This document shows, in pieces, positions 1-64,000 of a stretch of DNA of 64,000 nucleotides (within the stretch, counting starts at the first letter, position 1; every line of letters starts with the position of its first letter). Source of the DNA: Flavobacterium sp. FEMGT703F. Its GTDB lineage: Bacteria > Bacteroidota > Bacteroidia > Flavobacteriales > Flavobacteriaceae. The notes under the pieces were generated by a model, which saw nothing but the letters and a program-made list of their open reading frames with translations, searched no databases and was not told the origin of the DNA. Made by a program: the position numbers and the translations under genes. The DNA is taken from positions 310,001-374,000 of the forward strand of contig PGCN01000018.1 in NCBI GenBank assembly GCA_002786385.1. The letters run 5' to 3'.

Positions 1-212
1 GCTTTATCTTCGGAAGTTTGGCGGTTGGTTTTTCTAACGGAGGTCTTGGCGCCTACCCGTTTTCCATCGCCTTGATTTTCTCTCTTTACGGCATTTCTAA
101 CGATATTGGCACGGCTTTCGGTTGGTTGGTTTGGACTTCTCAAACCTTGCTCATTATTACTTTGGGGTTAACCTCTTATGTTTTGTTGCCGGTGTTTAAC
201 CGCAATAAATAA
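1..212 (+). CDS. C-terminal end of a polytopic membrane protein (partial)
   Basis: The reading frame is open from the left edge and stops at 210-212, so only about the last 69 residues are seen. They form two hydrophobic segments joined by a short polar loop and end in a basic tail (FNRNK). The pattern fits the last helices of a lysylphosphatidylglycerol-synthase-type transmembrane (UPF0104/flippase-like) protein. From memory, such a gene often precedes the esterase-radA pair in flavobacteria, but the fragment is too short to prove the family. No start codon is inside the window. Confidence 0.5.
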   Translation, partial: FIFGSLAVGFSNGGLGAYPFSIALIFSLYGISNDIGTAFGWLVWTSQTLLIITLGLTSYVLLPVFNRNK

Positions 213-267
213 TTTACTATCTTGCTGAGCATTTCAGCATTTATTTCTTTAACCAAAACCAAAGCCC

Positions 268-1533
268 ATGAAACAATTGTTGTTCCTTTTTCTGTTTGTT
301 TGCTCCGGTTCTTTGATGGCCCAAAAAACCATAACCGACACCATAACCTCTCAAAAATTAAACGAAGACCGCGAAATCAAAATTAGTCTGCCGCCTTCGT
401 ATTCCAAAAATAAAGCTCAAAAATACCCGATGTTATTGTTGCTGGACGGCGACTTCCTGCACGATGCTTTTCAAGGTGCCTTGAGTTACGGATATTATTG
501 GGATGATTTGCCCGAAGTGATTATAGTATCAGTTAGTCAAAATAAAAACAACGAGCGGGAAACCGATTGCATGTTGGATGAAACCACCGGTTTACCTTCT
601 GAAAAAGGAGAAGCGTTTTTCGAGTTTTTAGGAATGGAATTGATTCCGATGATTGAGAAAAACTTCAGAATCGCTCCGTTCCGAATTGCCGCCGGTTTAG
701 ATACTACTGCCGGATTTTTAAATTGCTATTTGTATAAAGAACAACCTATTTTTAACGCTTTTATTTCGATGAGTCCGGAATTGGGAACCGAAATGGAAGA
801 GCGTATAGTGGATCGTTTAACAGCCATACAACAACCGCTTTTTTACTACCATTGTTCTGCCGATGGTGATGTCAAAAAAATGAGAACCCGTATTCAAGCC
901 TTGGATGAATTGGCCGGTAAAATCAACAATCCAAAAGTAAATTACCGTTACGACGACTTCAAAGGTTCTTCGCACTATTCCTTGGTTTTACATGCCATTC
1001 CGAGTGCTTTGTACCAAATATTCTCGGTCTACCAACCGATTTCTACAGTAGAGTTTCAAGAAAAAATTGTGGTATTGCCTTCAGGTTATGTGGATTATTT
1101 GGTTCAAAAGTACGATATGCTTGAAAAGTCATTCAACCTGAAATTACAAATCAGAATGAACGATTTCAAAGCCATCGAAGCCGCCATCTTAAAAAACAAA
1201 GCATATAACGAATTCGATCAATTGGCGCAATTGGCGCGCAAAAATTACCCAAAAACCATGTTGGCCGACTATCACATGGCGCAGATGTATGAAAAAAAAG
1301 GAGACAATGCCCGTGCACTTAAATCCTATTTGGCCGCATTCCAACAAGCTGAAGTGGGCGATTTGACCAAAGACATGATGATGGAAAGAGCCGATGAGTT
1401 GAAAAAATCAATGCCAAAAAAAGGTAAAAAAGGCCAAGAAGTAATCGAAGAAACGCCGGTAGAAGAAGTACCAGCAGAAACGCCAAGCGAAACGCCGACA
1501 GAAACCCCAACAGAAGAGAAAAAATCAGAATAA
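268..1533 (+). CDS. Secreted esterase-fold protein with TPR-like tail, nucleophile apparently lost
   Basis: This 421-residue protein has a Sec signal peptide (cleavage probably after SLMAQ). Residues about 30-255 resemble the PF00756 esterase family: DGDFL near the first strand, then a nucleophile-elbow region followed by an FISMSPELG strand. Where active members carry G-H-S-x-G-G, this one reads A-G-L-D-T-T-A, so the serine appears replaced by aspartate and hydrolase activity is doubtful. Residues about 295-380 look like TPR helices (LADYHMAQMYEKKGDNARAL). The end is a Glu/Thr/Pro repeat tail. Its stop overlaps the radA start by one base (TAATG), so the two are probably cotranscribed. It could be a binding protein rather than an enzyme. 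Confidence 0.75.
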   Translation: MKQLLFLFLFVCSGSLMAQKTITDTITSQKLNEDREIKISLPPSYSKNKAQKYPMLLLLDGDFLHDAFQGALSYGYYWDDLPEVIIVSVSQNKNNERETDCMLDETTGLPSEKGEAFFEFLGMELIPMIEKNFRIAPFRIAAGLDTTAGFLNCYLYKEQPIFNAFISMSPELGTEMEERIVDRLTAIQQPLFYYHCSADGDVKKMRTRIQALDELAGKINNPKVNYRYDDFKGSSHYSLVLHAIPSALYQIFSVYQPISTVEFQEKIVVLPSGYVDYLVQKYDMLEKSFNLKLQIRMNDFKAIEAAILKNKAYNEFDQLAQLARKNYPKTMLADYHMAQMYEKKGDNARALKSYLAAFQQAEVGDLTKDMMMERADELKKSMPKKGKKGQEVIEETPVEEVPAETPSETPTETPTEEKKSE

Positions 1534-2894
1534 TGGCCAAACTCAAAACGACTTTCTTTTGTCAAAATTGCGGTACCCAATTCGCCAAATGGCAAGGACA
1601 ATGCAATGCTTGCAAAGAGTGGAATACTATAGCCGAAGAGATTATTCAAAAAGAAGAAAAAACAGATTGGAAGCCTTCAGCTTCTGAAAACAAAAGAGTT
1701 TCCAAACCCCTGAAAATAAAGGAAATCGATTCGACACAGGAAGTCCGAATGGACACCACCGACAGCGAATTGAACCGCGTGCTTGGCGGCGGAATCGTTC
1801 CGGGCTCACTCATCCTTTTGGGCGGAGAACCGGGCATTGGAAAGAGTACGTTATTGCTTCAAATTTCCTTGAAACTTCCCTACAAAACCTTGTATGTTTC
1901 GGGTGAAGAAAGTCAGAAACAAATTAAAATGCGCGCAGAACGCATCAATCCCAACAGTGAGAACTGTTTGATTTTAACCGAAACCAAAACACAAAATATC
2001 TTCCGTCATATTGTAGAAGTCGAACCCGATATCGTGATTATCGACTCCATACAAACCCTGCACACCGACCATATTGAATCGACTGCCGGCAGCATTTCTC
2101 AAATTCGGGAAACCACTGCAGAGCTGATCAAATTTGCCAAAGAAACCAACATACCGGTAATCTTGATTGGGCATATCACCAAAGATGGTAACATAGCCGG
2201 ACCGAAGATTTTGGAACATATGGTTGATACTGTCTTACAATTTGAAGGCGACAGAAATCACGTATACCGACTATTGCGTTCTTTAAAAAACCGTTTTGGT
2301 TCTACGGCCGAATTGGGCATCTACGAAATGCAAGGTTCCGGTTTACGCGAAGTCTCTAATCCGTCGGAAATCCTCATTTCCCATCGGGAAGAAGAACTTT
2401 CGGGCACCGCCATAGCCTCAACTTTAGAAGGCATGCGCCCATTAATGATAGAGATTCAAGCTTTAGTTTCTACTGCAGTTTACGGTACACCGCAACGCAG
2501 CACTACGGGTTACAACGCCAAGCGATTGAATATGATTTTGGCTGTCTTGGAAAAACGCGCCGGGTTTCGCTTAGGCACCAAAGACGTATTTTTAAATGTA
2601 ACCGGCGGTATTTCGGTAGATGATCCGGCGATTGATTTGGCTGTAGTGGCTGCTATTTTATCTTCTAACGAAGACATAGCGGTTGGGAAAGACGTTTGTT
2701 TTGCAGGAGAAGTTGGTTTGTCCGGAGAAATCCGCCCGGTAAACCGTGTAGAACAACGCATCCAAGAAGCGGAAAAGTTAGGCTTTGCAACGATATTCGT
2801 TTCTAAATACAACAAAATTGCACTCAAAAATCCGCTCATCAAAATCGTTTTAGTTTCCAAAATTGAAGAAGTCGTCGAACAATTGTTTGGCTAA
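1533..2894 (+). CDS. radA: DNA repair protein RadA (Sms)
   Basis: RadA is a RecA-like, DnaB-type ATPase that promotes branch migration during recombinational repair in the cytoplasm. The 453 residues match the usual length. An N-terminal zinc finger is visible (C10, C13, C24, C27), then the Walker A motif GEPGIGKST near residue 100, the RadA-specific KNRFG motif near residue 250, and a C-terminal Lon-protease-like domain (GGISVDDPAIDLA, CFAGEVGLSGEIRPV) without protease function. The ATG overlaps the upstream stop by one base. Confidence 0.96.
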   Translation: MAKLKTTFFCQNCGTQFAKWQGQCNACKEWNTIAEEIIQKEEKTDWKPSASENKRVSKPLKIKEIDSTQEVRMDTTDSELNRVLGGGIVPGSLILLGGEPGIGKSTLLLQISLKLPYKTLYVSGEESQKQIKMRAERINPNSENCLILTETKTQNIFRHIVEVEPDIVIIDSIQTLHTDHIESTAGSISQIRETTAELIKFAKETNIPVILIGHITKDGNIAGPKILEHMVDTVLQFEGDRNHVYRLLRSLKNRFGSTAELGIYEMQGSGLREVSNPSEILISHREEELSGTAIASTLEGMRPLMIEIQALVSTAVYGTPQRSTTGYNAKRLNMILAVLEKRAGFRLGTKDVFLNVTGGISVDDPAIDLAVVAAILSSNEDIAVGKDVCFAGEVGLSGEIRPVNRVEQRIQEAEKLGFATIFVSKYNKIALKNPLIKIVLVSKIEEVVEQLFG

Positions 2895-2946
2895 ACTGAA
2901 ATCTGGTTAAGCCATTATTTAGTCTGCTTTAGAAGTCGTATCGATC

Positions 2947-4899
2947 ATGAGAACCACCCGACAAAAAGTTTTTTTAGGTCTTAAAATCAGTGGCGTTTTG
3001 CTGTTGTTAGGCTTGGTATTGCTCTTTGTTTTTCGCGGTAGTCTTTTGAACAAAGTGATTGAGAGGATTGATGCCAAAATGCAACGCGATTACCAATGCC
3101 GATTTCAAGTGGCCAAAGCCGAGTTTCAAGGATTATCCGATTTGGAATTCCAGCACATTACGCTGGTGCCCAACCAAGCCGACACTTTGGTGCGTATAGA
3201 CAATTTAAAAACCAGTGTGAATTTTTGGAAACTACTCACCGGTGATATCCAATTGGGCAAACTCGACATCAACCGTGGTTATATACAGTTGGTCAAAACC
3301 AAAAACGGCAGCAACTTCGAGGCGTTTCTTCGGTCCAAAAAGGAAAAACAAGAAACTACCGAAGTCAACTACGCCAAATTACTGAATCGGCTAACTTCTA
3401 ACTTACTCGACTTGGTGCCAACCGACATGCAAGTGAAAGGTTTTGCCGTAAAGTTGGACGATATGGGACACAAAGTAGTTTTCGATTTCAACCAATTGGC
3501 CTTATCCGATAAAAAATTGAACACGTTGATTAAAGTGACTTCTGAGGGCTTTTCCCAACAATGGGCGGTAACCGGATTTGCCGATCCACGCGATAGGAAA
3601 GCCGATTTGGAATTCTTCAACCCGAAAAGCGACACCATTCGATTGCCGTATTTGGACCAAAAATTTCAGTTGAAAACCGGATTCCAATCGATTCATTTCA
3701 ACTTGGAAAATTTGGCGATGGACAGCGGCGAATTGCACATAAACGGCTATTCTTCCATACGCGGTTTGGTGGTCAACCATCCCAAAATCGCATCCAAAGA
3801 TGTGGTGATTCAAAATGCCCGATTTGATTACCGTTGGGTTGTTGGTTCCCGCTTTTTGGCACTCGACAGCACTTCGACTTTGCAATTAAACGACATCAAA
3901 TGCAAACCCTATGTGGCTTACACGAATGAAGAAGATAAGATTTACGCCTTGAAATTAGCCATTCCGAAAATGAAGGCACAAGATTTTATCAACTCCTTAC
4001 CTACCGGATTATTTCGCCATTTTGAAGGTATGGAAGCCCAAGGCCATTTTAGTTATGCCCTGCATTTTGAATACAACAACCACAAACCCAAAGACCTGAT
4101 TTTTGAGAGCAAACTGCAACCCGAAGGCCTTAAAATTACCAAATACGGAGAAGCCGATCTGAATAAAATCAACGGTGAATTTACCTATCGCGCTATTGAC
4201 AAAGGCATCCCGCAACGCCCGATAGTAGTTGGCCCGTCAAATCCGAATTTCACGCCATTGACCGAGATTTCACCCTATTTGCAGAAATGTGTGCTTACCA
4301 GTGAAGACCCATCGTTTTTCAACCATCGCGGATTTATCGGTGAAGCCTTTAAGCAATCGATTGCCAAAAACATCAAAACTAAAAAGTTTGCCCGCGGCGC
4401 TAGTACCATCAGCATGCAACTAGTGAAAAATGTTTTTCTCACCCGCGAAAAAACCTTATCGCGAAAGCTGGAAGAAATTTTGCTGGTTTACATATTGGAA
4501 AACAATCGCATCAGCACCAAAGAGCGCATGTTAGAAGTATATTTTAACGTCATCGAATGGGGTCCGAATGTATACGGCATCGGCGAAGCGGCTCAGTTTT
4601 ACTTCCAAAAAAGACCAGCCGAATTGAATTTGAACGAATGTTTGTTCCTGGCTACCATTGTCCCGAAACCCAAAGGATTTATGTACCGATTTGACGGCGA
4701 ACAACAACTCAAATCTTTTGCCCGTCAGCAAAGCGATTTCCTAACGCGATTGATGCTGCGCCGAAAACTACTCACCGAAACCGACACCATAGGCAACTTC
4801 ACGTTGACCATTTCAGGAGCAGCGCAACAATATTTAAAACAAAAAATTGTACCGGCAGTTGTTAACGACAGTCTCAACACGGAAGAGTTTGATTTTTAA
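2947..4899 (+). CDS. GT51 peptidoglycan glycosyltransferase with AsmA-like N-terminal half
   Basis: This 650-residue membrane-anchored protein probably polymerises lipid II into glycan strands. One transmembrane helix (residues 11-28) is followed by about 350 residues that look like the AsmA/DUF748 beta-rich repeat (DLEFQHITLVPNQAD, LGKLDINRGYIQL). The GT51 domain starts near residue 420, with the EDPSFFNHRGF motif carrying the catalytic Glu near residue 452, followed by GASTISMQLVKN, SRKLEEILL and FNVIEWGPNVYGIGEAA. There is no transpeptidase domain, so this is a monofunctional glycosyltransferase with an unusual periplasmic front half. It stands alone, 52 bp after radA and on the same strand. 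Confidence 0.87.
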   Translation: MRTTRQKVFLGLKISGVLLLLGLVLLFVFRGSLLNKVIERIDAKMQRDYQCRFQVAKAEFQGLSDLEFQHITLVPNQADTLVRIDNLKTSVNFWKLLTGDIQLGKLDINRGYIQLVKTKNGSNFEAFLRSKKEKQETTEVNYAKLLNRLTSNLLDLVPTDMQVKGFAVKLDDMGHKVVFDFNQLALSDKKLNTLIKVTSEGFSQQWAVTGFADPRDRKADLEFFNPKSDTIRLPYLDQKFQLKTGFQSIHFNLENLAMDSGELHINGYSSIRGLVVNHPKIASKDVVIQNARFDYRWVVGSRFLALDSTSTLQLNDIKCKPYVAYTNEEDKIYALKLAIPKMKAQDFINSLPTGLFRHFEGMEAQGHFSYALHFEYNNHKPKDLIFESKLQPEGLKITKYGEADLNKINGEFTYRAIDKGIPQRPIVVGPSNPNFTPLTEISPYLQKCVLTSEDPSFFNHRGFIGEAFKQSIAKNIKTKKFARGASTISMQLVKNVFLTREKTLSRKLEEILLVYILENNRISTKERMLEVYFNVIEWGPNVYGIGEAAQFYFQKRPAELNLNECLFLATIVPKPKGFMYRFDGEQQLKSFARQQSDFLTRLMLRRKLLTETDTIGNFTLTISGAAQQYLKQKIVPAVVNDSLNTEEFDF

Positions 4900-4950
4900 A
4901 GACTTGTATTAGTAGTTGGTTTTTTTTAACTTTACCCAAAACCAATTGCT

Positions 4951-6324
4951 ATGAAAACAAAATTACTATTCCTTTTCGGACTGTGCTGCTTCGGTATTTC
5001 GGCACAAACCATCAATTTACAGAGTTTTGCCACCGGATTTTCCTCTCCGGTAGAAATCACTTGTGCGCCCAATGATACGCGCCTTTTTGTAGTCCAACAA
5101 AGCGGTTTGATTCGCATTCTGAATCCGAACGGCACCATCAATACCACTCCTTTTTTAACCCTAACCTCTTCCACTATTCTATCTGGTGGTGAGCGAGGAT
5201 TGTTGGGTTTGGCTTTTCATCCCAATTATGCCACTAATGGTTATTTTTATGTCAACTATACCAGAGCCGGTGACGGGGCTACTGTTATTGCACGCTATAG
5301 TGTTTCATCAGATCCCAATATCGCGGATGCTTCCAGCGGAACCGTTTTGTTAACTGTAGCACAGCCTTTTAGCAACCATAATGGCGGTTCGATTAAATTT
5401 GGTCCCGATGGCTATTTGTACATTGGCATGGGTGATGGTGGCAGTGGCGGCGATCCCGGAAACAGAGCACAAAACATCAATGAAAATTTAGGTAAAATGC
5501 TCCGAATTGACGTAGACTCCGCTTCACCATACGGCATTCCGGCAACCAACCCTTATGTGGGCATTACCGGGAACGATGAAATTTGGGCCATTGGATTACG
5601 CAATCCGTGGAAGTTTTCCTTTAATCGTTTGAACGGAGATTTGTGGATAGCCGATGTTGGGCAAAATGCGATTGAAGAAATTAATAAAGTAAGTGCTCCT
5701 GCGTCCAACACCGGATTAAACTTCGGTTGGCGATGTTATGAGGGCAATGTTCCTTATGATACTTCCGGCTGTCCGGGTTATAGCGCTACATACGCCCCGA
5801 TTGCGGTTTATGTTCACGGCACTACCAATCGATGCTCGATTACGGGCGGTTATTTTTACACCGGTTCCACTTATCCTAACTTTGCCAACAAATACTTTTT
5901 TGCCGACTATTGTACAGGAGAAATCGGATGGGTTAGCAGCGACGGAACCATCACTTGGAACTACAACGGTCCGAATTTAATTACCACTTTCGGAGAAGAT
6001 ACAAACGGAGAATTGTACGTGGCCATGGGTGGTACTATTTACAAAATGATAGATGCCAGTTTATCGGTTAACGACTTTGGCAACAAAGGTATTCGACTAT
6101 ATCCTAATCCGGTTCAAGACGAATTGGTAATTCAAAACGACAATAATCTGGCTTTAACTGCTATCCAAATCAACGATTTAACCGGAAAAGTAGTTTTGAG
6201 ACAAAGTTTAGCAACTTTAGAAACCAATCAACTTTCAGTGGCCGCTTTAGCCAAAGGGGTTTATTTGGTCACTATTGAAGGAATGAGCGGCAGGTTGTTT
6301 CAAACTAAACTGATGGTAGAATAA
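4951..6324 (+). CDS. Secreted PQQ-type sugar dehydrogenase (GSDH family) with T9SS sorting domain
   Basis: The 457-residue protein starts with a Sec signal peptide ending in ISAQ. Residues about 25-365 form the beta-propeller of the glucose/sorbosone dehydrogenase family (PF07995), with GERGLLGLAFHP, NHNGGSIKFGPDG, YIGMGDGGSGGDP and a SITGGYFYTG blade. The last about 75 residues are a type A T9SS sorting domain (LYPNPVQDELVIQN, then a LTGKVV strand and LAKGVYLV). It is therefore exported across the outer membrane and probably attached to the cell surface or released. The substrate cannot be deduced. The gene abuts the convergent aldo/keto reductase gene with no spacer. Confidence 0.88.
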   Translation: MKTKLLFLFGLCCFGISAQTINLQSFATGFSSPVEITCAPNDTRLFVVQQSGLIRILNPNGTINTTPFLTLTSSTILSGGERGLLGLAFHPNYATNGYFYVNYTRAGDGATVIARYSVSSDPNIADASSGTVLLTVAQPFSNHNGGSIKFGPDGYLYIGMGDGGSGGDPGNRAQNINENLGKMLRIDVDSASPYGIPATNPYVGITGNDEIWAIGLRNPWKFSFNRLNGDLWIADVGQNAIEEINKVSAPASNTGLNFGWRCYEGNVPYDTSGCPGYSATYAPIAVYVHGTTNRCSITGGYFYTGSTYPNFANKYFFADYCTGEIGWVSSDGTITWNYNGPNLITTFGEDTNGELYVAMGGTIYKMIDASLSVNDFGNKGIRLYPNPVQDELVIQNDNNLALTAIQINDLTGKVVLRQSLATLETNQLSVAALAKGVYLVTIEGMSGRLFQTKLMVE

Positions 6325-7359
6325 TCAAGGCGCAGGATCAGGAAATACCGCTTGAATTTTGTTAATTTCGGCAACAACTTCAGGAGAAAGTACAGTGCTA
6401 AAAGCCGCTATATTCTCTTGGAGTTGTTCCATTTTAGTAGCACCGATAATAGTAGACATCACAAAATCTTGTTGGTGCACAAAAGCCAATGCCATTTGGG
6501 TTAGGGTCAAACCGTTATCCAATGCCAGCTGATGGTACAATTGGGTAGCCTTCCAACAATTTTCGCTGGCATAACGCGTAAACTGAGGAAACAAGCCCAA
6601 ACGAGAATCCGGTTGTAAACCATTCAAATGCTTACCGGTTAAAAAACTAAAAGCCAATGGAGAATAGGCCATCAATCCTACTTGCTCTCGCATACAAATC
6701 TCAGACAAACCTACTTCGAACAATCGGTTTAACAATGAATACGGATTTTGAATAGTGGAGATTCTGGGCAGATTATGCTTTTCACTCTCGCTTAAAAACT
6801 TCATCACGCCATAAGGGTTTTCATTAGAAACGCCGATATGTCTAATCTTACCTTCTTTAATTAAACCGTCATACACTCCTAAAACTTCTGCAAAATTATC
6901 TTGCCATTGGGTGTCAATTTTCGAAACACCACGCTGACCAAACATGTTCATCACCCGCTCCGGCCAATGCATTTGATACAAATCGATATAATCCGTTTGT
7001 AGGTTTTTCAAACTCAACTCCACCGCTTCGTGAATGCTTTTCTTAGAAAAGTTTAAAGGTTGACGGATGTACTCCATACCGCGATTCGGTCCGGCTATTT
7101 TGGTCGCAATCACCAAATCCTCACGCTTACCGGTTTTTTTTAGCCAAGTCCCTATATACCTTTCCGTCGATCCCAAAGTCGCTTGTCTGGCTGCAATCGG
7201 ATACATTTCAGCAGTATCAATAAAGTTAATACCTTTTTCAACCGCGTAATCTAATTGAGCATGTGCCTCACTTTCGGTGTTTTGCTCTCCGAAAGTCATG
7301 GTGCCTAAACAGATTTTGCTGACTTTAATATCGGTATTCGGTAAAGTAGTGTAGTTCAT
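6325..7359 (-). CDS. NADP(H)-dependent aldo/keto reductase (Tas-like)
   Basis: The protein is a TIM-barrel oxidoreductase of the aldo/keto reductase superfamily. Visible signatures are TDIKVSKICLGTMTFG at the start, FIDTAEMY with the catalytic Tyr, DLYQMHWPER, HIGVSNENPYGV, and a C-terminal STIIGATKMEQLQEN NADP-binding segment. At 344 residues it matches the E. coli Tas/YghZ-type group. The ATG at 7359 (MNYTTLPNT) was preferred over an upstream non-ATG start because homologous proteins begin at this point and an A-rich tract precedes it. The physiological substrate is unknown. The gene is monocistronic and convergent with the preceding gene. Confidence 0.92.
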   Translation of the reverse strand: MNYTTLPNTDIKVSKICLGTMTFGEQNTESEAHAQLDYAVEKGINFIDTAEMYPIAARQATLGSTERYIGTWLKKTGKREDLVIATKIAGPNRGMEYIRQPLNFSKKSIHEAVELSLKNLQTDYIDLYQMHWPERVMNMFGQRGVSKIDTQWQDNFAEVLGVYDGLIKEGKIRHIGVSNENPYGVMKFLSESEKHNLPRISTIQNPYSLLNRLFEVGLSEICMREQVGLMAYSPLAFSFLTGKHLNGLQPDSRLGLFPQFTRYASENCWKATQLYHQLALDNGLTLTQMALAFVHQQDFVMSTIIGATKMEQLQENIAAFSTVLSPEVVAEINKIQAVFPDPAP

Positions 7360-7446
7360 TTTAAATGGCTTTTTGCCCCGCAAAAGTAGCGTATTGTGGT
7401 CGTTATTTTATTTCGATTAACAGATTTTTTGGAAACGTTTGAAACT

Positions 7447-7480
7447 AAAAAGGTTCTAAGCAAAAACTTAGAACCTTAGT
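7447..7480 (-). terminator. Rho-independent terminator of the OmpA lipoprotein gene
   Basis: There is an 11-bp perfect stem (7450-7460 with 7467-7477, arm AGGTTCTAAG) around a six-base loop. On the minus strand it is followed by a T-rich tract, so it ends transcription coming from the OmpA-family gene whose stop is at 7506. Confidence 0.85.
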
Positions 7481-7505
7481 TGCTCAGCGCCTTAACACCT
7501 ACCTA

Positions 7506-8471
7506 TTAAAACTCATTCAACATCTTGGAAATTTCATCCAATTTCGGTGTCAAAATAATTTCAATTCTGCGGTTTTTGGCTTTGCCTTCCGGTGTATCGT
7601 TACTCATCAACGGTGCAAATTCTCCTCTACCCGCTGCGGTTAAATTTTTCTTTTGAATCCCGGCATTCTCTCCCAAAATATTCACAATAGCTGTGGCTCT
7701 TTTGGTCGATAAATCCCAGTTGTTTTCTATACCTCCACCAATAGCGCCGTAAATTTTGTCGTTGTCGGTATGGCCTTCAATCAACACCGTAATATCCGGG
7801 TTTTGGGCCAATACTTTCCCAACTTCTACTACCGCTTTTCTTCCTTCGGCACCAACTGCCCAGCTTCCGGTTTGGAACAACAATTTGTTTTCCATCGAAA
7901 CGTAAACCTTCCCATTCTTTTGTTCTACGGTTAACCCTTTTCCTTCGAAGGCATTGAGCGCTTTGGATAAGGTTTCTTTCAGCTTTTTCATGCTGGCATC
8001 TTTGGCTGCAATCATGCTTTCCAATTCATTCAAACGTTGGGTACTTGAAGCTAATTCATCTCTCAATTTATTCAAACGATCTTGCTCAGCTGCCATGGCT
8101 TTCTCCTTGGCTTCCAATTGGGCAAGCAATTCGCGATTTTTGTTCATATTTGAAGCCAAAGCATCATTGCTGTTTTTTTCTAACGCAGCATACGATTCTT
8201 GTAACGCTTTTAAATTATTGGTGGTTGCGGCACAATCGGCTTGCAACTTATCGCGGTCGGCTTTCAATTTAGTTAATTCGGCTGTCAGTGATTTGTTCAC
8301 CGAGTCAAACTCGGCGTTGGCTTTGTGCAACTCATCTACCTCATCCGATAACGAACGATTTTCCTTTTTTAAATCGGTGTATTTGTTTTCTAAATCATTG
8401 TAGATTTTTTTGGACACACACGATGACATCACCGTTAATACTAGGATTCCTAAAACTACTCTTTTTATCAT
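7506..8471 (-). CDS. OmpA-family peptidoglycan-binding lipoprotein
   Basis: This 321-residue protein has a lipoprotein signal peptide with the lipid-accepting Cys at about residue 18 (VMSSC). Residues 20-180 form a long coiled coil rich in Glu, Lys, Asn and Leu, and the last about 125 residues are an OmpA domain (LLFQTGSWAVGAEG, VLIEGHTDND, NWDLSTKRATAIV, AAGRGEFAPLMSNDTPEGKAKNRRIEI). The Asp and Arg that bind diaminopimelate are in the expected places. It probably ties the outer membrane to peptidoglycan across the periplasm. The downstream terminator and the 26-bp gap to xth suggest that it is the last gene of a two-gene unit. Confidence 0.92.
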   Translation of the reverse strand: MIKRVVLGILVLTVMSSCVSKKIYNDLENKYTDLKKENRSLSDEVDELHKANAEFDSVNKSLTAELTKLKADRDKLQADCAATTNNLKALQESYAALEKNSNDALASNMNKNRELLAQLEAKEKAMAAEQDRLNKLRDELASSTQRLNELESMIAAKDASMKKLKETLSKALNAFEGKGLTVEQKNGKVYVSMENKLLFQTGSWAVGAEGRKAVVEVGKVLAQNPDITVLIEGHTDNDKIYGAIGGGIENNWDLSTKRATAIVNILGENAGIQKKNLTAAGRGEFAPLMSNDTPEGKAKNRRIEIILTPKLDEISKMLNEF

Positions 8472-8497
8472 TTTATCTATTTTAAGGCTGTTTTTAC

Positions 8498-9259
8498 TTA
8501 TTCAATTTCTACCAAAACCGGGCAATGGTCGGAATGTTTGGCTTCGGGTAAAATTACCGCTCTGCGTAAACGGTCTTTTAATGGTTCGCTGGCCAAACAA
8601 TAATCAATTCTCCACCCTTTGTTATTGGCTCTGGCATTGGCACGATAACTCCACCAACTGTAATGATGCGGCTCTTTGTTAAAGAATCGGAAGGTATCGA
8701 TAAACCCATTTTTCATGAATTTGTCCAACCATGCGCGTTCTTCCGGTAAGAATCCCGACACGGTTTTGTTGCGTATCGGATCGTGAATATCGATGGCTTC
8801 ATGACAAATATTGTAATCGCCACAGATGATCAAATTCGGAATTTCTTTTTTCAAATTGGTGATATACTCTTGAAATTCATCCATGTATTGGAACTTATAA
8901 TCCAAGCGATCCATGTTGGTTCCGGATGGCAAATACAAACTCATCACCGAAAAATCATCGAAATCCGCTCGCAAGTTTCTGCCTTCAAAATCCATATGAT
9001 CAATACCGGTCCCGAAAACTACCTTGTTGGGTTTTACTTTCGACAAGATAGCCACACCACTGTAGCCTTTTTTAGTTGCGGGAAACCAATAGTGATAAGG
9101 ATAGCCGGAAAGTTCCACGTCTAACAACGGAATTTGGTCTTCGGTGGCTTTGATTTCTTGGAGGCAAATCACATCGGGATTGGCTTGCTGCAACCAATTC
9201 AAAAATCCTTTTGAAATCGCCGCGCGAATGCCGTTTACGTTATAAGAGATGATGCGCAT
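8498..9259 (-). CDS. xth: Exodeoxyribonuclease III / AP endonuclease
   Basis: ExoIII cuts abasic sites and removes 3'-blocking groups in base excision repair. The 253 residues carry the family signatures: ISYNVNGIRAA at the start, CLQEIKA with the metal-binding Glu, GYSGVAILSK, ICGDYNICHE, NKGWRIDYCLAS and the closing SDHCPV motif with the catalytic His. Length and start match the family. Confidence 0.95.
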   Translation of the reverse strand: MRIISYNVNGIRAAISKGFLNWLQQANPDVICLQEIKATEDQIPLLDVELSGYPYHYWFPATKKGYSGVAILSKVKPNKVVFGTGIDHMDFEGRNLRADFDDFSVMSLYLPSGTNMDRLDYKFQYMDEFQEYITNLKKEIPNLIICGDYNICHEAIDIHDPIRNKTVSGFLPEERAWLDKFMKNGFIDTFRFFNKEPHHYSWWSYRANARANNKGWRIDYCLASEPLKDRLRRAVILPEAKHSDHCPVLVEIE

Positions 9260-9418
9260 TAAGCTTTAGATTAAATTGTGTTGCATACTGTTCGACCGAA
9301 AGGCCTTGGGTCAAAAATAGGCAAAAACCCAAACATTTGAAACCCAAAAACCTTAATAAAAAATTAAAGTTTCAACCGTGTTTTCCACATTTTCTCAAGG
9401 CTATTTCAGCAGAATTAC

Positions 9419-9426
9419 TATCTTTG
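9419..9426 (+). promoter_or_regulatory. Promoter -7 element of the OlsF-like gene
   Basis: TATCTTTG exactly fits the Bacteroidetes sigma-A -7 consensus TAnnTTTG. It lies 28 bp before the ATG at 9454, in a 194-bp intergenic region between divergent genes. Confidence 0.6.
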
Positions 9427-9453
9427 TTTCTTACTCAAAAATAAACGGTATAC

Positions 9454-11265
9454 ATGGGTTTAGTTACTGCTAAAGAAGTTGCAAAAGCAATAAACGCTGA
9501 TAAATACGGGGTTTTCGGAACTTTTTGTGGCTGGTTACTAATGAAAGCTTTGAAAATCTCCACCTTAAATAAAATCTACGACCGCAACAAACACTTGAGC
9601 GAAGTAGAATTCCTAAACGCTATTTTGGATGAATTTCAAATTAAGTTTGAAATTCCGGAAGACGATTTAAAACGATTACCGAAAGACGGTGCTTATATTA
9701 CAATATCTAACCATCCGTTGGGTGGTATTGACGGTATTTTGTTATTGAAATTAATGCTCGAAAGAGAACCGAATTTTAAAATCATCGCCAATTTCCTGTT
9801 GCATCGCATCGAACCGATGAAACCTTACATCATGCCGGTGAATCCGTTCGAAAACCATAAAGATGCCAAATCGAGCGTCATCGGCATCAAAGAAACGCTC
9901 CGCCATTTGAGCGACGGCAAACCTTTAGGCATGTTTCCTGCCGGAGAAGTTTCTACCTATAAAGACGGAAAACTAGTCGTAGACAAAGCTTGGGAAGAAG
10001 GCGCCATCAAAGTGATTCGCAAAGCACAAGTTCCGGTAGTGCCGATTTATTTCCACGCCAAGAACAGTCGCTTTTTCTACTTCTTATCCAAAATCAATCC
10101 AACGCTTCGCACCGCCAAATTACCCTCGGAATTGCTAACCCAAAAGGACCGAGTAATTAAAGTGCGCATTGGGAAACCGATATCCGTAGCCGAACAAAAC
10201 GAACACAAAACCATTGAAGAATACTCGGAATTCTTGCGTCGTAAAACCTATATGTTAGCCAATTCTTTTAATGAAGAATCCAAACTATTGAGTTCGCAAA
10301 ACCTCAACTTGAATTTGAAAACGCCAAAGAGTCCGAAACAAATTGTAAAACCGGCCAACCACGACAAGATTTTAGAAGAAATTGAAGTGTTGAAGCAAGG
10401 CGATTACCGTTTGTTACAAAGCAAAAACTACTTGGTTTTTTTGGTAACTGCCGATAAAATCCCGAACATTTTACACGAAATAGGGCGTTTGCGCGAGATT
10501 ACTTTTAGGGCTGTAGGTGAAGGCACTAACGAATCCATCGACTTAGACCAATACGACAATTATTACCACCATATGTTTTTGTGGGACGATGAAAGTCAGC
10601 AAATAGCCGGCGCTTACCGCATGGGCTTAGGCGCAGAAATTTTCCCGAAATACGGTATCGAAGGCTTTTATTTACAAGACTTATTCCGTTTCGAACCGGA
10701 GTTATACGACATGATGTCGAAGTCCATCGAAATGGGTCGCGCCTTTATCGTGAGCGATTACCAGCAAAAACCAATGCCGTTGTTCTTGTTGTGGAAAGGT
10801 ATTGTACATACTACCTTGCGTTATCCGGAGCACAAATATTTGATTGGTGGCGTAAGCATCAGTAACCAGTTTACCGAATTCTCCAAATCGTTGATGATTG
10901 AATTCATGAAGTCGCATTATTACGATCCGTATGTGGCGCAATACATCAATCCGAAGAAAGAATTCAAAGTAAAATTGAAAGACGCCGACAAAGATTTTGT
11001 ATTCAATGAAACCGAAGCCGATTTGAATAAATTCGACAAAATTATTGACGAAGTTGAGCCGGGCAGTTTGCGACTTCCGGTATTGATTAAAAAATACATC
11101 AAGCAAAACGCACGCGTGGTGGCTTTTAATGTAGATCCGCTATTCAATAATGCTGTCGATGGCTTGATGTACATTCGCATTGCCGACTTACCCGAGAGCA
11201 CTGTAAAACCGGTAATGGAAGAATTCCAAGCCGAATTGGAACGCAAAGAGAAAAATTACAAATAG
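9454..11265 (+). CDS. olsF: OlsF-like bifunctional acyltransferase (ornithine/amino-acid lipid synthesis)
   Basis: The 603-residue protein fuses two acyltransferases. The N-terminal half (to about residue 285) is a PlsC-type lysophospholipid acyltransferase, with ISNHPLGGIDG as the His/Asp active site near residue 87, FPAGEVSTYK and VPIYFHAKNSRFF. The C-terminal half (about 310-590) resembles the GNAT-like N-acyltransferase of the OlsB/hemolysin group (EIGRLREITFRAVGEGTN, IAGAYRMGLG, IEMGRAFIVSDYQ). From the literature as I recall it, such fusions (OlsF), including a Flavobacterium homologue, make ornithine lipids. Whether this one prefers ornithine or glycine cannot be read from the sequence. 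Confidence 0.82.
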   Translation: MGLVTAKEVAKAINADKYGVFGTFCGWLLMKALKISTLNKIYDRNKHLSEVEFLNAILDEFQIKFEIPEDDLKRLPKDGAYITISNHPLGGIDGILLLKLMLEREPNFKIIANFLLHRIEPMKPYIMPVNPFENHKDAKSSVIGIKETLRHLSDGKPLGMFPAGEVSTYKDGKLVVDKAWEEGAIKVIRKAQVPVVPIYFHAKNSRFFYFLSKINPTLRTAKLPSELLTQKDRVIKVRIGKPISVAEQNEHKTIEEYSEFLRRKTYMLANSFNEESKLLSSQNLNLNLKTPKSPKQIVKPANHDKILEEIEVLKQGDYRLLQSKNYLVFLVTADKIPNILHEIGRLREITFRAVGEGTNESIDLDQYDNYYHHMFLWDDESQQIAGAYRMGLGAEIFPKYGIEGFYLQDLFRFEPELYDMMSKSIEMGRAFIVSDYQQKPMPLFLLWKGIVHTTLRYPEHKYLIGGVSISNQFTEFSKSLMIEFMKSHYYDPYVAQYINPKKEFKVKLKDADKDFVFNETEADLNKFDKIIDEVEPGSLRLPVLIKKYIKQNARVVAFNVDPLFNNAVDGLMYIRIADLPESTVKPVMEEFQAELERKEKNYK

Positions 11266-11296
11266 AAAAAGCCGGTAGTAACTACCGGCTTTTTTA
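11266..11296. terminator. Bidirectional terminator between convergent genes
   Basis: An 8-bp GC-rich stem (GCCGGTAG, 11271-11278 with 11282-11289) is flanked by A5 on the left and T6 on the right. It can therefore stop transcription of the acyltransferase gene and of the convergent DUF805 gene. Confidence 0.9.
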
Positions 11297-11313
11297 TTGA
11301 ATGGCAAATTGGA

Positions 11314-11808
11314 TTATTCTACTCCAATCTGACTGATATCTTCTGAACCATCTGCTTTTGGATCCGGTCCGTATTTGTTTTCTCCAACATCTCCATTGGT
11401 ACAAAACATCACAAGCAACCAAATGGCCAAACCAAAAACAACCACTCCGGCAATAATTACGCCTGTGCCAAATCCTTCCGGCGAAGCTACTCCTGACAAA
11501 GCTGACAAACTAGCGCCAACCATTACAGCAGCACAAATAATCATCGCTAAGTAAATAATCACCAGCAACCATCCGCTTTTTCCAATGTCGTGCAATCTTC
11601 GGAAAGCAACAGCTAATCCCGGAATAAAAACAGCCAAACCGTAAACGGTGTTTAGACCAATTTCCAAATTCAACGCTTTGTCAATGGCCATTGTAATGAC
11701 TGAAAAAATCAAATTAAAAAGCGTGAAATACCAATACTCTGATCGGCGTGCTCTGCCGTTAAAATTGGCATAATTTTCAAATACAACTTTTTTGTACCAG
11801 TTAAACAT
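11314..11808 (-). CDS. DUF805 inner-membrane protein
   Basis: The 164 residues match the DUF805 family: the opening FNWYKKVVFENYANFNGRARRSEYWYF is the hallmark, followed by about four hydrophobic helices and the FRRLHDIGKSGW loop. A short acidic tail carries GPDPKA. The family is widespread in inner membranes and has no established function. It is a single gene on the minus strand, ending at the shared terminator. Confidence 0.88.
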   Translation of the reverse strand: MFNWYKKVVFENYANFNGRARRSEYWYFTLFNLIFSVITMAIDKALNLEIGLNTVYGLAVFIPGLAVAFRRLHDIGKSGWLLVIIYLAMIICAAVMVGASLSALSGVASPEGFGTGVIIAGVVVFGLAIWLLVMFCTNGDVGENKYGPDPKADGSEDISQIGVE

Positions 11809-11925
11809 AATTAATAGTTATTAGTTAGTCCTACTCTTAAGGATTTTCGGTTACTCCATGGGTTAATAGACTCAAATATAAAGAAATTTTGTAATAATAT
11901 TATGAAGCTGGGTATTTCTTGAAAC

Positions 11926-11955
11926 AAAAAAAGCAACCCTAAGATTGCCTTTTTG
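11926..11955 (-). terminator. Terminator of the TM2-DUF2752-DUF4870-M48 operon
   Basis: A short hairpin (arms GGCAA and TTGC(C/T) around an eight-base loop) is followed on the minus strand by a run of seven Ts. It lies just after the M48 gene stop at 11956. Confidence 0.7.
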
Positions 11956-12750
11956 CTATTGTTGTTCGGCTAATTTTTGAAAAGCCTGCCATTCTTTTTC
12001 GGTTATAGTAGCTTTGCTTTTGAGTTTTTTGCCTTTGATGTATTCCAAAATATATTGGGCTCGCTCCTCTGATTCCGGATGCGAAGCAATCCAATACATT
12101 TCTTTAGGCATTTGGTTTTCGAGTGCCATTTGGTACATAAAATCGGCCAAAGGTTTCGGATCGATATTTGCCGCTATCATATAATCGACACTGGTTATGT
12201 CGGCTTCTTTCTCCAAAGAACGGTCGTAAGCCGAAGAAGATAAGGTTCGGAAAATTTCCTTCAATACTTCGCCTGCTTTGCCTCCGGTGGTAGCCGAAAG
12301 CAATACGGAAAATCCAATTTCTTTGGAAAGTTTCTTCATCACGTGTTTGTTTTCAATATGGGCGATTTCGTGTCCTAAAACACCTTGCAATGCTTGTTGG
12401 TTTTTGCAATCTGCAATCAAACCGGTATAAACCACCAAATGATTATTAGGCAAAGCAAAAGCGTTGATTTCATCTTTTTCTATGATATGAACTTTTAAGG
12501 AATCACGCTCAATTCCGTTAGCTTCACATAAAGGATTGATTAATTTATCGAGGGTTTTAACCAAGCTGTCGTTAAGCACTACATCTTCGGTTTTGGCTAT
12601 TTCATCCCAAATTAATTCTCCCAAAGCGGTTTCTAAATCTTGACCATTCTGCTTCACTTTAAAAAAGGAAACATAGTCTAACTGTGATAAGCCAAACCAA
12701 ATCAAAAACACTGTAAAGACTATGGCTAATCCTTGTGCTGCTATTTTCAT
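11956..12750 (-). CDS. M48 family metallopeptidase, membrane-anchored
   Basis: This zinc metalloprotease of 264 residues has an N-terminal membrane anchor (residues 5-23) and an exposed catalytic domain. The zinc motif HEIAH sits in GVLGHEIAHIENKH near residue 127, the third ligand Glu is in RSLEKEADITSVDYM, and IASHPESEERAQYI matches the C-terminal family motif. Members of this Oma1/BepA-like group degrade misfolded envelope proteins. Its start overlaps the preceding DUF4870 gene by four bases, and it is the last gene of a four-gene operon. Confidence 0.9.
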   Translation of the reverse strand: MKIAAQGLAIVFTVFLIWFGLSQLDYVSFFKVKQNGQDLETALGELIWDEIAKTEDVVLNDSLVKTLDKLINPLCEANGIERDSLKVHIIEKDEINAFALPNNHLVVYTGLIADCKNQQALQGVLGHEIAHIENKHVMKKLSKEIGFSVLLSATTGGKAGEVLKEIFRTLSSSAYDRSLEKEADITSVDYMIAANIDPKPLADFMYQMALENQMPKEMYWIASHPESEERAQYILEYIKGKKLKSKATITEKEWQAFQKLAEQQ

Positions 12751-13196
12751 AAGTGTAGCGTTTTAGGTTTACAAATCAAATCTGTTAGTCCGCCAAAGAA
12801 GAAGAACTTTATGTGTATGCCTTTTCTAACTTGAACGGCTGCATAAATCGTAGAAATCAATTCGATGATGTTAACCACAATTACGGTAAGCACATAAGCA
12901 AAATATTCATTGGTAAACTTTACGTCGCCAAACAATATAGAAACCGTCCACCAAAAACTGTAACTGTTCATAAAGAAAAGCGCAAATTGTGACAGCAAGG
13001 CTTGTGTACAATGCCATCTTACAAAATAAGGCTTGTTGCGGTTGGCCACGTAAAAGAAGAAAGTGGCAATCAAATTCAGAATCGGCAACGGTAATCCGGC
13101 TACCACAGCCACTAACGACATGAGATAACTGTTCGACGCTTTCTCACATTCACTATCCGAAGGCTGATAGGGAAAATTGGTTATTTGTCTTCTCAT
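12747..13196 (-). CDS. DUF4870-like membrane protein
   Basis: The 149 residues contain three or four hydrophobic helices. The segment NRNKPYFVRWHCTQALLSQ resembles the conserved membrane-interface motif of the DUF4870/Tic20-like family (xxxxVRFHAxQAL). The function is unknown. It is translationally coupled to both neighbours (four-base overlaps with the DUF2752 gene and the M48 gene), which suggests the four products act together at the inner membrane. Confidence 0.7.
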   Translation of the reverse strand: MRRQITNFPYQPSDSECEKASNSYLMSLVAVVAGLPLPILNLIATFFFYVANRNKPYFVRWHCTQALLSQFALFFMNSYSFWWTVSILFGDVKFTNEYFAYVLTVIVVNIIELISTIYAAVQVRKGIHIKFFFFGGLTDLICKPKTLHL

Positions 13197-13600
13197 AGAT
13201 TTTTAGTTAGGTTCCAATACCAGAGCAATAAAATCAGTAAAATAAAAAAGCTTGCGACCAAGGGTTTTCTCAAAAAAACCTCAGTTTGCTTGTACTTTTG
13301 AAACAAAGTGTCTTGCTGGGTCAGCAAGTCAACGGCAATCCAAATAGGCGCTAAAACCATAATAAGAAATACGATTGAACCTAAAGGATTGAACTGAACA
13401 GACTGCAACAAGTTGCCCTTAAAAAGTAACAAAACAGCTCTGGTTGTTCCACATGAAGGACAATTGTACCCAGTAACATTCTTAAACCAACAAAGCGTTG
13501 TGTCAGATTGCTGAAAGTAATAGGTACTTAAAAGAAGGTAAACAAACCCAAGGAAACAAGCCACACCTAACAATCCGTATAACTTGTTTCGGGTCATCAT
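13193..13600 (-). CDS. DUF2752 membrane protein
   Basis: This 135-residue protein has three transmembrane helices and the DUF2752 signature CWFKNVTGYNCPSCGTTRA, whose CPxCGxTR motif could bind a metal or be redox active. The family has no proven function. It lies between the TM2 gene (three-base gap) and the DUF4870 gene (four-base overlap), a combination I recall as recurrent in Bacteroidetes. Confidence 0.9.
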   Translation of the reverse strand: MMTRNKLYGLLGVACFLGFVYLLLSTYYFQQSDTTLCWFKNVTGYNCPSCGTTRAVLLLFKGNLLQSVQFNPLGSIVFLIMVLAPIWIAVDLLTQQDTLFQKYKQTEVFLRKPLVASFFILLILLLWYWNLTKNL

Positions 13601-13603
13601 TTA

Positions 13604-13945
13604 CTAGTATAAAGTATTTTGAAAAAGCTCAATGTTTTTCTCACGAGTAGCTCCCATAATTAAGAACCAATCGATGATAGTCCAAATTCCTAAACCACCA
13701 CAAGTCAACAATTTTCCTATTCCCAATCCGGTATCACCAATAAAGAAACGGTCGATTCCCAAAGAACCACCACCTACAATAGAAATGATTAAAGCAGTTG
13801 TAGGATCTTTAAATTGCATGGTTTGAACCATACCCCATCTTGACTCGTCAAGGGATAATAATTTCTCTCTCACACTTGGCAAATGATGCGCTTCGAAAAA
13901 CTTAGAGTTCATCATTAAAAACATGTCGACTTTTTGTGCGTCCAT
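13604..13945 (-). CDS. TM2 domain protein
   Basis: The 113-residue protein has an N-terminal polar part of about 50 residues and a C-terminal TM2 domain: two helices with [39 protein letters not shown], including the DRF-type turn and the closing W-x-x-I-D. It is the first gene of the TM2-DUF2752-DUF4870-M48 operon. The role is unknown. Confidence 0.92.
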
Positions 13946-14099
13946 AATAAATTGTTTTATTGGTTAAATTAATTGATGGCTCTAATATATAAAATTCTTA
14001 TAAAAAATCGAACTTTTAAAAAGTATTGCACCCGAAATTTAAAGAAAGTCCTTTCGGAATACAAAACAACCTCAGTAGTAGTAACTGTAAAAGAATTGG

Positions 14100-15053
14100 C
14101 TAACGGAACATTTTCAAAATTTTATCCACTATCGTCTGGGCCAATTTCTCATGACTTTCAAACGTCCATCCGGCAATATGTGGCGTCAATAAAACATTGT
14201 CCGCTTGCAGTAAATACGCAAAGGCTTTGGGTTTTTCGCTGTCGATAAATAAATTTTCAAAAGACAACTTTTCGTATTCCAACACATCCAATCCGGCGCC
14301 CAAAATTTTCCCGGTGGCTAAAGCTGTGACCAAATCATCGGTCACCACATTTTTACCTCTTGAGGTATTAATCAACCAAAAAGGTTGGGCAAAAGCATTG
14401 ATGAAATTCGTATTCACCATCTTATCCGTTTCGGGTGTCCATGGTATGTGCAAACTCAATACCTCCGCTTTGGCTTGCAACTCGGCCAACGAAACTTGAC
14501 GCGCATTGGCATCGCCTACATTGGGTAAAATATCATAACACAAAACGGTAACGTCAAATCCGCGTAGTTTTTTGGCAAACGATTTCCCCATATTGCCATA
14601 TCCAATAATGCCAACGGTCTTGCCTTCCAATTCATAGCCTCGATTGCCTTCTCGTATCCATTGGCCTTGTCGCACCAAACGGTCAGCCCTGTTGAGTTTG
14701 TTCATTAACGACAATAACATCCCCAAAGCATGTTCTCCAACCGCATTACAATTGCCTTCCGGCGCTGCAATCAAATGAATGCCTTTGGCTTGAGCATAAT
14801 CACAATCAATACTTTCCAATCCTGCGCCCACTCTGGCAATAAACTTAAGACTAGTGGCTTTATCCATAAACGCTTTGTCAATTTTAAAACGACTACGAAT
14901 GACAATGCCTTGATAATCTTTGATTTTAGCTTCAATGTCACTTTTGGAAGAAGTGAAATCAGCTTCATTTTGAAATCCGGCGGCAACCAGTTGTTCCCAT
15001 AACAAAGGATGATTGCTGTCGATGTGAAGTATTTTGATGTCTCGATTTGGCAT
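14100..15053 (-). CDS. D-2-hydroxyacid dehydrogenase, SerA-like
   Basis: The protein belongs to the D-isomer-specific 2-hydroxyacid dehydrogenases. It shows ARVGAGLESIDCDYAQ with the catalytic Arg, an NAD-binding VGIIGYGNMGKSFAKKL fold, LSLHIPWTPETDKMVN, and the catalytic His in LTPHIAGWT. At 317 residues it lacks the regulatory ACT domain of long SerA. Phosphoglycerate dehydrogenase activity is plausible but not certain. The ATG at 15053 (MPNRDIK) was chosen because the longer reading adds a hydrophobic stretch that is foreign to the family. Confidence 0.88.
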   Translation of the reverse strand: MPNRDIKILHIDSNHPLLWEQLVAAGFQNEADFTSSKSDIEAKIKDYQGIVIRSRFKIDKAFMDKATSLKFIARVGAGLESIDCDYAQAKGIHLIAAPEGNCNAVGEHALGMLLSLMNKLNRADRLVRQGQWIREGNRGYELEGKTVGIIGYGNMGKSFAKKLRGFDVTVLCYDILPNVGDANARQVSLAELQAKAEVLSLHIPWTPETDKMVNTNFINAFAQPFWLINTSRGKNVVTDDLVTALATGKILGAGLDVLEYEKLSFENLFIDSEKPKAFAYLLQADNVLLTPHIAGWTFESHEKLAQTIVDKILKMFR

Positions 15054-15161
15054 AAGTAGCAATTGAGAAGTAAAGATAAGATTTAATAAGACATGATAAA
15101 AAAGCAATTTACACCAATGATAACCTTAAACATTTGTTACAAGCACATTCGATTATGACTA

Positions 15162-15174
15162 TCTGACTATCAGA
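15162..15174. promoter_or_regulatory. Inverted repeat upstream of the nos operon
   Basis: TCTGA and TCAGA are separated by three bases, with further TATGA/TCATA arms outside (15154-15180). It lies about 50 bp upstream of the Crp/Fnr-type box and could be a second operator, but no other copy was seen in the window. Confidence 0.3.
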
Positions 15175-15218
15175 ATCATAGCTTTTAAAAGACAAGCCGG
15201 AAAACTTTCCTACTCTTT

Positions 15219-15232
15219 ATGATTGTAATCAT
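15219..15232 (+). promoter_or_regulatory. Crp/Fnr-type operator of the nos operon
   Basis: ATGATTGTAATCAT is a palindrome of the TGAT-N4-ATCA type. A -7-like element, GAAATTTG (15256-15263), is centred 34 bp downstream, and the cytochrome c ATG follows at 15290. The same box and spacing recur at other promoters in the window. Confidence 0.8.
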
Positions 15233-15289
15233 AAAATTAACAAGTGTTTAATGCTGAAATTTGTAAATGAATCTTTAATACTTCCTATC

Positions 15290-15772
15290 ATGAAAAAATT
15301 ATTGTTAACCGCGCTCACCTTTTCTCTGCTGATTGCTTGTGGGAAAAAGGAAAAAGAAACTGAAGAATACAACCCTGCTGCCGATCCGTCTGCAACAGAA
15401 ACAAAAGCCGCTGACCCATCAAGTTACGACCCAAAAAGAGGTGAAGGTAAATTTACCAACGTAGAACTTGGCGCTACACTCGATCAGGCTATGGCTGTTA
15501 AAGGAGAAGAAGTGGCAGCCGTAAAGTGTACATCTTGTCACAAACCTACCGATGAAAAACTCGTTGGTCCGGGATGGAAAGGCGTAACCGAAAGAAGAAG
15601 ACCGGAATGGATTATGAACTTTATCACCAATCCTGACCCAATGATCGACAAAGACCCTGAAGTACAAGCCCAATTAGAAATTTGTTTGGTTCGTATGCCA
15701 AACCAAGGGTTAAGCGACGATGATGCCCGTCATATTTTAGAATACATGCGAAAAATTGACGGTGTAAAATAA
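15290..15772 (+). CDS. Lipoprotein c-type cytochrome of the nos operon
   Basis: The 160-residue lipoprotein has its lipidated Cys at about residue 17 (LLIACGKK), a Pro/Ala/Thr-rich linker, and a single heme c site CTSCH. The distal Met ligand is probably in LVRMPNQGLSDDDARHILEYM. It is the first gene of the nos operon, 61 bp before nosZ, and probably delivers electrons to NosZ in the periplasm. No nosR, nosG or nosH gene is present, so the electrons must come from another quinol-oxidising complex. The ATG at 15290 gives a proper lipoprotein signal; an upstream start at 15251 would not. Confidence 0.9.
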   Translation: MKKLLLTALTFSLLIACGKKEKETEEYNPAADPSATETKAADPSSYDPKRGEGKFTNVELGATLDQAMAVKGEEVAAVKCTSCHKPTDEKLVGPGWKGVTERRRPEWIMNFITNPDPMIDKDPEVQAQLEICLVRMPNQGLSDDDARHILEYMRKIDGVK

Positions 15773-15833
15773 ACCAAAACCTGAGATTGGTTAACCCGTG
15801 AAAGTGCTGGCCAATCTTATTAAATCAATAATA

Positions 15834-17813
15834 ATGAAAAATAAGTTTGTAAAAGCAATTTTTGCTGTCGTTCTCGGAAGTGCTTTGTTCACTTCTTGTA
15901 AACCAAAGAATTCGGGCGATGCGGTGAGTGGTGATGCCGCTCAAAAAGCCTATGTCGCTCCGGGTAAATATGATGAATTTTATAACTTCGTGTCCGGAGG
16001 TTTCAGCGGACAGTTGAGTGTTTACGGTCTGCCAAGCGGTAGATTATTCCGAGTAATTCCGGTGTTTTCCGTTGACCCTGAAAAAGGTTGGGGTTACAGC
16101 GAAGAAACCAAGCCGATGTTAAACACTTCCAACGGCTTTGTGCCTTGGGACGATTTACACCACACCGAAATGTCACAAACCAATGGTGAAGTAGACGGTC
16201 GCTGGGTTTTTGGTAACGCCAATAACACTCCTCGTATCGCTCGAATCGACTTGAAAACATTCAAAACTGCCGAAATTATCGAGCTGCCCAACAGTGGTGG
16301 AAATCACTCTTCTCCATTCATCACCGAAAATACAGAATACGTGGTTGCCGGAACTCGTTTCAGCGTACCGCCGGATTATACCAACGGTGACGTAGCCATC
16401 AATACTTATAAAGAAAACTTCAAAGGCCACATCAGTTTTGTAAAAGTGGGCAAAGAAGGAGAAATGGACTTAGCATTCCAAATTGTAACGCCGGGGGTTA
16501 ACTTCGACTTATCGCACGCCGGTAAAGGAAAATCACACGGTTGGTTCTTTTTCTCTTGTTACAATACCGAACAAGCCAACACCTTATTAGAAGTAAATGC
16601 GTCTCAACGTGATAAAGACTTCATTATGGCGGTGAACTGGAAAAAAGCTGAAGAGTACATCAAAGCCGGAAAAGGAAAAAAACAAAGCGTGAAATACGCT
16701 CACAACAAATGGAATGAAAAAACACATAGCGCCACTTCTGAAATGAAAAATGAAGTTTTAGTGTTAGATGCCGCTGCCTTAAAAGACATTTGTTACATGA
16801 TTCCTTGTCCTAAATCACCTCACGGTTGTGACGTTGATCCAACAGGTGAATACATCGTAGGTTCCGGTAAATTGGCTGCCTTGATTCCGGTATTCAGTTT
16901 TGATAAATTGATGGGCGCCATCAAAGACAAAAAATTTGAAGGTGACTACGGCGGAATTCCGGTAGTAAAATACGAAGCGGCCTTACATGGTGAAGTGCAA
17001 AAACCGGGCTTAGGACCATTACATACCGAATTCGACGGTAAAGGAAATGCTTACACCACTTTCTTCGTGTCTTCTGAAGTGGTAAAATGGGACATCAAAA
17101 CGTTAAAAGTATTGGATAGAGTACCTACTTACTATTCTGTGGGTCACTTGTGTATCCCCGGCGGTGACAGTAAAAAACCTTTCGGTAAATACTTAATCGC
17201 TTACAATAAAATTACCAAAGACCGCTATTTACCAACCGGTCCGGAGTTAGCTCAATCTGCTCAGATATTTGACATCAGCGGGGATAAAATGCAACTCATA
17301 CTCGACTTCCCGACCATCGGTGAACCGCACTATGCGCAAGCCGCTCCGGCCGATTTGATTCGAAACAATGGTCAGTTGAAATTCTATAAAATTGCCGACA
17401 ACAATCACCCTTTTGTAACCAAAGGAGAAAAAGAAGCCAAAGTGGTTAGAGAAGGCAACAAAGTTCATGTATATATGACTTCTATCCGTTCTCACTTTGC
17501 ACCGGATAATATTGAAGGCATTAAACTGGGAGACGAAGTATACTTCCACGTAACCAACTTAGAGCAAGACTGGGATGTACCACACGGATTTGCCATCAAA
17601 GGTGCCGACAATGGCGAGTTACTCATCATGCCGGGCGAAACCACAACCTTGAAATGGATTCCTAAAAAAACAGGAATGTATCCTATGTATTGTACCGATT
17701 TCTGTAGTGCACTACACCAAGAAATGCAAGGTTATGTAAGAGTTTCTCCGGCAGGAAGTAGTGTCCCGCTCACCTGGAGTGTGGGGACCAACTTACCGAA
17801 GGCTACCAAATAA
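15834..17813 (+). CDS. nosZ: Nitrous oxide reductase, clade II, lipoprotein form
   Basis: NosZ reduces N2O to N2 in the periplasm using a binuclear CuA and a tetranuclear CuZ centre. The CuA site is complete near residues 618-631 (C-x3-C-x3-H-x2-M in CTDFCSALHQEM), and CuZ His ligands begin with DDLHHTEMS, followed by SPHGCDVDPTG and GPLHTEFDG. The N-terminus is a Sec lipoprotein signal (LFTSC) with no twin-Arg motif, as in clade II enzymes. The 659 residues fit the family. The ATG at 15834 was chosen because it starts the signal peptide. A strong terminator-like hairpin follows directly, before the next nos gene. Confidence 0.97.
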   Translation: MKNKFVKAIFAVVLGSALFTSCKPKNSGDAVSGDAAQKAYVAPGKYDEFYNFVSGGFSGQLSVYGLPSGRLFRVIPVFSVDPEKGWGYSEETKPMLNTSNGFVPWDDLHHTEMSQTNGEVDGRWVFGNANNTPRIARIDLKTFKTAEIIELPNSGGNHSSPFITENTEYVVAGTRFSVPPDYTNGDVAINTYKENFKGHISFVKVGKEGEMDLAFQIVTPGVNFDLSHAGKGKSHGWFFFSCYNTEQANTLLEVNASQRDKDFIMAVNWKKAEEYIKAGKGKKQSVKYAHNKWNEKTHSATSEMKNEVLVLDAAALKDICYMIPCPKSPHGCDVDPTGEYIVGSGKLAALIPVFSFDKLMGAIKDKKFEGDYGGIPVVKYEAALHGEVQKPGLGPLHTEFDGKGNAYTTFFVSSEVVKWDIKTLKVLDRVPTYYSVGHLCIPGGDSKKPFGKYLIAYNKITKDRYLPTGPELAQSAQIFDISGDKMQLILDFPTIGEPHYAQAAPADLIRNNGQLKFYKIADNNHPFVTKGEKEAKVVREGNKVHVYMTSIRSHFAPDNIEGIKLGDEVYFHVTNLEQDWDVPHGFAIKGADNGELLIMPGETTTLKWIPKKTGMYPMYCTDFCSALHQEMQGYVRVSPAGSSVPLTWSVGTNLPKATK

Positions 17814-17821
17814 AATTAACC

Positions 17822-17854
17822 AAAGGGAACAGATTTTATTTGTTCCCTTTTTTT
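17822..17854 (+). terminator. Intra-operon terminator or attenuator after nosZ
   Basis: A 10-bp perfect stem (AAAGGGAACA, 17822-17831 with 17841-17850) with a nine-base loop is followed by a run of Ts to 17854. It lies between nosZ and the nosB-like gene, whose ATG is at 17866. Most transcripts probably stop here, giving more NosZ and cytochrome than assembly factors. Confidence 0.88.
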
Positions 17855-17865
17855 CTCTGAATGCA

Positions 17866-18456
17866 ATGAAAAATCTATCCATTTCAGGTCTGTCAAAAGT
17901 ATTGCTTTTGATAACCGGAGCCCTATTTGTAGGAGCTTTGTTTGTACCCATGTGGCAAATCCAACTCGAAGCACCTCAATACCCGGAAGGCCTTGTATTG
18001 CAATTGTACGCCAACAAAATTGGCGGCGATGTGGAAATCATCAACGGGTTAAACCACTACATCGGTATGGCCACCTTGCATACCGAAAACTTTTTCGAGT
18101 TTACCGTTTTGCCTTATGTCTTCGGTGCTTTTGCGCTTATCTCCATCGTATTAATTTTTGTAGCCAAAAGAAAAGCAGTACTCGCTTTTCTAATCACTTA
18201 TATAGTTTTTATCGCCTTAGCTGCTGTAGATTTCTATCGATGGAATTACGAATACGGACACAATCTCGATCCAAATGCAGCCATCAGAGTCCCGGGTATG
18301 GCTTACCAGCCGCCACTCATTGGTTACAAACAACTACTCAATTTTGGGGCTTACTCCATCCCAGACACCGGAGGTTGGTTGTTAACTGTTGCCGGAATAT
18401 TACTGTTTTTTGTGGTTCTGAAAGAATATAAGTTTACTAAAAAAACAACCTTATGA
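17866..18456 (+). CDS. nosB: NosB-like membrane protein of the nos operon
   Basis: The 196-residue membrane protein has about four helices (residues 13-31, 84-103, 109-127 and 168-185) and a periplasmic loop with MWQIQLEAPQYPEGL and NGLNHYIGM. Clade II nos clusters carry a membrane protein called NosB in this position after nosZ; its exact role in N2O respiration is unsettled. The assignment rests on position and topology more than on motifs. The ATG at 17866 lies just after the hairpin. Its end overlaps nosL by four bases (ATGA). Confidence 0.65.
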   Translation: MKNLSISGLSKVLLLITGALFVGALFVPMWQIQLEAPQYPEGLVLQLYANKIGGDVEIINGLNHYIGMATLHTENFFEFTVLPYVFGAFALISIVLIFVAKRKAVLAFLITYIVFIALAAVDFYRWNYEYGHNLDPNAAIRVPGMAYQPPLIGYKQLLNFGAYSIPDTGGWLLTVAGILLFFVVLKEYKFTKKTTL

Positions 18457-18884
18457 GAACTTTAGCTTTAGCGTGTATCGCATTCCTTTTCTTGGCTTCT
18501 TGTAGTTCCAAAGAAGCTAAACCTCTTAAAATCAATACCGATGCTTGCGATTTTTGCAAAATGACCATCGCCAACGGTAAATTCGGAGCCGAACTGATTA
18601 CCCAAAAAGGCCGTTATTACAAATTTGACGATTTGGGCTGTATGGTGCAATTTGCCAAATCTAATACTGTAGTGCCATACCAATCTTTCTTTGTAAACGA
18701 TTACACCAAAGACAACACTTTGATTCCGGCAGAAACAGCTTTCTTTATCAAAAGCGACCAAATCAATTCGCCCATGAGAGGCAATATGGCAGCATTGGCA
18801 ACCGCAGCAGAACAAAGCGAATACGCTAAAAAGTTCAATGCAAAACCTTTAAACTGGACAGAAGTTTACAACAGTTACAAATGA
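18453..18884 (+). CDS. nosL: NosL copper chaperone lipoprotein
   Basis: NosL is an outer-membrane or periplasmic lipoprotein that binds Cu(I) and passes it to the NosDFY-NosZ assembly path. The lipobox ends in LASC17, and the copper motif D-x-C-x-x-C-K-M is at residues 30-37. Further family marks are YYKFDDLGCMVQF and SPMRGNMAALATAAEQSEYAKKF. The 143 residues fit the family. It is coupled to the NosB-like gene and to nosD by four-base overlaps. Confidence 0.95.
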   Translation: MRTLALACIAFLFLASCSSKEAKPLKINTDACDFCKMTIANGKFGAELITQKGRYYKFDDLGCMVQFAKSNTVVPYQSFFVNDYTKDNTLIPAETAFFIKSDQINSPMRGNMAALATAAEQSEYAKKFNAKPLNWTEVYNSYK

Positions 18885-20110
18885 AAAATTTAGTGTATAT
18901 CCTTTACTTTTTTTGCCTAATCAGTAATGCTAAAACCATTACCGTTGGGAAAACCTATCCGGTTAAAACCATCAAACAAGCTTTGGCTTTGGCAAACGAT
19001 GGCGATACGGTATTGGTTACTCCGGGTATTTACAAAGAAGGAAATATTCTTATCAACAAAAAAATCATTTTCTTGGGTAAAAACTTCCCAACGCTTGACG
19101 GCCAAAACAAATTTGAAGTAGTATCTGTTGCTGCCGATAATGTGGTAGTCAAAGGCTTCAAAATCATCAATTCGGGTTATGCCGCATTGGATGATCCTTG
19201 CGGGATTAAAGTGTATGACCGAAGCTTTGTTCGGATAGAGAACAACATCCTCGACAATAATTTTTTTGGCATTTACCTCCAAAACTCCAAAAACAGCCTT
19301 GTCAAAAACAATAATATCAGGGCTTACGGCAAACAAGAACAACTCATCGGAAACGGCATTCACTGTTGGAAAAGCGAAAACCTGCAAATCATTGGCAACA
19401 AAATTTCAGGACACCGTGATGGCATCTATTTCGAATTTGTAACCAACTCGGTGATTTGGCGCAATATCTCCAACCACAACATTCGGTACGGTTTGCACTT
19501 TATGTTTTCTAACGACGATTCTTATATCACTAATGTCTTTAAAGGAAACGGAGCCGGAGTAGCCGTGATGTTTACCAAAAACGTCAAAATGTTCAATAAT
19601 TATTTCGAAGAAAACTGGGGCGATTCGGCCTACGGTTTATTGCTCAAAGAGATAGCCGACAGTTACATCTTTAACAACCATTTCAAACGAAATACTTCCG
19701 GAATTTATATGGAAGGTACGTCCCGAATTAAAGTTGAAAAAAACGTTTTTGAAGCCAACGGCTGGGGCATGAAAATCCAAGCCAGCTGTATGGAAAACGA
19801 AGTGGTAAACAACAATTATGTCGGCAATACGTTCGACATCAGCACCAACGGAAGTTTAGTGCTCAATACTTTCAACAGCAATTACTGGGACAAATACGAA
19901 GGCTACGATTTAAACAAAGACGGCATAGGCGATGTGCCTTACCATCCGCTCAGTTTGTTTGCGGTACTCACCGAAAGCAACCCATCGTCGATGTTATTGT
20001 ACCGCAGTTTTATGATTACCCTTTTGGACAAATCCGAAAAAGTATTACCCAGCATCACACCTGATAATTTTATTGATAAAACGCCTTTAATGAAGCAGTT
20101 AAAGTTATAA
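18881..20110 (+). CDS. nosD: NosD periplasmic copper-insertion protein
   Basis: NosD is a periplasmic right-handed beta-helix protein that works with the NosFY ABC transporter to mature the CuZ site. The 409 residues begin with a signal peptide. CASH-type helical repeats fill the chain (VVVKGFKIINSG, IENNILDNNFFGIYLQNS, GIHCWKSENLQIIGNKISGHRDGIYFEF). The C-terminal YWDKYEGYDLNKDGIGDVPYHP is typical of NosD. It overlaps nosL by four bases. The usual partner nosF is separated from it by an inserted cassette. Confidence 0.95.
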   Translation: MKNLVYILYFFCLISNAKTITVGKTYPVKTIKQALALANDGDTVLVTPGIYKEGNILINKKIIFLGKNFPTLDGQNKFEVVSVAADNVVVKGFKIINSGYAALDDPCGIKVYDRSFVRIENNILDNNFFGIYLQNSKNSLVKNNNIRAYGKQEQLIGNGIHCWKSENLQIIGNKISGHRDGIYFEFVTNSVIWRNISNHNIRYGLHFMFSNDDSYITNVFKGNGAGVAVMFTKNVKMFNNYFEENWGDSAYGLLLKEIADSYIFNNHFKRNTSGIYMEGTSRIKVEKNVFEANGWGMKIQASCMENEVVNNNYVGNTFDISTNGSLVLNTFNSNYWDKYEGYDLNKDGIGDVPYHPLSLFAVLTESNPSSMLLYRSFMITLLDKSEKVLPSITPDNFIDKTPLMKQLKL

Positions 20111-20111
20111 A

Positions 20112-20146
20112 GTTACGGGTTACGGGTTGCGAGTTATAGGTTATAA
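20112..20146 (+). repeat. Heptamer tandem repeat, left side of the cassette
   Basis: Five consecutive 7-base units descend from GTTACGG (GTTACGG, GTTACGG, GTTGCGA, GTTATAG, GTTATAA). They start two bases after the nosD stop. Confidence 0.75.
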
Positions 20147-20218
20147 GTAGATGTGAATTAATTTTATTTGTAAGAAAAATATACTAAAATTGTAGAAGCG
20201 AACTATAATTTACTTTCT

Positions 20219-20611
20219 ATGGCTACTGTAAATACTTTTGAAGAATTGGAAATCTGGCAATTAAGCAGAGAAATTTGTTATCACTTATGGGATTTATTTG
20301 AAAAAACATCATTAGGAAAAGATTTCGAATTAAAAAATCAAATGAACAGATCTTCAGGCTCGATAATGGACAACATTGCCGAAGGATTTGAAAGAAACGG
20401 AAGGAGAGAATTTATTAATTTTTTAAGCTACTCAAAAGGCTCTTGCGGCGAATTACAATCTCAATTACACAGAGCATTTGACAGAAAACATATCAGTAAA
20501 GAAGAGTTTGAATTTTTAAAAGAAAAAACAATGATAGCAAGTAAAAAAATAGGTTCATTCATGTCTTATCTAATAAAATCAGACCATAAAGGAAGTAAGT
20601 TCGACAGATAG
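20219..20611 (+). CDS. Four-helix-bundle protein (S23/IVS-encoded family)
   Basis: The 130 residues match the four-helix-bundle family first seen in intervening sequences of 23S rRNA genes (TIGR02436): TFEELEIWQLSREICYHLW at the start, FELKNQMNRSSGSIMDNIAEGFERNGRREFINFL in the middle, and SCGELQSQLHRA. These proteins occur as orphan intergenic genes in many Bacteroidetes, and a relative (Avd) assists retroelement reverse transcriptases. The gene sits in the middle of the nos operon between nosD and nosF, flanked by heptamer repeats, and is more AT-rich than its neighbours. It is probably a passenger without a role in N2O reduction. Confidence 0.9.
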   Translation: MATVNTFEELEIWQLSREICYHLWDLFEKTSLGKDFELKNQMNRSSGSIMDNIAEGFERNGRREFINFLSYSKGSCGELQSQLHRAFDRKHISKEEFEFLKEKTMIASKKIGSFMSYLIKSDHKGSKFDR

Positions 20612-20618
20612 TTGGAAA

Positions 20619-20660
20619 GTTACGAATTACAGGTTAAAAAACCCGAAACCCGAAACAAAT
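20619..20660 (+). repeat. Heptamer tandem repeats, right side of the cassette
   Basis: Degenerate units GTTACGA, ATTACAG and GTTAAAA (20619-20639) are followed by two ACCCGAA units (20641-20654). They fill the gap between the four-helix-bundle gene and nosF and match the unit type on the left flank. Confidence 0.65.
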
Positions 20661-20661
20661 C

Positions 20662-21387
20662 ATGATATCCATAAAAAATATAAGCAAAAAATTCGGCAAA
20701 TTAGCCGTATTACAAGACATTAACCTTTCGTTTCAAAAAGGCCAATGCATTGCCCTCATCGGACCTAACGGATGCGGAAAAACCACTTTAATCAAATCGA
20801 TTTTAGGCATGGTGATTCCCGATAACGGTTCGATTACTTTCAACGGAAAATCAATCCTCGGTGATTATTTGTACCGAAACAACATAGGCTATATGCCACA
20901 GATTGGGCGTTATCCCGACAATATGACCATCGGTCAAATTATCGAAATGATTAAAAAAGTACGGCCTTCAACCACCGAATTAGACGAAGAACTCATCCGC
21001 GCTTTTGAACTCGACAAATTATTCGACAAACAAATGCGAACCCTTTCGGGCGGAACTACCCAAAAAGTGAGTGCTGTTTTGGCTTTCTTATTCAATCCCG
21101 ATGTACTGATTTTAGACGAACCTACCGCCGGTTTAGATCCGCTGGCATCCGAAATTTTAAAAGAAAAAATTATCCGTGAAAAAGAAAAAGGAAAACTAAT
21201 CCTTATCACGTCGCACTTGCTTAGTGAACTCGACGACTTAATCACCGAAATCATTTTTATGCAGGATGGTCAAGTGCATTTCCATAAAAATGTCACCGTT
21301 ATCAAAGCGGAAACCAACGAAACCCGAATCTCCAAAGCCATTGCCAGCATCCTAAAAGCCAAACAAACCACAACTCGTAACTCGTAA
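20662..21387 (+). CDS. nosF: NosF ABC transporter ATPase
   Basis: NosF is the cytoplasmic ATPase that powers NosY in copper-site maturation of NosZ. The 241 residues show Walker A GPNGCGKTT near residue 37, the signature LSGGTTQKVSA, Walker B VLILDEPTAGLDP, and the switch His in ITSHLLSEL. The final residues (TTTRNS) are encoded by heptamer repeats that run through the stop codon, so the natural C-terminus has probably been altered by repeat insertion. The gene is 13 bp before nosY. Confidence 0.95.
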   Translation: MISIKNISKKFGKLAVLQDINLSFQKGQCIALIGPNGCGKTTLIKSILGMVIPDNGSITFNGKSILGDYLYRNNIGYMPQIGRYPDNMTIGQIIEMIKKVRPSTTELDEELIRAFELDKLFDKQMRTLSGGTTQKVSAVLAFLFNPDVLILDEPTAGLDPLASEILKEKIIREKEKGKLILITSHLLSELDDLITEIIFMQDGQVHFHKNVTVIKAETNETRISKAIASILKAKQTTTRNS

Positions 21388-21399
21388 CCTGAAACTCAT
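21372..21399 (+). repeat. Heptamer tandem repeat across the nosF stop and nosF-nosY gap
   Basis: The units AACTCGT, AACTCGT, AACCTGA and AACTCAT follow one another. They are of the same type as the units flanking the four-helix-bundle gene, read on the opposite strand. The nosF stop codon (21385-21387) lies inside the array. Confidence 0.7.
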
Positions 21400-21400
21400 C

Positions 21401-22168
21401 ATGAACCGCATCATAAAAATCATCTTACTCGACATCCTAAAGAACAAAATTGTGTTGGCCTACACTTTAATTTTGGCAGCACTCTCCTGGAGTTCTTTCG
21501 CCTTAGAAGACAATTCGGCCAAAGGATTACTCACCATCTTAAACGTCATTTTATTTACCGTACCGTTGGTTTCCATCTTGTTCGCTACCATTTACTTGTA
21601 CAACAGCTCAGAGTTTATCGAACTACTGCTTAGCCAACCGATCAAACGCCGAAAAATTTGGACCAGTTTGTTCTTGGGATTGTCACTTTCAATGGTATTA
21701 GCCTTTGTTGTAGGTGCCGGCATACCGTTGCTGATTAACGCACCCGACAGCGTTGGACTAATGATGATTATGGTCGGTAGTTTAATCTCGGTCATCTTTG
21801 TGGCATTGGCTTTCTTGAGTTCCATCCTAACCCGAGACAAAGCCAAAGGCATCGGGATTGCCATCATGACTTGGTTGTTTTTTGCCTTATTATTCGACGG
21901 TATCGTGTTGTTCTTACTCTTCCAATTGGCCGATTATCCTATCGAACATGCCATGGTAGCCATGACGGCTTTAAGCCCAATCGATTTGGCGCGTATTCAA
22001 ATTTTAATGCACTTGGATGTTTCGGCCATGATGGGTTATACCGGAGCTATTTTTCAGGATTTCTTCGGAACAGCGGTTGGTTTAATTATTTCATTTTTGC
22101 TGCTTTGTTTGTGGGCGATGGTGCCGTTTTTTATCTCACTGAAAAAATTCAACCAAAAAGATTTGTAA
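21401..22168 (+). CDS. nosY: NosY ABC transporter permease
   Basis: NosY is the membrane partner of NosF and docks NosD and NosL for copper transfer. The 255 residues have six hydrophobic helices and the family opening IKIILLDILKNKIVLAYTLIL, then LSQPIKRRKIW in the first cytoplasmic loop and ALSPIDLARIQILMHLD before the last helices. The coupling to nosF and the one-base gap to the globin gene fit one transcript. Confidence 0.93.
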   Translation: MNRIIKIILLDILKNKIVLAYTLILAALSWSSFALEDNSAKGLLTILNVILFTVPLVSILFATIYLYNSSEFIELLLSQPIKRRKIWTSLFLGLSLSMVLAFVVGAGIPLLINAPDSVGLMMIMVGSLISVIFVALAFLSSILTRDKAKGIGIAIMTWLFFALLFDGIVLFLLFQLADYPIEHAMVAMTALSPIDLARIQILMHLDVSAMMGYTGAIFQDFFGTAVGLIISFLLLCLWAMVPFFISLKKFNQKDL

Positions 22169-22169
22169 C

Positions 22170-22541
22170 ATGAAAACCGATATCCGAAACCGCAAAGACA
22201 TCGAGAAATTGGTCAATACCTTTTACGACAAAGTAAAAACCGACGAGGTAATCGGTTATTTGTTTAACGATGTCGCCCAAGTCAACTGGGAAAATCATCT
22301 GCCTAAAATGTACAATTTTTGGGAAAACATTCTTTTCTTTACCGGAAATTACGAAGGCAATCCGATGGCCCGACACAAAGAGTTACACGAAAAAAGCCCA
22401 ATGAATCCAACACATTTCGGACATTGGAATAAATTATTCACTGAAACCGTAGACAAACTTTTTGAAGGTCCGAAGGCCGAAGAAATCAAAAATCGTGCGC
22501 TGAACATTTCCGCCGCCATGATGTACAAAACCTTGAGCTGA
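22170..22541 (+). CDS. Group III truncated hemoglobin
   Basis: The 123 residues match group III (P) truncated globins: DIEKLVNTFYDKVKTDEVIGYLF at helices A-B, FWENILFFTGNYEGNP, and the proximal His in HKELHEKSPMNPTHFGHW. Globins of this class bind heme in the cytoplasm and are linked to NO detoxification or sensing. Its place as the next-to-last gene of the nos transcript supports a role in handling NO made during denitrification. Confidence 0.92.
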   Translation: MKTDIRNRKDIEKLVNTFYDKVKTDEVIGYLFNDVAQVNWENHLPKMYNFWENILFFTGNYEGNPMARHKELHEKSPMNPTHFGHWNKLFTETVDKLFEGPKAEEIKNRALNISAAMMYKTLS

Positions 22542-22984
22542 TGACACATCAAATTATTTTAATCTTTCATTTACTGGCCGCGACCGTTTGGGTTGGCGGT
22601 CATTTGTTTTTAGCTATTCGCTATTTACCCGAAGCCTTGAAAAAGAAAGACGCTTCAGTATTAATCAATTTTAAAGACAAATTTGAACCGGTAGGCTTGC
22701 CTTCGCTATTGACTTTATTAATCACCGGAATTGCCATGGCGTATCATTACGACGTTACGTTTACCCATTGGTTTTCGTTTTCAGGCAGCATCGAGAAAGT
22801 AGTTTCCGCCAAATTACTGCTACTATTTATTACTGTAGGCATGGCCATCAATGCCCAATTGTTCGTTTTCCCAAAAATCAAATCCGACAATTTACGCCCG
22901 GTTGCTTTTCAAATTATCGCCATTACGGTGATTGGCGTAGCGATGCTAATCTTAGGCAGTTGGGTTAGAATTGGAGGTTTATAG
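22541..22984 (+). CDS. CopD-like membrane protein
   Basis: The 147 residues carry four helices and resemble the CopD copper-resistance family (PF05425): an N-terminal HQIILIFHLLAATVWVGGHLFL with the paired His residues, YLPEAL, VGLPSLLTLLITGIAM and a C-terminal [11 protein letters not shown]. The likely role is copper or heme handling in the inner membrane for NosZ. Its start overlaps the globin stop (TGATG), and its last 20 bases overlap the end of convergent nadB. Confidence 0.75.
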   Translation: MTHQIILIFHLLAATVWVGGHLFLAIRYLPEALKKKDASVLINFKDKFEPVGLPSLLTLLITGIAMAYHYDVTFTHWFSFSGSIEKVVSAKLLLLFITVGMAINAQLFVFPKIKSDNLRPVAFQIIAITVIGVAMLILGSWVRIGGL

Positions 22985-24515
22985 TTTGGCCTTCTTTGTA
23001 AAAACTGCCTTTGTTTTCATGTCGTTTTAAAGAAAAAGCAACAATCGGAATACTAACCTCAATACTGTTTTTCAGTTCTAAAAAATCTTTGGTCACCGCA
23101 TATTCCCGTTCCATTTCCCGACACTCGTTTTTCCAAAGTTGCAATAGCTTTAAGGTGTTTTTTAAGTCGATGTCGTGCCGAACAATCCCGGCATTTTGCT
23201 GCATTAGGTTTTGCAGTTCTTCACGATGTTTCGATACCCATTCAGAGGAAACGGTTTTGGTTGGCTGATGGGATTTACTCGGAATTTTCAAGGAAAAAGA
23301 GCGGTTCTCCGAATCCGTTTCGCTCAAATAATTATAAATCTGATGGGCATACACCAAAGCTTCTAACAACGAATTCGACGCCAAACGGTTCGCGCCATGC
23401 AAGCCGGTTCGGGAACATTCGCCACAAGCAAATAATCGATTAATGGAAGTCAATCCGTTTGTATCCACCTCAACGCCGCCACACAAATAATGCTGTGTCG
23501 GAATCACCGGAATCCAAGCTGAAGCGATATCAACGCCTTCCAACAAACAATTCTGATAAATCGTCGGGAAATGCTTTTTAAATTCAACTAAATCCAAATG
23601 CGTACAATCTAAATACACGCAATCGTCACCCGATTTTTTGAGTTCGGTTTCAATACTTCTGGAAACGATATCGCGCGACGCCAATTCGCCACGCACATCA
23701 TAATCCAACATAAACCGACGACCGTTCTTCGTTTTCAAATAAGCCCCAAATCCACGAACTGCCTCAGAAATCAAAAAAGTCGAAGCCGACTGTGGCGCAT
23801 ACAAAGCCGTTGGATGAAATTGGATAAACTCCATATCGCTAATCTTAGCTTTGGCCCTAATCGCCATCGCAATACCATCGCCCGTGGCTATTGTAGAGTT
23901 TGTCGTTTGCTGATACACTTGCCCGATTCCGCCGGTCGCCAAAATGATAAAGCTAGAGAAAATCGGGAACATGTCGTTGGTTTTTTCATCCAAAACACTA
24001 ACGCCGAAACACCAATTGTTTTCAGTAATCAAATCGGTGGCCAAATGAAAATCGAGGATTTCAATATTAGGTTGTTGATGGGCTTTGGCCAAAATAGCGC
24101 GCTCAATTTCCCGTCCGGTTTGGTCTTTATAATGCACCACTCGAGAATTGGAATGTCCGCCTTCTTTGGCTAAATCAAGATTTCCCGTGTCGTTTACATC
24201 GAATTGCGTTCCCCATTCAATAAGTTCGGCCAAGCGTTTCGGTCCTTCTTTCACCACCATTTCCACCACTGCTCTATTGCACAACCCATCGCCACACACC
24301 AAAGTATCGTGGATGTGTTTTTCAAAATCATCGCTCACGCCATCCATCACCACGGCAATCCCGCCTTGGGCGTATTTGGTATTCGACTCGTCTTCGTTGG
24401 ATTTGGTGACAATCAATACCTTTCGCTCCGGAAATTGTAGCGCCAATTTGATGGCAACTGTCAGTCCGGCGATACCTGAACCTAAAATCAAATAATCGGT
24501 TTCTATCTTCATCAT
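22965..24515 (-). CDS. nadB: L-aspartate oxidase
   Basis: NadB oxidises L-aspartate to iminoaspartate, the first step of de novo NAD synthesis, using FAD with O2 or fumarate as electron acceptor. The 516 residues show the FAD fold [56 protein letters not shown] and the closing [11 protein letters not shown]. The stop-start overlap with nadA (four bases) makes an operon nadA-nadB read on the minus strand. Confidence 0.96.
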
Positions 24516-25441
24516 TTCGACAATTCAAGCATGCGTTGGATGGGAATAAGGGCTTTGTCTGCAACTTTCTTCGGCACATTGATTTCCGGAGATTCTTTGA
24601 GCAAACAATCGTATAATTTGCGGAGCGTGTTGAGTTTCATATACGCACATTCGCTGCAAGCACAAGTATTGTCTTCCATAGCCGGCGCGGGAATTAAAAC
24701 TTTATCGGGTACAGCTTCCTGCATTTTGTGTAAAATGCCGGCTTCGGTGGCGACGATGAATTCGGTTTTCGGACTTTGCTTTACAAATTCAATCATCCCT
24801 GAAGTGGATCCGATATAACTCGCCGTTTCTAAAATATGCGTTTCCGATTCGGGATGCGCAATGATTGCAGCATTTGGGTGTTCTTTGTGTAGCGCGATCA
24901 GTTTCTCTAAAGAAAAAGCTTCGTGCACTACACAACTGCCGTCCCAAAGCACCATTTGGCGTCCGGTTTTTTGGTTGATATAGTTTCCGAGGTTTTTATC
25001 GGGCGCAAAAATAATCGGGATGTTTTCGGGTACCGAGTTGACTATCTTTTCCGCATTGGACGACGTGCAAACCAAATGGCTCAACGCTTTGATTTCGGCG
25101 GAGCAATTCACATACGTAATCACGATATGATTGGGATGGGCTTCGATGAATTTCTTAAAAATATCAGGCGGACAAGAATCGGCTAACGAACAACCGGCAT
25201 TCAAATCAGGCAACAAAACCTTCTTCTTCGGATTTAATAATTTGGCCGTTTCAGCCATAAAATGCACACCGGCAAACACTATAATATCGGCATTTACTTT
25301 CTCCGCTTCTTGCGACAATCCTAAACTGTCGCCCACATAATCGGCTATTTCCTGTATGTCGGGTTGTTGGTAATAATGGGCTAAAATCACGGCATTCTTC
25401 TCTTTTTTCAATCGGAGAATCTGCTCTTTTAAATTTTCCAT
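24512..25441 (-). CDS. nadA: Quinolinate synthase
   Basis: NadA condenses iminoaspartate with dihydroxyacetone phosphate to quinolinate and carries an oxygen-sensitive 4Fe-4S cluster. The three Cys ligand regions are visible: [32 protein letters not shown] and [18 protein letters not shown]. The ATG at 25441 (MENLKEQIL, 309 residues) was preferred because the longer reading adds 15 residues foreign to the family and would put the promoter inside the gene. A Crp/Fnr-type box shared with ric lies 51 bp upstream, with TTATTTTG at the right distance. Confidence 0.95.
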
Positions 25442-25491
25442 AGGTGTATTGTAAGAAGCTACAAAATAAGGGCTGAAAAAAGCCATTTTCT

Positions 25492-25505
25492 ATGACTTTA
25501 ATCAT
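25492..25505. promoter_or_regulatory. Crp/Fnr-type operator shared by ric and nadA
   Basis: ATGACTTTAATCAT lies between divergent nadA and ric. On the plus strand the exact -7 element TAATTTTG (25529-25536) is centred 34 bp away. On the minus strand TTATTTTG (25462-25469) is centred 33 bp away. One palindrome could therefore control both promoters. Confidence 0.8.
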
Positions 25506-25565
25506 ATATCGCAACGGTGTAGTAGTCTTAATTTTGGAGAACTTTAAAATTAAAACACCTTATTT

Positions 25566-26294
25566 ATGAATGCTTTAGAACAAATAACCGTAGGAGAATT
25601 TGTAGCCGGAGATTTTAGAACAGCAGCGGTTTTCTCCAAATATGGCATCGACTTTTGCTGTAAAGGCAATAGAACTTTAGAAGAAGTTTGCGAAAAAAAA
25701 GGAATCGATATCCATGTAGTACAAGACGAATTAAATACCGTTTTAGAATCGAAATCAGACAATAACATCGATTTCAAATCTTGGCCCATCGACTTATTAA
25801 TCGACTACATCGAAAAAACGCACCATCGTTATGTAGAAGAAAAATCGACCGCCTTACTTTTTTACCTCGACAAACTCTGCAAGGTACACGGACAACGCCA
25901 TCCGGAACTTTTTGAAATTGGACTTCACTTTAAAATTTGCGCTACCGAATTGGCCCAACACATGAAAAAAGAAGAACTGATTTTGTTCCCGTTTGTCAAA
26001 AAAATGTTCCACTCCCTTCGAGACCAAGAATCGATAGAACAGCCACATTTCGGAACTGTGAATAATCCGATTGCCATGATGCAGGACGAACACGAAAATG
26101 AAGGCGAACGCTTCCGCATCATTGCCAAATTAACCGACAACTACAATCCGCCGGTTGATGCTTGTGAAACCTACCGCGTAACTTTTGCCATGCTGAAAGA
26201 ATTCGAACAGGATTTACACAAACACATTCACCTCGAAAACAACATAGTGTTTCCTAAAGCGCAGGCTATGGAAACCAAGTTCGACCTCATATAA
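25566..26294 (+). CDS. ric: Iron-sulfur cluster repair di-iron protein (RIC/ScdA/YtfE)
   Basis: RIC proteins restore Fe-S clusters after nitrosative or oxidative damage through a hemerythrin-like di-iron centre in the cytoplasm. The 242 residues begin with a ScdA_N domain (ALEQITVGEFVAGDFRTAAVF, then the CCKGN Cys pair). A hemerythrin domain follows, with Fe ligands in THHRYVEE, AQHMKKEE, MQDEHENEG and HKHIHLENNIVFP. It heads the ric-nrdD-nrdG unit behind a Crp/Fnr-type box. Confidence 0.95.
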   Translation: MNALEQITVGEFVAGDFRTAAVFSKYGIDFCCKGNRTLEEVCEKKGIDIHVVQDELNTVLESKSDNNIDFKSWPIDLLIDYIEKTHHRYVEEKSTALLFYLDKLCKVHGQRHPELFEIGLHFKICATELAQHMKKEELILFPFVKKMFHSLRDQESIEQPHFGTVNNPIAMMQDEHENEGERFRIIAKLTDNYNPPVDACETYRVTFAMLKEFEQDLHKHIHLENNIVFPKAQAMETKFDLI

Positions 26295-26326
26295 TCAAAC
26301 TAATCAAAACAAAAAACACGTTCATC

Positions 26327-28441
26327 ATGGAAAAATATGTAATTAAAAGAAACGGAGATTATAAACCTTTTGAACCTTTTAAAATAAAGGATGCGATAGT
26401 CAAGAGCTTTACCAGCGTTTCGCTTCCGTTTGATGAGCGTGTTTTTGAAAAAGTTATGGTAGCCATCGAAGCCAAGGATACTTGGGCAGTCGAAGAAATT
26501 CAGGATACCATCGAAAAAATACTTTTTGAATTCGACTATTTTACAGTGATGCGTTCGTTTATGTTGTACCGTCACACGCGAAAACTGCAACGCGAACACG
26601 TACAAGGATTGAACGACGACACGACTTATGTAGACAGCACCCAAACCATTGAAGAATACATCGCCCAAACCGATTGGCGCATCAATGCCAATGCCAATAC
26701 CTCCTATTCCAATGCGGGTTTGGTGAACAATGTAGCCGGAAAAATCATTGCCAATTATTGGCTGGATAAAGTGTATACCAAAGAAGAAGGTTACGCCCAT
26801 CGCAACGGTGACATTCACATCCACGATTTGGACTGCCTCACCGGATACTGCGCAGGTTGGAGTTTACGCGTGTTACTCAACGACGGTTTTAACGGTGTTC
26901 GCGGTCGGGTGGAAAGCAAAGCACCATCACATTTCCGGGAAGCCTTAGGACAAATGGCCAACTTTCTCGGGATTCTGCAAAGCGAATGGGCCGGTGCACA
27001 AGCCTTCAGTTCGTTTGACACTTATTTAGCACCCTACGTTTTTAAAGATAATTTGTCGTTTGAAGACGTACTTAAAGCCGTTCGCAGTTTTGTGTACAAC
27101 TTGAATGTTCCGGCGCGCTGGGGCCAATCACCGTTTACCAACATTACCTTAGATTGGGTAGTTCCGGCGGATTTAGCGGTACAAGTTCCAACCAAAAACG
27201 ATCGGCATTTATTTGAAAAAATTACCGATGAAAAAATCTTGGCTCGTGCCCAAGAACGCGGTGTAGAAAGCTTAACCGAACTGCGTTACGAACATTTTCA
27301 GGCCGAAATGAACCTGATTAATAAAGCCTATTATACCGTAATGACGGAAGGCGATGCCAACGGCCAACCGTTCACCTTCCCGATTCCGACGGTGAATATT
27401 ACTGAAGATTTCGACTGGAACGGCGAAAACACCGAACTGCTGTTTGAAAACACGGCTAAAATCGGTTCGTCGTATTTTCAGAATTTCATCGGAAGTCAGT
27501 ATACTACCGACGAAAACGGCATCAAAATGGAAAACCCAAATGCCTATAAACCCAATGCCGTGCGCAGTATGTGCTGTCGCTTGCAACTCGATTTACGCGA
27601 ATTATTAAAACGAGGGAACGGTTTGTTTGGTAGTGCCGAAATGACCGGTAGCATTGGTGTAGTGACTATCAATATGGCTCGTTTGGGCTACTTATATGAA
27701 GGCGATAAAGAGGCGCTTTTCACCCGATTGGACGAACTGATGGTGTTGGCCAAATCGACTTTAGAGAAAAAACGACGATTCATACAGGAAATGTACGATA
27801 GAGGTTTATATCCTTACACCAAAAGGTATTTGCCGCATTTCCGCAATCACTTTTCCACTATTGGTGTCAACGGTATGAACGAAATGATTCGCAATTTCAC
27901 CAATGATCAGGAAGACATCACCACGAATTTCGGCCATGACTTTTCGATGGAAATCCTGAATCACATCCGCAATCGCATGAAAGAGTTCCAAGAAGAAACC
28001 GGAAATTTATACAACCTCGAAGCTACGCCTGCAGAAGGTACTACGTATCGCTTTGCAAAAGAAGACAAAAAACGCTATCCGAACATTGTACAAGCGGGTA
28101 GCGACGACAATATTTATTACACCAACAGCTCGCAAATTCCGGTAGATTTTACCCAAGATCCGTTTGAAGCTTTATTGATGCAAGACGAATTACAATGCCA
28201 ATACACCGGCGGCACCGTATTGCATTTGTACATGAACGAGAGAATCAGTACTTCGGAAGCCTGTAAAAACTTTGTCAAAACCGTACTATCGAAATTCAAA
28301 TTGCCTTATATCACGGTCACACCTGTTTTTAGTGTGTGTCCGGTGCACGGTTACCTCAACGGCGAACACGAATTTTGCCCGAAATGTGACGATGCTTTAT
28401 TAGAAAAACTAAACCAAGATAACTATGAAAACCAAAACTAA
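26327..28441 (+). CDS. nrdD: Anaerobic ribonucleoside-triphosphate reductase, catalytic body without the radical segment
   Basis: NrdD makes dNTPs without oxygen using a glycyl radical. The 704 residues start with an ATP-cone (YVIKRNGDYKPFEPFKIKDAI) and continue with the barrel, including the active-site Cys region VRSMCCRLQLDL and a C-terminal zinc motif in which one of the four Cys is His (CPVHGY and CPKC). The chain stops about 20 residues later, before the RVxGY glycyl-radical motif found in one-piece enzymes. That motif is on the following overlapping ORF. Cotranscribed with ric, 32 bp upstream. Confidence 0.93.
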   Translation: MEKYVIKRNGDYKPFEPFKIKDAIVKSFTSVSLPFDERVFEKVMVAIEAKDTWAVEEIQDTIEKILFEFDYFTVMRSFMLYRHTRKLQREHVQGLNDDTTYVDSTQTIEEYIAQTDWRINANANTSYSNAGLVNNVAGKIIANYWLDKVYTKEEGYAHRNGDIHIHDLDCLTGYCAGWSLRVLLNDGFNGVRGRVESKAPSHFREALGQMANFLGILQSEWAGAQAFSSFDTYLAPYVFKDNLSFEDVLKAVRSFVYNLNVPARWGQSPFTNITLDWVVPADLAVQVPTKNDRHLFEKITDEKILARAQERGVESLTELRYEHFQAEMNLINKAYYTVMTEGDANGQPFTFPIPTVNITEDFDWNGENTELLFENTAKIGSSYFQNFIGSQYTTDENGIKMENPNAYKPNAVRSMCCRLQLDLRELLKRGNGLFGSAEMTGSIGVVTINMARLGYLYEGDKEALFTRLDELMVLAKSTLEKKRRFIQEMYDRGLYPYTKRYLPHFRNHFSTIGVNGMNEMIRNFTNDQEDITTNFGHDFSMEILNHIRNRMKEFQEETGNLYNLEATPAEGTTYRFAKEDKKRYPNIVQAGSDDNIYYTNSSQIPVDFTQDPFEALLMQDELQCQYTGGTVLHLYMNERISTSEACKNFVKTVLSKFKLPYITVTPVFSVCPVHGYLNGEHEFCPKCDDALLEKLNQDNYENQN

Positions 28442-28583
28442 CCTTGTTCTGGAGCAACACCAAGAACTTCGCACCAAATGCTTGGTGTACACCCGAGTAA
28501 TGGGCTACCATCGACCTGTAGAAAGTTTCAACATCGGTAAAAAAGGCGAGCACAAACAACGCCTACACTTTAAAGAAAGCTGA
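28425..28583 (+). CDS. Separate glycyl-radical peptide of NrdD (52 aa)
   Basis: This 52-residue ORF overlaps the nrdD end by 17 bases in the +1 frame and stops one base before nrdG. Its sequence carries YTRVMGYHRPVESFNIGKKGEH, which matches the last segment of one-piece NrdD proteins (R-V-x-G-Y followed by R-P-V-x-x-x-N-x-G-K). The Gly of RVMGY would be the radical site. About 23 linker residues precede it, and the nrdD ORF also has an extra tail, so the break does not look like a fresh frameshift. It may act like the YfiD/GrcA spare part of pyruvate formate-lyase, as a second subunit. A programmed +1 shift joining the two is possible but no slip site was recognised. Confidence 0.82.
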   Translation: MKTKTNLVLEQHQELRTKCLVYTRVMGYHRPVESFNIGKKGEHKQRLHFKES

Positions 28584-28584
28584 C

Positions 28585-29259
28585 ATGGTAAAATCGGTTA
28601 GTAATATAACACCGTTCACCCTGCTGGACTATCCGGATAAAACCGCCTGTATCTTGTGGTATGCCGGCTGTAATATGCGGTGTTTGTATTGCTACAATCC
28701 TGAGATTGTTTTCGGGAAAGGCAAGTTTTCCTTTCCCGAAATGGTCTCTTTTTTGGAAACCCGAAAAGGCTTGCTCGATGCTGTAGTATTTAGTGGCGGC
28801 GAATGTTTGCTCCACAAAGACATCTTCGAGCAAATTCAAACGGTGAAAACCATGGGCTTTTTGGTGAAAGTAGACACCAACGGCTCTAAACCTGAAGTGT
28901 TGCAAAATTTACTGGAAAAGAAGGTAATTGACTATGTAGCACTCGATTTCAAATCGACCAAAGAATCCTTTGCCGCCATTACACAATCGGATTTGTTCGA
29001 CCAATTTGAAAAATCGTTGCAGTTATTACTGAACGCCAATATTCCGTTTGAAGTACGAACAACTTATCATTCTGAATTGCTGGCCAAAGAAGAATTGTGC
29101 GAGATGATTGATTACCTGCAATACAACCAATACACGGGAACGTATTACATTCAGCATTTCCGAAACAACGTCGAAACCATTGGTAAACTGCCGGATTCCC
29201 GAGATCGTTTGGAACACCAACTCCCCGAAAATCCAAACCTGAAAATCAAATTTCGCTAA
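28585..29259 (+). CDS. nrdG: Anaerobic NrdD-activating radical SAM protein
   Basis: NrdG uses a 4Fe-4S cluster and S-adenosylmethionine to put the glycyl radical on NrdD. The 224 residues contain the cluster motif C-x3-C-x2-C in WYAGCNMRCLYCYNPE near residue 35, the SAM-binding FSGGECLLH (GGE motif) and VDTNGSKPEVL. It follows the radical peptide ORF by one base, so the activator is made next to its target. Length is within the range of NrdG-type activases. Confidence 0.93.
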   Translation: MVKSVSNITPFTLLDYPDKTACILWYAGCNMRCLYCYNPEIVFGKGKFSFPEMVSFLETRKGLLDAVVFSGGECLLHKDIFEQIQTVKTMGFLVKVDTNGSKPEVLQNLLEKKVIDYVALDFKSTKESFAAITQSDLFDQFEKSLQLLLNANIPFEVRTTYHSELLAKEELCEMIDYLQYNQYTGTYYIQHFRNNVETIGKLPDSRDRLEHQLPENPNLKIKFR

Positions 29260-29260
29260 A

Positions 29261-31072
29261 CTAAACCTGTTCTAAAACCGGAATGTCAATCCGATTTACT
29301 TCAGCTTTATACCACAGTAATTGCTGTTGCATGTGTTTCTTATCTTGGGTAAATAAATCTGTCTGCGCAAACAAATCCGAATAATACGCTATACCCGAAA
29401 GCAAATTACTTTTAAATGCGCTCCATTTTTTGAGTTGGGCCGATGTAAAGTCATCGGTAAATTGCTCCAATTCGTTTTTGAGGTAATCCACATACATTTT
29501 AAGCTCTTTGATAAACATATGCGGACGATTATTATCGGCCAACACGTTAGCATTGCCGTAAATGTGTTTCACCATATCGGCCAAAGAAACTTCGCGGTCA
29601 AAATAGGCTAAATTCGGTCCGGGACAAATCACCACGCCTTGTTGCTGTCCTTTAACGTCCATATCGTTTTCCAAATAAGACGCATTGGCCAAACCAACAC
29701 ACAAACACGATTTCTGAAAGATTTTGGCTTGCTTTTGCTGAATTTCTGACTCTGATAATTGGTCTTTTTGCGCTTCCAATTCGGCCAATTTAATATCCTG
29801 GTATTTTTTAGAAGCCGTGCACATGCCTCTCGGATCGTATTCTTTGTTGAGTGCCAAAAACTTTTTCGGACATGAACTTCCGGCTTTGTTTTCGGCGATG
29901 CGCTTTTGCTTCCAAAAGTCATTGCTCATACCTTTTACCGTGTTGAACAATACACCGAGTGGCGAAATATCGCTTAAATAAAAATCTTTTTCTTTCGCTT
30001 GAGCCAACAGCGTTCGGGTTTCTTCATCTACCGAAGTCGCCTCCGGAACCAACAAAAAAGGCGAACCCCAACCTACAGCGTCCATGTCAAAATGCTGTAG
30101 TAAAAATTCGTGTTCTTCTGCCGTGCCAACGCCGCCTTGGGCAGTGATTTTTAAGTCAAATGGCATCGTCGGAACGGGCAAATTTTTCGCTTGCAAAGCT
30201 TTAACCATCAGTTCATGTGCTGATTGGATGAGTTGCTCTTTTTTGGATTTGAATTCTTCTAAAATCGGACCCATTAAAAAACCGTCGGTAGCAAAGGCAT
30301 GTCCGCCACAATTTAAGCCGGATTCGATGCGGTATTCCGACACCCAAAGGCCTTTTTTGGCCAAGAAATTCCCTTGTATCATGGCCGAACGAAAATCGCT
30401 TACCTTCAGTATAATTTTCTTTTGCAACTGTCCGTCAGCATTCGGATAAAACACCGGAAACTGTTCGAAATAGCTGTATAATCTCGGATTCATTCCGGCT
30501 GAGAGCACAACCGAAGACGTCAGATTACTTTCGGCAAAACCGCGCAATGAGGCATGCGCATCGTTGAACTCCACGGGCAAAGGTTCATTTTTATCGTAAT
30601 TCTCCTTATCCACTTTGGTCATAATATTCACATCAATACTGCCGGGCGCAAAATGTTCGGCTAGGTAATTTTTGATGTTTTCTTTAAAAGTCAACCCTTC
30701 TGCCACAAGATTTTGCAAGCCTTTTTTGAACTCCGATTGGTTGGGTAACATCGCAATGTAATTGTCTAAAGTGGTTTTATTTTCCGCCAATTCGGCTTTA
30801 AAGCGTTCGAATTTGTCTTTCACCACGGTATCGACCAAGTTCAAATAATGTTTGATGCGTTCGGCGCGGTAATCGTGGCATTTTTGGGTAATTTCACGAT
30901 AAGGCAAACTGAATTTTCGGCTGTAAAAGGCACGCATTTTTTCAATCAGTTCGTCATCGGTAATGGAAATTACAGAGGAAATGCCGAAATGAGCCAATCG
31001 TATCGGGCTGTCTATGGTATAAGCCAACCCCATAACAGGTATGTGAAAGGTGTGGACGTTTTTAGTGGTCAT
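29261..31072 (-). CDS. Nitronate-monooxygenase-like TIM-barrel protein with Cys-rich C-terminal part, unknown function
   Basis: I do not recognise a named family for these 603 residues. Three motifs resemble FMN-binding nitronate monooxygenase/FabK barrels: IPVMGLAYTIDSPIRLAHFG at the first strand, ESGLNCGGHAF in the place of EGxxxGGHxG, and GGVGTAEEHEFLL followed by DAVGWGSPFLLVPEA as the phosphate-binding turn. A helical insertion fills residues 45-170. The last 200 residues hold Cys in SSCPKKF, RGMCTAS, KSCLCVGLA and VVICPGPN, which could ligate a metal or Fe-S cluster. A Crp/Fnr-type box lies 52 bp upstream and norB follows, so a part in NO metabolism is inferred. The ATG at 31072 is preferred because the MTTKNVHTFHIPVMGLAY start fits the fold. 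Confidence 0.7.
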   Translation of the reverse strand: MTTKNVHTFHIPVMGLAYTIDSPIRLAHFGISSVISITDDELIEKMRAFYSRKFSLPYREITQKCHDYRAERIKHYLNLVDTVVKDKFERFKAELAENKTTLDNYIAMLPNQSEFKKGLQNLVAEGLTFKENIKNYLAEHFAPGSIDVNIMTKVDKENYDKNEPLPVEFNDAHASLRGFAESNLTSSVVLSAGMNPRLYSYFEQFPVFYPNADGQLQKKIILKVSDFRSAMIQGNFLAKKGLWVSEYRIESGLNCGGHAFATDGFLMGPILEEFKSKKEQLIQSAHELMVKALQAKNLPVPTMPFDLKITAQGGVGTAEEHEFLLQHFDMDAVGWGSPFLLVPEATSVDEETRTLLAQAKEKDFYLSDISPLGVLFNTVKGMSNDFWKQKRIAENKAGSSCPKKFLALNKEYDPRGMCTASKKYQDIKLAELEAQKDQLSESEIQQKQAKIFQKSCLCVGLANASYLENDMDVKGQQQGVVICPGPNLAYFDREVSLADMVKHIYGNANVLADNNRPHMFIKELKMYVDYLKNELEQFTDDFTSAQLKKWSAFKSNLLSGIAYYSDLFAQTDLFTQDKKHMQQQLLWYKAEVNRIDIPVLEQV

Positions 31073-31123
31073 GTAGTGCGTTTTAATAAGGGGCGAATTT
31101 TGTGAAATCATTCGGAAAAAAGT

Positions 31124-31137
31124 ATGATATATGTCAT
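31124..31137 (-). promoter_or_regulatory. Crp/Fnr-type operator of the nitronate-monooxygenase-like gene
   Basis: ATGATATATGTCAT is the same TGAY-N4-RTCA palindrome as at the nos and nor promoters and is centred 58 bp upstream of the start at 31072. Unlike the other copies, no clear TAnnTTTG element stands 33-34 bp downstream, so the promoter is less certain. Confidence 0.65.
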
Positions 31138-31146
31138 TTCCAACGA

Positions 31147-32466
31147 TTATTTAAAGGATAGACGCAAACCGCTGAGCAATTCGAATACGATGCGGTACAA
31201 ACCGATAAAAATCCCCAAGCCGAACAGCACGAAAACCACATAAAACCCATGCATAGCATCTTGGAATTGACCAAAAGACAACGTTTTGTCGAAGAAAGTC
31301 CAATGTGCTTTCCGAACACCCATCAACAACAAACAGCCCCAAAACAATACAAAGGAAGTTTGGAACAAGCGAATGCCGAATCGGATTTTTGATACTGAAA
31401 ACGAATACTGGTTCGATTCGAGTATATAAGTTACGGAAGAGAGCAAAATCAACGTATTGATTCCAATAGTCGTTCCCATAGAATGCGCCACGGTAATGTG
31501 CGTTCCGTGGGTAAATAAATTAACTGCCGGTATAGATATCAACAACGCCAAAATAATATTCAAAAACACCCAAAAATCGGCCAATCGCATAAATTGGTGT
31601 GCAATAGGAAAAGCTGTTTTTTGGTCTTGATTCAAATTTTTTTTCCAATCGTAAATAATAGACGCCAAAATAATCCATTCGGTCATGCTGATGCCGTAAG
31701 CCAAATACCGAATCCAAGGCGCAGTAGGCACTATATACACATGATGCGCCCAACCAAACATAAGGTTGGTTAAGCCTAAAAAGTAAAAGAAAAACCCTTT
31801 GCCTGATTTGGCGTAACCGTCATCCCCGCTGATTTTAGCCATAACATAAATCGCGGTACCGTAAACCAACATATTCCAAGAGCCTACATAAGAACCGCCG
31901 GCTTTCCATTGCAGCGCCGTGTTTTGTATGAAATGCGATTTAAAATAAGGCAACAACCACAAATGGGCTTCGGTGAAATGGTAAATCATCATCACAATTC
32001 CGGTGGCCCACATCCAATAATACACCGGCCAGGTTTTGAAAGTAGCGGCCAACGTTTTGAAATATTGAATGCCAAACAACAGCCAGCCTGAAACAATGGG
32101 GAAGTAAAAATAACTCGGAAATTCCAGGTATTCTTTTCCGGCAAAATTTAGAAACAAATAAGACAAGGCAATACCAAATCCCGTTAAGATAAAAATCCAA
32201 AAATGCGTTTTAACCAAAAGCTGATTGGTCGGTTTCTCGTTGGAATTCCGACTCAAATAATAGTAAATTCCGCCGATAGCAGTGAGCAAAACCCAAGAAA
32301 CCACAAAGAGTGTGTGTAACGGTCGCAGCGCCGTAAACGGTAAAGCTTGTTTGATGAAATCGGGGACAACATACTGAAAACCGGCAAGCAAGCCACAGAG
32401 CAAACCCAACAATAACGACATCAATCCGGCAGCAATAAAGTAAAACGGGTAGCGATTAGTGTTCAT
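31147..32466 (-). CDS. norB: Nitric oxide reductase catalytic subunit, NorB-like heme-copper protein
   Basis: The 439-residue protein has about 12 helices of the heme-copper oxidase superfamily and should reduce NO to N2O in the membrane. His ligand regions are visible in RPLHTLFVVSWV, IYHFTEAHLWLLPYF, FGWAHHVYIVPTAP and FTHGTHITVAHSMGTTIGIN. The Glu beside the H-F-T-E-A-H motif recalls the active-site Glu of NO reductases, but its spacing differs from classical NorB, so it may be one of the less-studied NOR subfamilies. It overlaps the preceding NorC-like gene by 11 bases. No norQ or norD is adjacent. Confidence 0.82.
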   Translation of the reverse strand: MNTNRYPFYFIAAGLMSLLLGLLCGLLAGFQYVVPDFIKQALPFTALRPLHTLFVVSWVLLTAIGGIYYYLSRNSNEKPTNQLLVKTHFWIFILTGFGIALSYLFLNFAGKEYLEFPSYFYFPIVSGWLLFGIQYFKTLAATFKTWPVYYWMWATGIVMMIYHFTEAHLWLLPYFKSHFIQNTALQWKAGGSYVGSWNMLVYGTAIYVMAKISGDDGYAKSGKGFFFYFLGLTNLMFGWAHHVYIVPTAPWIRYLAYGISMTEWIILASIIYDWKKNLNQDQKTAFPIAHQFMRLADFWVFLNIILALLISIPAVNLFTHGTHITVAHSMGTTIGINTLILLSSVTYILESNQYSFSVSKIRFGIRLFQTSFVLFWGCLLLMGVRKAHWTFFDKTLSFGQFQDAMHGFYVVFVLFGLGIFIGLYRIVFELLSGLRLSFK

Positions 32467-32893
32467 AGGTTTCCTTTTTATATTGAACTTTCACCCAACC
32501 ATCAGAGTTAATCTTGGCTTCGGTGTTGGGATAAATGCCGGTTTGATCCACTTCCATCAAAAACTGCAGTAATTCTTCTTTTTCAGTTTCGTTAAACTCA
32601 AATCGCGGCATGGCTTTGACACCGCTGTTAAACATCGATTTCAAATACTGCTCATCTCCTTTTCTAAAAGAGTACACATTGGTCAAATCGGGTCCGAGAT
32701 AACCGCCCAATCCGTACAATTGGTGACAAGCATTGCAATTGTTTTCCCGCCAATGTTTTTCGCCTTGCAGGGCTTTTTCGGAAAGTTGGATTGTCCCATA
32801 GTCCGATTGGGTGGTGTAAAGGGTGTAATTGTAAGCTGCGAACAGTAGCAATAACAGTAGTAAAACAAGCAGGTATTTTCCGTGAGAAAACAT
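32456..32893 (-). CDS. norC: NorC-like membrane-anchored cytochrome c
   Basis: The 145 residues have one N-terminal membrane helix (LVLLLLLLLFAAYNY) and a heme c site in W-R-E-N-N-C-N-A-C-H followed by QLYGLGGYLGPDLTNV, which closely fits NorC. The Met ligand is probably in VKAMPRFEFNETEKEELLQFL. It passes electrons to the NorB-like subunit. The ATG at 32893 (MFSHGKYL) was chosen over a longer TTG-started reading that would run into the promoter. Confidence 0.9.
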   Translation of the reverse strand: MFSHGKYLLVLLLLLLLFAAYNYTLYTTQSDYGTIQLSEKALQGEKHWRENNCNACHQLYGLGGYLGPDLTNVYSFRKGDEQYLKSMFNSGVKAMPRFEFNETEKEELLQFLMEVDQTGIYPNTEAKINSDGWVKVQYKKETYEH

Positions 32894-32947
32894 AATAAAG
32901 GCTTTGAAATAGAAGTACAAATAGAAGCAAAGAAAATGGCTTGATTT

Positions 32948-32961
32948 ATGATTTTAATCAC
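32948..32961 (-). promoter_or_regulatory. Crp/Fnr-type operator of norCB
   Basis: ATGATTTTAATCAC (plus-strand reading) has TGAT-N4-ATCA half sites. On the minus strand TCTATTTG (32918-32925) is centred 33 bp downstream, and the norC ATG is 61 bp from the box centre. Confidence 0.8.
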
Positions 32962-32963
32962 AA

Positions 32964-32995
32964 AAAAGGCGTGAATGACAACTTCCACGCCTTTT
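32964..32995 (-). terminator. Terminator of the fasciclin gene
   Basis: A 10-bp stem (AAAAGGCGTG, 32964-32973 with 32986-32995) is followed on the minus strand by a T run. It lies directly next to the norC operator, insulating norCB from the gene upstream. Confidence 0.85.
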
Positions 32996-33037
32996 CTCTT
33001 TCAAAAAAGAAAAACAAGATTTGAATTAATAATTATC

Positions 33038-33589
33038 CTATTTCGGAAGTAAAACGTCACCAATCACATGGATGATACCGTTAGAAGTTTCTATAGAAGC
33101 TAGTATTTCGGAACCGTTTACAAAGGTTTTTTCGCCCTTTTTGGTAATTTTTACTTTACCGCCGTATACCATATCAAACTCCTGACCATCTTGCATGTAC
33201 TCGGGTTTCAAAACGCCAACATAGGTATGGTAGCCTAAAATATTTTGCAAATCAGTTTTTTTCTCCGGTTTCAACAAGCCTTCCACAGTTCCGGCAGGCA
33301 ATTTATCAAAAGCGGCATTGGTTGGTGCAAACACCGTAAACGGTCCGGCATTGCTTAATGAGGTAACCAATTCAGCTGCTTTAACAGCCGCCACTAAGGT
33401 AGTGTGGTCTTTACTGCCGGAAGCTACCTGTACAATATTCGGGTTAGACGTTTCATCTTTTACACCTTCTTGACCCACGTTTTGGGTTGGTGTACTTTCG
33501 GTGGTTTCGGTTGGGGTTTCGCTGCTTTGCTTACAACCTATGGTAGCAAAAAAGCAAGCTAAAAGCAAAATTTTGATAGAATTTTTCAT
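33038..33589 (-). CDS. Fasciclin-domain lipoprotein of the NO regulon
   Basis: The 183 residues begin with a lipoprotein signal (FFATIGC19) and a Thr/Glu/Pro-rich linker. One fasciclin (FAS1) domain follows: HTTLVAAVKAAELVTSL, GPFTVFAPTNAAFDKLP, LQNILGYHTYVGVL and the closing IIHVIGDVLLP. FAS1 domains act in adhesion or ligand binding in the envelope; the ligand is unknown. A Crp/Fnr-type box sits 63 bp upstream, so expression probably follows that of norCB. Confidence 0.9.
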   Translation of the reverse strand: MKNSIKILLLACFFATIGCKQSSETPTETTESTPTQNVGQEGVKDETSNPNIVQVASGSKDHTTLVAAVKAAELVTSLSNAGPFTVFAPTNAAFDKLPAGTVEGLLKPEKKTDLQNILGYHTYVGVLKPEYMQDGQEFDMVYGGKVKITKKGEKTFVNGSEILASIETSNGIIHVIGDVLLPK

Positions 33590-33645
33590 AATAATAAATA
33601 CTTGGTTTATGCATACAAAGTACCTAACTATGAAACGGTTATTTT

Positions 33646-33659
33646 ATGATTGCACTCAT
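33646..33659 (-). promoter_or_regulatory. Crp/Fnr-type operator of the fasciclin gene
   Basis: ATGATTGCACTCAT (plus-strand reading) is an imperfect copy of the window's operator. On the minus strand GTACTTTG (33616-33623) is centred 33 bp downstream. The box overlaps the 3' end of the preceding minus-strand gene by four bases. Confidence 0.7.
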
Positions 33660-34924
33660 AAAACCGGAGGAATTTTAACTTTTTTTATCGAGTAGTAAGT
33701 CGTAACCGCAATGCCCAGAACCAACAGTACCGCCACCGCAAAAAGCAACTCATTCACCATAGGGATTAAAGTGTAACTGAAAGAAGCAATGCCTTGAACA
33801 GCCAGCACTAATTCGTTTAAAAAAACGCCGACAGAAAACAAAATAACGCCAAACTTAATGGGTTTGCTGATGTAGAAATAATGGTTCACATAAATATAAA
33901 ACAGCAAAAACAAGCTAATCACGGCCAACAACACCAAGTGCAAATAAGCAATGACTATCGGTCGGAATCCAAAGGCTAACTGACTCAAAGCCGGTATAGT
34001 CGAGCCCAATTGCAACAACAATTTAATGCTACAAGCTACCGCTACAAACACTATAATATAACGCAAAAAGAACGGATAATTTTCAAAATAGCCTTTCCGG
34101 GTTTTGGCCAAAACGGCCAACAGCTTGAACCAAGCAAAACTTTGAACAAAAGCCGCTACTACGGTTAAAACATAAAGCCAAACCGGTAAGTTTAACCACA
34201 AAGTCGATAAAAAATACGCCGGGATACAAGCCGCAAAAAACAGCCAAAAGGCTTTTGTAAAAAAAGGATGCTCCGTGGTTTTCAAGTTAAAAAAATGAAA
34301 CAACAATCCCATACAAGCAAAGAAAAACCATCCGTTGTATTGGAAATGCAGGTAATAATAGATGGAAGCCAAATACTCGTTTTGGTGAATGTTTTTGGTT
34401 ATCATCATAAAGGCCAAGGCAAAAGTCCCAAGAGAAGAAATCACATTGAAGAAAATTGCCGCTTTAAACCAATTTATTGAGAGCCATTCCGGGTTAACCT
34501 GTTTCAAATCTTTCCAAAATTGGTACCCGAAAACATAAGCCACTACAATAGAAGCTGTAGAAAATACAATCGATAGAGCCGCATAGCCTTGAATGATGAA
34601 AAACACCAACATCCCATAAGCGCAAATCAAATTGGCTGTCAATAAGGTGTTGTACGAAAACGTCCTTTTCATTTTTGTCACCCTGAGCGCTCCCGAAGCT
34701 TCGGGAGAAGGGCCTTTTCTCTCCAAAAAACCAACCATCAACACCATTAAAGTATGGCTGATCCAACCGGCAAATGCAAAATGAGAATGAGAATGTTGTA
34801 AGTTCTTTTGGTTGAAAAGCGGAAACTCAAAACCTATTTTGTAGCGCATTAACAAGCCAAGTAATGCTACCAGTAACAAATTGAACAATGAAAATTGCAA
34901 CCAGAACTTAGCCTTAAAGTGCAT
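33656..34924 (-). CDS. His-rich polytopic membrane protein next to crp/fnr, unknown function
   Basis: The 422 residues form about 12 hydrophobic helices. Several helices carry aromatic-flanked His clusters that look like heme or copper ligands: LQHSHSHFAFAGW near residue 45, YYYLHFQYNGWFFF near 200 and IAYLHLVLL near 330. The pattern recalls heme-copper oxidase subunit I or NnrS proteins, but I cannot place it in either. Its ATG abuts the crp/fnr stop, so they are probably cotranscribed under the same NO/anoxia control. Residues about 71-83 (PSPEASGALRVTK) are encoded by a REP-like palindrome inserted in frame between two helices. Confidence 0.7.
   Translation of the reverse strand: MHFKAKFWLQFSLFNLLLVALLGLLMRYKIGFEFPLFNQKNLQHSHSHFAFAGWISHTLMVLMVGFLERKGPSPEASGALRVTKMKRTFSYNTLLTANLICAYGMLVFFIIQGYAALSIVFSTASIVVAYVFGYQFWKDLKQVNPEWLSINWFKAAIFFNVISSLGTFALAFMMITKNIHQNEYLASIYYYLHFQYNGWFFFACMGLLFHFFNLKTTEHPFFTKAFWLFFAACIPAYFLSTLWLNLPVWLYVLTVVAAFVQSFAWFKLLAVLAKTRKGYFENYPFFLRYIIVFVAVACSIKLLLQLGSTIPALSQLAFGFRPIVIAYLHLVLLAVISLFLLFYIYVNHYFYISKPIKFGVILFSVGVFLNELVLAVQGIASFSYTLIPMVNELLFAVAVLLVLGIAVTTYYSIKKVKIPPVL
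34675..34713. repeat. REP-like palindromic element inserted inside a coding sequence
   Basis: It starts TGTCACCCTGAGC and ends GAAGGGC, the same ends as intergenic copies at 41.2, 45.3, 53.0 and 53.1 kb. The core is an 18-bp perfect palindrome (CTCCCGAAGCTTCGGGAG, 34690-34707). It is read through in frame by the minus-strand membrane-protein gene. Confidence 0.8.
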
Positions 34925-35514
34925 TAGAAATATATTTTATGGTTGATGATGTCTACCTTTTTTTCCTTGGCCATTTTCGATAAAGCGCGAATCACCGTTT
35001 CTACTCTTAACCCTGTAAAGTTGGCTATCTCTTGTCGGGTAAACGGAATTTGCTCTTTTTCGTTGGAACATTTTCCTTTTTTGTGTGCATTTAAAAAGGC
35101 GAGTATCCTAAACTCAGGCTTCTGATTAATGATGTCTTTAGAGGTCATGGCCTTGGAATGTATCCGCCGCGACATGAGTGTCAGAAACTGTTTCTGTATG
35201 ACAGGGTATTCTTCTAATATTTTAAGGAACTTTTCCTTAGTTAATTTGACAATCACGCTGTCCTGAAAAGCTTCTGCTGTAGAAGGATAGCATTCATCTA
35301 TAAACAAAGGCGGCTCACCAAAACTTTGCCCGTTAGAAAAATACCCTTGCGTAAATTCTTTGCCTTCATCATTTGAATTGTACATCCGAATACTGCCCTC
35401 TACAATTTGATAATAAAAATTAGCGGTTTCATCTTCACAAAAAATCATCTCGCCTTTTTTATATTCCTTAGCAATGGCACCCCAAGTGTAGAGTAAATCT
35501 AAGTCTATTTGCAT
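34924..35514 (-). CDS. Crp/Fnr-family transcription regulator
   Basis: The 196 residues have a cNMP-binding-type beta roll (residues about 10-110, GEMIFCEDETANFYYQIVEG), a long dimer helix, and a C-terminal winged HTH with FTRQEIANFTGLRVETVIRALSKM as helix-turn-helix. The four N-terminal Cys of oxygen-sensing FNR are absent; only scattered Cys are present (in FCEDE, DECYP and KCSNE), so a heme- or NO-sensing DNR/NnrR-like mode is more likely. The recognition helix E-T-V-x-R suits TGAY half sites. It is the natural candidate for binding the six boxes in the window, including the one before its own gene. Confidence 0.9.
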   Translation of the reverse strand: MQIDLDLLYTWGAIAKEYKKGEMIFCEDETANFYYQIVEGSIRMYNSNDEGKEFTQGYFSNGQSFGEPPLFIDECYPSTAEAFQDSVIVKLTKEKFLKILEEYPVIQKQFLTLMSRRIHSKAMTSKDIINQKPEFRILAFLNAHKKGKCSNEKEQIPFTRQEIANFTGLRVETVIRALSKMAKEKKVDIINHKIYF

Positions 35515-35577
35515 AATTGATTTTGAGTGTTTTAAGCTAAAAAGGCTTATTTCATAAGGCTTTACAGCTAATGGTTA

Positions 35578-35585
35578 CAAATTTA
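35578..35585 (-). promoter_or_regulatory. Promoter -7 element of the crp/fnr gene
   Basis: On the minus strand the sequence reads TAAATTTG, an exact TAnnTTTG match. It is centred 34 bp from the box at 35609-35622, the same geometry as at the target promoters, and 64 bp before the ATG at 35514. Confidence 0.7.
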
Positions 35586-35608
35586 GTTTTAATAAAAATA
35601 CTAAAAAT

Positions 35609-35622
35609 ATGACTGAAATCAT
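35609..35622. promoter_or_regulatory. Crp/Fnr-type operator shared by crp/fnr and the copper cluster
   Basis: ATGACTGAAATCAT lies between the divergent genes. Exact -7 elements are centred 34 bp away on both sides: TATCTTTG (35646-35653) on the plus strand and TAAATTTG (35578-35585) on the minus strand. One dimer could activate both promoters. Confidence 0.82.
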
Positions 35623-35657
35623 ACAAATGACCGTTTTTTAACTACTATCTTTGTCTC

Positions 35658-36032
35658 ATGAAAAGGTTAATAATCATAGTGGCACTTGTGATGTTCGCAA
35701 AACCGATACTTCCGGTGGCCGACTATATGATTAACTACGATTACATCTCAAAAGTGCTTTGTGAAAACAAAGCCAAACCCGAATTAGAATGTAACGGAAA
35801 GTGTCAGTTAATGAAAGAATTGGCCAAAGCTTCGGAACAGGAAAAACCAATTACCCCGGTAAAAAAAATCCAAGCACAGGAAACCGAAGTGCTGTTCTTT
35901 CAGGAAATCCAACCGTTATTGACTAGACAAACTTTTTTTCAGCATAAAAATGCTATCAGCAACCACTACGCCAATCTTTACTTTCACTTAGCGAGTGGTT
36001 CTGTTTTCCATCCGCCCACTTATTCCGCTTAA
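35658..36032 (+). CDS. Small membrane-anchored protein with CxNGKC motif, first gene of the copper cluster
   Basis: The 124 residues have an N-terminal helix (IIIVALVMFAKPILPVADY), then LCENKAKPELECNGKCQLMKELAKA with three Cys suited to binding a metal, and a His-containing C-terminus (HKNAISNHYANLYFHLASG). From memory, related small proteins with C-N-G-K-C lie before copper or TonB receptor genes in Bacteroidetes; the function is not established. It is led by an exact -7 element and a Crp/Fnr-type box, so it belongs to the denitrification regulon. Confidence 0.75.
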   Translation: MKRLIIIVALVMFAKPILPVADYMINYDYISKVLCENKAKPELECNGKCQLMKELAKASEQEKPITPVKKIQAQETEVLFFQEIQPLLTRQTFFQHKNAISNHYANLYFHLASGSVFHPPTYSA

Positions 36033-36140
36033 AAACTTTTTATTTTTTGATCAATCTTACTGAGATTGACCGGACGATTTATGTCCGAATCGCATTGGAA
36101 AATCTTCCAATCAAATCTTTATTATTTAAAATTTACAATC

Positions 36141-36995
36141 ATGAAAACCTTATTAAAATATACGCTTTCCTTATTCCTATTGGCCTCAGCCCTAACCTTT
36201 ACTGCTTGTTCTTCAGACGATAGCAATCCCGAAGCCGACGAACTGGCCAACCTAACCAAATTCCATGAATTCGCTAACGAAACCCATACTATCGAATTGT
36301 ATTCCCACATGGGCAGTTTGGAACAAGGCTATAACGAAGTCGCCCTACGCATCAAAGACAACGCCACCGGCGACTACGTAAAAAATGCTGAAGTCAATTG
36401 GATGCCGCTCATGCACATGACCATGATGAACCACTCTTGCCCTAAATCGGCAGTAGAAAAAGTAACTACAACCGGTACCTTGTACGAAGGTTACATCGTC
36501 TTCCAAATGGCGCAAAATGCTACAGAATATTGGGATTTAAAAGTAAACTACACCATCAACGGCACTGCCTATTCAGCCACTGCTGTTATTGATGTTCCGG
36601 CTTCAACAGAACGCAGGGTTAATACCTTTACCGGAACCGACGGCACCAAATACATCGTGGCTTATGCCGAACCACACCACCCAAAAGTAGCCGTTAACGA
36701 TGTGGTTTTCGGGGTATGGAAAATGCAAGACATGATGAACTTCCCGGTAGTAGATGGTTACACGGTAAAAATCGACCCGAGAATGCCAAGCATGGGCAAC
36801 CACAGTTCGCCAAACAATGTAGATGCCACTCAAGTAACAGCCGGCGGTTTATACGAAGGCAAACTATCGTTAACCATGACGGGTTACTGGAAAATCAACT
36901 TGCAATTGTTGAATGCCGAAGGTACCGTTTTAAAAGGGGAAGCCATTACCGACACCGTGTTGGAAAGCAGCATTTTCTTCGAACTCGAATTCTAA
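36141..36995 (+). CDS. Met/His-rich lipoprotein with FixH/YtkA-like repeats, probable copper binding
   Basis: The 284-residue lipoprotein has its lipidated Cys near residue 23 (TFTACSSDD) and two beta-sandwich repeats of the FixH/YtkA-like type, each ending in LYEGxxxFxM or LYEGKLSLTMTGYWKI. The first repeat has WMPLMHMTMMNHSCPK, the second KIDPRMPSMGNHSSP; these Met/His/Cys clusters suit Cu(I) or Cu(II). The ATG at 36141 gives a clean lipoprotein signal, unlike an earlier start at 36066. It lies between the small Cys protein and the copper receptor, which supports a role as surface or periplasmic copper carrier for NosZ. Confidence 0.78.
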   Translation: MKTLLKYTLSLFLLASALTFTACSSDDSNPEADELANLTKFHEFANETHTIELYSHMGSLEQGYNEVALRIKDNATGDYVKNAEVNWMPLMHMTMMNHSCPKSAVEKVTTTGTLYEGYIVFQMAQNATEYWDLKVNYTINGTAYSATAVIDVPASTERRVNTFTGTDGTKYIVAYAEPHHPKVAVNDVVFGVWKMQDMMNFPVVDGYTVKIDPRMPSMGNHSSPNNVDATQVTAGGLYEGKLSLTMTGYWKINLQLLNAEGTVLKGEAITDTVLESSIFFELEF

Positions 36996-37007
36996 AAAAT
37001 CCACTCC

Positions 37008-37043
37008 AAAAAGGTCTTGCTCATAGCGAACAAGACCTTTTTT
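37008..37043 (+). terminator. Terminator between the copper lipoprotein and receptor genes
   Basis: A 10-bp or longer stem (AAAGGTCTTG, 37010-37019 with 37031-37040) is followed by T6. The receptor ATG is only 15 bp later, so this probably lowers rather than blocks its expression. Confidence 0.85.
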
Positions 37044-37057
37044 AAATCTCAGATGCG

Positions 37058-39043
37058 ATGAAAAATATATTGCTGTTGCTGTTGTGCAGTGGCTTCTTTT
37101 CCTATGCCCAAGAAACCAAAGATTCCTTGGTGCCTAAAGACTTAAAAGAGGTGATTGTCATCGGCAAAAAAACACAAATCCACGAAAAACAAAGCAAATC
37201 GCTGGCTACTATCGATGAGTTTCTCGACAAAGGAAGCAAAGTCGATTTGGTCAAACGCGGCGCTTATGCTTGGGAACCGCTCATCAACAGCATGGCTACC
37301 GAGCGAACCCTAATTACCATCGATGGCATGCGCATTTTTGGCGCTTGTACCGATAAAATGGATCCGATTACCTCCTATGTGGAAGTCTCTAATTTATCGG
37401 AAGCCACCATAAAATCAGGGCAGCAAGGCTCGTGTTTCGGGTCAACCATTGGTGGTGCCATCGATTTAAAACGAAGCCAAAACCGTTTCGGAAGTCAACA
37501 ATGGGATTTCGCCCTCAACACCGGTTTCGAAACCAACAACCGTCAGAAAATCATTGGGTCTTCTGTGAATTATGCCGACAGTACGTATTATGTGGATACC
37601 GATGTCATGTTCCGCGAAGCCGACAATTACGCCGCGGGAAACAACCGTGAAATTTTGTATTCTCAATTCCGAAAACTGAATTTCTCCGGTACCGCAGGGT
37701 TCAAATTCTTTACCAATAAACTACTGGAAGCTTCCGTCATTTATGACAAAGCCACCGATGTTGGTTATCCGGCCTTGCCCATGGATGTGTCATTAGCGGA
37801 AGCGTTAATTACCTCACTGAAATATGTAGTAATTCCGAAATCATCCTTAGTAAAAGATTGGGAAACCAAAGTGTATTTCAACACCATCACCCATCGCATG
37901 GACGATACCACGCGGCCATCAGTTCCCATTCACATGGACATGCCCGGCTGGAGCAAAACTTTTGGGATGTATTCTAAAGCGACTGCCGTAAAAAATCGCC
38001 ATCACTTTTTGGCCAACTTCAATGCGTTTTATAACCAATCCGTAGCCGAAATGACCATGTATCCGAACGACCCTAACGAAAACCTGATGTTCATGTACAC
38101 TTGGCCCGATGTGCGCACCTTATACACCGGTTTATTTGCCGAAGACCAATGGGTTTTCAACTGCCACTCGGGACTGAAATTGTCGGTTTCAGCCGGAAGT
38201 CATACGAACGATGTGGCGAGTGATTTTGGCTTACAAAGTCTGCAAATCTTTTACCCGGAGATGCCGCGCCAAAAAACGCGTTTCCTAAAAAGCATCGCCG
38301 CCCATTACAACTACCACAAGACCAGTTGGGAATACGGTTTCGGATTGGGTTATGGCGAAAGAGCGCCGTCGGTTTCCGAAGGCTATGGCTTTTACCTGTT
38401 CAACAGTTCCGACCGTTTTGACTATGTAGGGAATCCAAACTTAAGCAACGAAAAATCCATCGAAACCCATGCGTTCATAGGCTTTAAAAAAGAAAAAATC
38501 AGCACCAAAATCAGCAGTTCTTTTTTCCGCATTTCGGATTATATCATTGGGACGCCCGACACTGTTTTAGTCCCTATGACCATAGGCGCGAGTGGCGTAA
38601 AATTGTACACTGCGTTGTCGTATGCCACGATTTTTAACGTCGATTGGAATTCGGAAATCGCCCTCAGCAACTCCTTGAAATGGAATGTTGGCCTATTGTA
38701 TAGTTTAGGCAAAGACAGCAACGGCAATGCCCTTCCGTTGGTTAATCCGTTGAGCTATAAAACGGCTTTAACGTTTACCAAAGTAAAGTACAATGCCGCT
38801 ATAGAATGCGTTGGAAACACCGCTCAAACCCGTTACGGTTCGGTGTACGGCGAAACCAATACCGCCGATTTTGCTTTGCTGAATGCTAATTTCGGTTATA
38901 AATGGGTAGTTTCAGGCAGTAAGTTATACACCAAAATAGGCGTCGAAAATATACTGGACGCTTATTACACCACTTACTCCGACTGGAACAAAGTGCCGCG
39001 TATGGGAAGAAATATTTTTGTGAATCTGAATTTCAATCTGTAA
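37058..39043 (+). CDS. TonB-dependent copper receptor, OprC/NosA-like
   Basis: This 661-residue outer-membrane receptor has a signal peptide ending in SYAQ, a plug domain (LKEVIVIGKKTQ, RTLITIDGMRIFG, SGQQGSCFGSTIGGAIDL) and a 22-strand barrel with a C-terminal aromatic residue region. The motif C-x3-M at residues 97-101 (CTDKM) and H-M-D-M at 292-295 match the Cys/Met and His/Met ligand pairs of the copper channel OprC, whose relative NosA was linked to NosZ copper supply in Pseudomonas stutzeri. It is therefore the likely copper entry point for the nos enzyme encoded 20 kb away. Confidence 0.88.
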   Translation: MKNILLLLLCSGFFSYAQETKDSLVPKDLKEVIVIGKKTQIHEKQSKSLATIDEFLDKGSKVDLVKRGAYAWEPLINSMATERTLITIDGMRIFGACTDKMDPITSYVEVSNLSEATIKSGQQGSCFGSTIGGAIDLKRSQNRFGSQQWDFALNTGFETNNRQKIIGSSVNYADSTYYVDTDVMFREADNYAAGNNREILYSQFRKLNFSGTAGFKFFTNKLLEASVIYDKATDVGYPALPMDVSLAEALITSLKYVVIPKSSLVKDWETKVYFNTITHRMDDTTRPSVPIHMDMPGWSKTFGMYSKATAVKNRHHFLANFNAFYNQSVAEMTMYPNDPNENLMFMYTWPDVRTLYTGLFAEDQWVFNCHSGLKLSVSAGSHTNDVASDFGLQSLQIFYPEMPRQKTRFLKSIAAHYNYHKTSWEYGFGLGYGERAPSVSEGYGFYLFNSSDRFDYVGNPNLSNEKSIETHAFIGFKKEKISTKISSSFFRISDYIIGTPDTVLVPMTIGASGVKLYTALSYATIFNVDWNSEIALSNSLKWNVGLLYSLGKDSNGNALPLVNPLSYKTALTFTKVKYNAAIECVGNTAQTRYGSVYGETNTADFALLNANFGYKWVVSGSKLYTKIGVENILDAYYTTYSDWNKVPRMGRNIFVNLNFNL

Positions 39044-39105
39044 TAGCCAAATAAAGCAATGGCTTTTTTCATTACCTTAGCTTTTCAATTCAATCAAAAA
39101 TATAA

Positions 39106-41118
39106 ATGAGAAATGCAACCCTTACCTTGCTGGCAGCCTTATCTTTAGCTTCCTGCAGCCAAAAAGAACTCACTTCGGGTATCAACAAAAAAAATATGGA
39201 TACGCTGGTCAAACCCGGCGATAACTTTGCCATGTACGTAAACGGTACTTGGATGAAAACCGCCAAGATTCCGGCCGACAAATCCTCTTATGGCGCCTTT
39301 GATATGTTATACGATCAATCGCAAAAAGACGTCAAAGCCATTATTGAAGAAGCTGCCAAAGGCAACAATGCAGAAGGTACCGACGAACAAAAAATAGGCG
39401 ATTACTACGCCTCGTTCATGGACCGCAAAGGCCGGGATGCTAAAGGAATTGCGCCCATCCAACCGGAGTTAAAAGCCATTGATGCTATTGCTTCTTACGA
39501 TGACTTGGCTGCTTATTTCGGGAAAGCCAACCGTGCCGGTGTATCTATTCCGTTTTCCGTATCGGTGATGTCGGATTTTAAAGATCCAACCAAACACACC
39601 TTAATCACTTGGCAAGGTGGCTTGGGCCTACCGGAGCGCGAGTATTATTTGGCAACCGATGCCAAAATGACCGAAATCCGTCAAAAATATGTGGCCCACA
39701 TCGAAAAGATGTTCCAACTAACCAACATGCCTAACCCTGCCGAAAATGCGGCTAAAATTATGGCGCTGGAAACCGCATTGGCCAGCCAACAAATGAAAAA
39801 AGAAGACACGCGCGACATTGTAAAATTGTACAACGTGTATGCGGTAAAAGACTTAAAAACCTTGATGCCCGACTTCAATTGGACGGCCATGCTGAAAAAT
39901 GCAGGAGTTGACCGTGAAAAGAAATTGGTAGTAACCCAAGTAGATTACACCAAAAACCTGAACAACCTCATCAAAAACACGCCTATCGACACTTGGAAAA
40001 CCTATTTAAAATGGGGCGTGATTAATGGTTCTGCCGGCTTATTAACCACGGCACTCGACAAACAAAACTTCGAGTTCTATGGCAAAAACTTGTACGGTAC
40101 CGAAAGCCAACAAGAAGATTGGAAACGCGCCGTAGAAATGGTGAACGGTGGTTTAGGCGAAGTAGTGGGGAAAGTGTACGTTAAAAAACACTTCTCTCCG
40201 GAAGCCAAAGAGCGCATGACGCAAATGGTGAAAAACCTATTGAAAGCCTACGCCGAAAGCATCAAAACCCTCGATTGGATGAGTGCCGCTACTAAAAAAG
40301 AAGCCTTGAAAAAGGTAGATAATTTTATGATTAAAATTGGCTACCCTGATAAATGGCGCGACTACTCTGCCTTGAAAATTGTGAAAAACGATTTGTACGG
40401 CAACGCTACCCGTGCAACCGAATTTGAATACAACCGCAACTTGGCCAAATTGGGCAAACCGGTGGACCGCGCCGAATGGGGCATGAATCCTCAAACCGTA
40501 AATGCGTACTACAACCCATCGTTAAACGAAATTGTATTCCCGGCTGCCATTTTAAAACCGCCTTTCTTTGATTTAAATGCAGACGATGCAGTGAACTACG
40601 GTGGCATTGGAGCCGTAATCGGACACGAAATTGGCCACGGTTTTGACGACCAGGGTAGTGCCTTCGACGGTACCGGAACCATGAAAAACTGGTGGACACC
40701 ACAAGACTTAGCCGCCTTTAAAAAGAGAACCTCGGCTTTGGTTGAGCAATACAACAGTTTCAAAGCCTTCCCTGATTTAAATGTGAACGGTGCCTTTACC
40801 CTAGGGGAAAACATAGGCGACTTGGGTGGACTAAGCATTGCCATCAAAGCCTACAAAGCTACCCTGAACGGCAAAGAAGCGCCGGTAATGGACGGCTTTA
40901 CTGGTATGCAACGCGTGTTCTTGGGCTGGGGACAAGTATGGGCCGAGAAAATCCGCGAAGAAGCTTTGCGCAGTCAAATTGCAGGCGACCCACACTCGCC
41001 GGCCTTATTCCGTGTGAACGGAACCGTACGCAACATTCCGGAATTCTACGAAGCGTTCAATATTAAACCTACCGACTCCTTATACTTAGCACCCGAAAAG
41101 CGTGTGAAGATTTGGTAG
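39106..41118 (+). CDS. M13 family metallopeptidase (neprilysin/PepO-like) lipoprotein
   Basis: The 670 residues begin with a lipoprotein signal (LSLASC). The N-terminal M13 domain (GDNFAMYVNGTWMKTAKIPADKSSYGAF) precedes the catalytic domain with NAYYNPSLNEIVFPAAIL, the zinc motif HEIGH in VIGHEIGHGFDDQG, and ENIGDLGGLSIA with the third ligand Glu. The last residues (YLAPEKRVKIW) are the usual M13 end. It degrades peptides in the periplasm or at the surface. It is monocistronic, followed by a GAAA-loop terminator. Confidence 0.95.
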   Translation: MRNATLTLLAALSLASCSQKELTSGINKKNMDTLVKPGDNFAMYVNGTWMKTAKIPADKSSYGAFDMLYDQSQKDVKAIIEEAAKGNNAEGTDEQKIGDYYASFMDRKGRDAKGIAPIQPELKAIDAIASYDDLAAYFGKANRAGVSIPFSVSVMSDFKDPTKHTLITWQGGLGLPEREYYLATDAKMTEIRQKYVAHIEKMFQLTNMPNPAENAAKIMALETALASQQMKKEDTRDIVKLYNVYAVKDLKTLMPDFNWTAMLKNAGVDREKKLVVTQVDYTKNLNNLIKNTPIDTWKTYLKWGVINGSAGLLTTALDKQNFEFYGKNLYGTESQQEDWKRAVEMVNGGLGEVVGKVYVKKHFSPEAKERMTQMVKNLLKAYAESIKTLDWMSAATKKEALKKVDNFMIKIGYPDKWRDYSALKIVKNDLYGNATRATEFEYNRNLAKLGKPVDRAEWGMNPQTVNAYYNPSLNEIVFPAAILKPPFFDLNADDAVNYGGIGAVIGHEIGHGFDDQGSAFDGTGTMKNWWTPQDLAAFKKRTSALVEQYNSFKAFPDLNVNGAFTLGENIGDLGGLSIAIKAYKATLNGKEAPVMDGFTGMQRVFLGWGQVWAEKIREEALRSQIAGDPHSPALFRVNGTVRNIPEFYEAFNIKPTDSLYLAPEKRVKIW

Positions 41119-41140
41119 TAGTTACCACTTAATTTATAAG

Positions 41141-41168
41141 AAACCCCGACGGAAACGTTGGGGTTTTT
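41141..41168 (+). terminator. Terminator of the M13 peptidase gene
   Basis: An 11-bp stem (AAACCCCGACG, 41141-41151 with 41156-41166, one G-T pair) is closed by a GAAA tetraloop and followed by Ts. An almost identical copy occurs at 45261-45289. Confidence 0.92.
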
Positions 41169-41174
41169 GTTTTG

Positions 41175-41310
41175 TACATTTTGTCACCCTGAGCTCGCCT
41201 GCCCTGAGCTTGCCTGCCCTGAGCGCAGTCGAAGGGTCGAAGGGTCGAAGGGCAGCACACGACTAGAAGCCGACTGCCGAAGGAAATCGAGAAGCCTTAT
41301 CCATACAAAG
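41175..41310 (+). repeat. Compound REP-like block with triplicated half sites
   Basis: TGTCACCCTGAGC is followed by two more CCTGCCCTGAGC units, and the other half is three TCGAAGGG units in a row. The matching tripling on both sides looks like nested insertion of the same palindromic element. The block recurs near-identically at 45301-45435. There is no gene in this part of the 1,071-bp gap from 41119 to 42189. Confidence 0.8.
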
Positions 41311-41935
41311 GTTCTCGATACTCCCGACACTTCGGGATTTATTCCGTTGCACTCCATAAAAAACCACTCGAACTGACGGGTGTAGTAGTGTTTTCAAATC
41401 CTATTTAAGCATGACGCCCTTATTACGTCACTTCGAGTGATTTTGCAGGGTGAAAACGTTAGTTTTTACACTGTAAAATAATATCGAGAAGTTTCAGCCA
41501 AATTGAGCGTAGCATACAAGGCGAAGCAGACTGCCGAAGGAAATCGAAAGGCCTTATCAATATAACGGTTCTCGATACTCCCGACACTTCGGGATTTATT
41601 CCGTTGCACTCCATAAAAAACCACTCGAACTGACGGGTGTAGTAGTGTTTTCAAATCCTATTTAAGCATGACGCCCTTATTACGTCACTTCGAGTGATTT
41701 TGCAGGGTGAAAACGTTAGTTTTTACACTGTAAAATAATATCGAGAAGTTTCAGCCAAATTGAGCGTAGCATACAAGGCGAAGCAGACTGCCGAAGGAAA
41801 TCGAAAGGCCTTATCAATATAACGGTTCTCGATACTCCCGACACTTCGGGATTTATTCCGTTGCACTCCATAAAAAACCACTCGAACTGACGGGTGTAGT
41901 AGTATTTTCAAACCCTATTTAAACATGACATCCTT
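41310..41935 (+). repeat. 257-bp tandem repeat, about 2.4 copies
   Basis: Units begin at 41310, 41567 and 41824 (GGTTCTCGATACTCCC) with an exact 257-base period, the third being partial. Each full unit contains one reverse-oriented and one forward-oriented palindromic module (ends CGTCAsTTCGAGTG and TATCGAGAAs). Two 62-residue reading frames inside it are identical by repetition and are not considered genes. Confidence 0.9.
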
Positions 41936-41938
41936 GTT

Positions 41939-41993
41939 ACGTCACTTCGAGTATTTCAAATCGTTCGCGAACGATTTGAAATGTATCGAGAAG
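41939..41993. repeat. Palindromic module with 30-bp perfect core
   Basis: It has the same constant ends (CGTCACTTCGAGT and TATCGAGAAG) as the modules in the tandem repeat. The core is different: a perfect palindrome at 41952-41981 with centre TTCGCGAA. Confidence 0.85.
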
Positions 41994-42004
41994 CTAAACC
42001 CTCC

Positions 42005-42038
42005 CACTTCGCACTTCGTACTTTGTACTTGTACTTTG
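42005..42038 (+). repeat. Heptamer tandem repeat (CACTTCG/TACTTTG)
   Basis: Units are CACTTCG, CACTTCG, TACTTTG, TACTTG (one base missing) and TACTTTG. This is a second heptamer family, distinct from the one in the nos operon. Confidence 0.65.
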
Positions 42039-42189
42039 CCTTCTAACATTAAGAAATTGAAAACACCAAACCGCTTTGGTAACAAAGAATAAAACTTCTG
42101 CCACCACTTCTTAATAAACCAATGTCGTTGACTTAATCACCAATTAACACTGTAAGAAGAGCTTTGCATCAATCAAAAACAAAACAACT

Positions 42190-45100
42190 ATGAACCACAA
42201 CTACGCCCAAAGATTGTTGATTTTTACCATACTGTTTTTACTGACCAATTTTTCCTTCGGTCAAACTTTAGTACACTATTGGAACTTCAACAACAACACT
42301 TCAGTAACTACCATTACTACGCCCTCTCAAACCCTTGGTGGTGCAACCCTTACTGCCATTTCGGGAGGCATCAGCACCATTGATTTTGCCGGCGGAACCG
42401 GACAAAACTTTAACGTACAAAACCTCAATGCCCGTAACGGCGATGCTTCGGGTACGCACTTGCGTTTCAACGACCCTATTGGCGGTGCGTTAGAATTTGC
42501 CTTGCCCACCACAGGTTTTGAAGACGTGATTGTAAAATTTGCCACCCGCCGTTCCGGTTCGGGAGCCGGCACCCAAGTATGGTCTTACAGTACCGATGGC
42601 AGTTCATATACTTTCTTAACCAACATCATTCCCAACAACGGTGATCCTGCCTTAGCGACACTCGACTTTACCGCTATTCCTACTACCGATAACAATCCGA
42701 ACTTTAAACTGAAAGTGGAGTTTTTACAAGGTTCAGGCGGCACTGTAGGGAACAATCGCTTTGACAATTTTACCTTGGAAGGCAATCCTTCCGGAGCACC
42801 CGATACAACGGCTCCCGTAACGCTTTTTGTTCCGGCCGATGGCGCAGTAAATGTAGCGGCCACCGTAAACCCAACCCTCACCTTCAACGAAGCCGTTCGA
42901 TTGGTTGACGACTCAGTCCTAAACAACAGTAATGCCGCTGCCTTAATCGCTTTCAAACTCGGCAATGCCACGGGCAGCGATGTGCCTTTTACCTCTACCG
43001 TAAACGGCAACACTATAACTGTAGTTCCAACTACTGCTTTAAACAACAGCCAAACCTATTACTTGGCGTTGTTGCCTAACACTATTGAAGATGTAAACAA
43101 CAATGCTATCACCGCTACAACTGCGGTTACTTTTACTACCGGTAATGCTACCGCCGCCTTAGCCTCTAATTTTATCACCGTAAACGAAAATGCCGGCTCA
43201 GTAGCTTTGACCCTAAATTTGTCCAACCCGCAAACCGGTTCGGTGGATGTGGTGGTAAAAACAGCCCCGTTTAGTACTGCCAATGCGGCCGATTTTACAT
43301 GGACCACACAAACGCTCAACTTCAATAGCAGCAGTGCCTTAACCCAAACGCTCAATATTCCTATTGTTGACGATACGCTGGAAGAACAACAAGCCGAATA
43401 TTTTGTAGTGAGCTTAGAAAATCCTGTTGGATTAACGCTTACCGGAAATACTATGGCTACGATTTACATTATCGATAACGACCGTTTGGCGCCTGTGGCC
43501 AGCGAAGAAATCGAGTTGAATTACATCGGTAGTTTTGATCCTTCGGGTAGCAATAGCAGTACTTGCGAAATTGTAGTACACGATCCTGCTTCGCAAAGAT
43601 TGTTCACCACCAGTGCCGTAGCCGGATTTTTAGACATCATCAACTTTGCCGACCCTACAGCGCCTTCCGTAGTTAACTCCATCAATATGAATGTTTACGG
43701 CGGTGTAACCAGTGTAGCGGTAAAAAATGGCGTAGTAGCCGTAGCCTCTCCCAATGCCGATGAAACCTTAAACGGTTCCGTAGTGTTTTTCGATACCAAC
43801 GGTACTTTCTTAAACCAAGTTACCGTAGGCGCCTTACCCGATATGATTACCTTTTCGCCCGATGGCACTAAAGTCTTAACCGCCAACGAAGGCCAACCAA
43901 ACACCACTTATACCATAGACCCGGAAGGTTCGGTAAGTATCATTGATATTTCGGGCGGCATCGCTTCGTTAAGTCAAGCCAATGTGACTACTTTGTTGTT
44001 TACAGCTTTCAACGCACAAGAAATCGCTTTAATCGCTTCGGGTGTTCGAAAATTAAAAGCCACGAGTACTTTGTCGCAAGACTTCGAGCCGGAATACATC
44101 ACCATCAGTTCGGATTCCCAAAAAGCTTGGGTAACCCTACAAGAAAACAACGCGGTAGCCGAAATCAACCTCAGCAACACTACCATTACCGGCGTTTGGG
44201 CTTTAGGCACCAAAGACGTCAGCATCCCGGGCAACGGTTTCGACATCTCCGATAACAACGGTCAAGTGCTTATTGCCAACTGGCCTATCAACGCCTACTA
44301 CATTCCGGATGCCATTGCTAACTATACGGTTGGCGGCAACACCTATTTGGTAACGGCTAACGAAGGTGACGAAAAAGAATACGACGGTTTAAACGAAAGA
44401 ACTACCGTAGGCGCAACCGGTTATGTATTAGACCCTGCAATATTCCCTAATGCTGCCGTGTTAAAACAATCCTACAATATGGGGCGTTACCGTGTAACCA
44501 ACCTCAACGGCAATACGGATGCCGACAGTGAGTTTGAAGCCATCCATGCCGTGGGTTCGCGTTCCTTCTCTATTTTCAATGCCAATACCCAACAGTTGGT
44601 GTATGACAGTGGCGACGATTTTGAAAGGTACACGGCGGCCAATTACCCAACCCTTTTTAATGCCGACCACGAAAACAACACGCCAAAAGGCAGAAGCCGT
44701 GCCAAAGGACCGGAAGCCGAAGGCGTAACCTTGGCCACTATAAGCGGACAAACCTTTGCGTTTATTTCCTTAGAACGCATAGGCGGTGTGATGGTGTACA
44801 ATGTAACCGATCCCAACAATCCGACTTTTACCGATTATAAAAACAGTCGCAGTACCTCGGCCTATAGCGGAGACCATGGTCCGGAAGGCATTACCTATGT
44901 AGCCCCTGAAAACAGTCCAACCGGTTTGCCCTATATTTTAGTAGCCAACGAAATCAGCGGGACCATTACCATTTTTGAAGTGAACACCACCAACCTTTCC
45001 ACACCGGAGGTTAACCAACCTGCGAATGACTTTGCTATATTCCCGAACCCAAGTGAAAACAACGGTCTGGTGTATTTTAACCGCGCCGCCGATATCGAAG

Positions 45101-45231
45101 TATACGACCTAAGCGGCAAACTACTACTGTCACAAAAAGCAGCACAAACCCTCAATACCCACAACTGGGCGGCAGGCCTCTACTTGGTCAAAACAGCCGA
45201 GGGCATCACCAAAAAATTACTGATAAAATAA
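42190..45231 (+). CDS. Large T9SS-secreted choice-of-anchor I protein with Big and Calx-beta domains
   Basis: The 1013-residue protein has a signal peptide (LTNFSFG), an N-terminal lectin-like region, an SbsA-type Ig domain (TAPVTLFVPADGAVNVAATV, about 205-320), a Calx-beta domain (about 325-425), and a choice-of-anchor I propeller (about 430-925: SGDHGPEGITYVAPE, TANEGDEKEYDGL, DPEGSVSIIDISGG). The last about 70 residues are a T9SS type A sorting domain (FPNPSENNGLVYF, LAAGLYLV-like end). It is exported to the surface; the role, perhaps phytase- or phosphatase-like, cannot be proved. The gene is flanked by direct repeats of about 280 bp. Confidence 0.85.
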   Translation: MNHNYAQRLLIFTILFLLTNFSFGQTLVHYWNFNNNTSVTTITTPSQTLGGATLTAISGGISTIDFAGGTGQNFNVQNLNARNGDASGTHLRFNDPIGGALEFALPTTGFEDVIVKFATRRSGSGAGTQVWSYSTDGSSYTFLTNIIPNNGDPALATLDFTAIPTTDNNPNFKLKVEFLQGSGGTVGNNRFDNFTLEGNPSGAPDTTAPVTLFVPADGAVNVAATVNPTLTFNEAVRLVDDSVLNNSNAAALIAFKLGNATGSDVPFTSTVNGNTITVVPTTALNNSQTYYLALLPNTIEDVNNNAITATTAVTFTTGNATAALASNFITVNENAGSVALTLNLSNPQTGSVDVVVKTAPFSTANAADFTWTTQTLNFNSSSALTQTLNIPIVDDTLEEQQAEYFVVSLENPVGLTLTGNTMATIYIIDNDRLAPVASEEIELNYIGSFDPSGSNSSTCEIVVHDPASQRLFTTSAVAGFLDIINFADPTAPSVVNSINMNVYGGVTSVAVKNGVVAVASPNADETLNGSVVFFDTNGTFLNQVTVGALPDMITFSPDGTKVLTANEGQPNTTYTIDPEGSVSIIDISGGIASLSQANVTTLLFTAFNAQEIALIASGVRKLKATSTLSQDFEPEYITISSDSQKAWVTLQENNAVAEINLSNTTITGVWALGTKDVSIPGNGFDISDNNGQVLIANWPINAYYIPDAIANYTVGGNTYLVTANEGDEKEYDGLNERTTVGATGYVLDPAIFPNAAVLKQSYNMGRYRVTNLNGNTDADSEFEAIHAVGSRSFSIFNANTQQLVYDSGDDFERYTAANYPTLFNADHENNTPKGRSRAKGPEAEGVTLATISGQTFAFISLERIGGVMVYNVTDPNNPTFTDYKNSRSTSAYSGDHGPEGITYVAPENSPTGLPYILVANEISGTITIFEVNTTNLSTPEVNQPANDFAIFPNPSENNGLVYFNRAADIEVYDLSGKLLLSQKAAQTLNTHNWAAGLYLVKTAEGITKKLLIK

Positions 45232-45260
45232 ATTGGGTTAGTTGAATAAGTAGTTTTTTT

Positions 45261-45289
45261 AAACCCCGGCGGAAACGTTGGGGTTTTTT
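45261..45289 (+). terminator. Terminator of the choice-of-anchor gene
   Basis: The stem AAACCCCGGCG pairs with CGTTGGGGTTT around a GAAA tetraloop, followed by T6. It is a near copy of the terminator at 41141-41168. Confidence 0.92.
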
Positions 45290-45545
45290 GTTTTGCATAT
45301 TTTGTCACCCTGAGCTCGCCTGCCCTGAGCTTGCCTGCCCTGAGCGCAGTCGAAGGGTCGAAGGGTCGAAGGGCAGCACACGACTAGAAGCCGACTGCCG
45401 AAGGAAATCGAGAAGCCTTATCCATACAAAGGTTCTCGATACTCCCGACACTTCGGGATTTATTCCGTTGCACTCCATAAAAAACCACTCGAACTGACGA
45501 GTGTAGTAGTATTTTCAAATCCTATTTAAGTATGACGTCCTTATT
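45261..45545 (+). repeat. Second copy of the 41.1-kb repeat block
   Basis: This stretch matches 41141-41425 (offset about 4,120 bp) with only scattered base changes, from the terminator through the compound REP-like block to the reverse palindromic module. Unlike the first copy it is not followed by a tandem array. The gap 45232-45800 contains no gene. Confidence 0.88.
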
Positions 45546-45612
45546 ACGTCACTTCGAGTGATTTTGCAGCGTGAAAACGGTAGTTTTTACGCTGCAAAAT
45601 ACTATCGAGAAG
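45545..45612. repeat. Palindromic module with fully paired core
   Basis: The constant ends CGTCACTTCGAGTG and TATCGAGAAG enclose a core whose arms TTTTGCAGCGT and ACGCTGCAAAA pair perfectly. The corresponding arms at 41.44 and 41.70 kb read TTTTGCAGGGT and ACACTGTAAAA and pair imperfectly. Confidence 0.82.
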
Positions 45613-45800
45613 TTTTCGCTTTGTAACCTTAAGCGCAGTAATGGGGCATTGTTCATAAATTTTGGGAACAAAGAGGGTTTGTGCTTACAATTGTAGGCTT
45701 ACAAATAATCCTAATTTCTTAACTTAGTAATAAAAACAATAATCAGTAATTTTCTGATACCTCACTTTTTTCCCTAAATTTGAAAATTAAGAGTCGTCCA

Positions 45801-46193
45801 ATGAAAAAAGTAGAAGTCGTAGCGGCAGTTATCTTCCATAACAATAAAATTCTTTGTGTCCAACGCGGTGATAACAAATACAACTACATAGCCTTCAAAT
45901 ATGAATTTCCAGGCGGTAAAGTGGAATCTGGAGAAACGAATGAGGCTGCTATAAAAAGAGAAATCCTAGAGGAATTAAGCCTTGAAATATCGATTGATTC
46001 ACAATTTCTTACTGTCAACCATGAGTATCCTGATTTTATTTTAACTATGCATAGTTTTATCTGTTCTTGCGATAATCCAAGTATTGAGTTGTCTGAACAT
46101 ATTGACTTCAAATGGTTAGATAAAACTGAACTAAGAACACTAGATTGGGCAGCTGCTGATTTGCCAATTGTAGATAAACTTATAGTCTTGTAA
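45801..46193 (+). CDS. MutT-like Nudix hydrolase
   Basis: The 130 residues start KKVEVVAAVIFHNNKILCVQRG and contain the complete Nudix box G-x5-E-x7-R-E-x2-E-E-x-G-like segment (GGKVESGETNEAAIKREILEELSL), as in 8-oxo-dGTP/CTP pyrophosphohydrolases of the MutT group. The ATG at 45801 was preferred to a TTG seven codons earlier. The gene is three bases before the helicase gene, is more AT-rich than neighbouring loci, and is surrounded by repeats, which suggests a transferred two-gene unit. Its substrate in this context is unknown. Confidence 0.9.
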   Translation: MKKVEVVAAVIFHNNKILCVQRGDNKYNYIAFKYEFPGGKVESGETNEAAIKREILEELSLEISIDSQFLTVNHEYPDFILTMHSFICSCDNPSIELSEHIDFKWLDKTELRTLDWAAADLPIVDKLIVL

Positions 46194-46196
46194 AAA

Positions 46197-49115
46197 ATGG
46201 ATTTAATAAAAGAGCATTTACTACAAAGCTTTACTACTGGTTTTATTGACAGACGTATTCATTCAAACAATGAATACTTGCCTCAGTTACTAACTAATGA
46301 TAAATTACAAGGTAAAAAGGTCTTAACTACGTTACTAAAAGAATTAAGAGATCTAGAAGAAAAGGATGAATTTTGGTTCTCGGTAGCATTTGTAACTACA
46401 AGCGGAGTAGCAACTTTAATTGACTCTTTCATTGAACTAGAAAAAAGAGGAATAAAGGGCAAAGTTTTAGTGTCTCAATATCTTAACTTCACCCAACCTG
46501 AAGCTTTAAAAAGACTTTTACAGTTTAAAAATATTGACCTAAGAATAGTTACCGAGGGAGATTTTCATTCCAAAGGTTATTTATTCAAAAAAGGAAATGT
46601 TTATAATTTAATTATTGGCAGCAGTAATCTCACTGCTACAGCCTTATGTTCCAATAAAGAGTGGAATCTTAAAGTTTCAGCCACTCCCCTGAGTCATATC
46701 ATTCATGAAGCAATAAATGCGTTTTCGACAGAATTTGAAAATGCAACTGCAGTCGATAACAACTTTATCGACAGGTATGAAAAAATTTATAAAAAAAATG
46801 TTCGCCTCAATTTAGAAATCAGAGAAGAATTAAATGCTACAAAAACGATTGCTCCAAACGCTATGCAAATTGAAGCTTTGGCCAACATTGAAAAATTAAG
46901 GTCAAATGGGAAAACAAAAGCATTACTAATTTCTGCTACAGGTACTGGTAAAACATATCTTTCTGCTTTCGATGTCAAAAAAGTCAATCCTAAAAAATTT
47001 CTATTTATAGTGCACCGTGAGAACATAACCAAAGCGGCAATGAAAACCTTTAAAAGCATCTTTGGTGAATCTAAATCTATGGGGCTATACACTGGAAACA
47101 ATAAGGCTTTAGAGGCAGATTTCATTTTTTCAACTGTTCAGACCATTTCGAAACAAGAAAACTTAGAACTATTTGACAAAGACCATTTCGACTATATAGT
47201 AATTGATGAAACACATAGAGCAGGTGCTGCATCTTACCAAAGAATTATGGATCACTTTAATCCAAAATTTTTGTTAGGAATGACCGCTACTCCAGAGCGC
47301 GGAGATAACTTTGATGTGTTCAAATCGTTTGACTACAACATTGCCTATGAAATTAGATTGCACAAAGCACTCGAAGAGGAAATGTTGAGCCCTTTTCATT
47401 ATTATGGTGTAACTGATATTACGGTTGATGGGCAAGTGCTAGAAGAGAAAGCAGATTTTAACTTATTAACCTCCAGCGAGAGAGTAGACCGCATCATTGA
47501 AACAGCGCAACGATATGGTTGTGACTCAGGAGAGATACGGGGATTGATTTTTTGTTCCCGAGTAGAAGAATGTGTACAGCTTTCAAATGAGTTCAATCAA
47601 AGAGGTTTTAAAACAATAGCACTCACCGGCGATAATTCAGAAGAAGAAAGAAGCTATGCAATCAATAGGCTAGAGTCGGATAATACCTCTGAAAAATTAG
47701 ACTACATTTTCACTCGTGATATTTTCAATGAAGGAATTGATATACCAAGCGTCAATCAAATCATCATGTTACGACCAACACAGTCGGCCATTGTTTTTGT
47801 GCAACAATTGGGTAGAGGTTTACGAAAGACAAATAATAAAGAATATTTAACGGTCATTGACTTTATTGGTAATTATACCAATTCGTTTCTTGTACCTATA
47901 GCATTGTACGGAGACACCTCCTATAACAAAGATAATTTAAGAAAGTTAATGGCAGGAGGAAGCAACATGATTCCAGGGGCATCCACCATTAACTTTGATG
48001 AAATTTCTAAGAAAAGAATTTTTGAGGCAATTGATTCTGCCAATATGCAACTCAAAAAAGATTTGGTGAATGATTACATTGTACTAAAAGCAAAACTAGG
48101 TAAAATCCCTATGATGATGGATTTCATAGAGCATGGTTCCCGTGACCCTTTTCTTTATGCCAACTATGCAAAGTCATATTACAACTTTGTGGCTAGCCAA
48201 GAGCCAGAGGTTAAAGAATCATTAAATGCCGACCAAATTCGATTGCTGGAATTATTCTCGAATGAAATAAATAATACTAAGCGAGTTGAAGAGAATATAA
48301 TTTTGATAGAGTTGCTAAAAAATGGGATTACCACTATCGAAAAGGTTAAGGCATACATTGAAAATACATATGGTTATTCACCATCTAAGGAAACCATATT
48401 ATCAGCCGTTCACAATATAAACTTTGGTTTTGTAACTCAAAATAAAAATGGAAAACTACTACCGGTCAATCAAATTTACAACATCGAAAATATAAATATT
48501 TCAGGTAACAATATCGAACTTAAACCGCAATTAGCATCGTATTTAAACAATGCTACTTTCAAACATTACCTTTTAGATAACATTCAATATTCCATTGACT
48601 TGTTTACTAAACTTTATCAAAAAGAAAAATTTGTCAACGGTTTTGTTTTGTATCGAAAATACTCCCGCAAAGATGTTTTTAGAATTTTAAATTGGTCTAA
48701 AAAACCTGTAGAATTAAATGTTGGAGGGTATATGATTAGCCATGATGAAAGTAATTGCCCAATTTTTGTAAATTATAAAAAAGAAGACCATATCTCTGAT
48801 ACAACAAAGTATGAAGATCATTTCTTGAACAAATATGAGTTTACTTGGATGTCAAAATCTAATAGAACATTAAAAAGTAGAGAGATTCTATTAATGCAAA
48901 CCCAAAATATAAGACTACCGTTATTTGTTAAAAAAAGTAACGATGAAGGTGATGAATTTTACTATATGGGTGATGTGACTCCTTTAGTTGATGGTTTTGA
49001 GCAAACTATTATGAAAGATAGCAAAAACAAAAAAGATGTTTCAGTAGTTAAAGTGGTATTTTCTATGAATACTTCAGTTGAAGACAATATTTATGATTAT
49101 ATAACTGAGTATTAA
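46197..49115 (+). CDS. PLD-like nuclease / SF2 helicase / DUF3427 fusion protein
   Basis: The 972 residues combine three parts. Residues about 30-190 are a phospholipase-D-like domain with H-S-K-G-Y-L-F and IIGSSNLTATAL, one HxK half site. Residues about 215-590 are a superfamily 2 helicase with Walker A SATGTGKT, DETH box VIDETHRAG, motif III MTATPERGD and motif VI QQLGRGLRKT. The remainder fits DUF3427 (YSRKDVFRILNW, then YHISHDESNCPIF-like strands). Such proteins act on nucleic acids and are commonly found in mobile or defence-like islands; a restriction-like role is an inference. It is translated right after the Nudix gene, and its codons are AT-rich compared with the flanks. Confidence 0.88.
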   Translation: MDLIKEHLLQSFTTGFIDRRIHSNNEYLPQLLTNDKLQGKKVLTTLLKELRDLEEKDEFWFSVAFVTTSGVATLIDSFIELEKRGIKGKVLVSQYLNFTQPEALKRLLQFKNIDLRIVTEGDFHSKGYLFKKGNVYNLIIGSSNLTATALCSNKEWNLKVSATPLSHIIHEAINAFSTEFENATAVDNNFIDRYEKIYKKNVRLNLEIREELNATKTIAPNAMQIEALANIEKLRSNGKTKALLISATGTGKTYLSAFDVKKVNPKKFLFIVHRENITKAAMKTFKSIFGESKSMGLYTGNNKALEADFIFSTVQTISKQENLELFDKDHFDYIVIDETHRAGAASYQRIMDHFNPKFLLGMTATPERGDNFDVFKSFDYNIAYEIRLHKALEEEMLSPFHYYGVTDITVDGQVLEEKADFNLLTSSERVDRIIETAQRYGCDSGEIRGLIFCSRVEECVQLSNEFNQRGFKTIALTGDNSEEERSYAINRLESDNTSEKLDYIFTRDIFNEGIDIPSVNQIIMLRPTQSAIVFVQQLGRGLRKTNNKEYLTVIDFIGNYTNSFLVPIALYGDTSYNKDNLRKLMAGGSNMIPGASTINFDEISKKRIFEAIDSANMQLKKDLVNDYIVLKAKLGKIPMMMDFIEHGSRDPFLYANYAKSYYNFVASQEPEVKESLNADQIRLLELFSNEINNTKRVEENIILIELLKNGITTIEKVKAYIENTYGYSPSKETILSAVHNINFGFVTQNKNGKLLPVNQIYNIENINISGNNIELKPQLASYLNNATFKHYLLDNIQYSIDLFTKLYQKEKFVNGFVLYRKYSRKDVFRILNWSKKPVELNVGGYMISHDESNCPIFVNYKKEDHISDTTKYEDHFLNKYEFTWMSKSNRTLKSREILLMQTQNIRLPLFVKKSNDEGDEFYYMGDVTPLVDGFEQTIMKDSKNKKDVSVVKVVFSMNTSVEDNIYDYITEY

Positions 49116-49251
49116 ATAGATTTCAAGAAATTGTTTTAAATAGTAAATACTATCCACAAACCCAATGTGATTCCTCCTCCGTCAGAATAACAAATCAAAT
49201 TTAAACACACAGTTACCCAAGCAAAACATACTTTAGTTGCTGTTATTATCT

Positions 49252-49408
49252 TGTGGCAATTTTTATCAAATTGATTTTTTTGTCACAAATCTGTGGCCAA
49301 TTTTATCAATTAGAATTTTTTGGCCACAAAACTGTGGCAATTTTTTCAAAATATTTTTTTTGGCCACAACTTTGTGTCAGTTTGTTTTCAAATTATTATT
49401 TGACACAA
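49252..49408 (+). repeat. Four tandem imperfect palindromes, period about 41 bp
   Basis: Units lie at 49252-49286, 49292-49328, 49333-49368 and 49374-49408. Each begins TGTG(G/T)C and ends with the complementary G(G/A)C(C/A)ACA-type arm, with an AT-rich loop. Arm changes are matched on both sides (TGTGGCC with GGCCACA, TGTGTCA with TGACACA). They lie 137 bp after the helicase stop in a 772-bp gene-free gap (49116-49887). Confidence 0.8.
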
Positions 49409-49525
49409 CTTTTACTTTCCTTTTTCTGTTAGCTTTACTTCGCTTTCTCCCAAATCACCCTAATCAATCTCCTTTTCAAACCCTTTGCATAGCAGTCTAT
49501 TTAAAAAAACATAAGGTAACATTGA

Positions 49526-49832
49526 ATCCCTAACGGGATTGCATCTTTCGTTTATCACAGCTATTTTACCAATGTTACATCCCTCACGGGATTCTTTTCC
49601 AATTAAACATCGCCTTTCTACCCGAATTTTATCCCTAACGGGATTCCTTTTTATATTTCCCATGGCTTTTTTACAAGTATTTATCCCTAAAGGGATTGCA
49701 AAACCAGTTCCTTAATTGCTGTTAATTCACTATTAAAAAAACCTTTTCGGAAACCCAAAACGCTTTAACCATCCCTTTAGGGATGCCATTCCGTTAACGA
49801 CGGTCCTAAGCACACAAAATCCCTTTAGGGAT
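49526..49832. repeat. Six copies of a 14-bp palindrome ATCCCTnAnGGGAT
   Basis: Copies start at 49526, 49579, 49631, 49683, 49771 and 49819, spaced 53, 52, 52, 88 and 48 bp. The centre varies (TAACG, TCACG, TAAAG, TTTAG) while the ends ATCCC and GGGAT are constant. No gene or cas-like sequence is near; the rest of the gap shows nothing else. Confidence 0.82.
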
Positions 49833-49887
49833 GCTATAAAAAATGTTTTTCTGTTAACTTTACCTCACTAAACCAATCCCTTACCCC

Positions 49888-50832
49888 ATGAAATCAAAAT
49901 GCCCAATATACAGTGTCTTGCTTTTCAGCTTGTTGCCTTGGCTTACTTTCTCCCAAATCACCCTCACCAACACTGCCGAAATCGCCAAAATCAAACAAGG
50001 CACTACCTACTTCGCCATGAAAGATCCGGCCTCGCCTGCGGCAGCGGGGTATGTAGCGGCTATTAAAAAAGCGTGGTCACTCAGTAAAGTAGAGTGTATT
50101 AAATATACTGAGGTAGAAAAAAACATCGCCCCCAACAACAGCTTTGTCACCCTGGGTGCTAACATGACTACCTCCAACAGTACTTTGGCTTCTACCGAAA
50201 CCCGTATGTATTTGGAACTGTGGACCACCAACGACAAATTCACCTACGACCCAAAGAAAAGAAGACATTTCAATCAAGCCGATAAAATAGTGGTGGCCAC
50301 TATAGAACTCTTTGCCGATTACTATGCGCAGAACAATCCGAGTGCGATGTATAAAATGGAGTATGACGCCGCCGGTCATTTTAAAAACTGGGGCGCCGGT
50401 GTGCTGAGCAACTACCTGCAACAGCTTTGTAATTTATTGGAAAAAGGCAATGAATACACCGCCAAAACCGAAATAGCCAATACCGCTGAACTCCAAAAAA
50501 TGGCCGGAAGCACCTTGTTTGTCCCCGATTATGTGCTGACCAAATTCAGCAAAAACTCCGACGACGAAAGCAAAAAATACCCCGAAAAAGAAATCTTCGA
50601 TGGCTATACATTAGCTTACCAAGTGATCTCCACAGCCGAACTCAATGAGAAAATTGTAAATAGTACTACGCCGTTTTATTACTTGTTGTACGTAAAAACC
50701 CCCAGCGAGAAATTTGTAACCGTGACCAATGCCCAAACCGGAGAAATCATTTATTTGGGCTACACCGCTGCAGCGACAAACTTTAAGAGTGCCGACTTAA
50801 AAGCAATTCAAAAAACAACCGTAAAAAAATAG
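49888..50832 (+). CDS. Secreted protein of unknown function
   Basis: This 314-residue protein has a signal peptide (LLPWLTFSQ) and no motif I recognise. The mature part is mixed alpha/beta with KRRHFNQADKIVVATIELFADYY, NWGAGVLSNYLQQLCNLLEKG and a C-terminal YYLLYVKTPSEKFVTVTNAQTGEIIYLGY that looks like a beta-hairpin. There is no T9SS tail or lipobox, so it is probably periplasmic. Its stop codon lies inside a hairpin that serves as a terminator for the opposite strand. Confidence 0.75.
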   Translation: MKSKCPIYSVLLFSLLPWLTFSQITLTNTAEIAKIKQGTTYFAMKDPASPAAAGYVAAIKKAWSLSKVECIKYTEVEKNIAPNNSFVTLGANMTTSNSTLASTETRMYLELWTTNDKFTYDPKKRRHFNQADKIVVATIELFADYYAQNNPSAMYKMEYDAAGHFKNWGAGVLSNYLQQLCNLLEKGNEYTAKTEIANTAELQKMAGSTLFVPDYVLTKFSKNSDDESKKYPEKEIFDGYTLAYQVISTAELNEKIVNSTTPFYYLLYVKTPSEKFVTVTNAQTGEIIYLGYTAAATNFKSADLKAIQKTTVKK

Positions 50833-50864
50833 TCCCCGCAACGCCCAATAAATATTGCGGGGAC
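50832..50864 (-). terminator. Minus-strand terminator hairpin, distal
   Basis: A 10-bp perfect stem GTCCCCGCAA/TTGCGGGGAC (50832-50841 with 50855-50864) is followed on the minus strand by T7. There is no T run on the plus-strand side. Confidence 0.75.
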
Positions 50865-50892
50865 CTAACTAAAAAAATCACATTACTCTACT

Positions 50893-50918
50893 AAAAAATA
50901 CCACTATACTGTGGTATT
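50893..50918 (-). terminator. Minus-strand terminator hairpin, proximal
   Basis: An 8-bp stem AATACCAC/GTGGTATT (50897-50904 with 50911-50918) is followed on the minus strand by T6. Together with the hairpin at 50832 it makes a tandem terminator pair pointing left. Confidence 0.7.
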
Positions 50919-51302
50919 AGGCGATGGTTAACTAACCCTATTTGATCTACTATTTATTGTCTTTGTCAAGATGCTACTCCCGGAATGAGTAGCACTTCTG
51001 CCTAGGTTAATGTTTTTGACCCTTCCTCCTTCAAGAAGGGAATGAAATATGAAGGAGGAATTAAATAAGGTCGGGGAATGAATTGTGGTATTGGTATTAA
51101 CTGGTATAGGCGTAGAAGTGCTGGTTAACACTTGGTTGGTATTTGTGGGGAAAGTGTTATGAGACTTATCAAAGGTCTCACTCCGGTTATGATGAATAAT
51201 TTGGTTACAAACCTTTGTCGGTCGGTTTTCGGTATGAAAGAAAAACCGACCAACGGTTGGAACTATTTTAGACGATGCTATGATGAGTACATCTTGATTC
51301 AT
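50919..51302 (-). other. Candidate minus-strand structured RNA or small gene
   Basis: This stretch has many stem-loops: 51220-51229 with 51242-51251 (GGTCGGTTTT), 51161-51165 with 51175-51179, CCAACGGTTGG at 51249-51259, and GCTACTC/GAGTAGC near 50973-50993. It ends at two terminators facing left. A 124-residue minus-strand reading frame (50928-51302, MNQDVLIIASSK) exists, but its Ser/Thr/Asn-rich composition is not like a known protein, so an untranslated RNA is at least as likely. The rest of the gap to 51661 is AT-rich and shows no gene. Confidence 0.4.
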
Positions 51303-51661
51303 AAAATATAATTCCTAGTTTGTGTTTTTTTGTTAGTCACAATTTTACCAAGAATACTTTATTTTAGAATATAAATTCGCCCAACTGCATTTTTAGTTAG
51401 GTCAAATGACTTTAACTGTAGACGAATGATTGTTTGTGATACTCTCGAAATTGTAATGGGTAATCATTTCATTTTACTTGAAGGTTTTTCAATTTTAAGT
51501 CCAAAAAATTCAACTATTAAAATAATAGCAGTTTTTAGGGTTCAAATATTATATTAAATACAAAAATTGAAATACACCCCTATTTTTTATAGTGTTATAT
51601 ATGTTTTTTAAACTAACTTTTATAATTTTACCCTAAATTAAAATGGGTTAACAAAGAAATT

Positions 51662-52999
51662 ATGAAAATAGAAAAGCGTTGGATTTTTGCCTTTTTGCTG
51701 GTTTCAGCAGTAGCATTTGCCGGTTTATTTTGGCCCGAAAAAGCTACCGACAATCTCAAAACCTTTAATGCCGTCGATACTATTAATTATGCCGATGTGG
51801 CTTGGTTGTTAACGGCTTCGTGCTTGGTGTTGTTAATGACGCCGGGGCTGTCTTTTTTCTATGGCGGTATGGTGGGCAAAAAAAATGTGATTTCCACCAT
51901 GCTTAAAAGCTTCATCTGTTTGGGCGTGGTTAGCCTGCTTTGGGTGGTTGTGGCTTTTTCCATGTCGTTCGGAAGCCCCATTGGTCCAACCATCAACGGC
52001 ACTCATTACGGCATTATCGGCAATCCGTTCGAGTTTGCTTTCTTTAGCCATGTGGCCATGAATCCGCACTGCAGTATGGCTTCCTCTATCCCTTTTATTT
52101 TATTTGCTTTATTCCAAATGAAGTTTGCAGTGATTACCCCGGCTATCATCACCGGCGCCCTAGCCGAACGCATCCGTTTCATTTCCTTTTTGCTCTTTAT
52201 TTGTTTGTTCACCCTATGTATTTATGCGCCTTTATGCCACATGATTTGGCATCCCAACGGTCTGTTGGGCAGCTATTTCGGTGTAAAGGATTTTGCAGGA
52301 GGAACGGTCGTTCACATGAGTGCCGGTTTTGCGGCCTTGGCCGGTGTTTTAGTCTTGGGAAAAAGAAAAAACAGCGAACACATTCCCACCAACATCCCGT
52401 TTGTATTGTTAGGCACCGGTATGTTGTGGTTTGGTTGGTTCGGATTCAATGCGGGTTCGGCCTTAGCAGCTAATGCGACTGCCGCTATGGCTTTTGCAAC
52501 CACCACCATTTGCTCTGCTTCTGCTATGTTGACTTGGGTGTTTTTCGACCGAATGAACGGCCGTAAAGTGTCTGCTTTAGGCGCTTGTATCGGTGCGGTA
52601 GTAGGATTGGTAGTCATTACGCCTTCTGCCGGTTATGTAAGCATTCCGCAAAGTATCTTTTTCGGATTCATAGGCGCCATTGTCTCCAATAAAATGGTGT
52701 ACTGGAAAAAACTAAAACAAATTGACGATACCCTCGACGTATTCGCCTGTCATGGTGTAGGCGGTATTATGGGAATGATCCTTACAGCCATTTTTGCCAA
52801 AGGAGAAAATGCGAGTTTGTTATATGGAGGCTGGAGTGTTTTCGGTCACCATATGATGGCCTTAGTTCTGGTCTCTGTAGTTACTTTTGGCGGCGCCTAT
52901 TTGCTGTTCAAAATTACCAATGCCCTAATTCCAATCCGAGTGTCTGAAGAATCGGAAAATATGGGATTAGACTTGTCACAGCATGGAGAGAAGTTTTAA
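51662..52999 (+). CDS. amt: Ammonium transporter
   Basis: Amt proteins are trimeric inner-membrane channels for ammonium. The 445 residues show 11-12 helices and the family marks ADVAWLLTASCLVLLMTPGLSFFYGGMV, the gating Phe region, the pore His in VVHMSAGFAALAGVLVLG, NATAAMAFATTTI and the second pore His in VFACHGVGGIMGMILTAIFA. A PII gene (glnK) is not adjacent. The gene is single, with a long AT-rich upstream region. Confidence 0.95.
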   Translation: MKIEKRWIFAFLLVSAVAFAGLFWPEKATDNLKTFNAVDTINYADVAWLLTASCLVLLMTPGLSFFYGGMVGKKNVISTMLKSFICLGVVSLLWVVVAFSMSFGSPIGPTINGTHYGIIGNPFEFAFFSHVAMNPHCSMASSIPFILFALFQMKFAVITPAIITGALAERIRFISFLLFICLFTLCIYAPLCHMIWHPNGLLGSYFGVKDFAGGTVVHMSAGFAALAGVLVLGKRKNSEHIPTNIPFVLLGTGMLWFGWFGFNAGSALAANATAAMAFATTTICSASAMLTWVFFDRMNGRKVSALGACIGAVVGLVVITPSAGYVSIPQSIFFGFIGAIVSNKMVYWKKLKQIDDTLDVFACHGVGGIMGMILTAIFAKGENASLLYGGWSVFGHHMMALVLVSVVTFGGAYLLFKITNALIPIRVSEESENMGLDLSQHGEKF

Positions 53000-53011
53000 T
53001 GACCTATAGAA

Positions 53012-53132
53012 GCCGTTCGACAAGCTCAGGGTGACATTGTGCATTTATATTGTTTTTAGTGTTTACTAAGCTTGCTTCATTCAACAAAAGCCAATTGGTT
53101 ATACTATTGTCTCCCTGAGCTTGTCGAAGGGC
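53012..53132. repeat. Large inverted repeat of REP-like elements between convergent genes
   Basis: Two 25-bp arms (53012-53036 and 53108-53132, core TTCGACAAGCTCAGGG) are complementary with two mismatches and are 71 bp apart. Both carry the CCCTGAGC/TCGAAGGG ends of the window's REP-like family. They separate amt from the convergent L,D-transpeptidase gene. Confidence 0.8.
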
Positions 53133-53138
53133 ATTTTT

Positions 53139-54740
53139 TTACTCCTCCAACAACAAATTGGCCAACGCATTATCGCGCCCGTAAATGTCTTTGTGGAAAT
53201 TCACCAAGCCGTCATCGTCAACCCAAGCGGTAAAGTAACCTATGTACACCGGAATTTTATTTTTTAAGGTGTACCATTTTTCTTTGCCACTGTTCATGGC
53301 TGCGTCTATTTTTTCGGGATTCCAATTCGGATCATCTTGCAAAATCAATTGGGCCAATTCCTTTGGTTTTTGTACTCGAATACAACCATGACTAAAGGCT
53401 CTTTTTTCCTGACTGAACAAATTCTTGGCCGGTGTGTCGTGCAAATAAATATTATTGGAATTGGGAAATAAAAACTTCACCAAACCCAACGAATTATTCG
53501 GTCCGGGTTTCTGACGGATGTTGTTGCCGTTCCATTCCATATTGTGTTTGGCTAAATAATCCTTGTTCTTCTTGATAGCCGGAAGAATCTCTTTATCACG
53601 AATGCTTTTCGGCACATTCCAATACGGACTAAATACCACATAACTCATCATCCCGCTGAAAATTACAGTTTCATTAAGCGCCGTTCCTACTACTACATTG
53701 GAGACCAGAGCGGCTTTTCCGTCTTTAAAAAAAGTCAGACGATAAGACGGAATATTCACTACGATAAATGCCTTTGCCTTGGTCAAATCGGTCGATATCC
53801 AACGGCAGCGTTCCATATTCACCATAATCGTTTTGATGCGGTCACTGATGGGCACATTCATTTCCGAAATATGCTTCGGTAGGATGATTTTGTCTTCCGA
53901 AAAACCATTGCGTTTTTTGTACTTCAAAATGGCTTCTTGCAGCGATTCGTCATAAACAGCACGCTTAGAATCTACCGCAATATCGTTGGTTAAAAACAAT
54001 CTTTTTCTGATTTGAACCACCAAATCCGAACTATCTCCGGGCTTCAATTGCTTGAAGTCGGCAGGAGCGACTATGGTTTCCCAACCGCCGTTTTTTTCGA
54101 TTGTTCTGTAGCGTTGTAAAACGTCTTTCAGCTTGTAATATTGTCCTATTAACTTGGCATTGTTGTCTATCAGTTTAGGATCTATCAACAAAGAATCCAG
54201 ATACTGGCCGTAAGACAATTTCTTTCGCGGTAAATACCAACCCAACTCTTCCACTTTGGTATTGTCTATCCCTTGCAGTACTTTATTCGTGTAATAAAAA
54301 TAGTAGTTGGTCAGGAACAATTCTACCTCAACATTGGGCTTGGTGTTGGTTTTGGGAAATATCCCATCTAAAATTTCCTTGTAAGGCACTTTCGCCTGAA
54401 CGCCTTCTTCAACCAAATTATTCATTTTGTTGTAGATGACTTCTGCCGTTTCTTTGCGCCCTTTTTTGTCGTACCACAGATAGGTAAATTGGTTTTTGCG
54501 GTACAAATCAACCGCTTGCTTTTGGTACAAAACCAGCTTCGGGTATTTGGCATAAAAAGCAGTAACGGCAGTACTGTCAAACGACAAGGAAACTTCTTCA
54601 AAGTGGAATTTACGCTCCGTTATCGCATCGGTTTTATCTGCCGCTTCTTTATGGGCACAATACCAACTCGTCAGAGAAAATCCGAGTAACACCAGCAAGA
54701 CCAGCCCGATAAACCACTCTCTTTTTTTCATACGGGGCAA
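53139..54740 (-). CDS. L,D-transpeptidase, YcbB/LdtD-like
   Basis: L,D-transpeptidases make 3-3 crosslinks in peptidoglycan or attach proteins to it. The 533 residues have an N-terminal membrane anchor (LVLLVLLGFSLTSWYC), a peptidoglycan-binding-like middle (ADFKQLKPGDSSDLVVQIRKRL) and a YkuD catalytic domain with KAFIVVNIPSYRLTFFKDGK, YWNVPKSIRDKEILPAI, and the active site S-H-G-C-I-R near residue 450. Length and order agree with LdtD/YcbB. Confidence 0.94.
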   Translation of the reverse strand: MPRMKKREWFIGLVLLVLLGFSLTSWYCAHKEAADKTDAITERKFHFEEVSLSFDSTAVTAFYAKYPKLVLYQKQAVDLYRKNQFTYLWYDKKGRKETAEVIYNKMNNLVEEGVQAKVPYKEILDGIFPKTNTKPNVEVELFLTNYYFYYTNKVLQGIDNTKVEELGWYLPRKKLSYGQYLDSLLIDPKLIDNNAKLIGQYYKLKDVLQRYRTIEKNGGWETIVAPADFKQLKPGDSSDLVVQIRKRLFLTNDIAVDSKRAVYDESLQEAILKYKKRNGFSEDKIILPKHISEMNVPISDRIKTIMVNMERCRWISTDLTKAKAFIVVNIPSYRLTFFKDGKAALVSNVVVGTALNETVIFSGMMSYVVFSPYWNVPKSIRDKEILPAIKKNKDYLAKHNMEWNGNNIRQKPGPNNSLGLVKFLFPNSNNIYLHDTPAKNLFSQEKRAFSHGCIRVQKPKELAQLILQDDPNWNPEKIDAAMNSGKEKWYTLKNKIPVYIGYFTAWVDDDGLVNFHKDIYGRDNALANLLLEE

Positions 54741-54826
54741 AATTATTTTTCATAAAAATACAAAAACTAATCGCTACTAACTAATGGAACGCTTATATTT
54801 ACTTGTCGAATCCACATTGTAATACT

Positions 54827-55348
54827 ATGAAAAGATACTGTTTAGGGCTACTATTACTTATTAGTCTGGTTGCGTTTGGGCAAAGTTCAAAAACCGAAAC
54901 TCCTGCCGATGTCAAGAAAAAAATTGAAGTCATATTAGACAATTGGCACAAAGCAGCCGCCGAAGCGAACTTTCAAAATTATTTTGAGGCCATCGCAGAT
55001 GACGGTATTTTTATCGGGACCGATGCCACGGAAAACTGGAACAAAAAGGCTTTTCAGGCTTTCGCGAAACCGTATTTCGACCGCGGAAAAGCTTGGAACT
55101 TTAAAGCTTTGGAACGCAATATTTACGTTAGCGAAGACCAAAAAACCGTTTGGTTTGACGAGTTATTAGATACTCAAATGAAAATTTGTCGCGGTTCAGG
55201 CGTATTGGTTTTTAGGAACGGCCAATGGAAAATCAAACACTACGTGCTTTCAATGACGGTGCCGAATGACAACGTTGACAAAGTAGTCGAAATCAAGTCG
55301 CCGCTGGAAAACCAACTCATCACCACTTTGAAAGAAAAAAAGAACTGA
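54827..55348 (+). CDS. Secreted NTF2/SnoaL-like protein
   Basis: The 173 residues start with a signal peptide (LISLVAFGQ). The remainder has the alpha-beta barrel pattern of the SnoaL_3/DUF4440 group: VILDNWHKAAAEANFQNYFEAIADDGIFIGTD, AFAKPYFDRGKAWNF and GVLVFRNGQWKIKHYVLSMTVPND. Members bind small molecules, and the ligand is unknown. The ATG at 54827 was chosen because it begins the signal peptide. Confidence 0.85.
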   Translation: MKRYCLGLLLLISLVAFGQSSKTETPADVKKKIEVILDNWHKAAAEANFQNYFEAIADDGIFIGTDATENWNKKAFQAFAKPYFDRGKAWNFKALERNIYVSEDQKTVWFDELLDTQMKICRGSGVLVFRNGQWKIKHYVLSMTVPNDNVDKVVEIKSPLENQLITTLKEKKN

Positions 55349-55416
55349 TTTTTTCTTTCCAAAATCCATAGGCTTTCTTTTTTCGTAAATGGTAAAAGAA
55401 ACGAATCATTATACCT

Positions 55417-55524
55417 ATGGATATCCATAAAAAAATAACGGTACTATTTGTTGCCATTGCAATTGTCATTTTGGTATTACTGACACTCTCAGCTTATTAC
55501 CTAGCCCTTTCTGCCCCCGTTTAA
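55417..55524 (+). CDS. Small single-helix membrane protein (35 aa)
   Basis: A 35-residue ORF (MDIHKKITVLFVAIAIVILV start) has a short basic head, one strong hydrophobic helix of about 25 residues and a Ser/Pro end. A perfect 13-bp terminator lies 60 bp after its stop, which supports a transcript. No homologue can be named. It could be a membrane microprotein or a chance ORF. Confidence 0.45.
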   Translation: MDIHKKITVLFVAIAIVILVLLTLSAYYLALSAPV

Positions 55525-55584
55525 CACTGCTCATACTTACAAATTAGTCCCAAGACATTAGGTTAGTTTTGTTTTTGTTTAAAG

Positions 55585-55616
55585 AAAAGCGCTGTCTGAA
55601 TTGAGACAGCGCTTTT
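55585..55616 (+). terminator. Terminator before the HMA-like/globin pair
   Basis: A 13-bp perfect stem (AAAAGCGCTGTCT, 55585-55597 with 55604-55616) has a six-base loop and is followed by a T-rich tract. Confidence 0.85.
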
Positions 55617-55690
55617 CGATTTTTCAGCCATTTAAAAAACCAAAATGTATTGGTTCTCGTAAATGCTTAAAACCGCAAAAACAAATCGAC

Positions 55691-56119
55691 ATGAAAATCA
55701 ACCAAACGTTAAAAAAAGTAGTGCTAAGCCTACTGGGAATAGCCCTAATGCTTTTCGGCATTTTGGTGTACCACATTGCCAGCATCAAACCGGTAGAAAA
55801 TGCTAACATTCAAATTAGCCGCATCGATTTTGACAAACCCTTTGATTCGATTAGTAGTATCGACATCCGAAAGAAGCTACACGAAATCAAAGGCGTGAAA
55901 AGTGAAATCATCGTTAAACGAAACGTTGTGGTGTATTTCCACGACAACAATATCACCGATTCAAAAAAAATCTACGACGAACTGATGACCAAAGGCAACT
56001 ATAAAGCCGAACGTTTTTTGCTGCCGGCCAACTTGGCTCAAAAGCAAGTTTGTCCGGTCATGAAAAAAGACAGTTACAAGTACAAATTCACCAAATTCAT
56101 TCAAGGAATCTTTAATTAA
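55691..56119 (+). CDS. Membrane-anchored protein with HMA-like fold, no CxxC
   Basis: The 142 residues have one N-terminal helix (SLLGIALMLFGILVYHIASI), then a domain whose pattern IDIRKKLHEIKGVKSEIIVKR and VVVYFHDNNITDSKKIYDELM resembles heavy-metal-associated (HMA, ferredoxin-like) folds, but the C-x-x-C metal site is missing. A single Cys and two Met are in KQVCPVMKKDSYKYKF. The gene is 18 bp before the globin lipoprotein gene, so the two are probably cotranscribed and may work together. The ATG at 55691 avoids the terminator. Confidence 0.6.
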   Translation: MKINQTLKKVVLSLLGIALMLFGILVYHIASIKPVENANIQISRIDFDKPFDSISSIDIRKKLHEIKGVKSEIIVKRNVVVYFHDNNITDSKKIYDELMTKGNYKAERFLLPANLAQKQVCPVMKKDSYKYKFTKFIQGIFN

Positions 56120-56137
56120 TCCTCTAAATATAACGTT

Positions 56138-56719
56138 ATGAAAAAGTTTTCAAATTGGGCCTTATTGGCCGTAGCCTTCGGAGCGGTAGCCTTTACGTCT
56201 TGCAGTAAAGACGATGATTCACCCGCGCCAACCCCTTCTATCTACGAAAGATTAGGCGGTACCACTATGGTAGCCGATCCCGACAATCCGGGACAAATGA
56301 TTGAACAAGGTCGTTTAAGTTACCGCAAAGTAGTAAATACTACAGTTGGTTTAATTGTAGCCGATGTGCAAGCCAATGCTTCCGGAAATTTGGGTGCGCA
56401 CTTTGCCCCGATTTTAAGTGAAGTTGGTGCCGGAAACACAACCAACCTGGCCATTTTGGTAGACAACTTAACCGATTTCTTCTCGTTCAATACCGGCGGA
56501 ACGAATGCAGTAAACACCTATACCGGTTTGGATATGGTAACAGCGCACAATCCGTCGTTAAACCCAAGAATGGGCACAACATCTACGAATGCCGACTACA
56601 CTAAATTCGTAGGCTATGTTGGCGCGGCAGCCCAGCAAAACGGCGTAGCGGCTAACACCGAATTATACACCGATATCGTGGCCGTTTTAGAATCGTTACG
56701 CGATCCTATTGTTCAGTAA
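56138..56719 (+). CDS. Lipid-anchored group I truncated-hemoglobin-like protein
   Basis: The 193 residues begin with a lipoprotein signal (AFTSC near residue 22). The remainder reads like a truncated globin: IYERLGG at helix A-B, LVDNLTDFFSFNTGG, YTGLDMVTAHNPSL with the likely proximal His at residue 137, then YTKFVGYVGAAAQQNGV. About 20 extra residues lie after the YERLGG motif. Truncated globins are normally cytoplasmic, so an envelope lipoprotein form is unusual. Heme binding is inferred, not shown. Confidence 0.72.
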   Translation: MKKFSNWALLAVAFGAVAFTSCSKDDDSPAPTPSIYERLGGTTMVADPDNPGQMIEQGRLSYRKVVNTTVGLIVADVQANASGNLGAHFAPILSEVGAGNTTNLAILVDNLTDFFSFNTGGTNAVNTYTGLDMVTAHNPSLNPRMGTTSTNADYTKFVGYVGAAAQQNGVAANTELYTDIVAVLESLRDPIVQ

Positions 56720-56745
56720 AACCTCATATACCACTCCATGCAACG

Positions 56746-56775
56746 AAAAACGCTACCCGTAAGAGTAGCGTTTTT
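56746..56775. terminator. Bidirectional terminator between globin and tdh genes
   Basis: An 11-bp stem (AAAAACGCTAC, 56746-56756 with 56765-56775) is flanked by A and T runs. It abuts the tdh stop at 56776. Confidence 0.9.
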
Positions 56776-57714
56776 CTATTTAAGGTTTTCTAACATTTCA
56801 ACAGTCATCGAAGCCAAATCGTAGCGGTGCTTCCACTGCCAATCCTGTTGCGCACAACTGTCATCAATAGAAGCCGGCCAACTGTCGGCAATCTTCTGAC
56901 GAAAATCGGGTTTATACGAAATAGTAAACTCCGGAATATGGTTTTTAATTTCAGCGGCTATCTCTTTCGGTGTAAAACTCACACCCGCCAAGTTGTAAGA
57001 CGAACGAATTTTGATACTTTCAGCCGGTGCTTGCATGATTTCAACCGTTGCGCGAATGGCATCATCCATATACATCATCGGCAAGGCCGTATCTTCTGAA
57101 AGGAAACATTCATATTTACCGTCTTTCAAGGCTTTGTGGTAAATATCAACGGCATAATCGGTAGTGCCGCCACCGGGTTCAGTAGACCAACTGATCAAGC
57201 CCGGATAACGAATACTGCGCACGTCAACGCCGTAAATGTTATGGTAATATTCACACCAACGCTCACCGGTTTGCTTGCTGATGCCGTAAACAGTAGTTGG
57301 TTCCATAATGGTGTATTGCGGTGTATTGATTCTCGGTGTTGTAGGCCCGAAAACCGCTATACTGGAAGGCCAGAATATCTTTTTGATTTTACCGGCTTTG
57401 GCCAAATTCAATACATGGAAAAGCGAATTCATGTTCAAATCCCAAGCAAAAGCGGGATTTTTTTCTGCCGTAGCCGAAAGTAAGGCCGCCATCAAATACA
57501 CATCGGTAATGTGGTATTGCTCAATTAAATGCTCAATCTGATTGTAATCTAAAGCATTGACTACCTCAAAAATGCCTTCGTTTACGATGTCTATATTCAG
57601 CTTTCTGATATCGGAAGCCACTACATTATCAACGCCGTAAATGCTTCTGAGTTTTTTGGTAAGTTCGGTCCCAATCTGACCACAAGCACCAATAATTAAA
57701 ATTTTTGTGTTCAT
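56776..57714 (-). CDS. tdh: L-threonine 3-dehydrogenase, short-chain (epimerase-like) type
   Basis: This enzyme oxidises L-threonine to 2-amino-3-ketobutyrate with NAD. The 312 residues are of the UDP-galactose-epimerase-like SDR class described from a cold-adapted Flavobacterium, not the zinc class. Visible are the NAD fold ILIIGACGQIGTELTKKL, SSIAVFGPTTPR, the catalytic Y-G-I-S-K pair, RWCEYYHN and SIRYPGLISWSTEPGGGTTDY. The ATG at 57714 matches the family start. No kbl (ligase) gene is adjacent. Confidence 0.93.
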   Translation of the reverse strand: MNTKILIIGACGQIGTELTKKLRSIYGVDNVVASDIRKLNIDIVNEGIFEVVNALDYNQIEHLIEQYHITDVYLMAALLSATAEKNPAFAWDLNMNSLFHVLNLAKAGKIKKIFWPSSIAVFGPTTPRINTPQYTIMEPTTVYGISKQTGERWCEYYHNIYGVDVRSIRYPGLISWSTEPGGGTTDYAVDIYHKALKDGKYECFLSEDTALPMMYMDDAIRATVEIMQAPAESIKIRSSYNLAGVSFTPKEIAAEIKNHIPEFTISYKPDFRQKIADSWPASIDDSCAQQDWQWKHRYDLASMTVEMLENLK

Positions 57715-57886
57715 GTTGTGTGTTTTAAGCAAAAAACCCGCCGTCGGAAAAGACCATACGAGTATTGCGACAAATATAACGTTTTCGTAAATGGAAAAGT
57801 CTTAAAAAAATTACCTTTGCTTTAACTACATCTTTGCTATGTTTCCTTTTACCTTTGTACCTTTGTGATGTAAAAAAATAAGGTCA

Positions 57887-58507
57887 ATGAAAATCAATTT
57901 GTTGCGTTTTGTAATGCGCGCTCTGCTTTTGGTTTGCTTCGCCGGTTCGCTGACACTTGTGTCTTGTCAAGAAGATCCGAAAATCCGAATCTTAGAACAA
58001 GAAAAAGAAGCTAAAAAACAAGAAGCTATTTTCAACAGCATCAATCAGGGATGGCGTTTTAATGCGCAAACTGTTACCCAAACAGCCGGTTCGTTAACCA
58101 GCAATTGGGCAGAATGGCGTATGTTTTTAACCGAATTAGGGCAAAAGCCTAAAAGCAGTATCGGTGCTTTCAAACAAAAAGCCAAAGCCTTATCCAAAAG
58201 AGCTTTAGAGCTTAATAACAATATCCCGATGGCCTACAACACTCCGGAGGTAAAAAGCCGAATTGCCGCCATTACTACCAAAATCAATGCGATTAACTTA
58301 TACATCAACCTTCAGCAAATTCCGGATAAAAAAATTGTGGAATTGATTCCAAGTATCAACGCCGAAGTGAATGCCTTGCAATTTCAATTGGAGGAAATCA
58401 CCCGTAAAAGTCAGATTAAAATGGAAGACGGCGAAAGCGACATGCTCCAAATGCTCGATACCACCAGAGCCATTCCCAGTTCATCTAAAGTAAAATCTTT
58501 ACCCTAA
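57887..58507 (+). CDS. Lipoprotein of unknown function upstream of mfd
   Basis: The 206 residues carry a lipoprotein signal (LTLVSC near residue 27) and a helical body with KEAKKQEAIFNSINQGW, FKQKAKALSKRALELNNN and INAINLYINLQQIPDKKIVELIPSINAEVNALQFQLEEITRK. No known domain is visible. It is four bases before mfd, so the two may share a transcript, although the functions appear unrelated. A Bacteroidetes -7-like TACCTTTG lies upstream near 57850. Confidence 0.72.
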   Translation: MKINLLRFVMRALLLVCFAGSLTLVSCQEDPKIRILEQEKEAKKQEAIFNSINQGWRFNAQTVTQTAGSLTSNWAEWRMFLTELGQKPKSSIGAFKQKAKALSKRALELNNNIPMAYNTPEVKSRIAAITTKINAINLYINLQQIPDKKIVELIPSINAEVNALQFQLEEITRKSQIKMEDGESDMLQMLDTTRAIPSSSKVKSLP

Positions 58508-58510
58508 GTT

Positions 58511-61500
58511 TTGAGTCAAAACGCTTTATACAACCGTTACCTGCATTCGCCGAAAGTCAAGCAAATTGCGGAAAGTTTAGAACAACCTTTAGCCAAAATA
58601 CAGCTCAAAGGGCTTTTGGGTTCGTCCTTTTCTTTTGTGTTTAACGCGCTTTTCAAAAACAGTGAAAAGCCGTATTTGCTCATCTTTAACGAAAAGGAAG
58701 AAGCCGCGTATTATTTGAACGATTTGGAACAAATGATAGGCGCCAACGATGTGTTGTTCTATCCGAGTTCGTATCGCCGTCCGTACCAAATTGAAGAAAC
58801 CGATAATGCCAATGTATTGCTGCGTTCCGAAGTGCTCAACCGCATCAATTCGCGTAAAAAACCGGCCGTCATTATTACCTATCCCGAAGCGCTTTTTGAA
58901 AAAGTGGTGACGCGAAAAGAACTCGACAAAAACACCTTGAAGGTGGCGGTAGGCGATAATGTTTCCATCGATTTCATCAACGAAGTGTTGTTTGAGTACG
59001 AATTCAAACGCGTGGACTTTATCACTGAACCGGGCGAGTTTTCGGTACGTGGTGGCATTTTAGACGTGTTTTCGTTTTCGAATGACAATCCGTATCGCAT
59101 CGAATTTTTCGGCAATGAAGTAGACAGCATCCGAACCTTCGATGTGGAGAGCCAACTCTCGGTAGAAAAGCAAAATAAGATTACCATCATTCCGAATTTA
59201 GAAAATAAATTCATCCAAGAAAACCGCGAAAGTTTCCTGGAATACATCAGTGATAAAACCGTGTTGTGCATTGAAAATACTGAATTCCTGACTGCGCAAC
59301 TCGACAAACTTTTCGGGAAAGCCATCGAGACTTTCGAGAAACTTTCTAAAGATGTCAAACACGCTTCTCCGGAACATTTGTTTCTAAACCAAGAAGGTTT
59401 TTTGCGCAAAGCATTGGATTTTTCCCTAATCGAATTATCGAACAAACCGCTGTTTAAAACCACCAAAACGTTCGAGTTTCACATCCAGCCGCAACCATCG
59501 TTTAACAAACAATTCGATTTGTTACTGAACAATTTGAGCGACAACCATTTCCATGGCTACACCAATTATTTGTACTGTGCCAATGAAGCACAGGCCAATC
59601 GTTTTCACGATATTTTTGAATCGATAGACGAAGAAAATCACGAAGACATCCGCAAACAATACCATACGGTGGTAGCTTCGTTATACCAAGGATTCATCGA
59701 CGAGGAAAACCAAGTGGCTTGCTATACCGATCATCAAATTTTTGAACGCTACCACAAATTCAGCATCAAAAACGGCTATTCTAAAAAGCAAACCATTACC
59801 TTAAAAGAACTGAACTCGTTATCTGTTGGCGATTACGTAACGCACATCGATCACGGTATCGGTAAGTTTGGCGGTTTGCAAAAAATTCAGGTCGAAGGCA
59901 AAACCCAAGAAGCCATCAAACTGGTTTACGCAGATAACGACATCGTGTATGTGAGTATCCACTCGCTCCACAAAATTTCAAAATACAACGGCAAAGACGG
60001 GACGCCACCTAAGATATACAAACTCGGTTCCAACGCTTGGAAAGCCTTAAAGCAAAAAACCAAAGCAAGAGTCAAACACATTGCGTTCAACTTGATTCAG
60101 TTGTACGCCAAACGCCGCTTGGAAAAGGGATTTGCCTTTGCGACCGACAGTTATTTGCAAAAAGAATTAGAAAGTTCGTTTATTTACGAAGATACACCCG
60201 ACCAATTAAAAGCTACCCAAGACGTCAAAGCCGACATGGAAAAAGACCGGCCGATGGACCGATTGGTTTGTGGCGACGTAGGTTTCGGGAAAACGGAAGT
60301 CGCCATCCGTGCTGCTTTTAAAGCGGTTGATAATAGCAAGCAAGTAGCTGTTTTGGTACCAACAACTATTTTGGCCTACCAACATTACCGAACATTTTCG
60401 GAACGATTAAAAGACATGCCGGTAAAAATAGGTTACCTCAACCGCTTCCGAACCGCCAAACAAAAAGCCCAAACCTTGGAAGATTTGGCTTCGGGTAAGT
60501 TGGATATCATCATCGGAACGCACCAATTGGTGAACAAAAACGTCCAATTCAAAGATTTGGGATTGCTCATTGTTGATGAAGAACAAAAGTTCGGGGTGAA
60601 TGTAAAAGACAAACTCAAAACCATAGCGGCCAATGTAGATACCTTAACCTTAACAGCTACACCTATCCCGAGAACTTTACAGTTTTCATTGATGGCGGCC
60701 CGCGATTTATCCGTAATCACTACACCTCCACCGAATCGTTATCCTATCGAATCGCAAGTGGTTGGCTTTAACGAAGAGTTGATTCGCGATGCCATTTCGT
60801 ATGAAATTCAAAGAAACGGTCAAGTGTTTTTCATCAACAACCGCATTGAAAATATCAAAGAAATAGCCGGTATGATTCAGCGACTCGTTCCCGATGCGCG
60901 CGTAGGTATTGGTCACGGTCAAATGGAAGGCAGCAAGTTGGAAGAACTGATGCTGGGCTTTATGAACGGTGAGTTCGATGTTTTAGTAGCGACAACCATT
61001 ATTGAAAGTGGTTTGGATGTGCCGAATGCCAATACAATTTTCATCAACAACGCCAATAACTTTGGGTTATCCGATTTGCATCAGATGCGCGGTCGTGTTG
61101 GGCGAAGCAATAAAAAGGCATTTTGTTACTTCATTTGTCCGCCTTATTCTGCCATGACCGAAGATGCGCGCAAGCGTATACAGGCGTTGGAGCAATTCAG
61201 CGAATTGGGTAGCGGTTTTAATATTGCAATGAAAGATTTGGAGATTCGCGGCGCCGGCGATTTATTAGGTGGCGAACAAAGCGGTTTTATCAATGAAATT
61301 GGTTTCGAAACTTACCAAAAAATCATGAACGAAGCCATTGAAGAGTTAAAAGAAAACGAATTCAAAGAATTATACGAATCCGAGAGCGATATCGACACCA
61401 AAGAATACGTCAAAGAGTTGCAAATTGACACCGATTTCGAGTTGTTGTTCCCGGATGAGTACATCAATAATATTTCGGAACGCTTGAACTTGTACAACGA

Positions 61501-61873
61501 ATTGGGCAACCTTAAAACCGAGGAAGAACTGCAAGCTTTCGAAACCAAGCTCATCGACCGTTTCGGTCCGTTACCTAAGGAAGCCAAGGCTTTGTTGAAC
61601 AGCATTCGCATCAAATGGATTGCCACGCACATGGGAATTGAAAAAATTGTGATGAAGCAAGGTAAGTTGATTGGCTATTTTGTCTCCGACCAACAATCGG
61701 ACTATTACAATTCGAGACAATTTTCAAAGGTGTTGCGATTTGTACAACTGCATGGAAACCTGTGTAAAATGAAAGAGAAAGAAACCAAAAACGGTTTGCG
61801 TTTGTTGCTGACCTTTGAAAACGTCAAATCCATATCCCGTGCGCTGGAGTTCATGGAATTGATGGCTCAATAA
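58511..61873 (+). CDS. mfd: Transcription-repair coupling factor
   Basis: Mfd removes RNA polymerase stalled at DNA lesions and recruits UvrA. The 1120 residues (E. coli 1148) contain the UvrB-like N-terminal part (FYPSSYRRPYQIEETDNANV, GEFSVRGGILDVFSF), the RNAP-interacting domain (LSVGDYVTHIDHGIGKFGGL, about 435-500), and the translocase with Walker A CGDVGFGKTEVA near residue 590, DEEQ box IVDEEQKFG, TATPIPRTLQFSL and QMRGRVGRS. The start is a TTG codon at 58511 (MSQNALYNRY); no ATG fits the family's N-terminus. Confidence 0.96.
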   Translation: MSQNALYNRYLHSPKVKQIAESLEQPLAKIQLKGLLGSSFSFVFNALFKNSEKPYLLIFNEKEEAAYYLNDLEQMIGANDVLFYPSSYRRPYQIEETDNANVLLRSEVLNRINSRKKPAVIITYPEALFEKVVTRKELDKNTLKVAVGDNVSIDFINEVLFEYEFKRVDFITEPGEFSVRGGILDVFSFSNDNPYRIEFFGNEVDSIRTFDVESQLSVEKQNKITIIPNLENKFIQENRESFLEYISDKTVLCIENTEFLTAQLDKLFGKAIETFEKLSKDVKHASPEHLFLNQEGFLRKALDFSLIELSNKPLFKTTKTFEFHIQPQPSFNKQFDLLLNNLSDNHFHGYTNYLYCANEAQANRFHDIFESIDEENHEDIRKQYHTVVASLYQGFIDEENQVACYTDHQIFERYHKFSIKNGYSKKQTITLKELNSLSVGDYVTHIDHGIGKFGGLQKIQVEGKTQEAIKLVYADNDIVYVSIHSLHKISKYNGKDGTPPKIYKLGSNAWKALKQKTKARVKHIAFNLIQLYAKRRLEKGFAFATDSYLQKELESSFIYEDTPDQLKATQDVKADMEKDRPMDRLVCGDVGFGKTEVAIRAAFKAVDNSKQVAVLVPTTILAYQHYRTFSERLKDMPVKIGYLNRFRTAKQKAQTLEDLASGKLDIIIGTHQLVNKNVQFKDLGLLIVDEEQKFGVNVKDKLKTIAANVDTLTLTATPIPRTLQFSLMAARDLSVITTPPPNRYPIESQVVGFNEELIRDAISYEIQRNGQVFFINNRIENIKEIAGMIQRLVPDARVGIGHGQMEGSKLEELMLGFMNGEFDVLVATTIIESGLDVPNANTIFINNANNFGLSDLHQMRGRVGRSNKKAFCYFICPPYSAMTEDARKRIQALEQFSELGSGFNIAMKDLEIRGAGDLLGGEQSGFINEIGFETYQKIMNEAIEELKENEFKELYESESDIDTKEYVKELQIDTDFELLFPDEYINNISERLNLYNELGNLKTEEELQAFETKLIDRFGPLPKEAKALLNSIRIKWIATHMGIEKIVMKQGKLIGYFVSDQQSDYYNSRQFSKVLRFVQLHGNLCKMKEKETKNGLRLLLTFENVKSISRALEFMELMAQ

Positions 61874-61907
61874 TTTGTTACATTCATAATAATAAAACAG
61901 AAGTAAA

Positions 61908-61938
61908 GAAGGCGTTCACTAATAGTGAACGCCTTCTG
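61908..61938. terminator. Bidirectional terminator after mfd
   Basis: A 12-bp stem (AAGGCGTTCACT, 61909-61920 with 61924-61935) has a three-base loop. It separates mfd from the convergent metalloprotease gene. Confidence 0.85.
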
Positions 61939-61978
61939 TTTATATGACCTTATATGACTTATATGGTTCACTCACAAC

Positions 61979-64000
61979 CTACATCTTCAAAATCTTGAAA
62001 TTGGTTTCTCTATCATTAATCTTCAACTTGAAGAAATACGTGCCTTTAGAGAAAGCAGACAAATCGACTTCCGTAGTCAACTCGTTGCCTTTTTGTTGCC
62101 ACAACAATTGTCCTTGAACATTGTATACCATAACTTCTTGAATAGCATCTTTCGATTTAATAGATACAATGCCATTGGTTGGATTCGGATAATAACTGTA
62201 ATCTATAAAATCATTCCCTGCCACACCTAACGATTGGATACAGGAAATATTGGCTATCCAACCCGGAGCCGTTACGTATTGATCCGAATAGAATCGGAAA
62301 GTTAAAGAACCATCCGCTGCGGTAGAAACTACAGTACCCGGTGAATTGGTTCCGGTATAACCTCCGGCTAAAAATTCAGGATAAGTAGTATCCGGTCCGT
62401 CATAGATATACAAATAATCATAATCCAACTCCAATTCAAAACTGGTAAAGGTTGCCATCAACGCTTGGTTCGGTTGGTTAGGAATCATGGTTCTAACAAA
62501 TGACTCCATGTTTGTATGTTGTCCTGATGCTCCGCCCGAATCCGTAAATACCATGCCACCGCAATAGTTGCCTTCGGTAGCAAATATTTTCTTCTCAAAG
62601 GTTGGTGTGATACCGGTACAAATAGGTCTCAATCGCACTTCATAATAGCGGTTAGGCAATAGGTTAGTCACAGTATAGGAATTTCCGGTAACCGTTTGCC
62701 AAGACGAAGCAGCTGTAATGGACGTTACTGAAATTTGCCAAGTTGTTCTTGTTGGATCCAAATCATTCCATGTGATAACTGCAGAGGTTTGGGTGATATT
62801 GTTAATTTGAATTTCAGCAACGGTATTGATACACGTATTGATACAATCGGAACTCAAACAACTTTTGGCGTCTACTGTACTTGCTATTAATGCGGAAGGC
62901 TGCGGCCCGAAGCCATTAGCCAAATTGATGCCGACACCCGAAATCAAATGGCAATAACTCATAATGGTTCCTTTAACAGTAGTAGACGGAATAGGTCCTT
63001 GAGCACAGTTACCTTCACTGTAACCGGCTTGTTGCCCGCAACCGTCAATGGCTGTATTGTTGCCGTTCCAAGCACAACCGTGCGTATGTGGCGAACCTAA
63101 AGAATGACCGAATTCGTGGGTAATAACTTGTACTGTCCAAGAATAAGTAGGGACTGCTGAATAATTAAAATTGACATCTGAATACGCGTAATTAGATTGT
63201 CCGCAGATAGAATTCAGATAGGCTACTCCGCCCAATCCACCCGGATCTATACCTACCAACATCCCAACATCGCCATTAAAAACCGGTCTGTTTTGCGCAA
63301 AAGTTCCCAAATAATCTCCGGAGGTTGAACCCGATGGCATACTCACATAAGGATCGGCAGTCGTCCATACAAAAACCGACTTCAAAGCTGTGGTAATACC
63401 GTCATTGGTAAACAGTGTTTGTACATTATTGTACACCGAAGTCATCCAATTGGTAGCCGTGGTCACATTACTGCCGTTTTGGGTATATAAATTAAAATCG
63501 ACTTCAAAATAAAAAGTGACACATTTAACTGTGTTAACTTCACGAGCGGTAGTAGTGTTGGTACTGATTTCGTAACCTTCTTCTTTGGTAAAACAATCCC
63601 AATCGTTGGCGACTTTCATTTTGGCATCGGAATACACTATATAATCGGTTTGATTGTTGAGTTGTTGTAATTTCCCCACTACCAAATTTCCCCACGATTC
63701 TCCGGAAACAATCCCGTTGAATTCGCCGTTAAAAAAGTTAAAAGAAGCCACCGAATACACATCGCCATTGACAATCCCACGGTAGTAAGCTCCTTTTTGG
63801 TAAGGCACATTTTTACTTTTATCGGTATCCAAACTAAAATCTTCTGTAAAAAGAGTCACTTTGTACAGCAAAACTTCGATGTTTTGTCCTTGGTAAGGAA
63901 TTTGAAGTTTTAGCGCTTCGTATTGGTTTTGGGCAATTTCATTTACTTTAGACAAATCAACCGTAGCTAAAGTAGCGTCGTTCACCACTTGGCTAACTTG
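61979..64000 (-). CDS. Secreted M12B-like zinc metalloprotease with CUB-like and T9SS domains (5' end missing)
   Basis: The reading frame continues through the right edge, so the N-terminus is missing; about 673 residues are seen. A reprolysin-like catalytic domain carries the long zinc motif H-E-x-x-H-x-x-G-x-x-H in THEFGHSLGSPHTHGC, with INLANGFGPQP near the Met-turn region. A fibronectin III domain (TQTSAVITWNDLDPTRTTWQISV), a CUB-like domain (YDYLYIYDGPDTTYP) and a T9SS type A sorting domain (YYPNPTNGIVSIKS, LSAFSKGTYFFKL) follow. It is a surface or secreted protease for extracellular protein. Confidence 0.9.
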   Translation of the reverse strand, partial: QVSQVVNDATLATVDLSKVNEIAQNQYEALKLQIPYQGQNIEVLLYKVTLFTEDFSLDTDKSKNVPYQKGAYYRGIVNGDVYSVASFNFFNGEFNGIVSGESWGNLVVGKLQQLNNQTDYIVYSDAKMKVANDWDCFTKEEGYEISTNTTTAREVNTVKCVTFYFEVDFNLYTQNGSNVTTATNWMTSVYNNVQTLFTNDGITTALKSVFVWTTADPYVSMPSGSTSGDYLGTFAQNRPVFNGDVGMLVGIDPGGLGGVAYLNSICGQSNYAYSDVNFNYSAVPTYSWTVQVITHEFGHSLGSPHTHGCAWNGNNTAIDGCGQQAGYSEGNCAQGPIPSTTVKGTIMSYCHLISGVGINLANGFGPQPSALIASTVDAKSCLSSDCINTCINTVAEIQINNITQTSAVITWNDLDPTRTTWQISVTSITAASSWQTVTGNSYTVTNLLPNRYYEVRLRPICTGITPTFEKKIFATEGNYCGGMVFTDSGGASGQHTNMESFVRTMIPNQPNQALMATFTSFELELDYDYLYIYDGPDTTYPEFLAGGYTGTNSPGTVVSTAADGSLTFRFYSDQYVTAPGWIANISCIQSLGVAGNDFIDYSYYPNPTNGIVSIKSKDAIQEVMVYNVQGQLLWQQKGNELTTEVDLSAFSKGTYFFKLKINDRETNFKILKM

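Follow-up and report, generated by a model that had tools for sequence, protein, structure and literature searches.

Class III ribonucleotide reductases (RNRs) require a glycine domain that must sit in the barrel for catalysis and yet be accessible to the activase. In the one-piece NrdDs with which the present locus can be compared (8p23/8p2s, 4u3e and 1h7b), the radical glycine lies on the same chain as the remainder of the enzyme, whereas here it lies on a separate 52-aa protein. The NAN flap, the HxHD motif, the active cysteine, the zinc motif and NrdG are shared, and the one-piece NrdD of P. copri has an ATP-cone in common with our core as well. Separate small proteins carrying a radical glycine are known in GrcA/YfiD of E. 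coli and Y06I of phage T4, for which viral versions are also described in the accessible part of PMC8683613; in that same part, YfiD and Y06I are the only spare parts that have been validated. GrcA/YfiD belongs to a different Pfam family, while the small protein of our locus belongs to NRDD. Moreover, the enzyme repaired by GrcA has a glycyl-radical domain (GRD) of its own, whereas the core studied here is devoid of RxxGY, which makes its small protein obligate.

Two further groups of systems are comparable in part. NrdJa/NrdJb of P. aeruginosa likewise form one RNR from two chains encoded by adjacent ORFs, according to the passages available from PMC4520616, PMC9669993 and PMC4009431, but they constitute a class II enzyme whereas ours is of class III. 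Phage nrdD genes interrupted by introns, inteins and homing endonucleases also come in several pieces (excerpts of PMC3653736 and PMC12363816). Their breaks are mostly insertions, whereas the break described here falls between the zinc motif and the radical segment, and the window holds no insert between the two pieces that splicing could remove, their 17-base overlap leaving no room for one. No class III RNR divided in this manner was described in those portions of the open-access literature that our search returned (PMC9669993, PMC9531940, PMC3019208, PMC4390871, PMC11528403, PMC2795772, PMC3653736, PMC12363816, PMC4009431 and PMC4860495). A look-up of P. aeruginosa nrdD in PMC4860495 yielded nothing. 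An earlier report in the subscription literature cannot be excluded. Public records give an RNR name to each of the two pieces, and none of the passages retrieved describes a two-part enzyme.

The locus was found in a 64,000-nucleotide stretch of the genome of Flavobacterium sp. FEMGT703F (the window), and its features are collected in Table 1. The earlier note had described an nrdD that stops past its zinc motif without R-V-x-G-Y, the motif being placed on a separate 52-residue ORF in the +1 frame that overlaps nrdD by 17 bases and ends one base 5′ of nrdG. All of these coordinates proved correct, and a motif scan of the 704-aa core agreed in finding no R-x-x-G-Y; R24-V-M-G27-Y28 is the glycyl-radical motif of the 52-aa ORF, which stands in the +1 frame relative to the core, and nrdG starts one base past its end. 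By analogy with solved NrdDs, C671, H674, C684 and C687 of the core are predicted to bind zinc. The assembly (26 contigs, completeness 100) contains one match to the core and one match to a class I/II large subunit. The nearest GRDs in named genomes were from Flavobacterium, at 98% over 52 aa.

Table 1. Features of the split nrdD locus, in positions of the window
Feature	Position	Strand	Remarks
ScdA/RIC-type hemerythrin protein	25566-26294	+	ScdA_N + Hemerythrin; directly upstream, context only
NrdD core ORF	26327-28441	+	704 aa; ends past the zinc motif
Codon of Cys417, predicted thiyl-radical cysteine (RSMCCRL)	27575-27577	+	aligned with P. copri Cys416
Zinc motif C671-x2-H674 ... C684-x2-C687, near the core end	28337-28387	+	motif positions
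Overlap of core end and GRD start	28425-28441		17 bases
Separate GRD ORF, proposed radical subunit	28425-28583	+	52 aa; Pfam NRDD 532-562
Codon of Gly27, predicted radical glycine in R24-V-M-G27-Y28	28503-28505	+	motif position and alignment
nrdG, radical-SAM activase, NrdG2 type	28585-29259	+	TIGR02495 + Radical_SAM

Profile searches assigned the two ORFs to complementary parts of one enzyme. Residues 122-688 of the core matched positions 2-528 of the 562-position Pfam profile NRDD (PF13597) with 545 bits, and the short ORF matched positions 532-562 (E 9.9e-7, 28.2 bits, cut-off 26.2), so that the two ORFs jointly span a single profile. NCBIfam PRK08270 (684 positions) was matched by the core at 3-654, with 1078 bits against a cut-off of 548, and by the short ORF at 649-683; these spans bear out the claim that both pieces carry extra residues at the junction. 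An ATP-cone (PF03477) was recognised at core residues 3-86 with 60 bits, and the NrdG2 model TIGR02495 scored 193 bits on nrdG (cut-off 131). The core retains the residues expected of class III, namely NAN at 120-122, HIHD at 164-167, Cys417 and the zinc motif. Cys417 pairs with Cys416 of P. copri NrdD (chain 8p23), assuming that the numbering of 8p23 is offset by 4, as inferred from 743 versus 739 residues; Cys416 and further key residues are named in the part of PMC11226230 available to us. A catalytic core with an ATP-cone and an adjoining NrdG activase are thus both present, while the class III expectation of a GRD on the same chain is not met, the motif sitting on a separate ORF. We therefore filed the locus as a class III RNR variant. 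It does not qualify as a class II catalytic subunit, since only class III models and the ATP-cone exceeded their cut-offs.

With high confidence, we interpret the locus as a class III RNR made of two polypeptides, a core and an obligate radical subunit, together with the NrdG activase. In this reading, ATP-cone, barrel, active-site cysteine and zinc motif all lie on the core, and the 52-aa protein brings in the radical glycine. We infer that the small protein docks non-covalently at the site taken by the C-terminal domain in one-piece NrdDs, which would place its glycine loop in the barrel beside Cys417. On the small protein, NrdG would generate the glycyl radical, which would then move from the glycine to the cysteine in each reduction cycle. 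Separate translation, docking and radical chemistry are all inferred here. The split itself may have arisen because a free domain is more easily presented to NrdG, or because a domain cut by oxygen at the glycine could be replaced at little cost.

The most durable alternative is that the small protein is a GrcA-type spare, serving only to replace an oxygen-damaged end. It is separate, small and YfiD-like, in the terms of the accessible portion of PMC8683613, and the lone copies found in viruses and plasmids resemble spares. We nevertheless regard this as unlikely: the genome's only NrdD core lacks a built-in GRD, which means that the small protein must be constitutive, its Pfam matches up to an E value of 1 were to NRDD only, and oxygen exposure, judged by the COX1-family counts given below, fails to separate the split and fused layouts. 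The likeness to GrcA/YfiD drawn in the earlier note hence stands in so far as a separate small protein carries the glycine, and fails in that this protein is no spare, being the enzyme's only GRD. If the spare-part reading fits at all, it fits the lone viral and plasmid copies.

We then examined whether relatives keep the split. The core was used as query against 100 genomes, 60 of them from the same genus besides the window's own. It was found in 25 of these 60, in 24 of them at full length and in one fragmented by contig ends, and the locus was split in all 26 genus loci found with this query, the window's own included; a 27th genus genome (G057) gave only a 28-residue match to the core. An alignment with flavobacterial nrdD loci had been proposed as a check, and the split passes it. 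Twelve further loci of the same type, found in the family and class with the GRD as query, were also all split. In these 38 loci (L001-L026, L034-L037 and L053-L060) the distance from the core stop to the RVMGY codon ranged from 31 to 691 nt, the relative frames were distributed as 30, 6 and 2, and the open GRD frame was at most 92 aa. The set leaves out L027-L030 (not NrdD, or a 28-residue remnant), L031-L033 (repeats, or a genome already read, likewise split) and L038-L051, which are one-piece short-type NrdDs; those of the family are another type and stand outside the split count.

A scan of named genomes gave the same picture. Of 532 relatives, it retained the 80 most similar to the window in their GRD; Flavobacterium sedimenticola, F. 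aquatile, F. glycines and a Chitinophagaceae MAG are represented in the scan. A recognisable core was present in 77 of the retained loci, and all 77 were split; in the three without one, L093 was broken, and L123 and L130 were close to contig ends. The stop-to-motif distance was 28-356 nt and the frames were distributed as 46, 20 and 11. The 38-locus and 77-locus sets are not independent, several genomes being common to both.

These spacings bear on the possibility that programmed +1 frameshifting or read-through yields a fused NrdD in the loci of overlap type. Such a fusion would suit the 35 of 77 loci in which the motif lies no more than 69 nt from the core stop, which we counted as overlap-type, and the window itself, where the GRD frame extends into the core end. 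In the remaining 42 of 77, however, the motif lies at least 84 nt past the core stop, and fusion is thus not needed in the family; in one relative, stop and motif are 691 nt apart and the GRD frame is just 54 aa long. Given the variable spacing and the three relative frames, a single programmed shift cannot serve all of the loci. We consider the fusion improbable, and a frameshifted product in overlap-type loci, the window included, is not formally excluded. The view that a continuous nrdD was interrupted by a recent frameshift, or by a mistake in sequencing or assembly, can be dismissed: the 17-base overlap and +1 frame are, in the window alone, what a slip would leave, but the split recurs in every genus locus (26/26) and every named-genome locus with a core (77/77), with a spacing that runs from overlap to hundreds of bases (up to 691 nt) in all three frames, which no base error can explain, and the short ORF is under purifying selection. 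The earlier note had itself argued against a frameshift, and the continuous NrdD in close relatives that it named as a refutation did not turn up, no close relative with this NrdD being one-piece.

Selection on the short ORF was estimated from 72 distinct sequences among 79 GRD blocks, and from at most 65 core blocks. The pN/pS of the 34-codon GRD block was 0.047, compared with 0.133 for the last 200 codons of the core and 0.36 for the N-terminal extension of the GRD; when these GRD bases were translated in either wrong frame, the values were 2.0 and 3.7. Purifying selection is stronger on the short ORF than on the core. Of the 26 small proteins from the genus, 17 were aligned, and 30 of 52 positions, Gly27 included, were invariant among them. 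Judged by this selection, the short ORF is in use. The idea that it is a decaying relic, the core working without it or not at all, has only its unusual size in its favour, nothing further having been found, and is made very improbable by a pN/pS below that of the core, by the 30 invariant positions in 17 rows and by the presence of a GRD ORF in all 26 loci that the core query gave in the genus. A radical subunit made as a separate protein thus remains the best reading of the locus, as the earlier note had proposed; it is backed by the conserved split and the selection on the short ORF, without protein, EPR or activity data. The genes, their conservation, this selection and the spread of the layout are what we observed directly.

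The layout was not confined to the genus. The GRD was matched in 22 of the 397 family genomes searched: seven matches were strong, all in short frames, and 15 were weak, 12 of the latter lying in frames of 622-634 aa that correspond to one-piece short-type NrdDs. The class (395 genomes) gave 17 matches, 11 of them strong, and these 11 were all in short frames and came from seven families. In the phylum (296 genomes) 28 matched NRDD, eight as a core with a separate GRD, ten as one-piece NrdDs in frames of 714-805 aa and one as a one-piece NrdD of 609 aa; the other nine matches were weak only. Matches were also found in 28 plasmid records, of which 13 were opened. These comprised eight split loci, two lone GRDs, two one-piece NrdDs (Actinomyces and Acidiphilium) and one Thiothrix plasmid in which the core itself is in two pieces, with a GRD in addition. 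The split was read from the annotation for C. necator pHG1 and for plasmids of Sulfuricurvum, Bradyrhizobium, Azospira, Sulfuricystis and Shinella, and from the DNA for those of Paracoccus and C. metallidurans; together they span Alpha- and Betaproteobacteria and Campylobacterota. In public plasmid records, the small gene is labelled nrdD and stands beside a 'ribonucleoside triphosphate reductase'.

A tree was built from 25 split and 14 fused cores, 39 in all, by a quick method that carried a long-branch warning. The split cores of Bacteroidota grouped with that of Sulfuricurvum and one virus record in a single clade (SH-aLRT 100), and the proteobacterial split cores shared another clade with the fused NrdDs of Acidiphilium and Actinomyces. 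The split/fused label required four changes on this tree, at least two of them on well-supported branches, and we conclude that the layout switched more than once.

The structure was predicted with AlphaFold2 for the chain of F. sufflavum, read through two TAA stops, using a 43-row alignment of read-through chains, cores and fused viral NrdDs. The model had a mean pLDDT of 83.5 and a pTM of 0.78. Its ten-residue blocks from 741 on, which include the radical loop, had a pLDDT of 83-90, and Gly749 was located in a turn between strands 742-747 and 750-753. Residues 699-735, which take in the core end, the spacer and the initial 13 residues of the small protein, had a pLDDT below 50, as did the active-cysteine loop 412-437. 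The model was superposed on P. copri 8p2s_B over residues 82-772 (Z 33.7, rmsd 2.6, 553 residues) and on T. maritima 4u3e_B over residues 77-776 (Z 32.2, rmsd 3.2, 556 residues), these ranges giving the first and last aligned residue only; the Z scores were 32.1 for 1h7b of phage T4 and 30.9 for 8p23 of P. copri. A search of PDB sequences with the GRD profile returned no match up to an E value of 1. Since the pieces were joined in one chain and fused viral NrdDs were part of the alignment, the model speaks to compatibility only: docking of the GRD on the core is compatible with the predicted fold, and binding of two free chains is not shown. In P. copri NrdD, the GRD moves largely as a rigid body and is disordered by dATP, as stated in the available section of PMC11226230, which suits a separable domain.

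The neighbours of the locus include nosD, an ABC ATPase gene, a CopD-like gene, the ScdA/RIC hemerythrin gene and a COX1-family gene, surroundings that resemble a denitrification neighbourhood. Nitric-oxide reductase, nosL and napA genes were similarly found near the split loci of C. necator, Shinella and Sulfuricurvum. According to the passage at hand from PMC2864759, NrdDG is essential for complete denitrification of C. necator H16, and the NrdDG of strain CH34 corresponds to Rmet_5137 and Rmet_5139, numbers that skip a single locus tag. This essentiality is reported there second-hand from a 1999 original, and no test of the small gene alone is known from the passage. A promoter scan remained at or below chance, with 4 found against 5.9 expected. 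COX1-family genes were present in 39/39 split, 3/10 fused long-type and 13/13 fused short-type genomes. The COX1 family also includes nitric-oxide reductases. An oxygen-related lifestyle was considered as the cause of the split and rejected, this distribution being unsupportive with the fused short-type genomes all positive too.

A search with the GRD profile gave 50 virus records, which are fragments and in some cases near-copies of each other. When PF13597 was run on the whole records, 46 held a GRD without a core, two held a core and two gave no match; one of the 46 had an extra match of 15 bits, and no core. The 38-kb archaeal virus ANMV-1, for which an oxygen-sensitive RNR was inferred in the original paper, and the Allochromatium plasmids pALVIN01 (A. 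vinosum) and pAt1 (A. tepidum) matched NRDD only at its GRD end over their whole records. Neighbouring genes, one or more per locus, were searched in 23 loci, with no family obtained for L161 and L162. A holin, endolysin or lysozyme-like gene was found beside or near the GRD in L150, L152, L153, L154, L158, L164 and L170, and a weak match to a gene of this lysis type in L159. The order was holin-GRD-endolysin in L152 and likewise in L150, where the holin match was under the Pfam cut-off. In other loci, the GRD lies by genes for head, portal, tail or terminase proteins or for thymidylate synthase. The GRD of L153 had no match when compared with phages. Nine of ten GRD proteins tried, the window's included, matched phrog_4132 ('unknown function'), and the GRD of ANMV-1 matched phrog_487 (NrdD). 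Complete systems occur in viruses too: out of 115 viral NrdD loci, the 80 most similar to a split phage core comprised 53 fused, 23 split and four without a GRD in the flank, numbers that do not represent a frequency. A GRD-like piece beside a fused NrdD (L225 in G525) was also considered as a spare part; this was rejected, and we read the piece as a remnant of another NrdD type.

For the reading of genomes, this means that an NrdD of 700 aa lacking RVxGY is not necessarily a pseudogene, and that no 'nrdD' of 50-150 aa amounts to a complete reductase, ANMV-1 with its GRD end only being an example. With the domain present as a separate 52-aa protein, barrel seating and activase access become testable with two purified parts that are independently labelled or mutated. 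The finding gives phrog_4132 a testable function and bears on a question raised in the accessible part of PMC8683613, namely whether spare-part-like proteins exist for other glycyl-radical enzymes. Only tentatively do we extend the two-polypeptide reading to a widespread class III branch with an exchangeable radical subunit, in which the lone GRDs of phages, an archaeal virus and plasmids would be spares for host cores. If this is true, the lone GRDs would be the RNR counterpart of YfiD and of Y06I of phage T4, and would serve, during infection or once oxygen has done damage, to set deoxynucleotide synthesis going or to recover it.

In the Thiothrix fructosivorans plasmid pTfr153 (L268), the NrdD core itself was found to consist of two pieces meeting at a single base, with a separate glycyl-radical segment (GRD) and then nrdG behind it; the two-piece core reflects either a frameshift or a further split. 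For a four-piece nrdD of Jug phages, no splicing was reported between a 230-aa and a 91-aa piece (PMC12363816); the smaller of these two may represent a stand-alone GRD. At locus L129, a hybrid duplicate made of a GRD start fused to a second zinc-motif end sits between core and GRD (3770-4000). Genome G525 encodes, besides a one-piece NrdD, a 108-aa frame with zinc motif and GRD close to a radical-SAM-like frame (L225, 1414-1737, minus strand); this 108-aa frame is probably left over from a second NrdD.

GRDs without a core were also observed in virus contigs and plasmids (see table). A search of both entire Allochromatium plasmids, the chromosomes being outside its scope, revealed no NrdD core. 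For the archaeal virus ANMV-1, a search of the whole 38-kb record revealed no NRDD match other than that of a 144-aa protein. This sole match is at odds with the paper describing the virus, according to which it encodes an oxygen-sensitive ribonucleotide reductase.

Lone GRD features and the ORF convergent with nrdG (NRDD, Pfam PF13597, profile length 562)
Feature	Source	Coordinates	NRDD profile positions
144-aa protein with NRDD match	L265, ANMV-1 virus, KP703175.1	3680-4114	519-562
Lone GRD ORF flanked by holin-like and endolysin genes	L150, virus contig	3405-4787	
Lone GRD ORF flanked by holin-like and endolysin genes	L152, virus contig	3498-4508	
Small 'nrdD'	L229, Allochromatium plasmid	3977-4186	
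Small 'nrdD'	L267, Allochromatium plasmid	2460-2645	
616-aa ORF, convergent with nrdG	Window	29261-31111	

In an open frame of 810 aa from a fecal phage (L266, MT835493.1, 1997-4426), NrdD precedes a CPNC segment resembling glutaredoxin, so that the frame may encode an NrdD-redoxin fusion. The frame lengths of four viral NrdD cores (L328, L341, L346 and L350), 970-1198 aa, suggest in-frame inserts such as inteins. Virus contigs L176-L178, L183-L185, L189 and L190 either contained few long ORFs when translated with table 11 or had a TGA within the NRDD match, and perhaps have a recoded stop. Flavobacterial-type GRDs were found in metagenome-assembled genomes named Owenweeksia (L094), Bifidobacterium breve (L117) and Klebsiella pneumoniae (L123), which are likely to be mislabelled or contaminated bins.

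Within the window, a Pfam search at E 1e-5 gave no match for the minus-strand 616-aa ORF. The genes surrounding the nrdD locus (18881-32466) comprise nosD and those for an ABC ATPase, CopD-like, NadA, FAD-binding, ScdA/RIC hemerythrin and COX1-family proteins, a denitrification-like neighbourhood.
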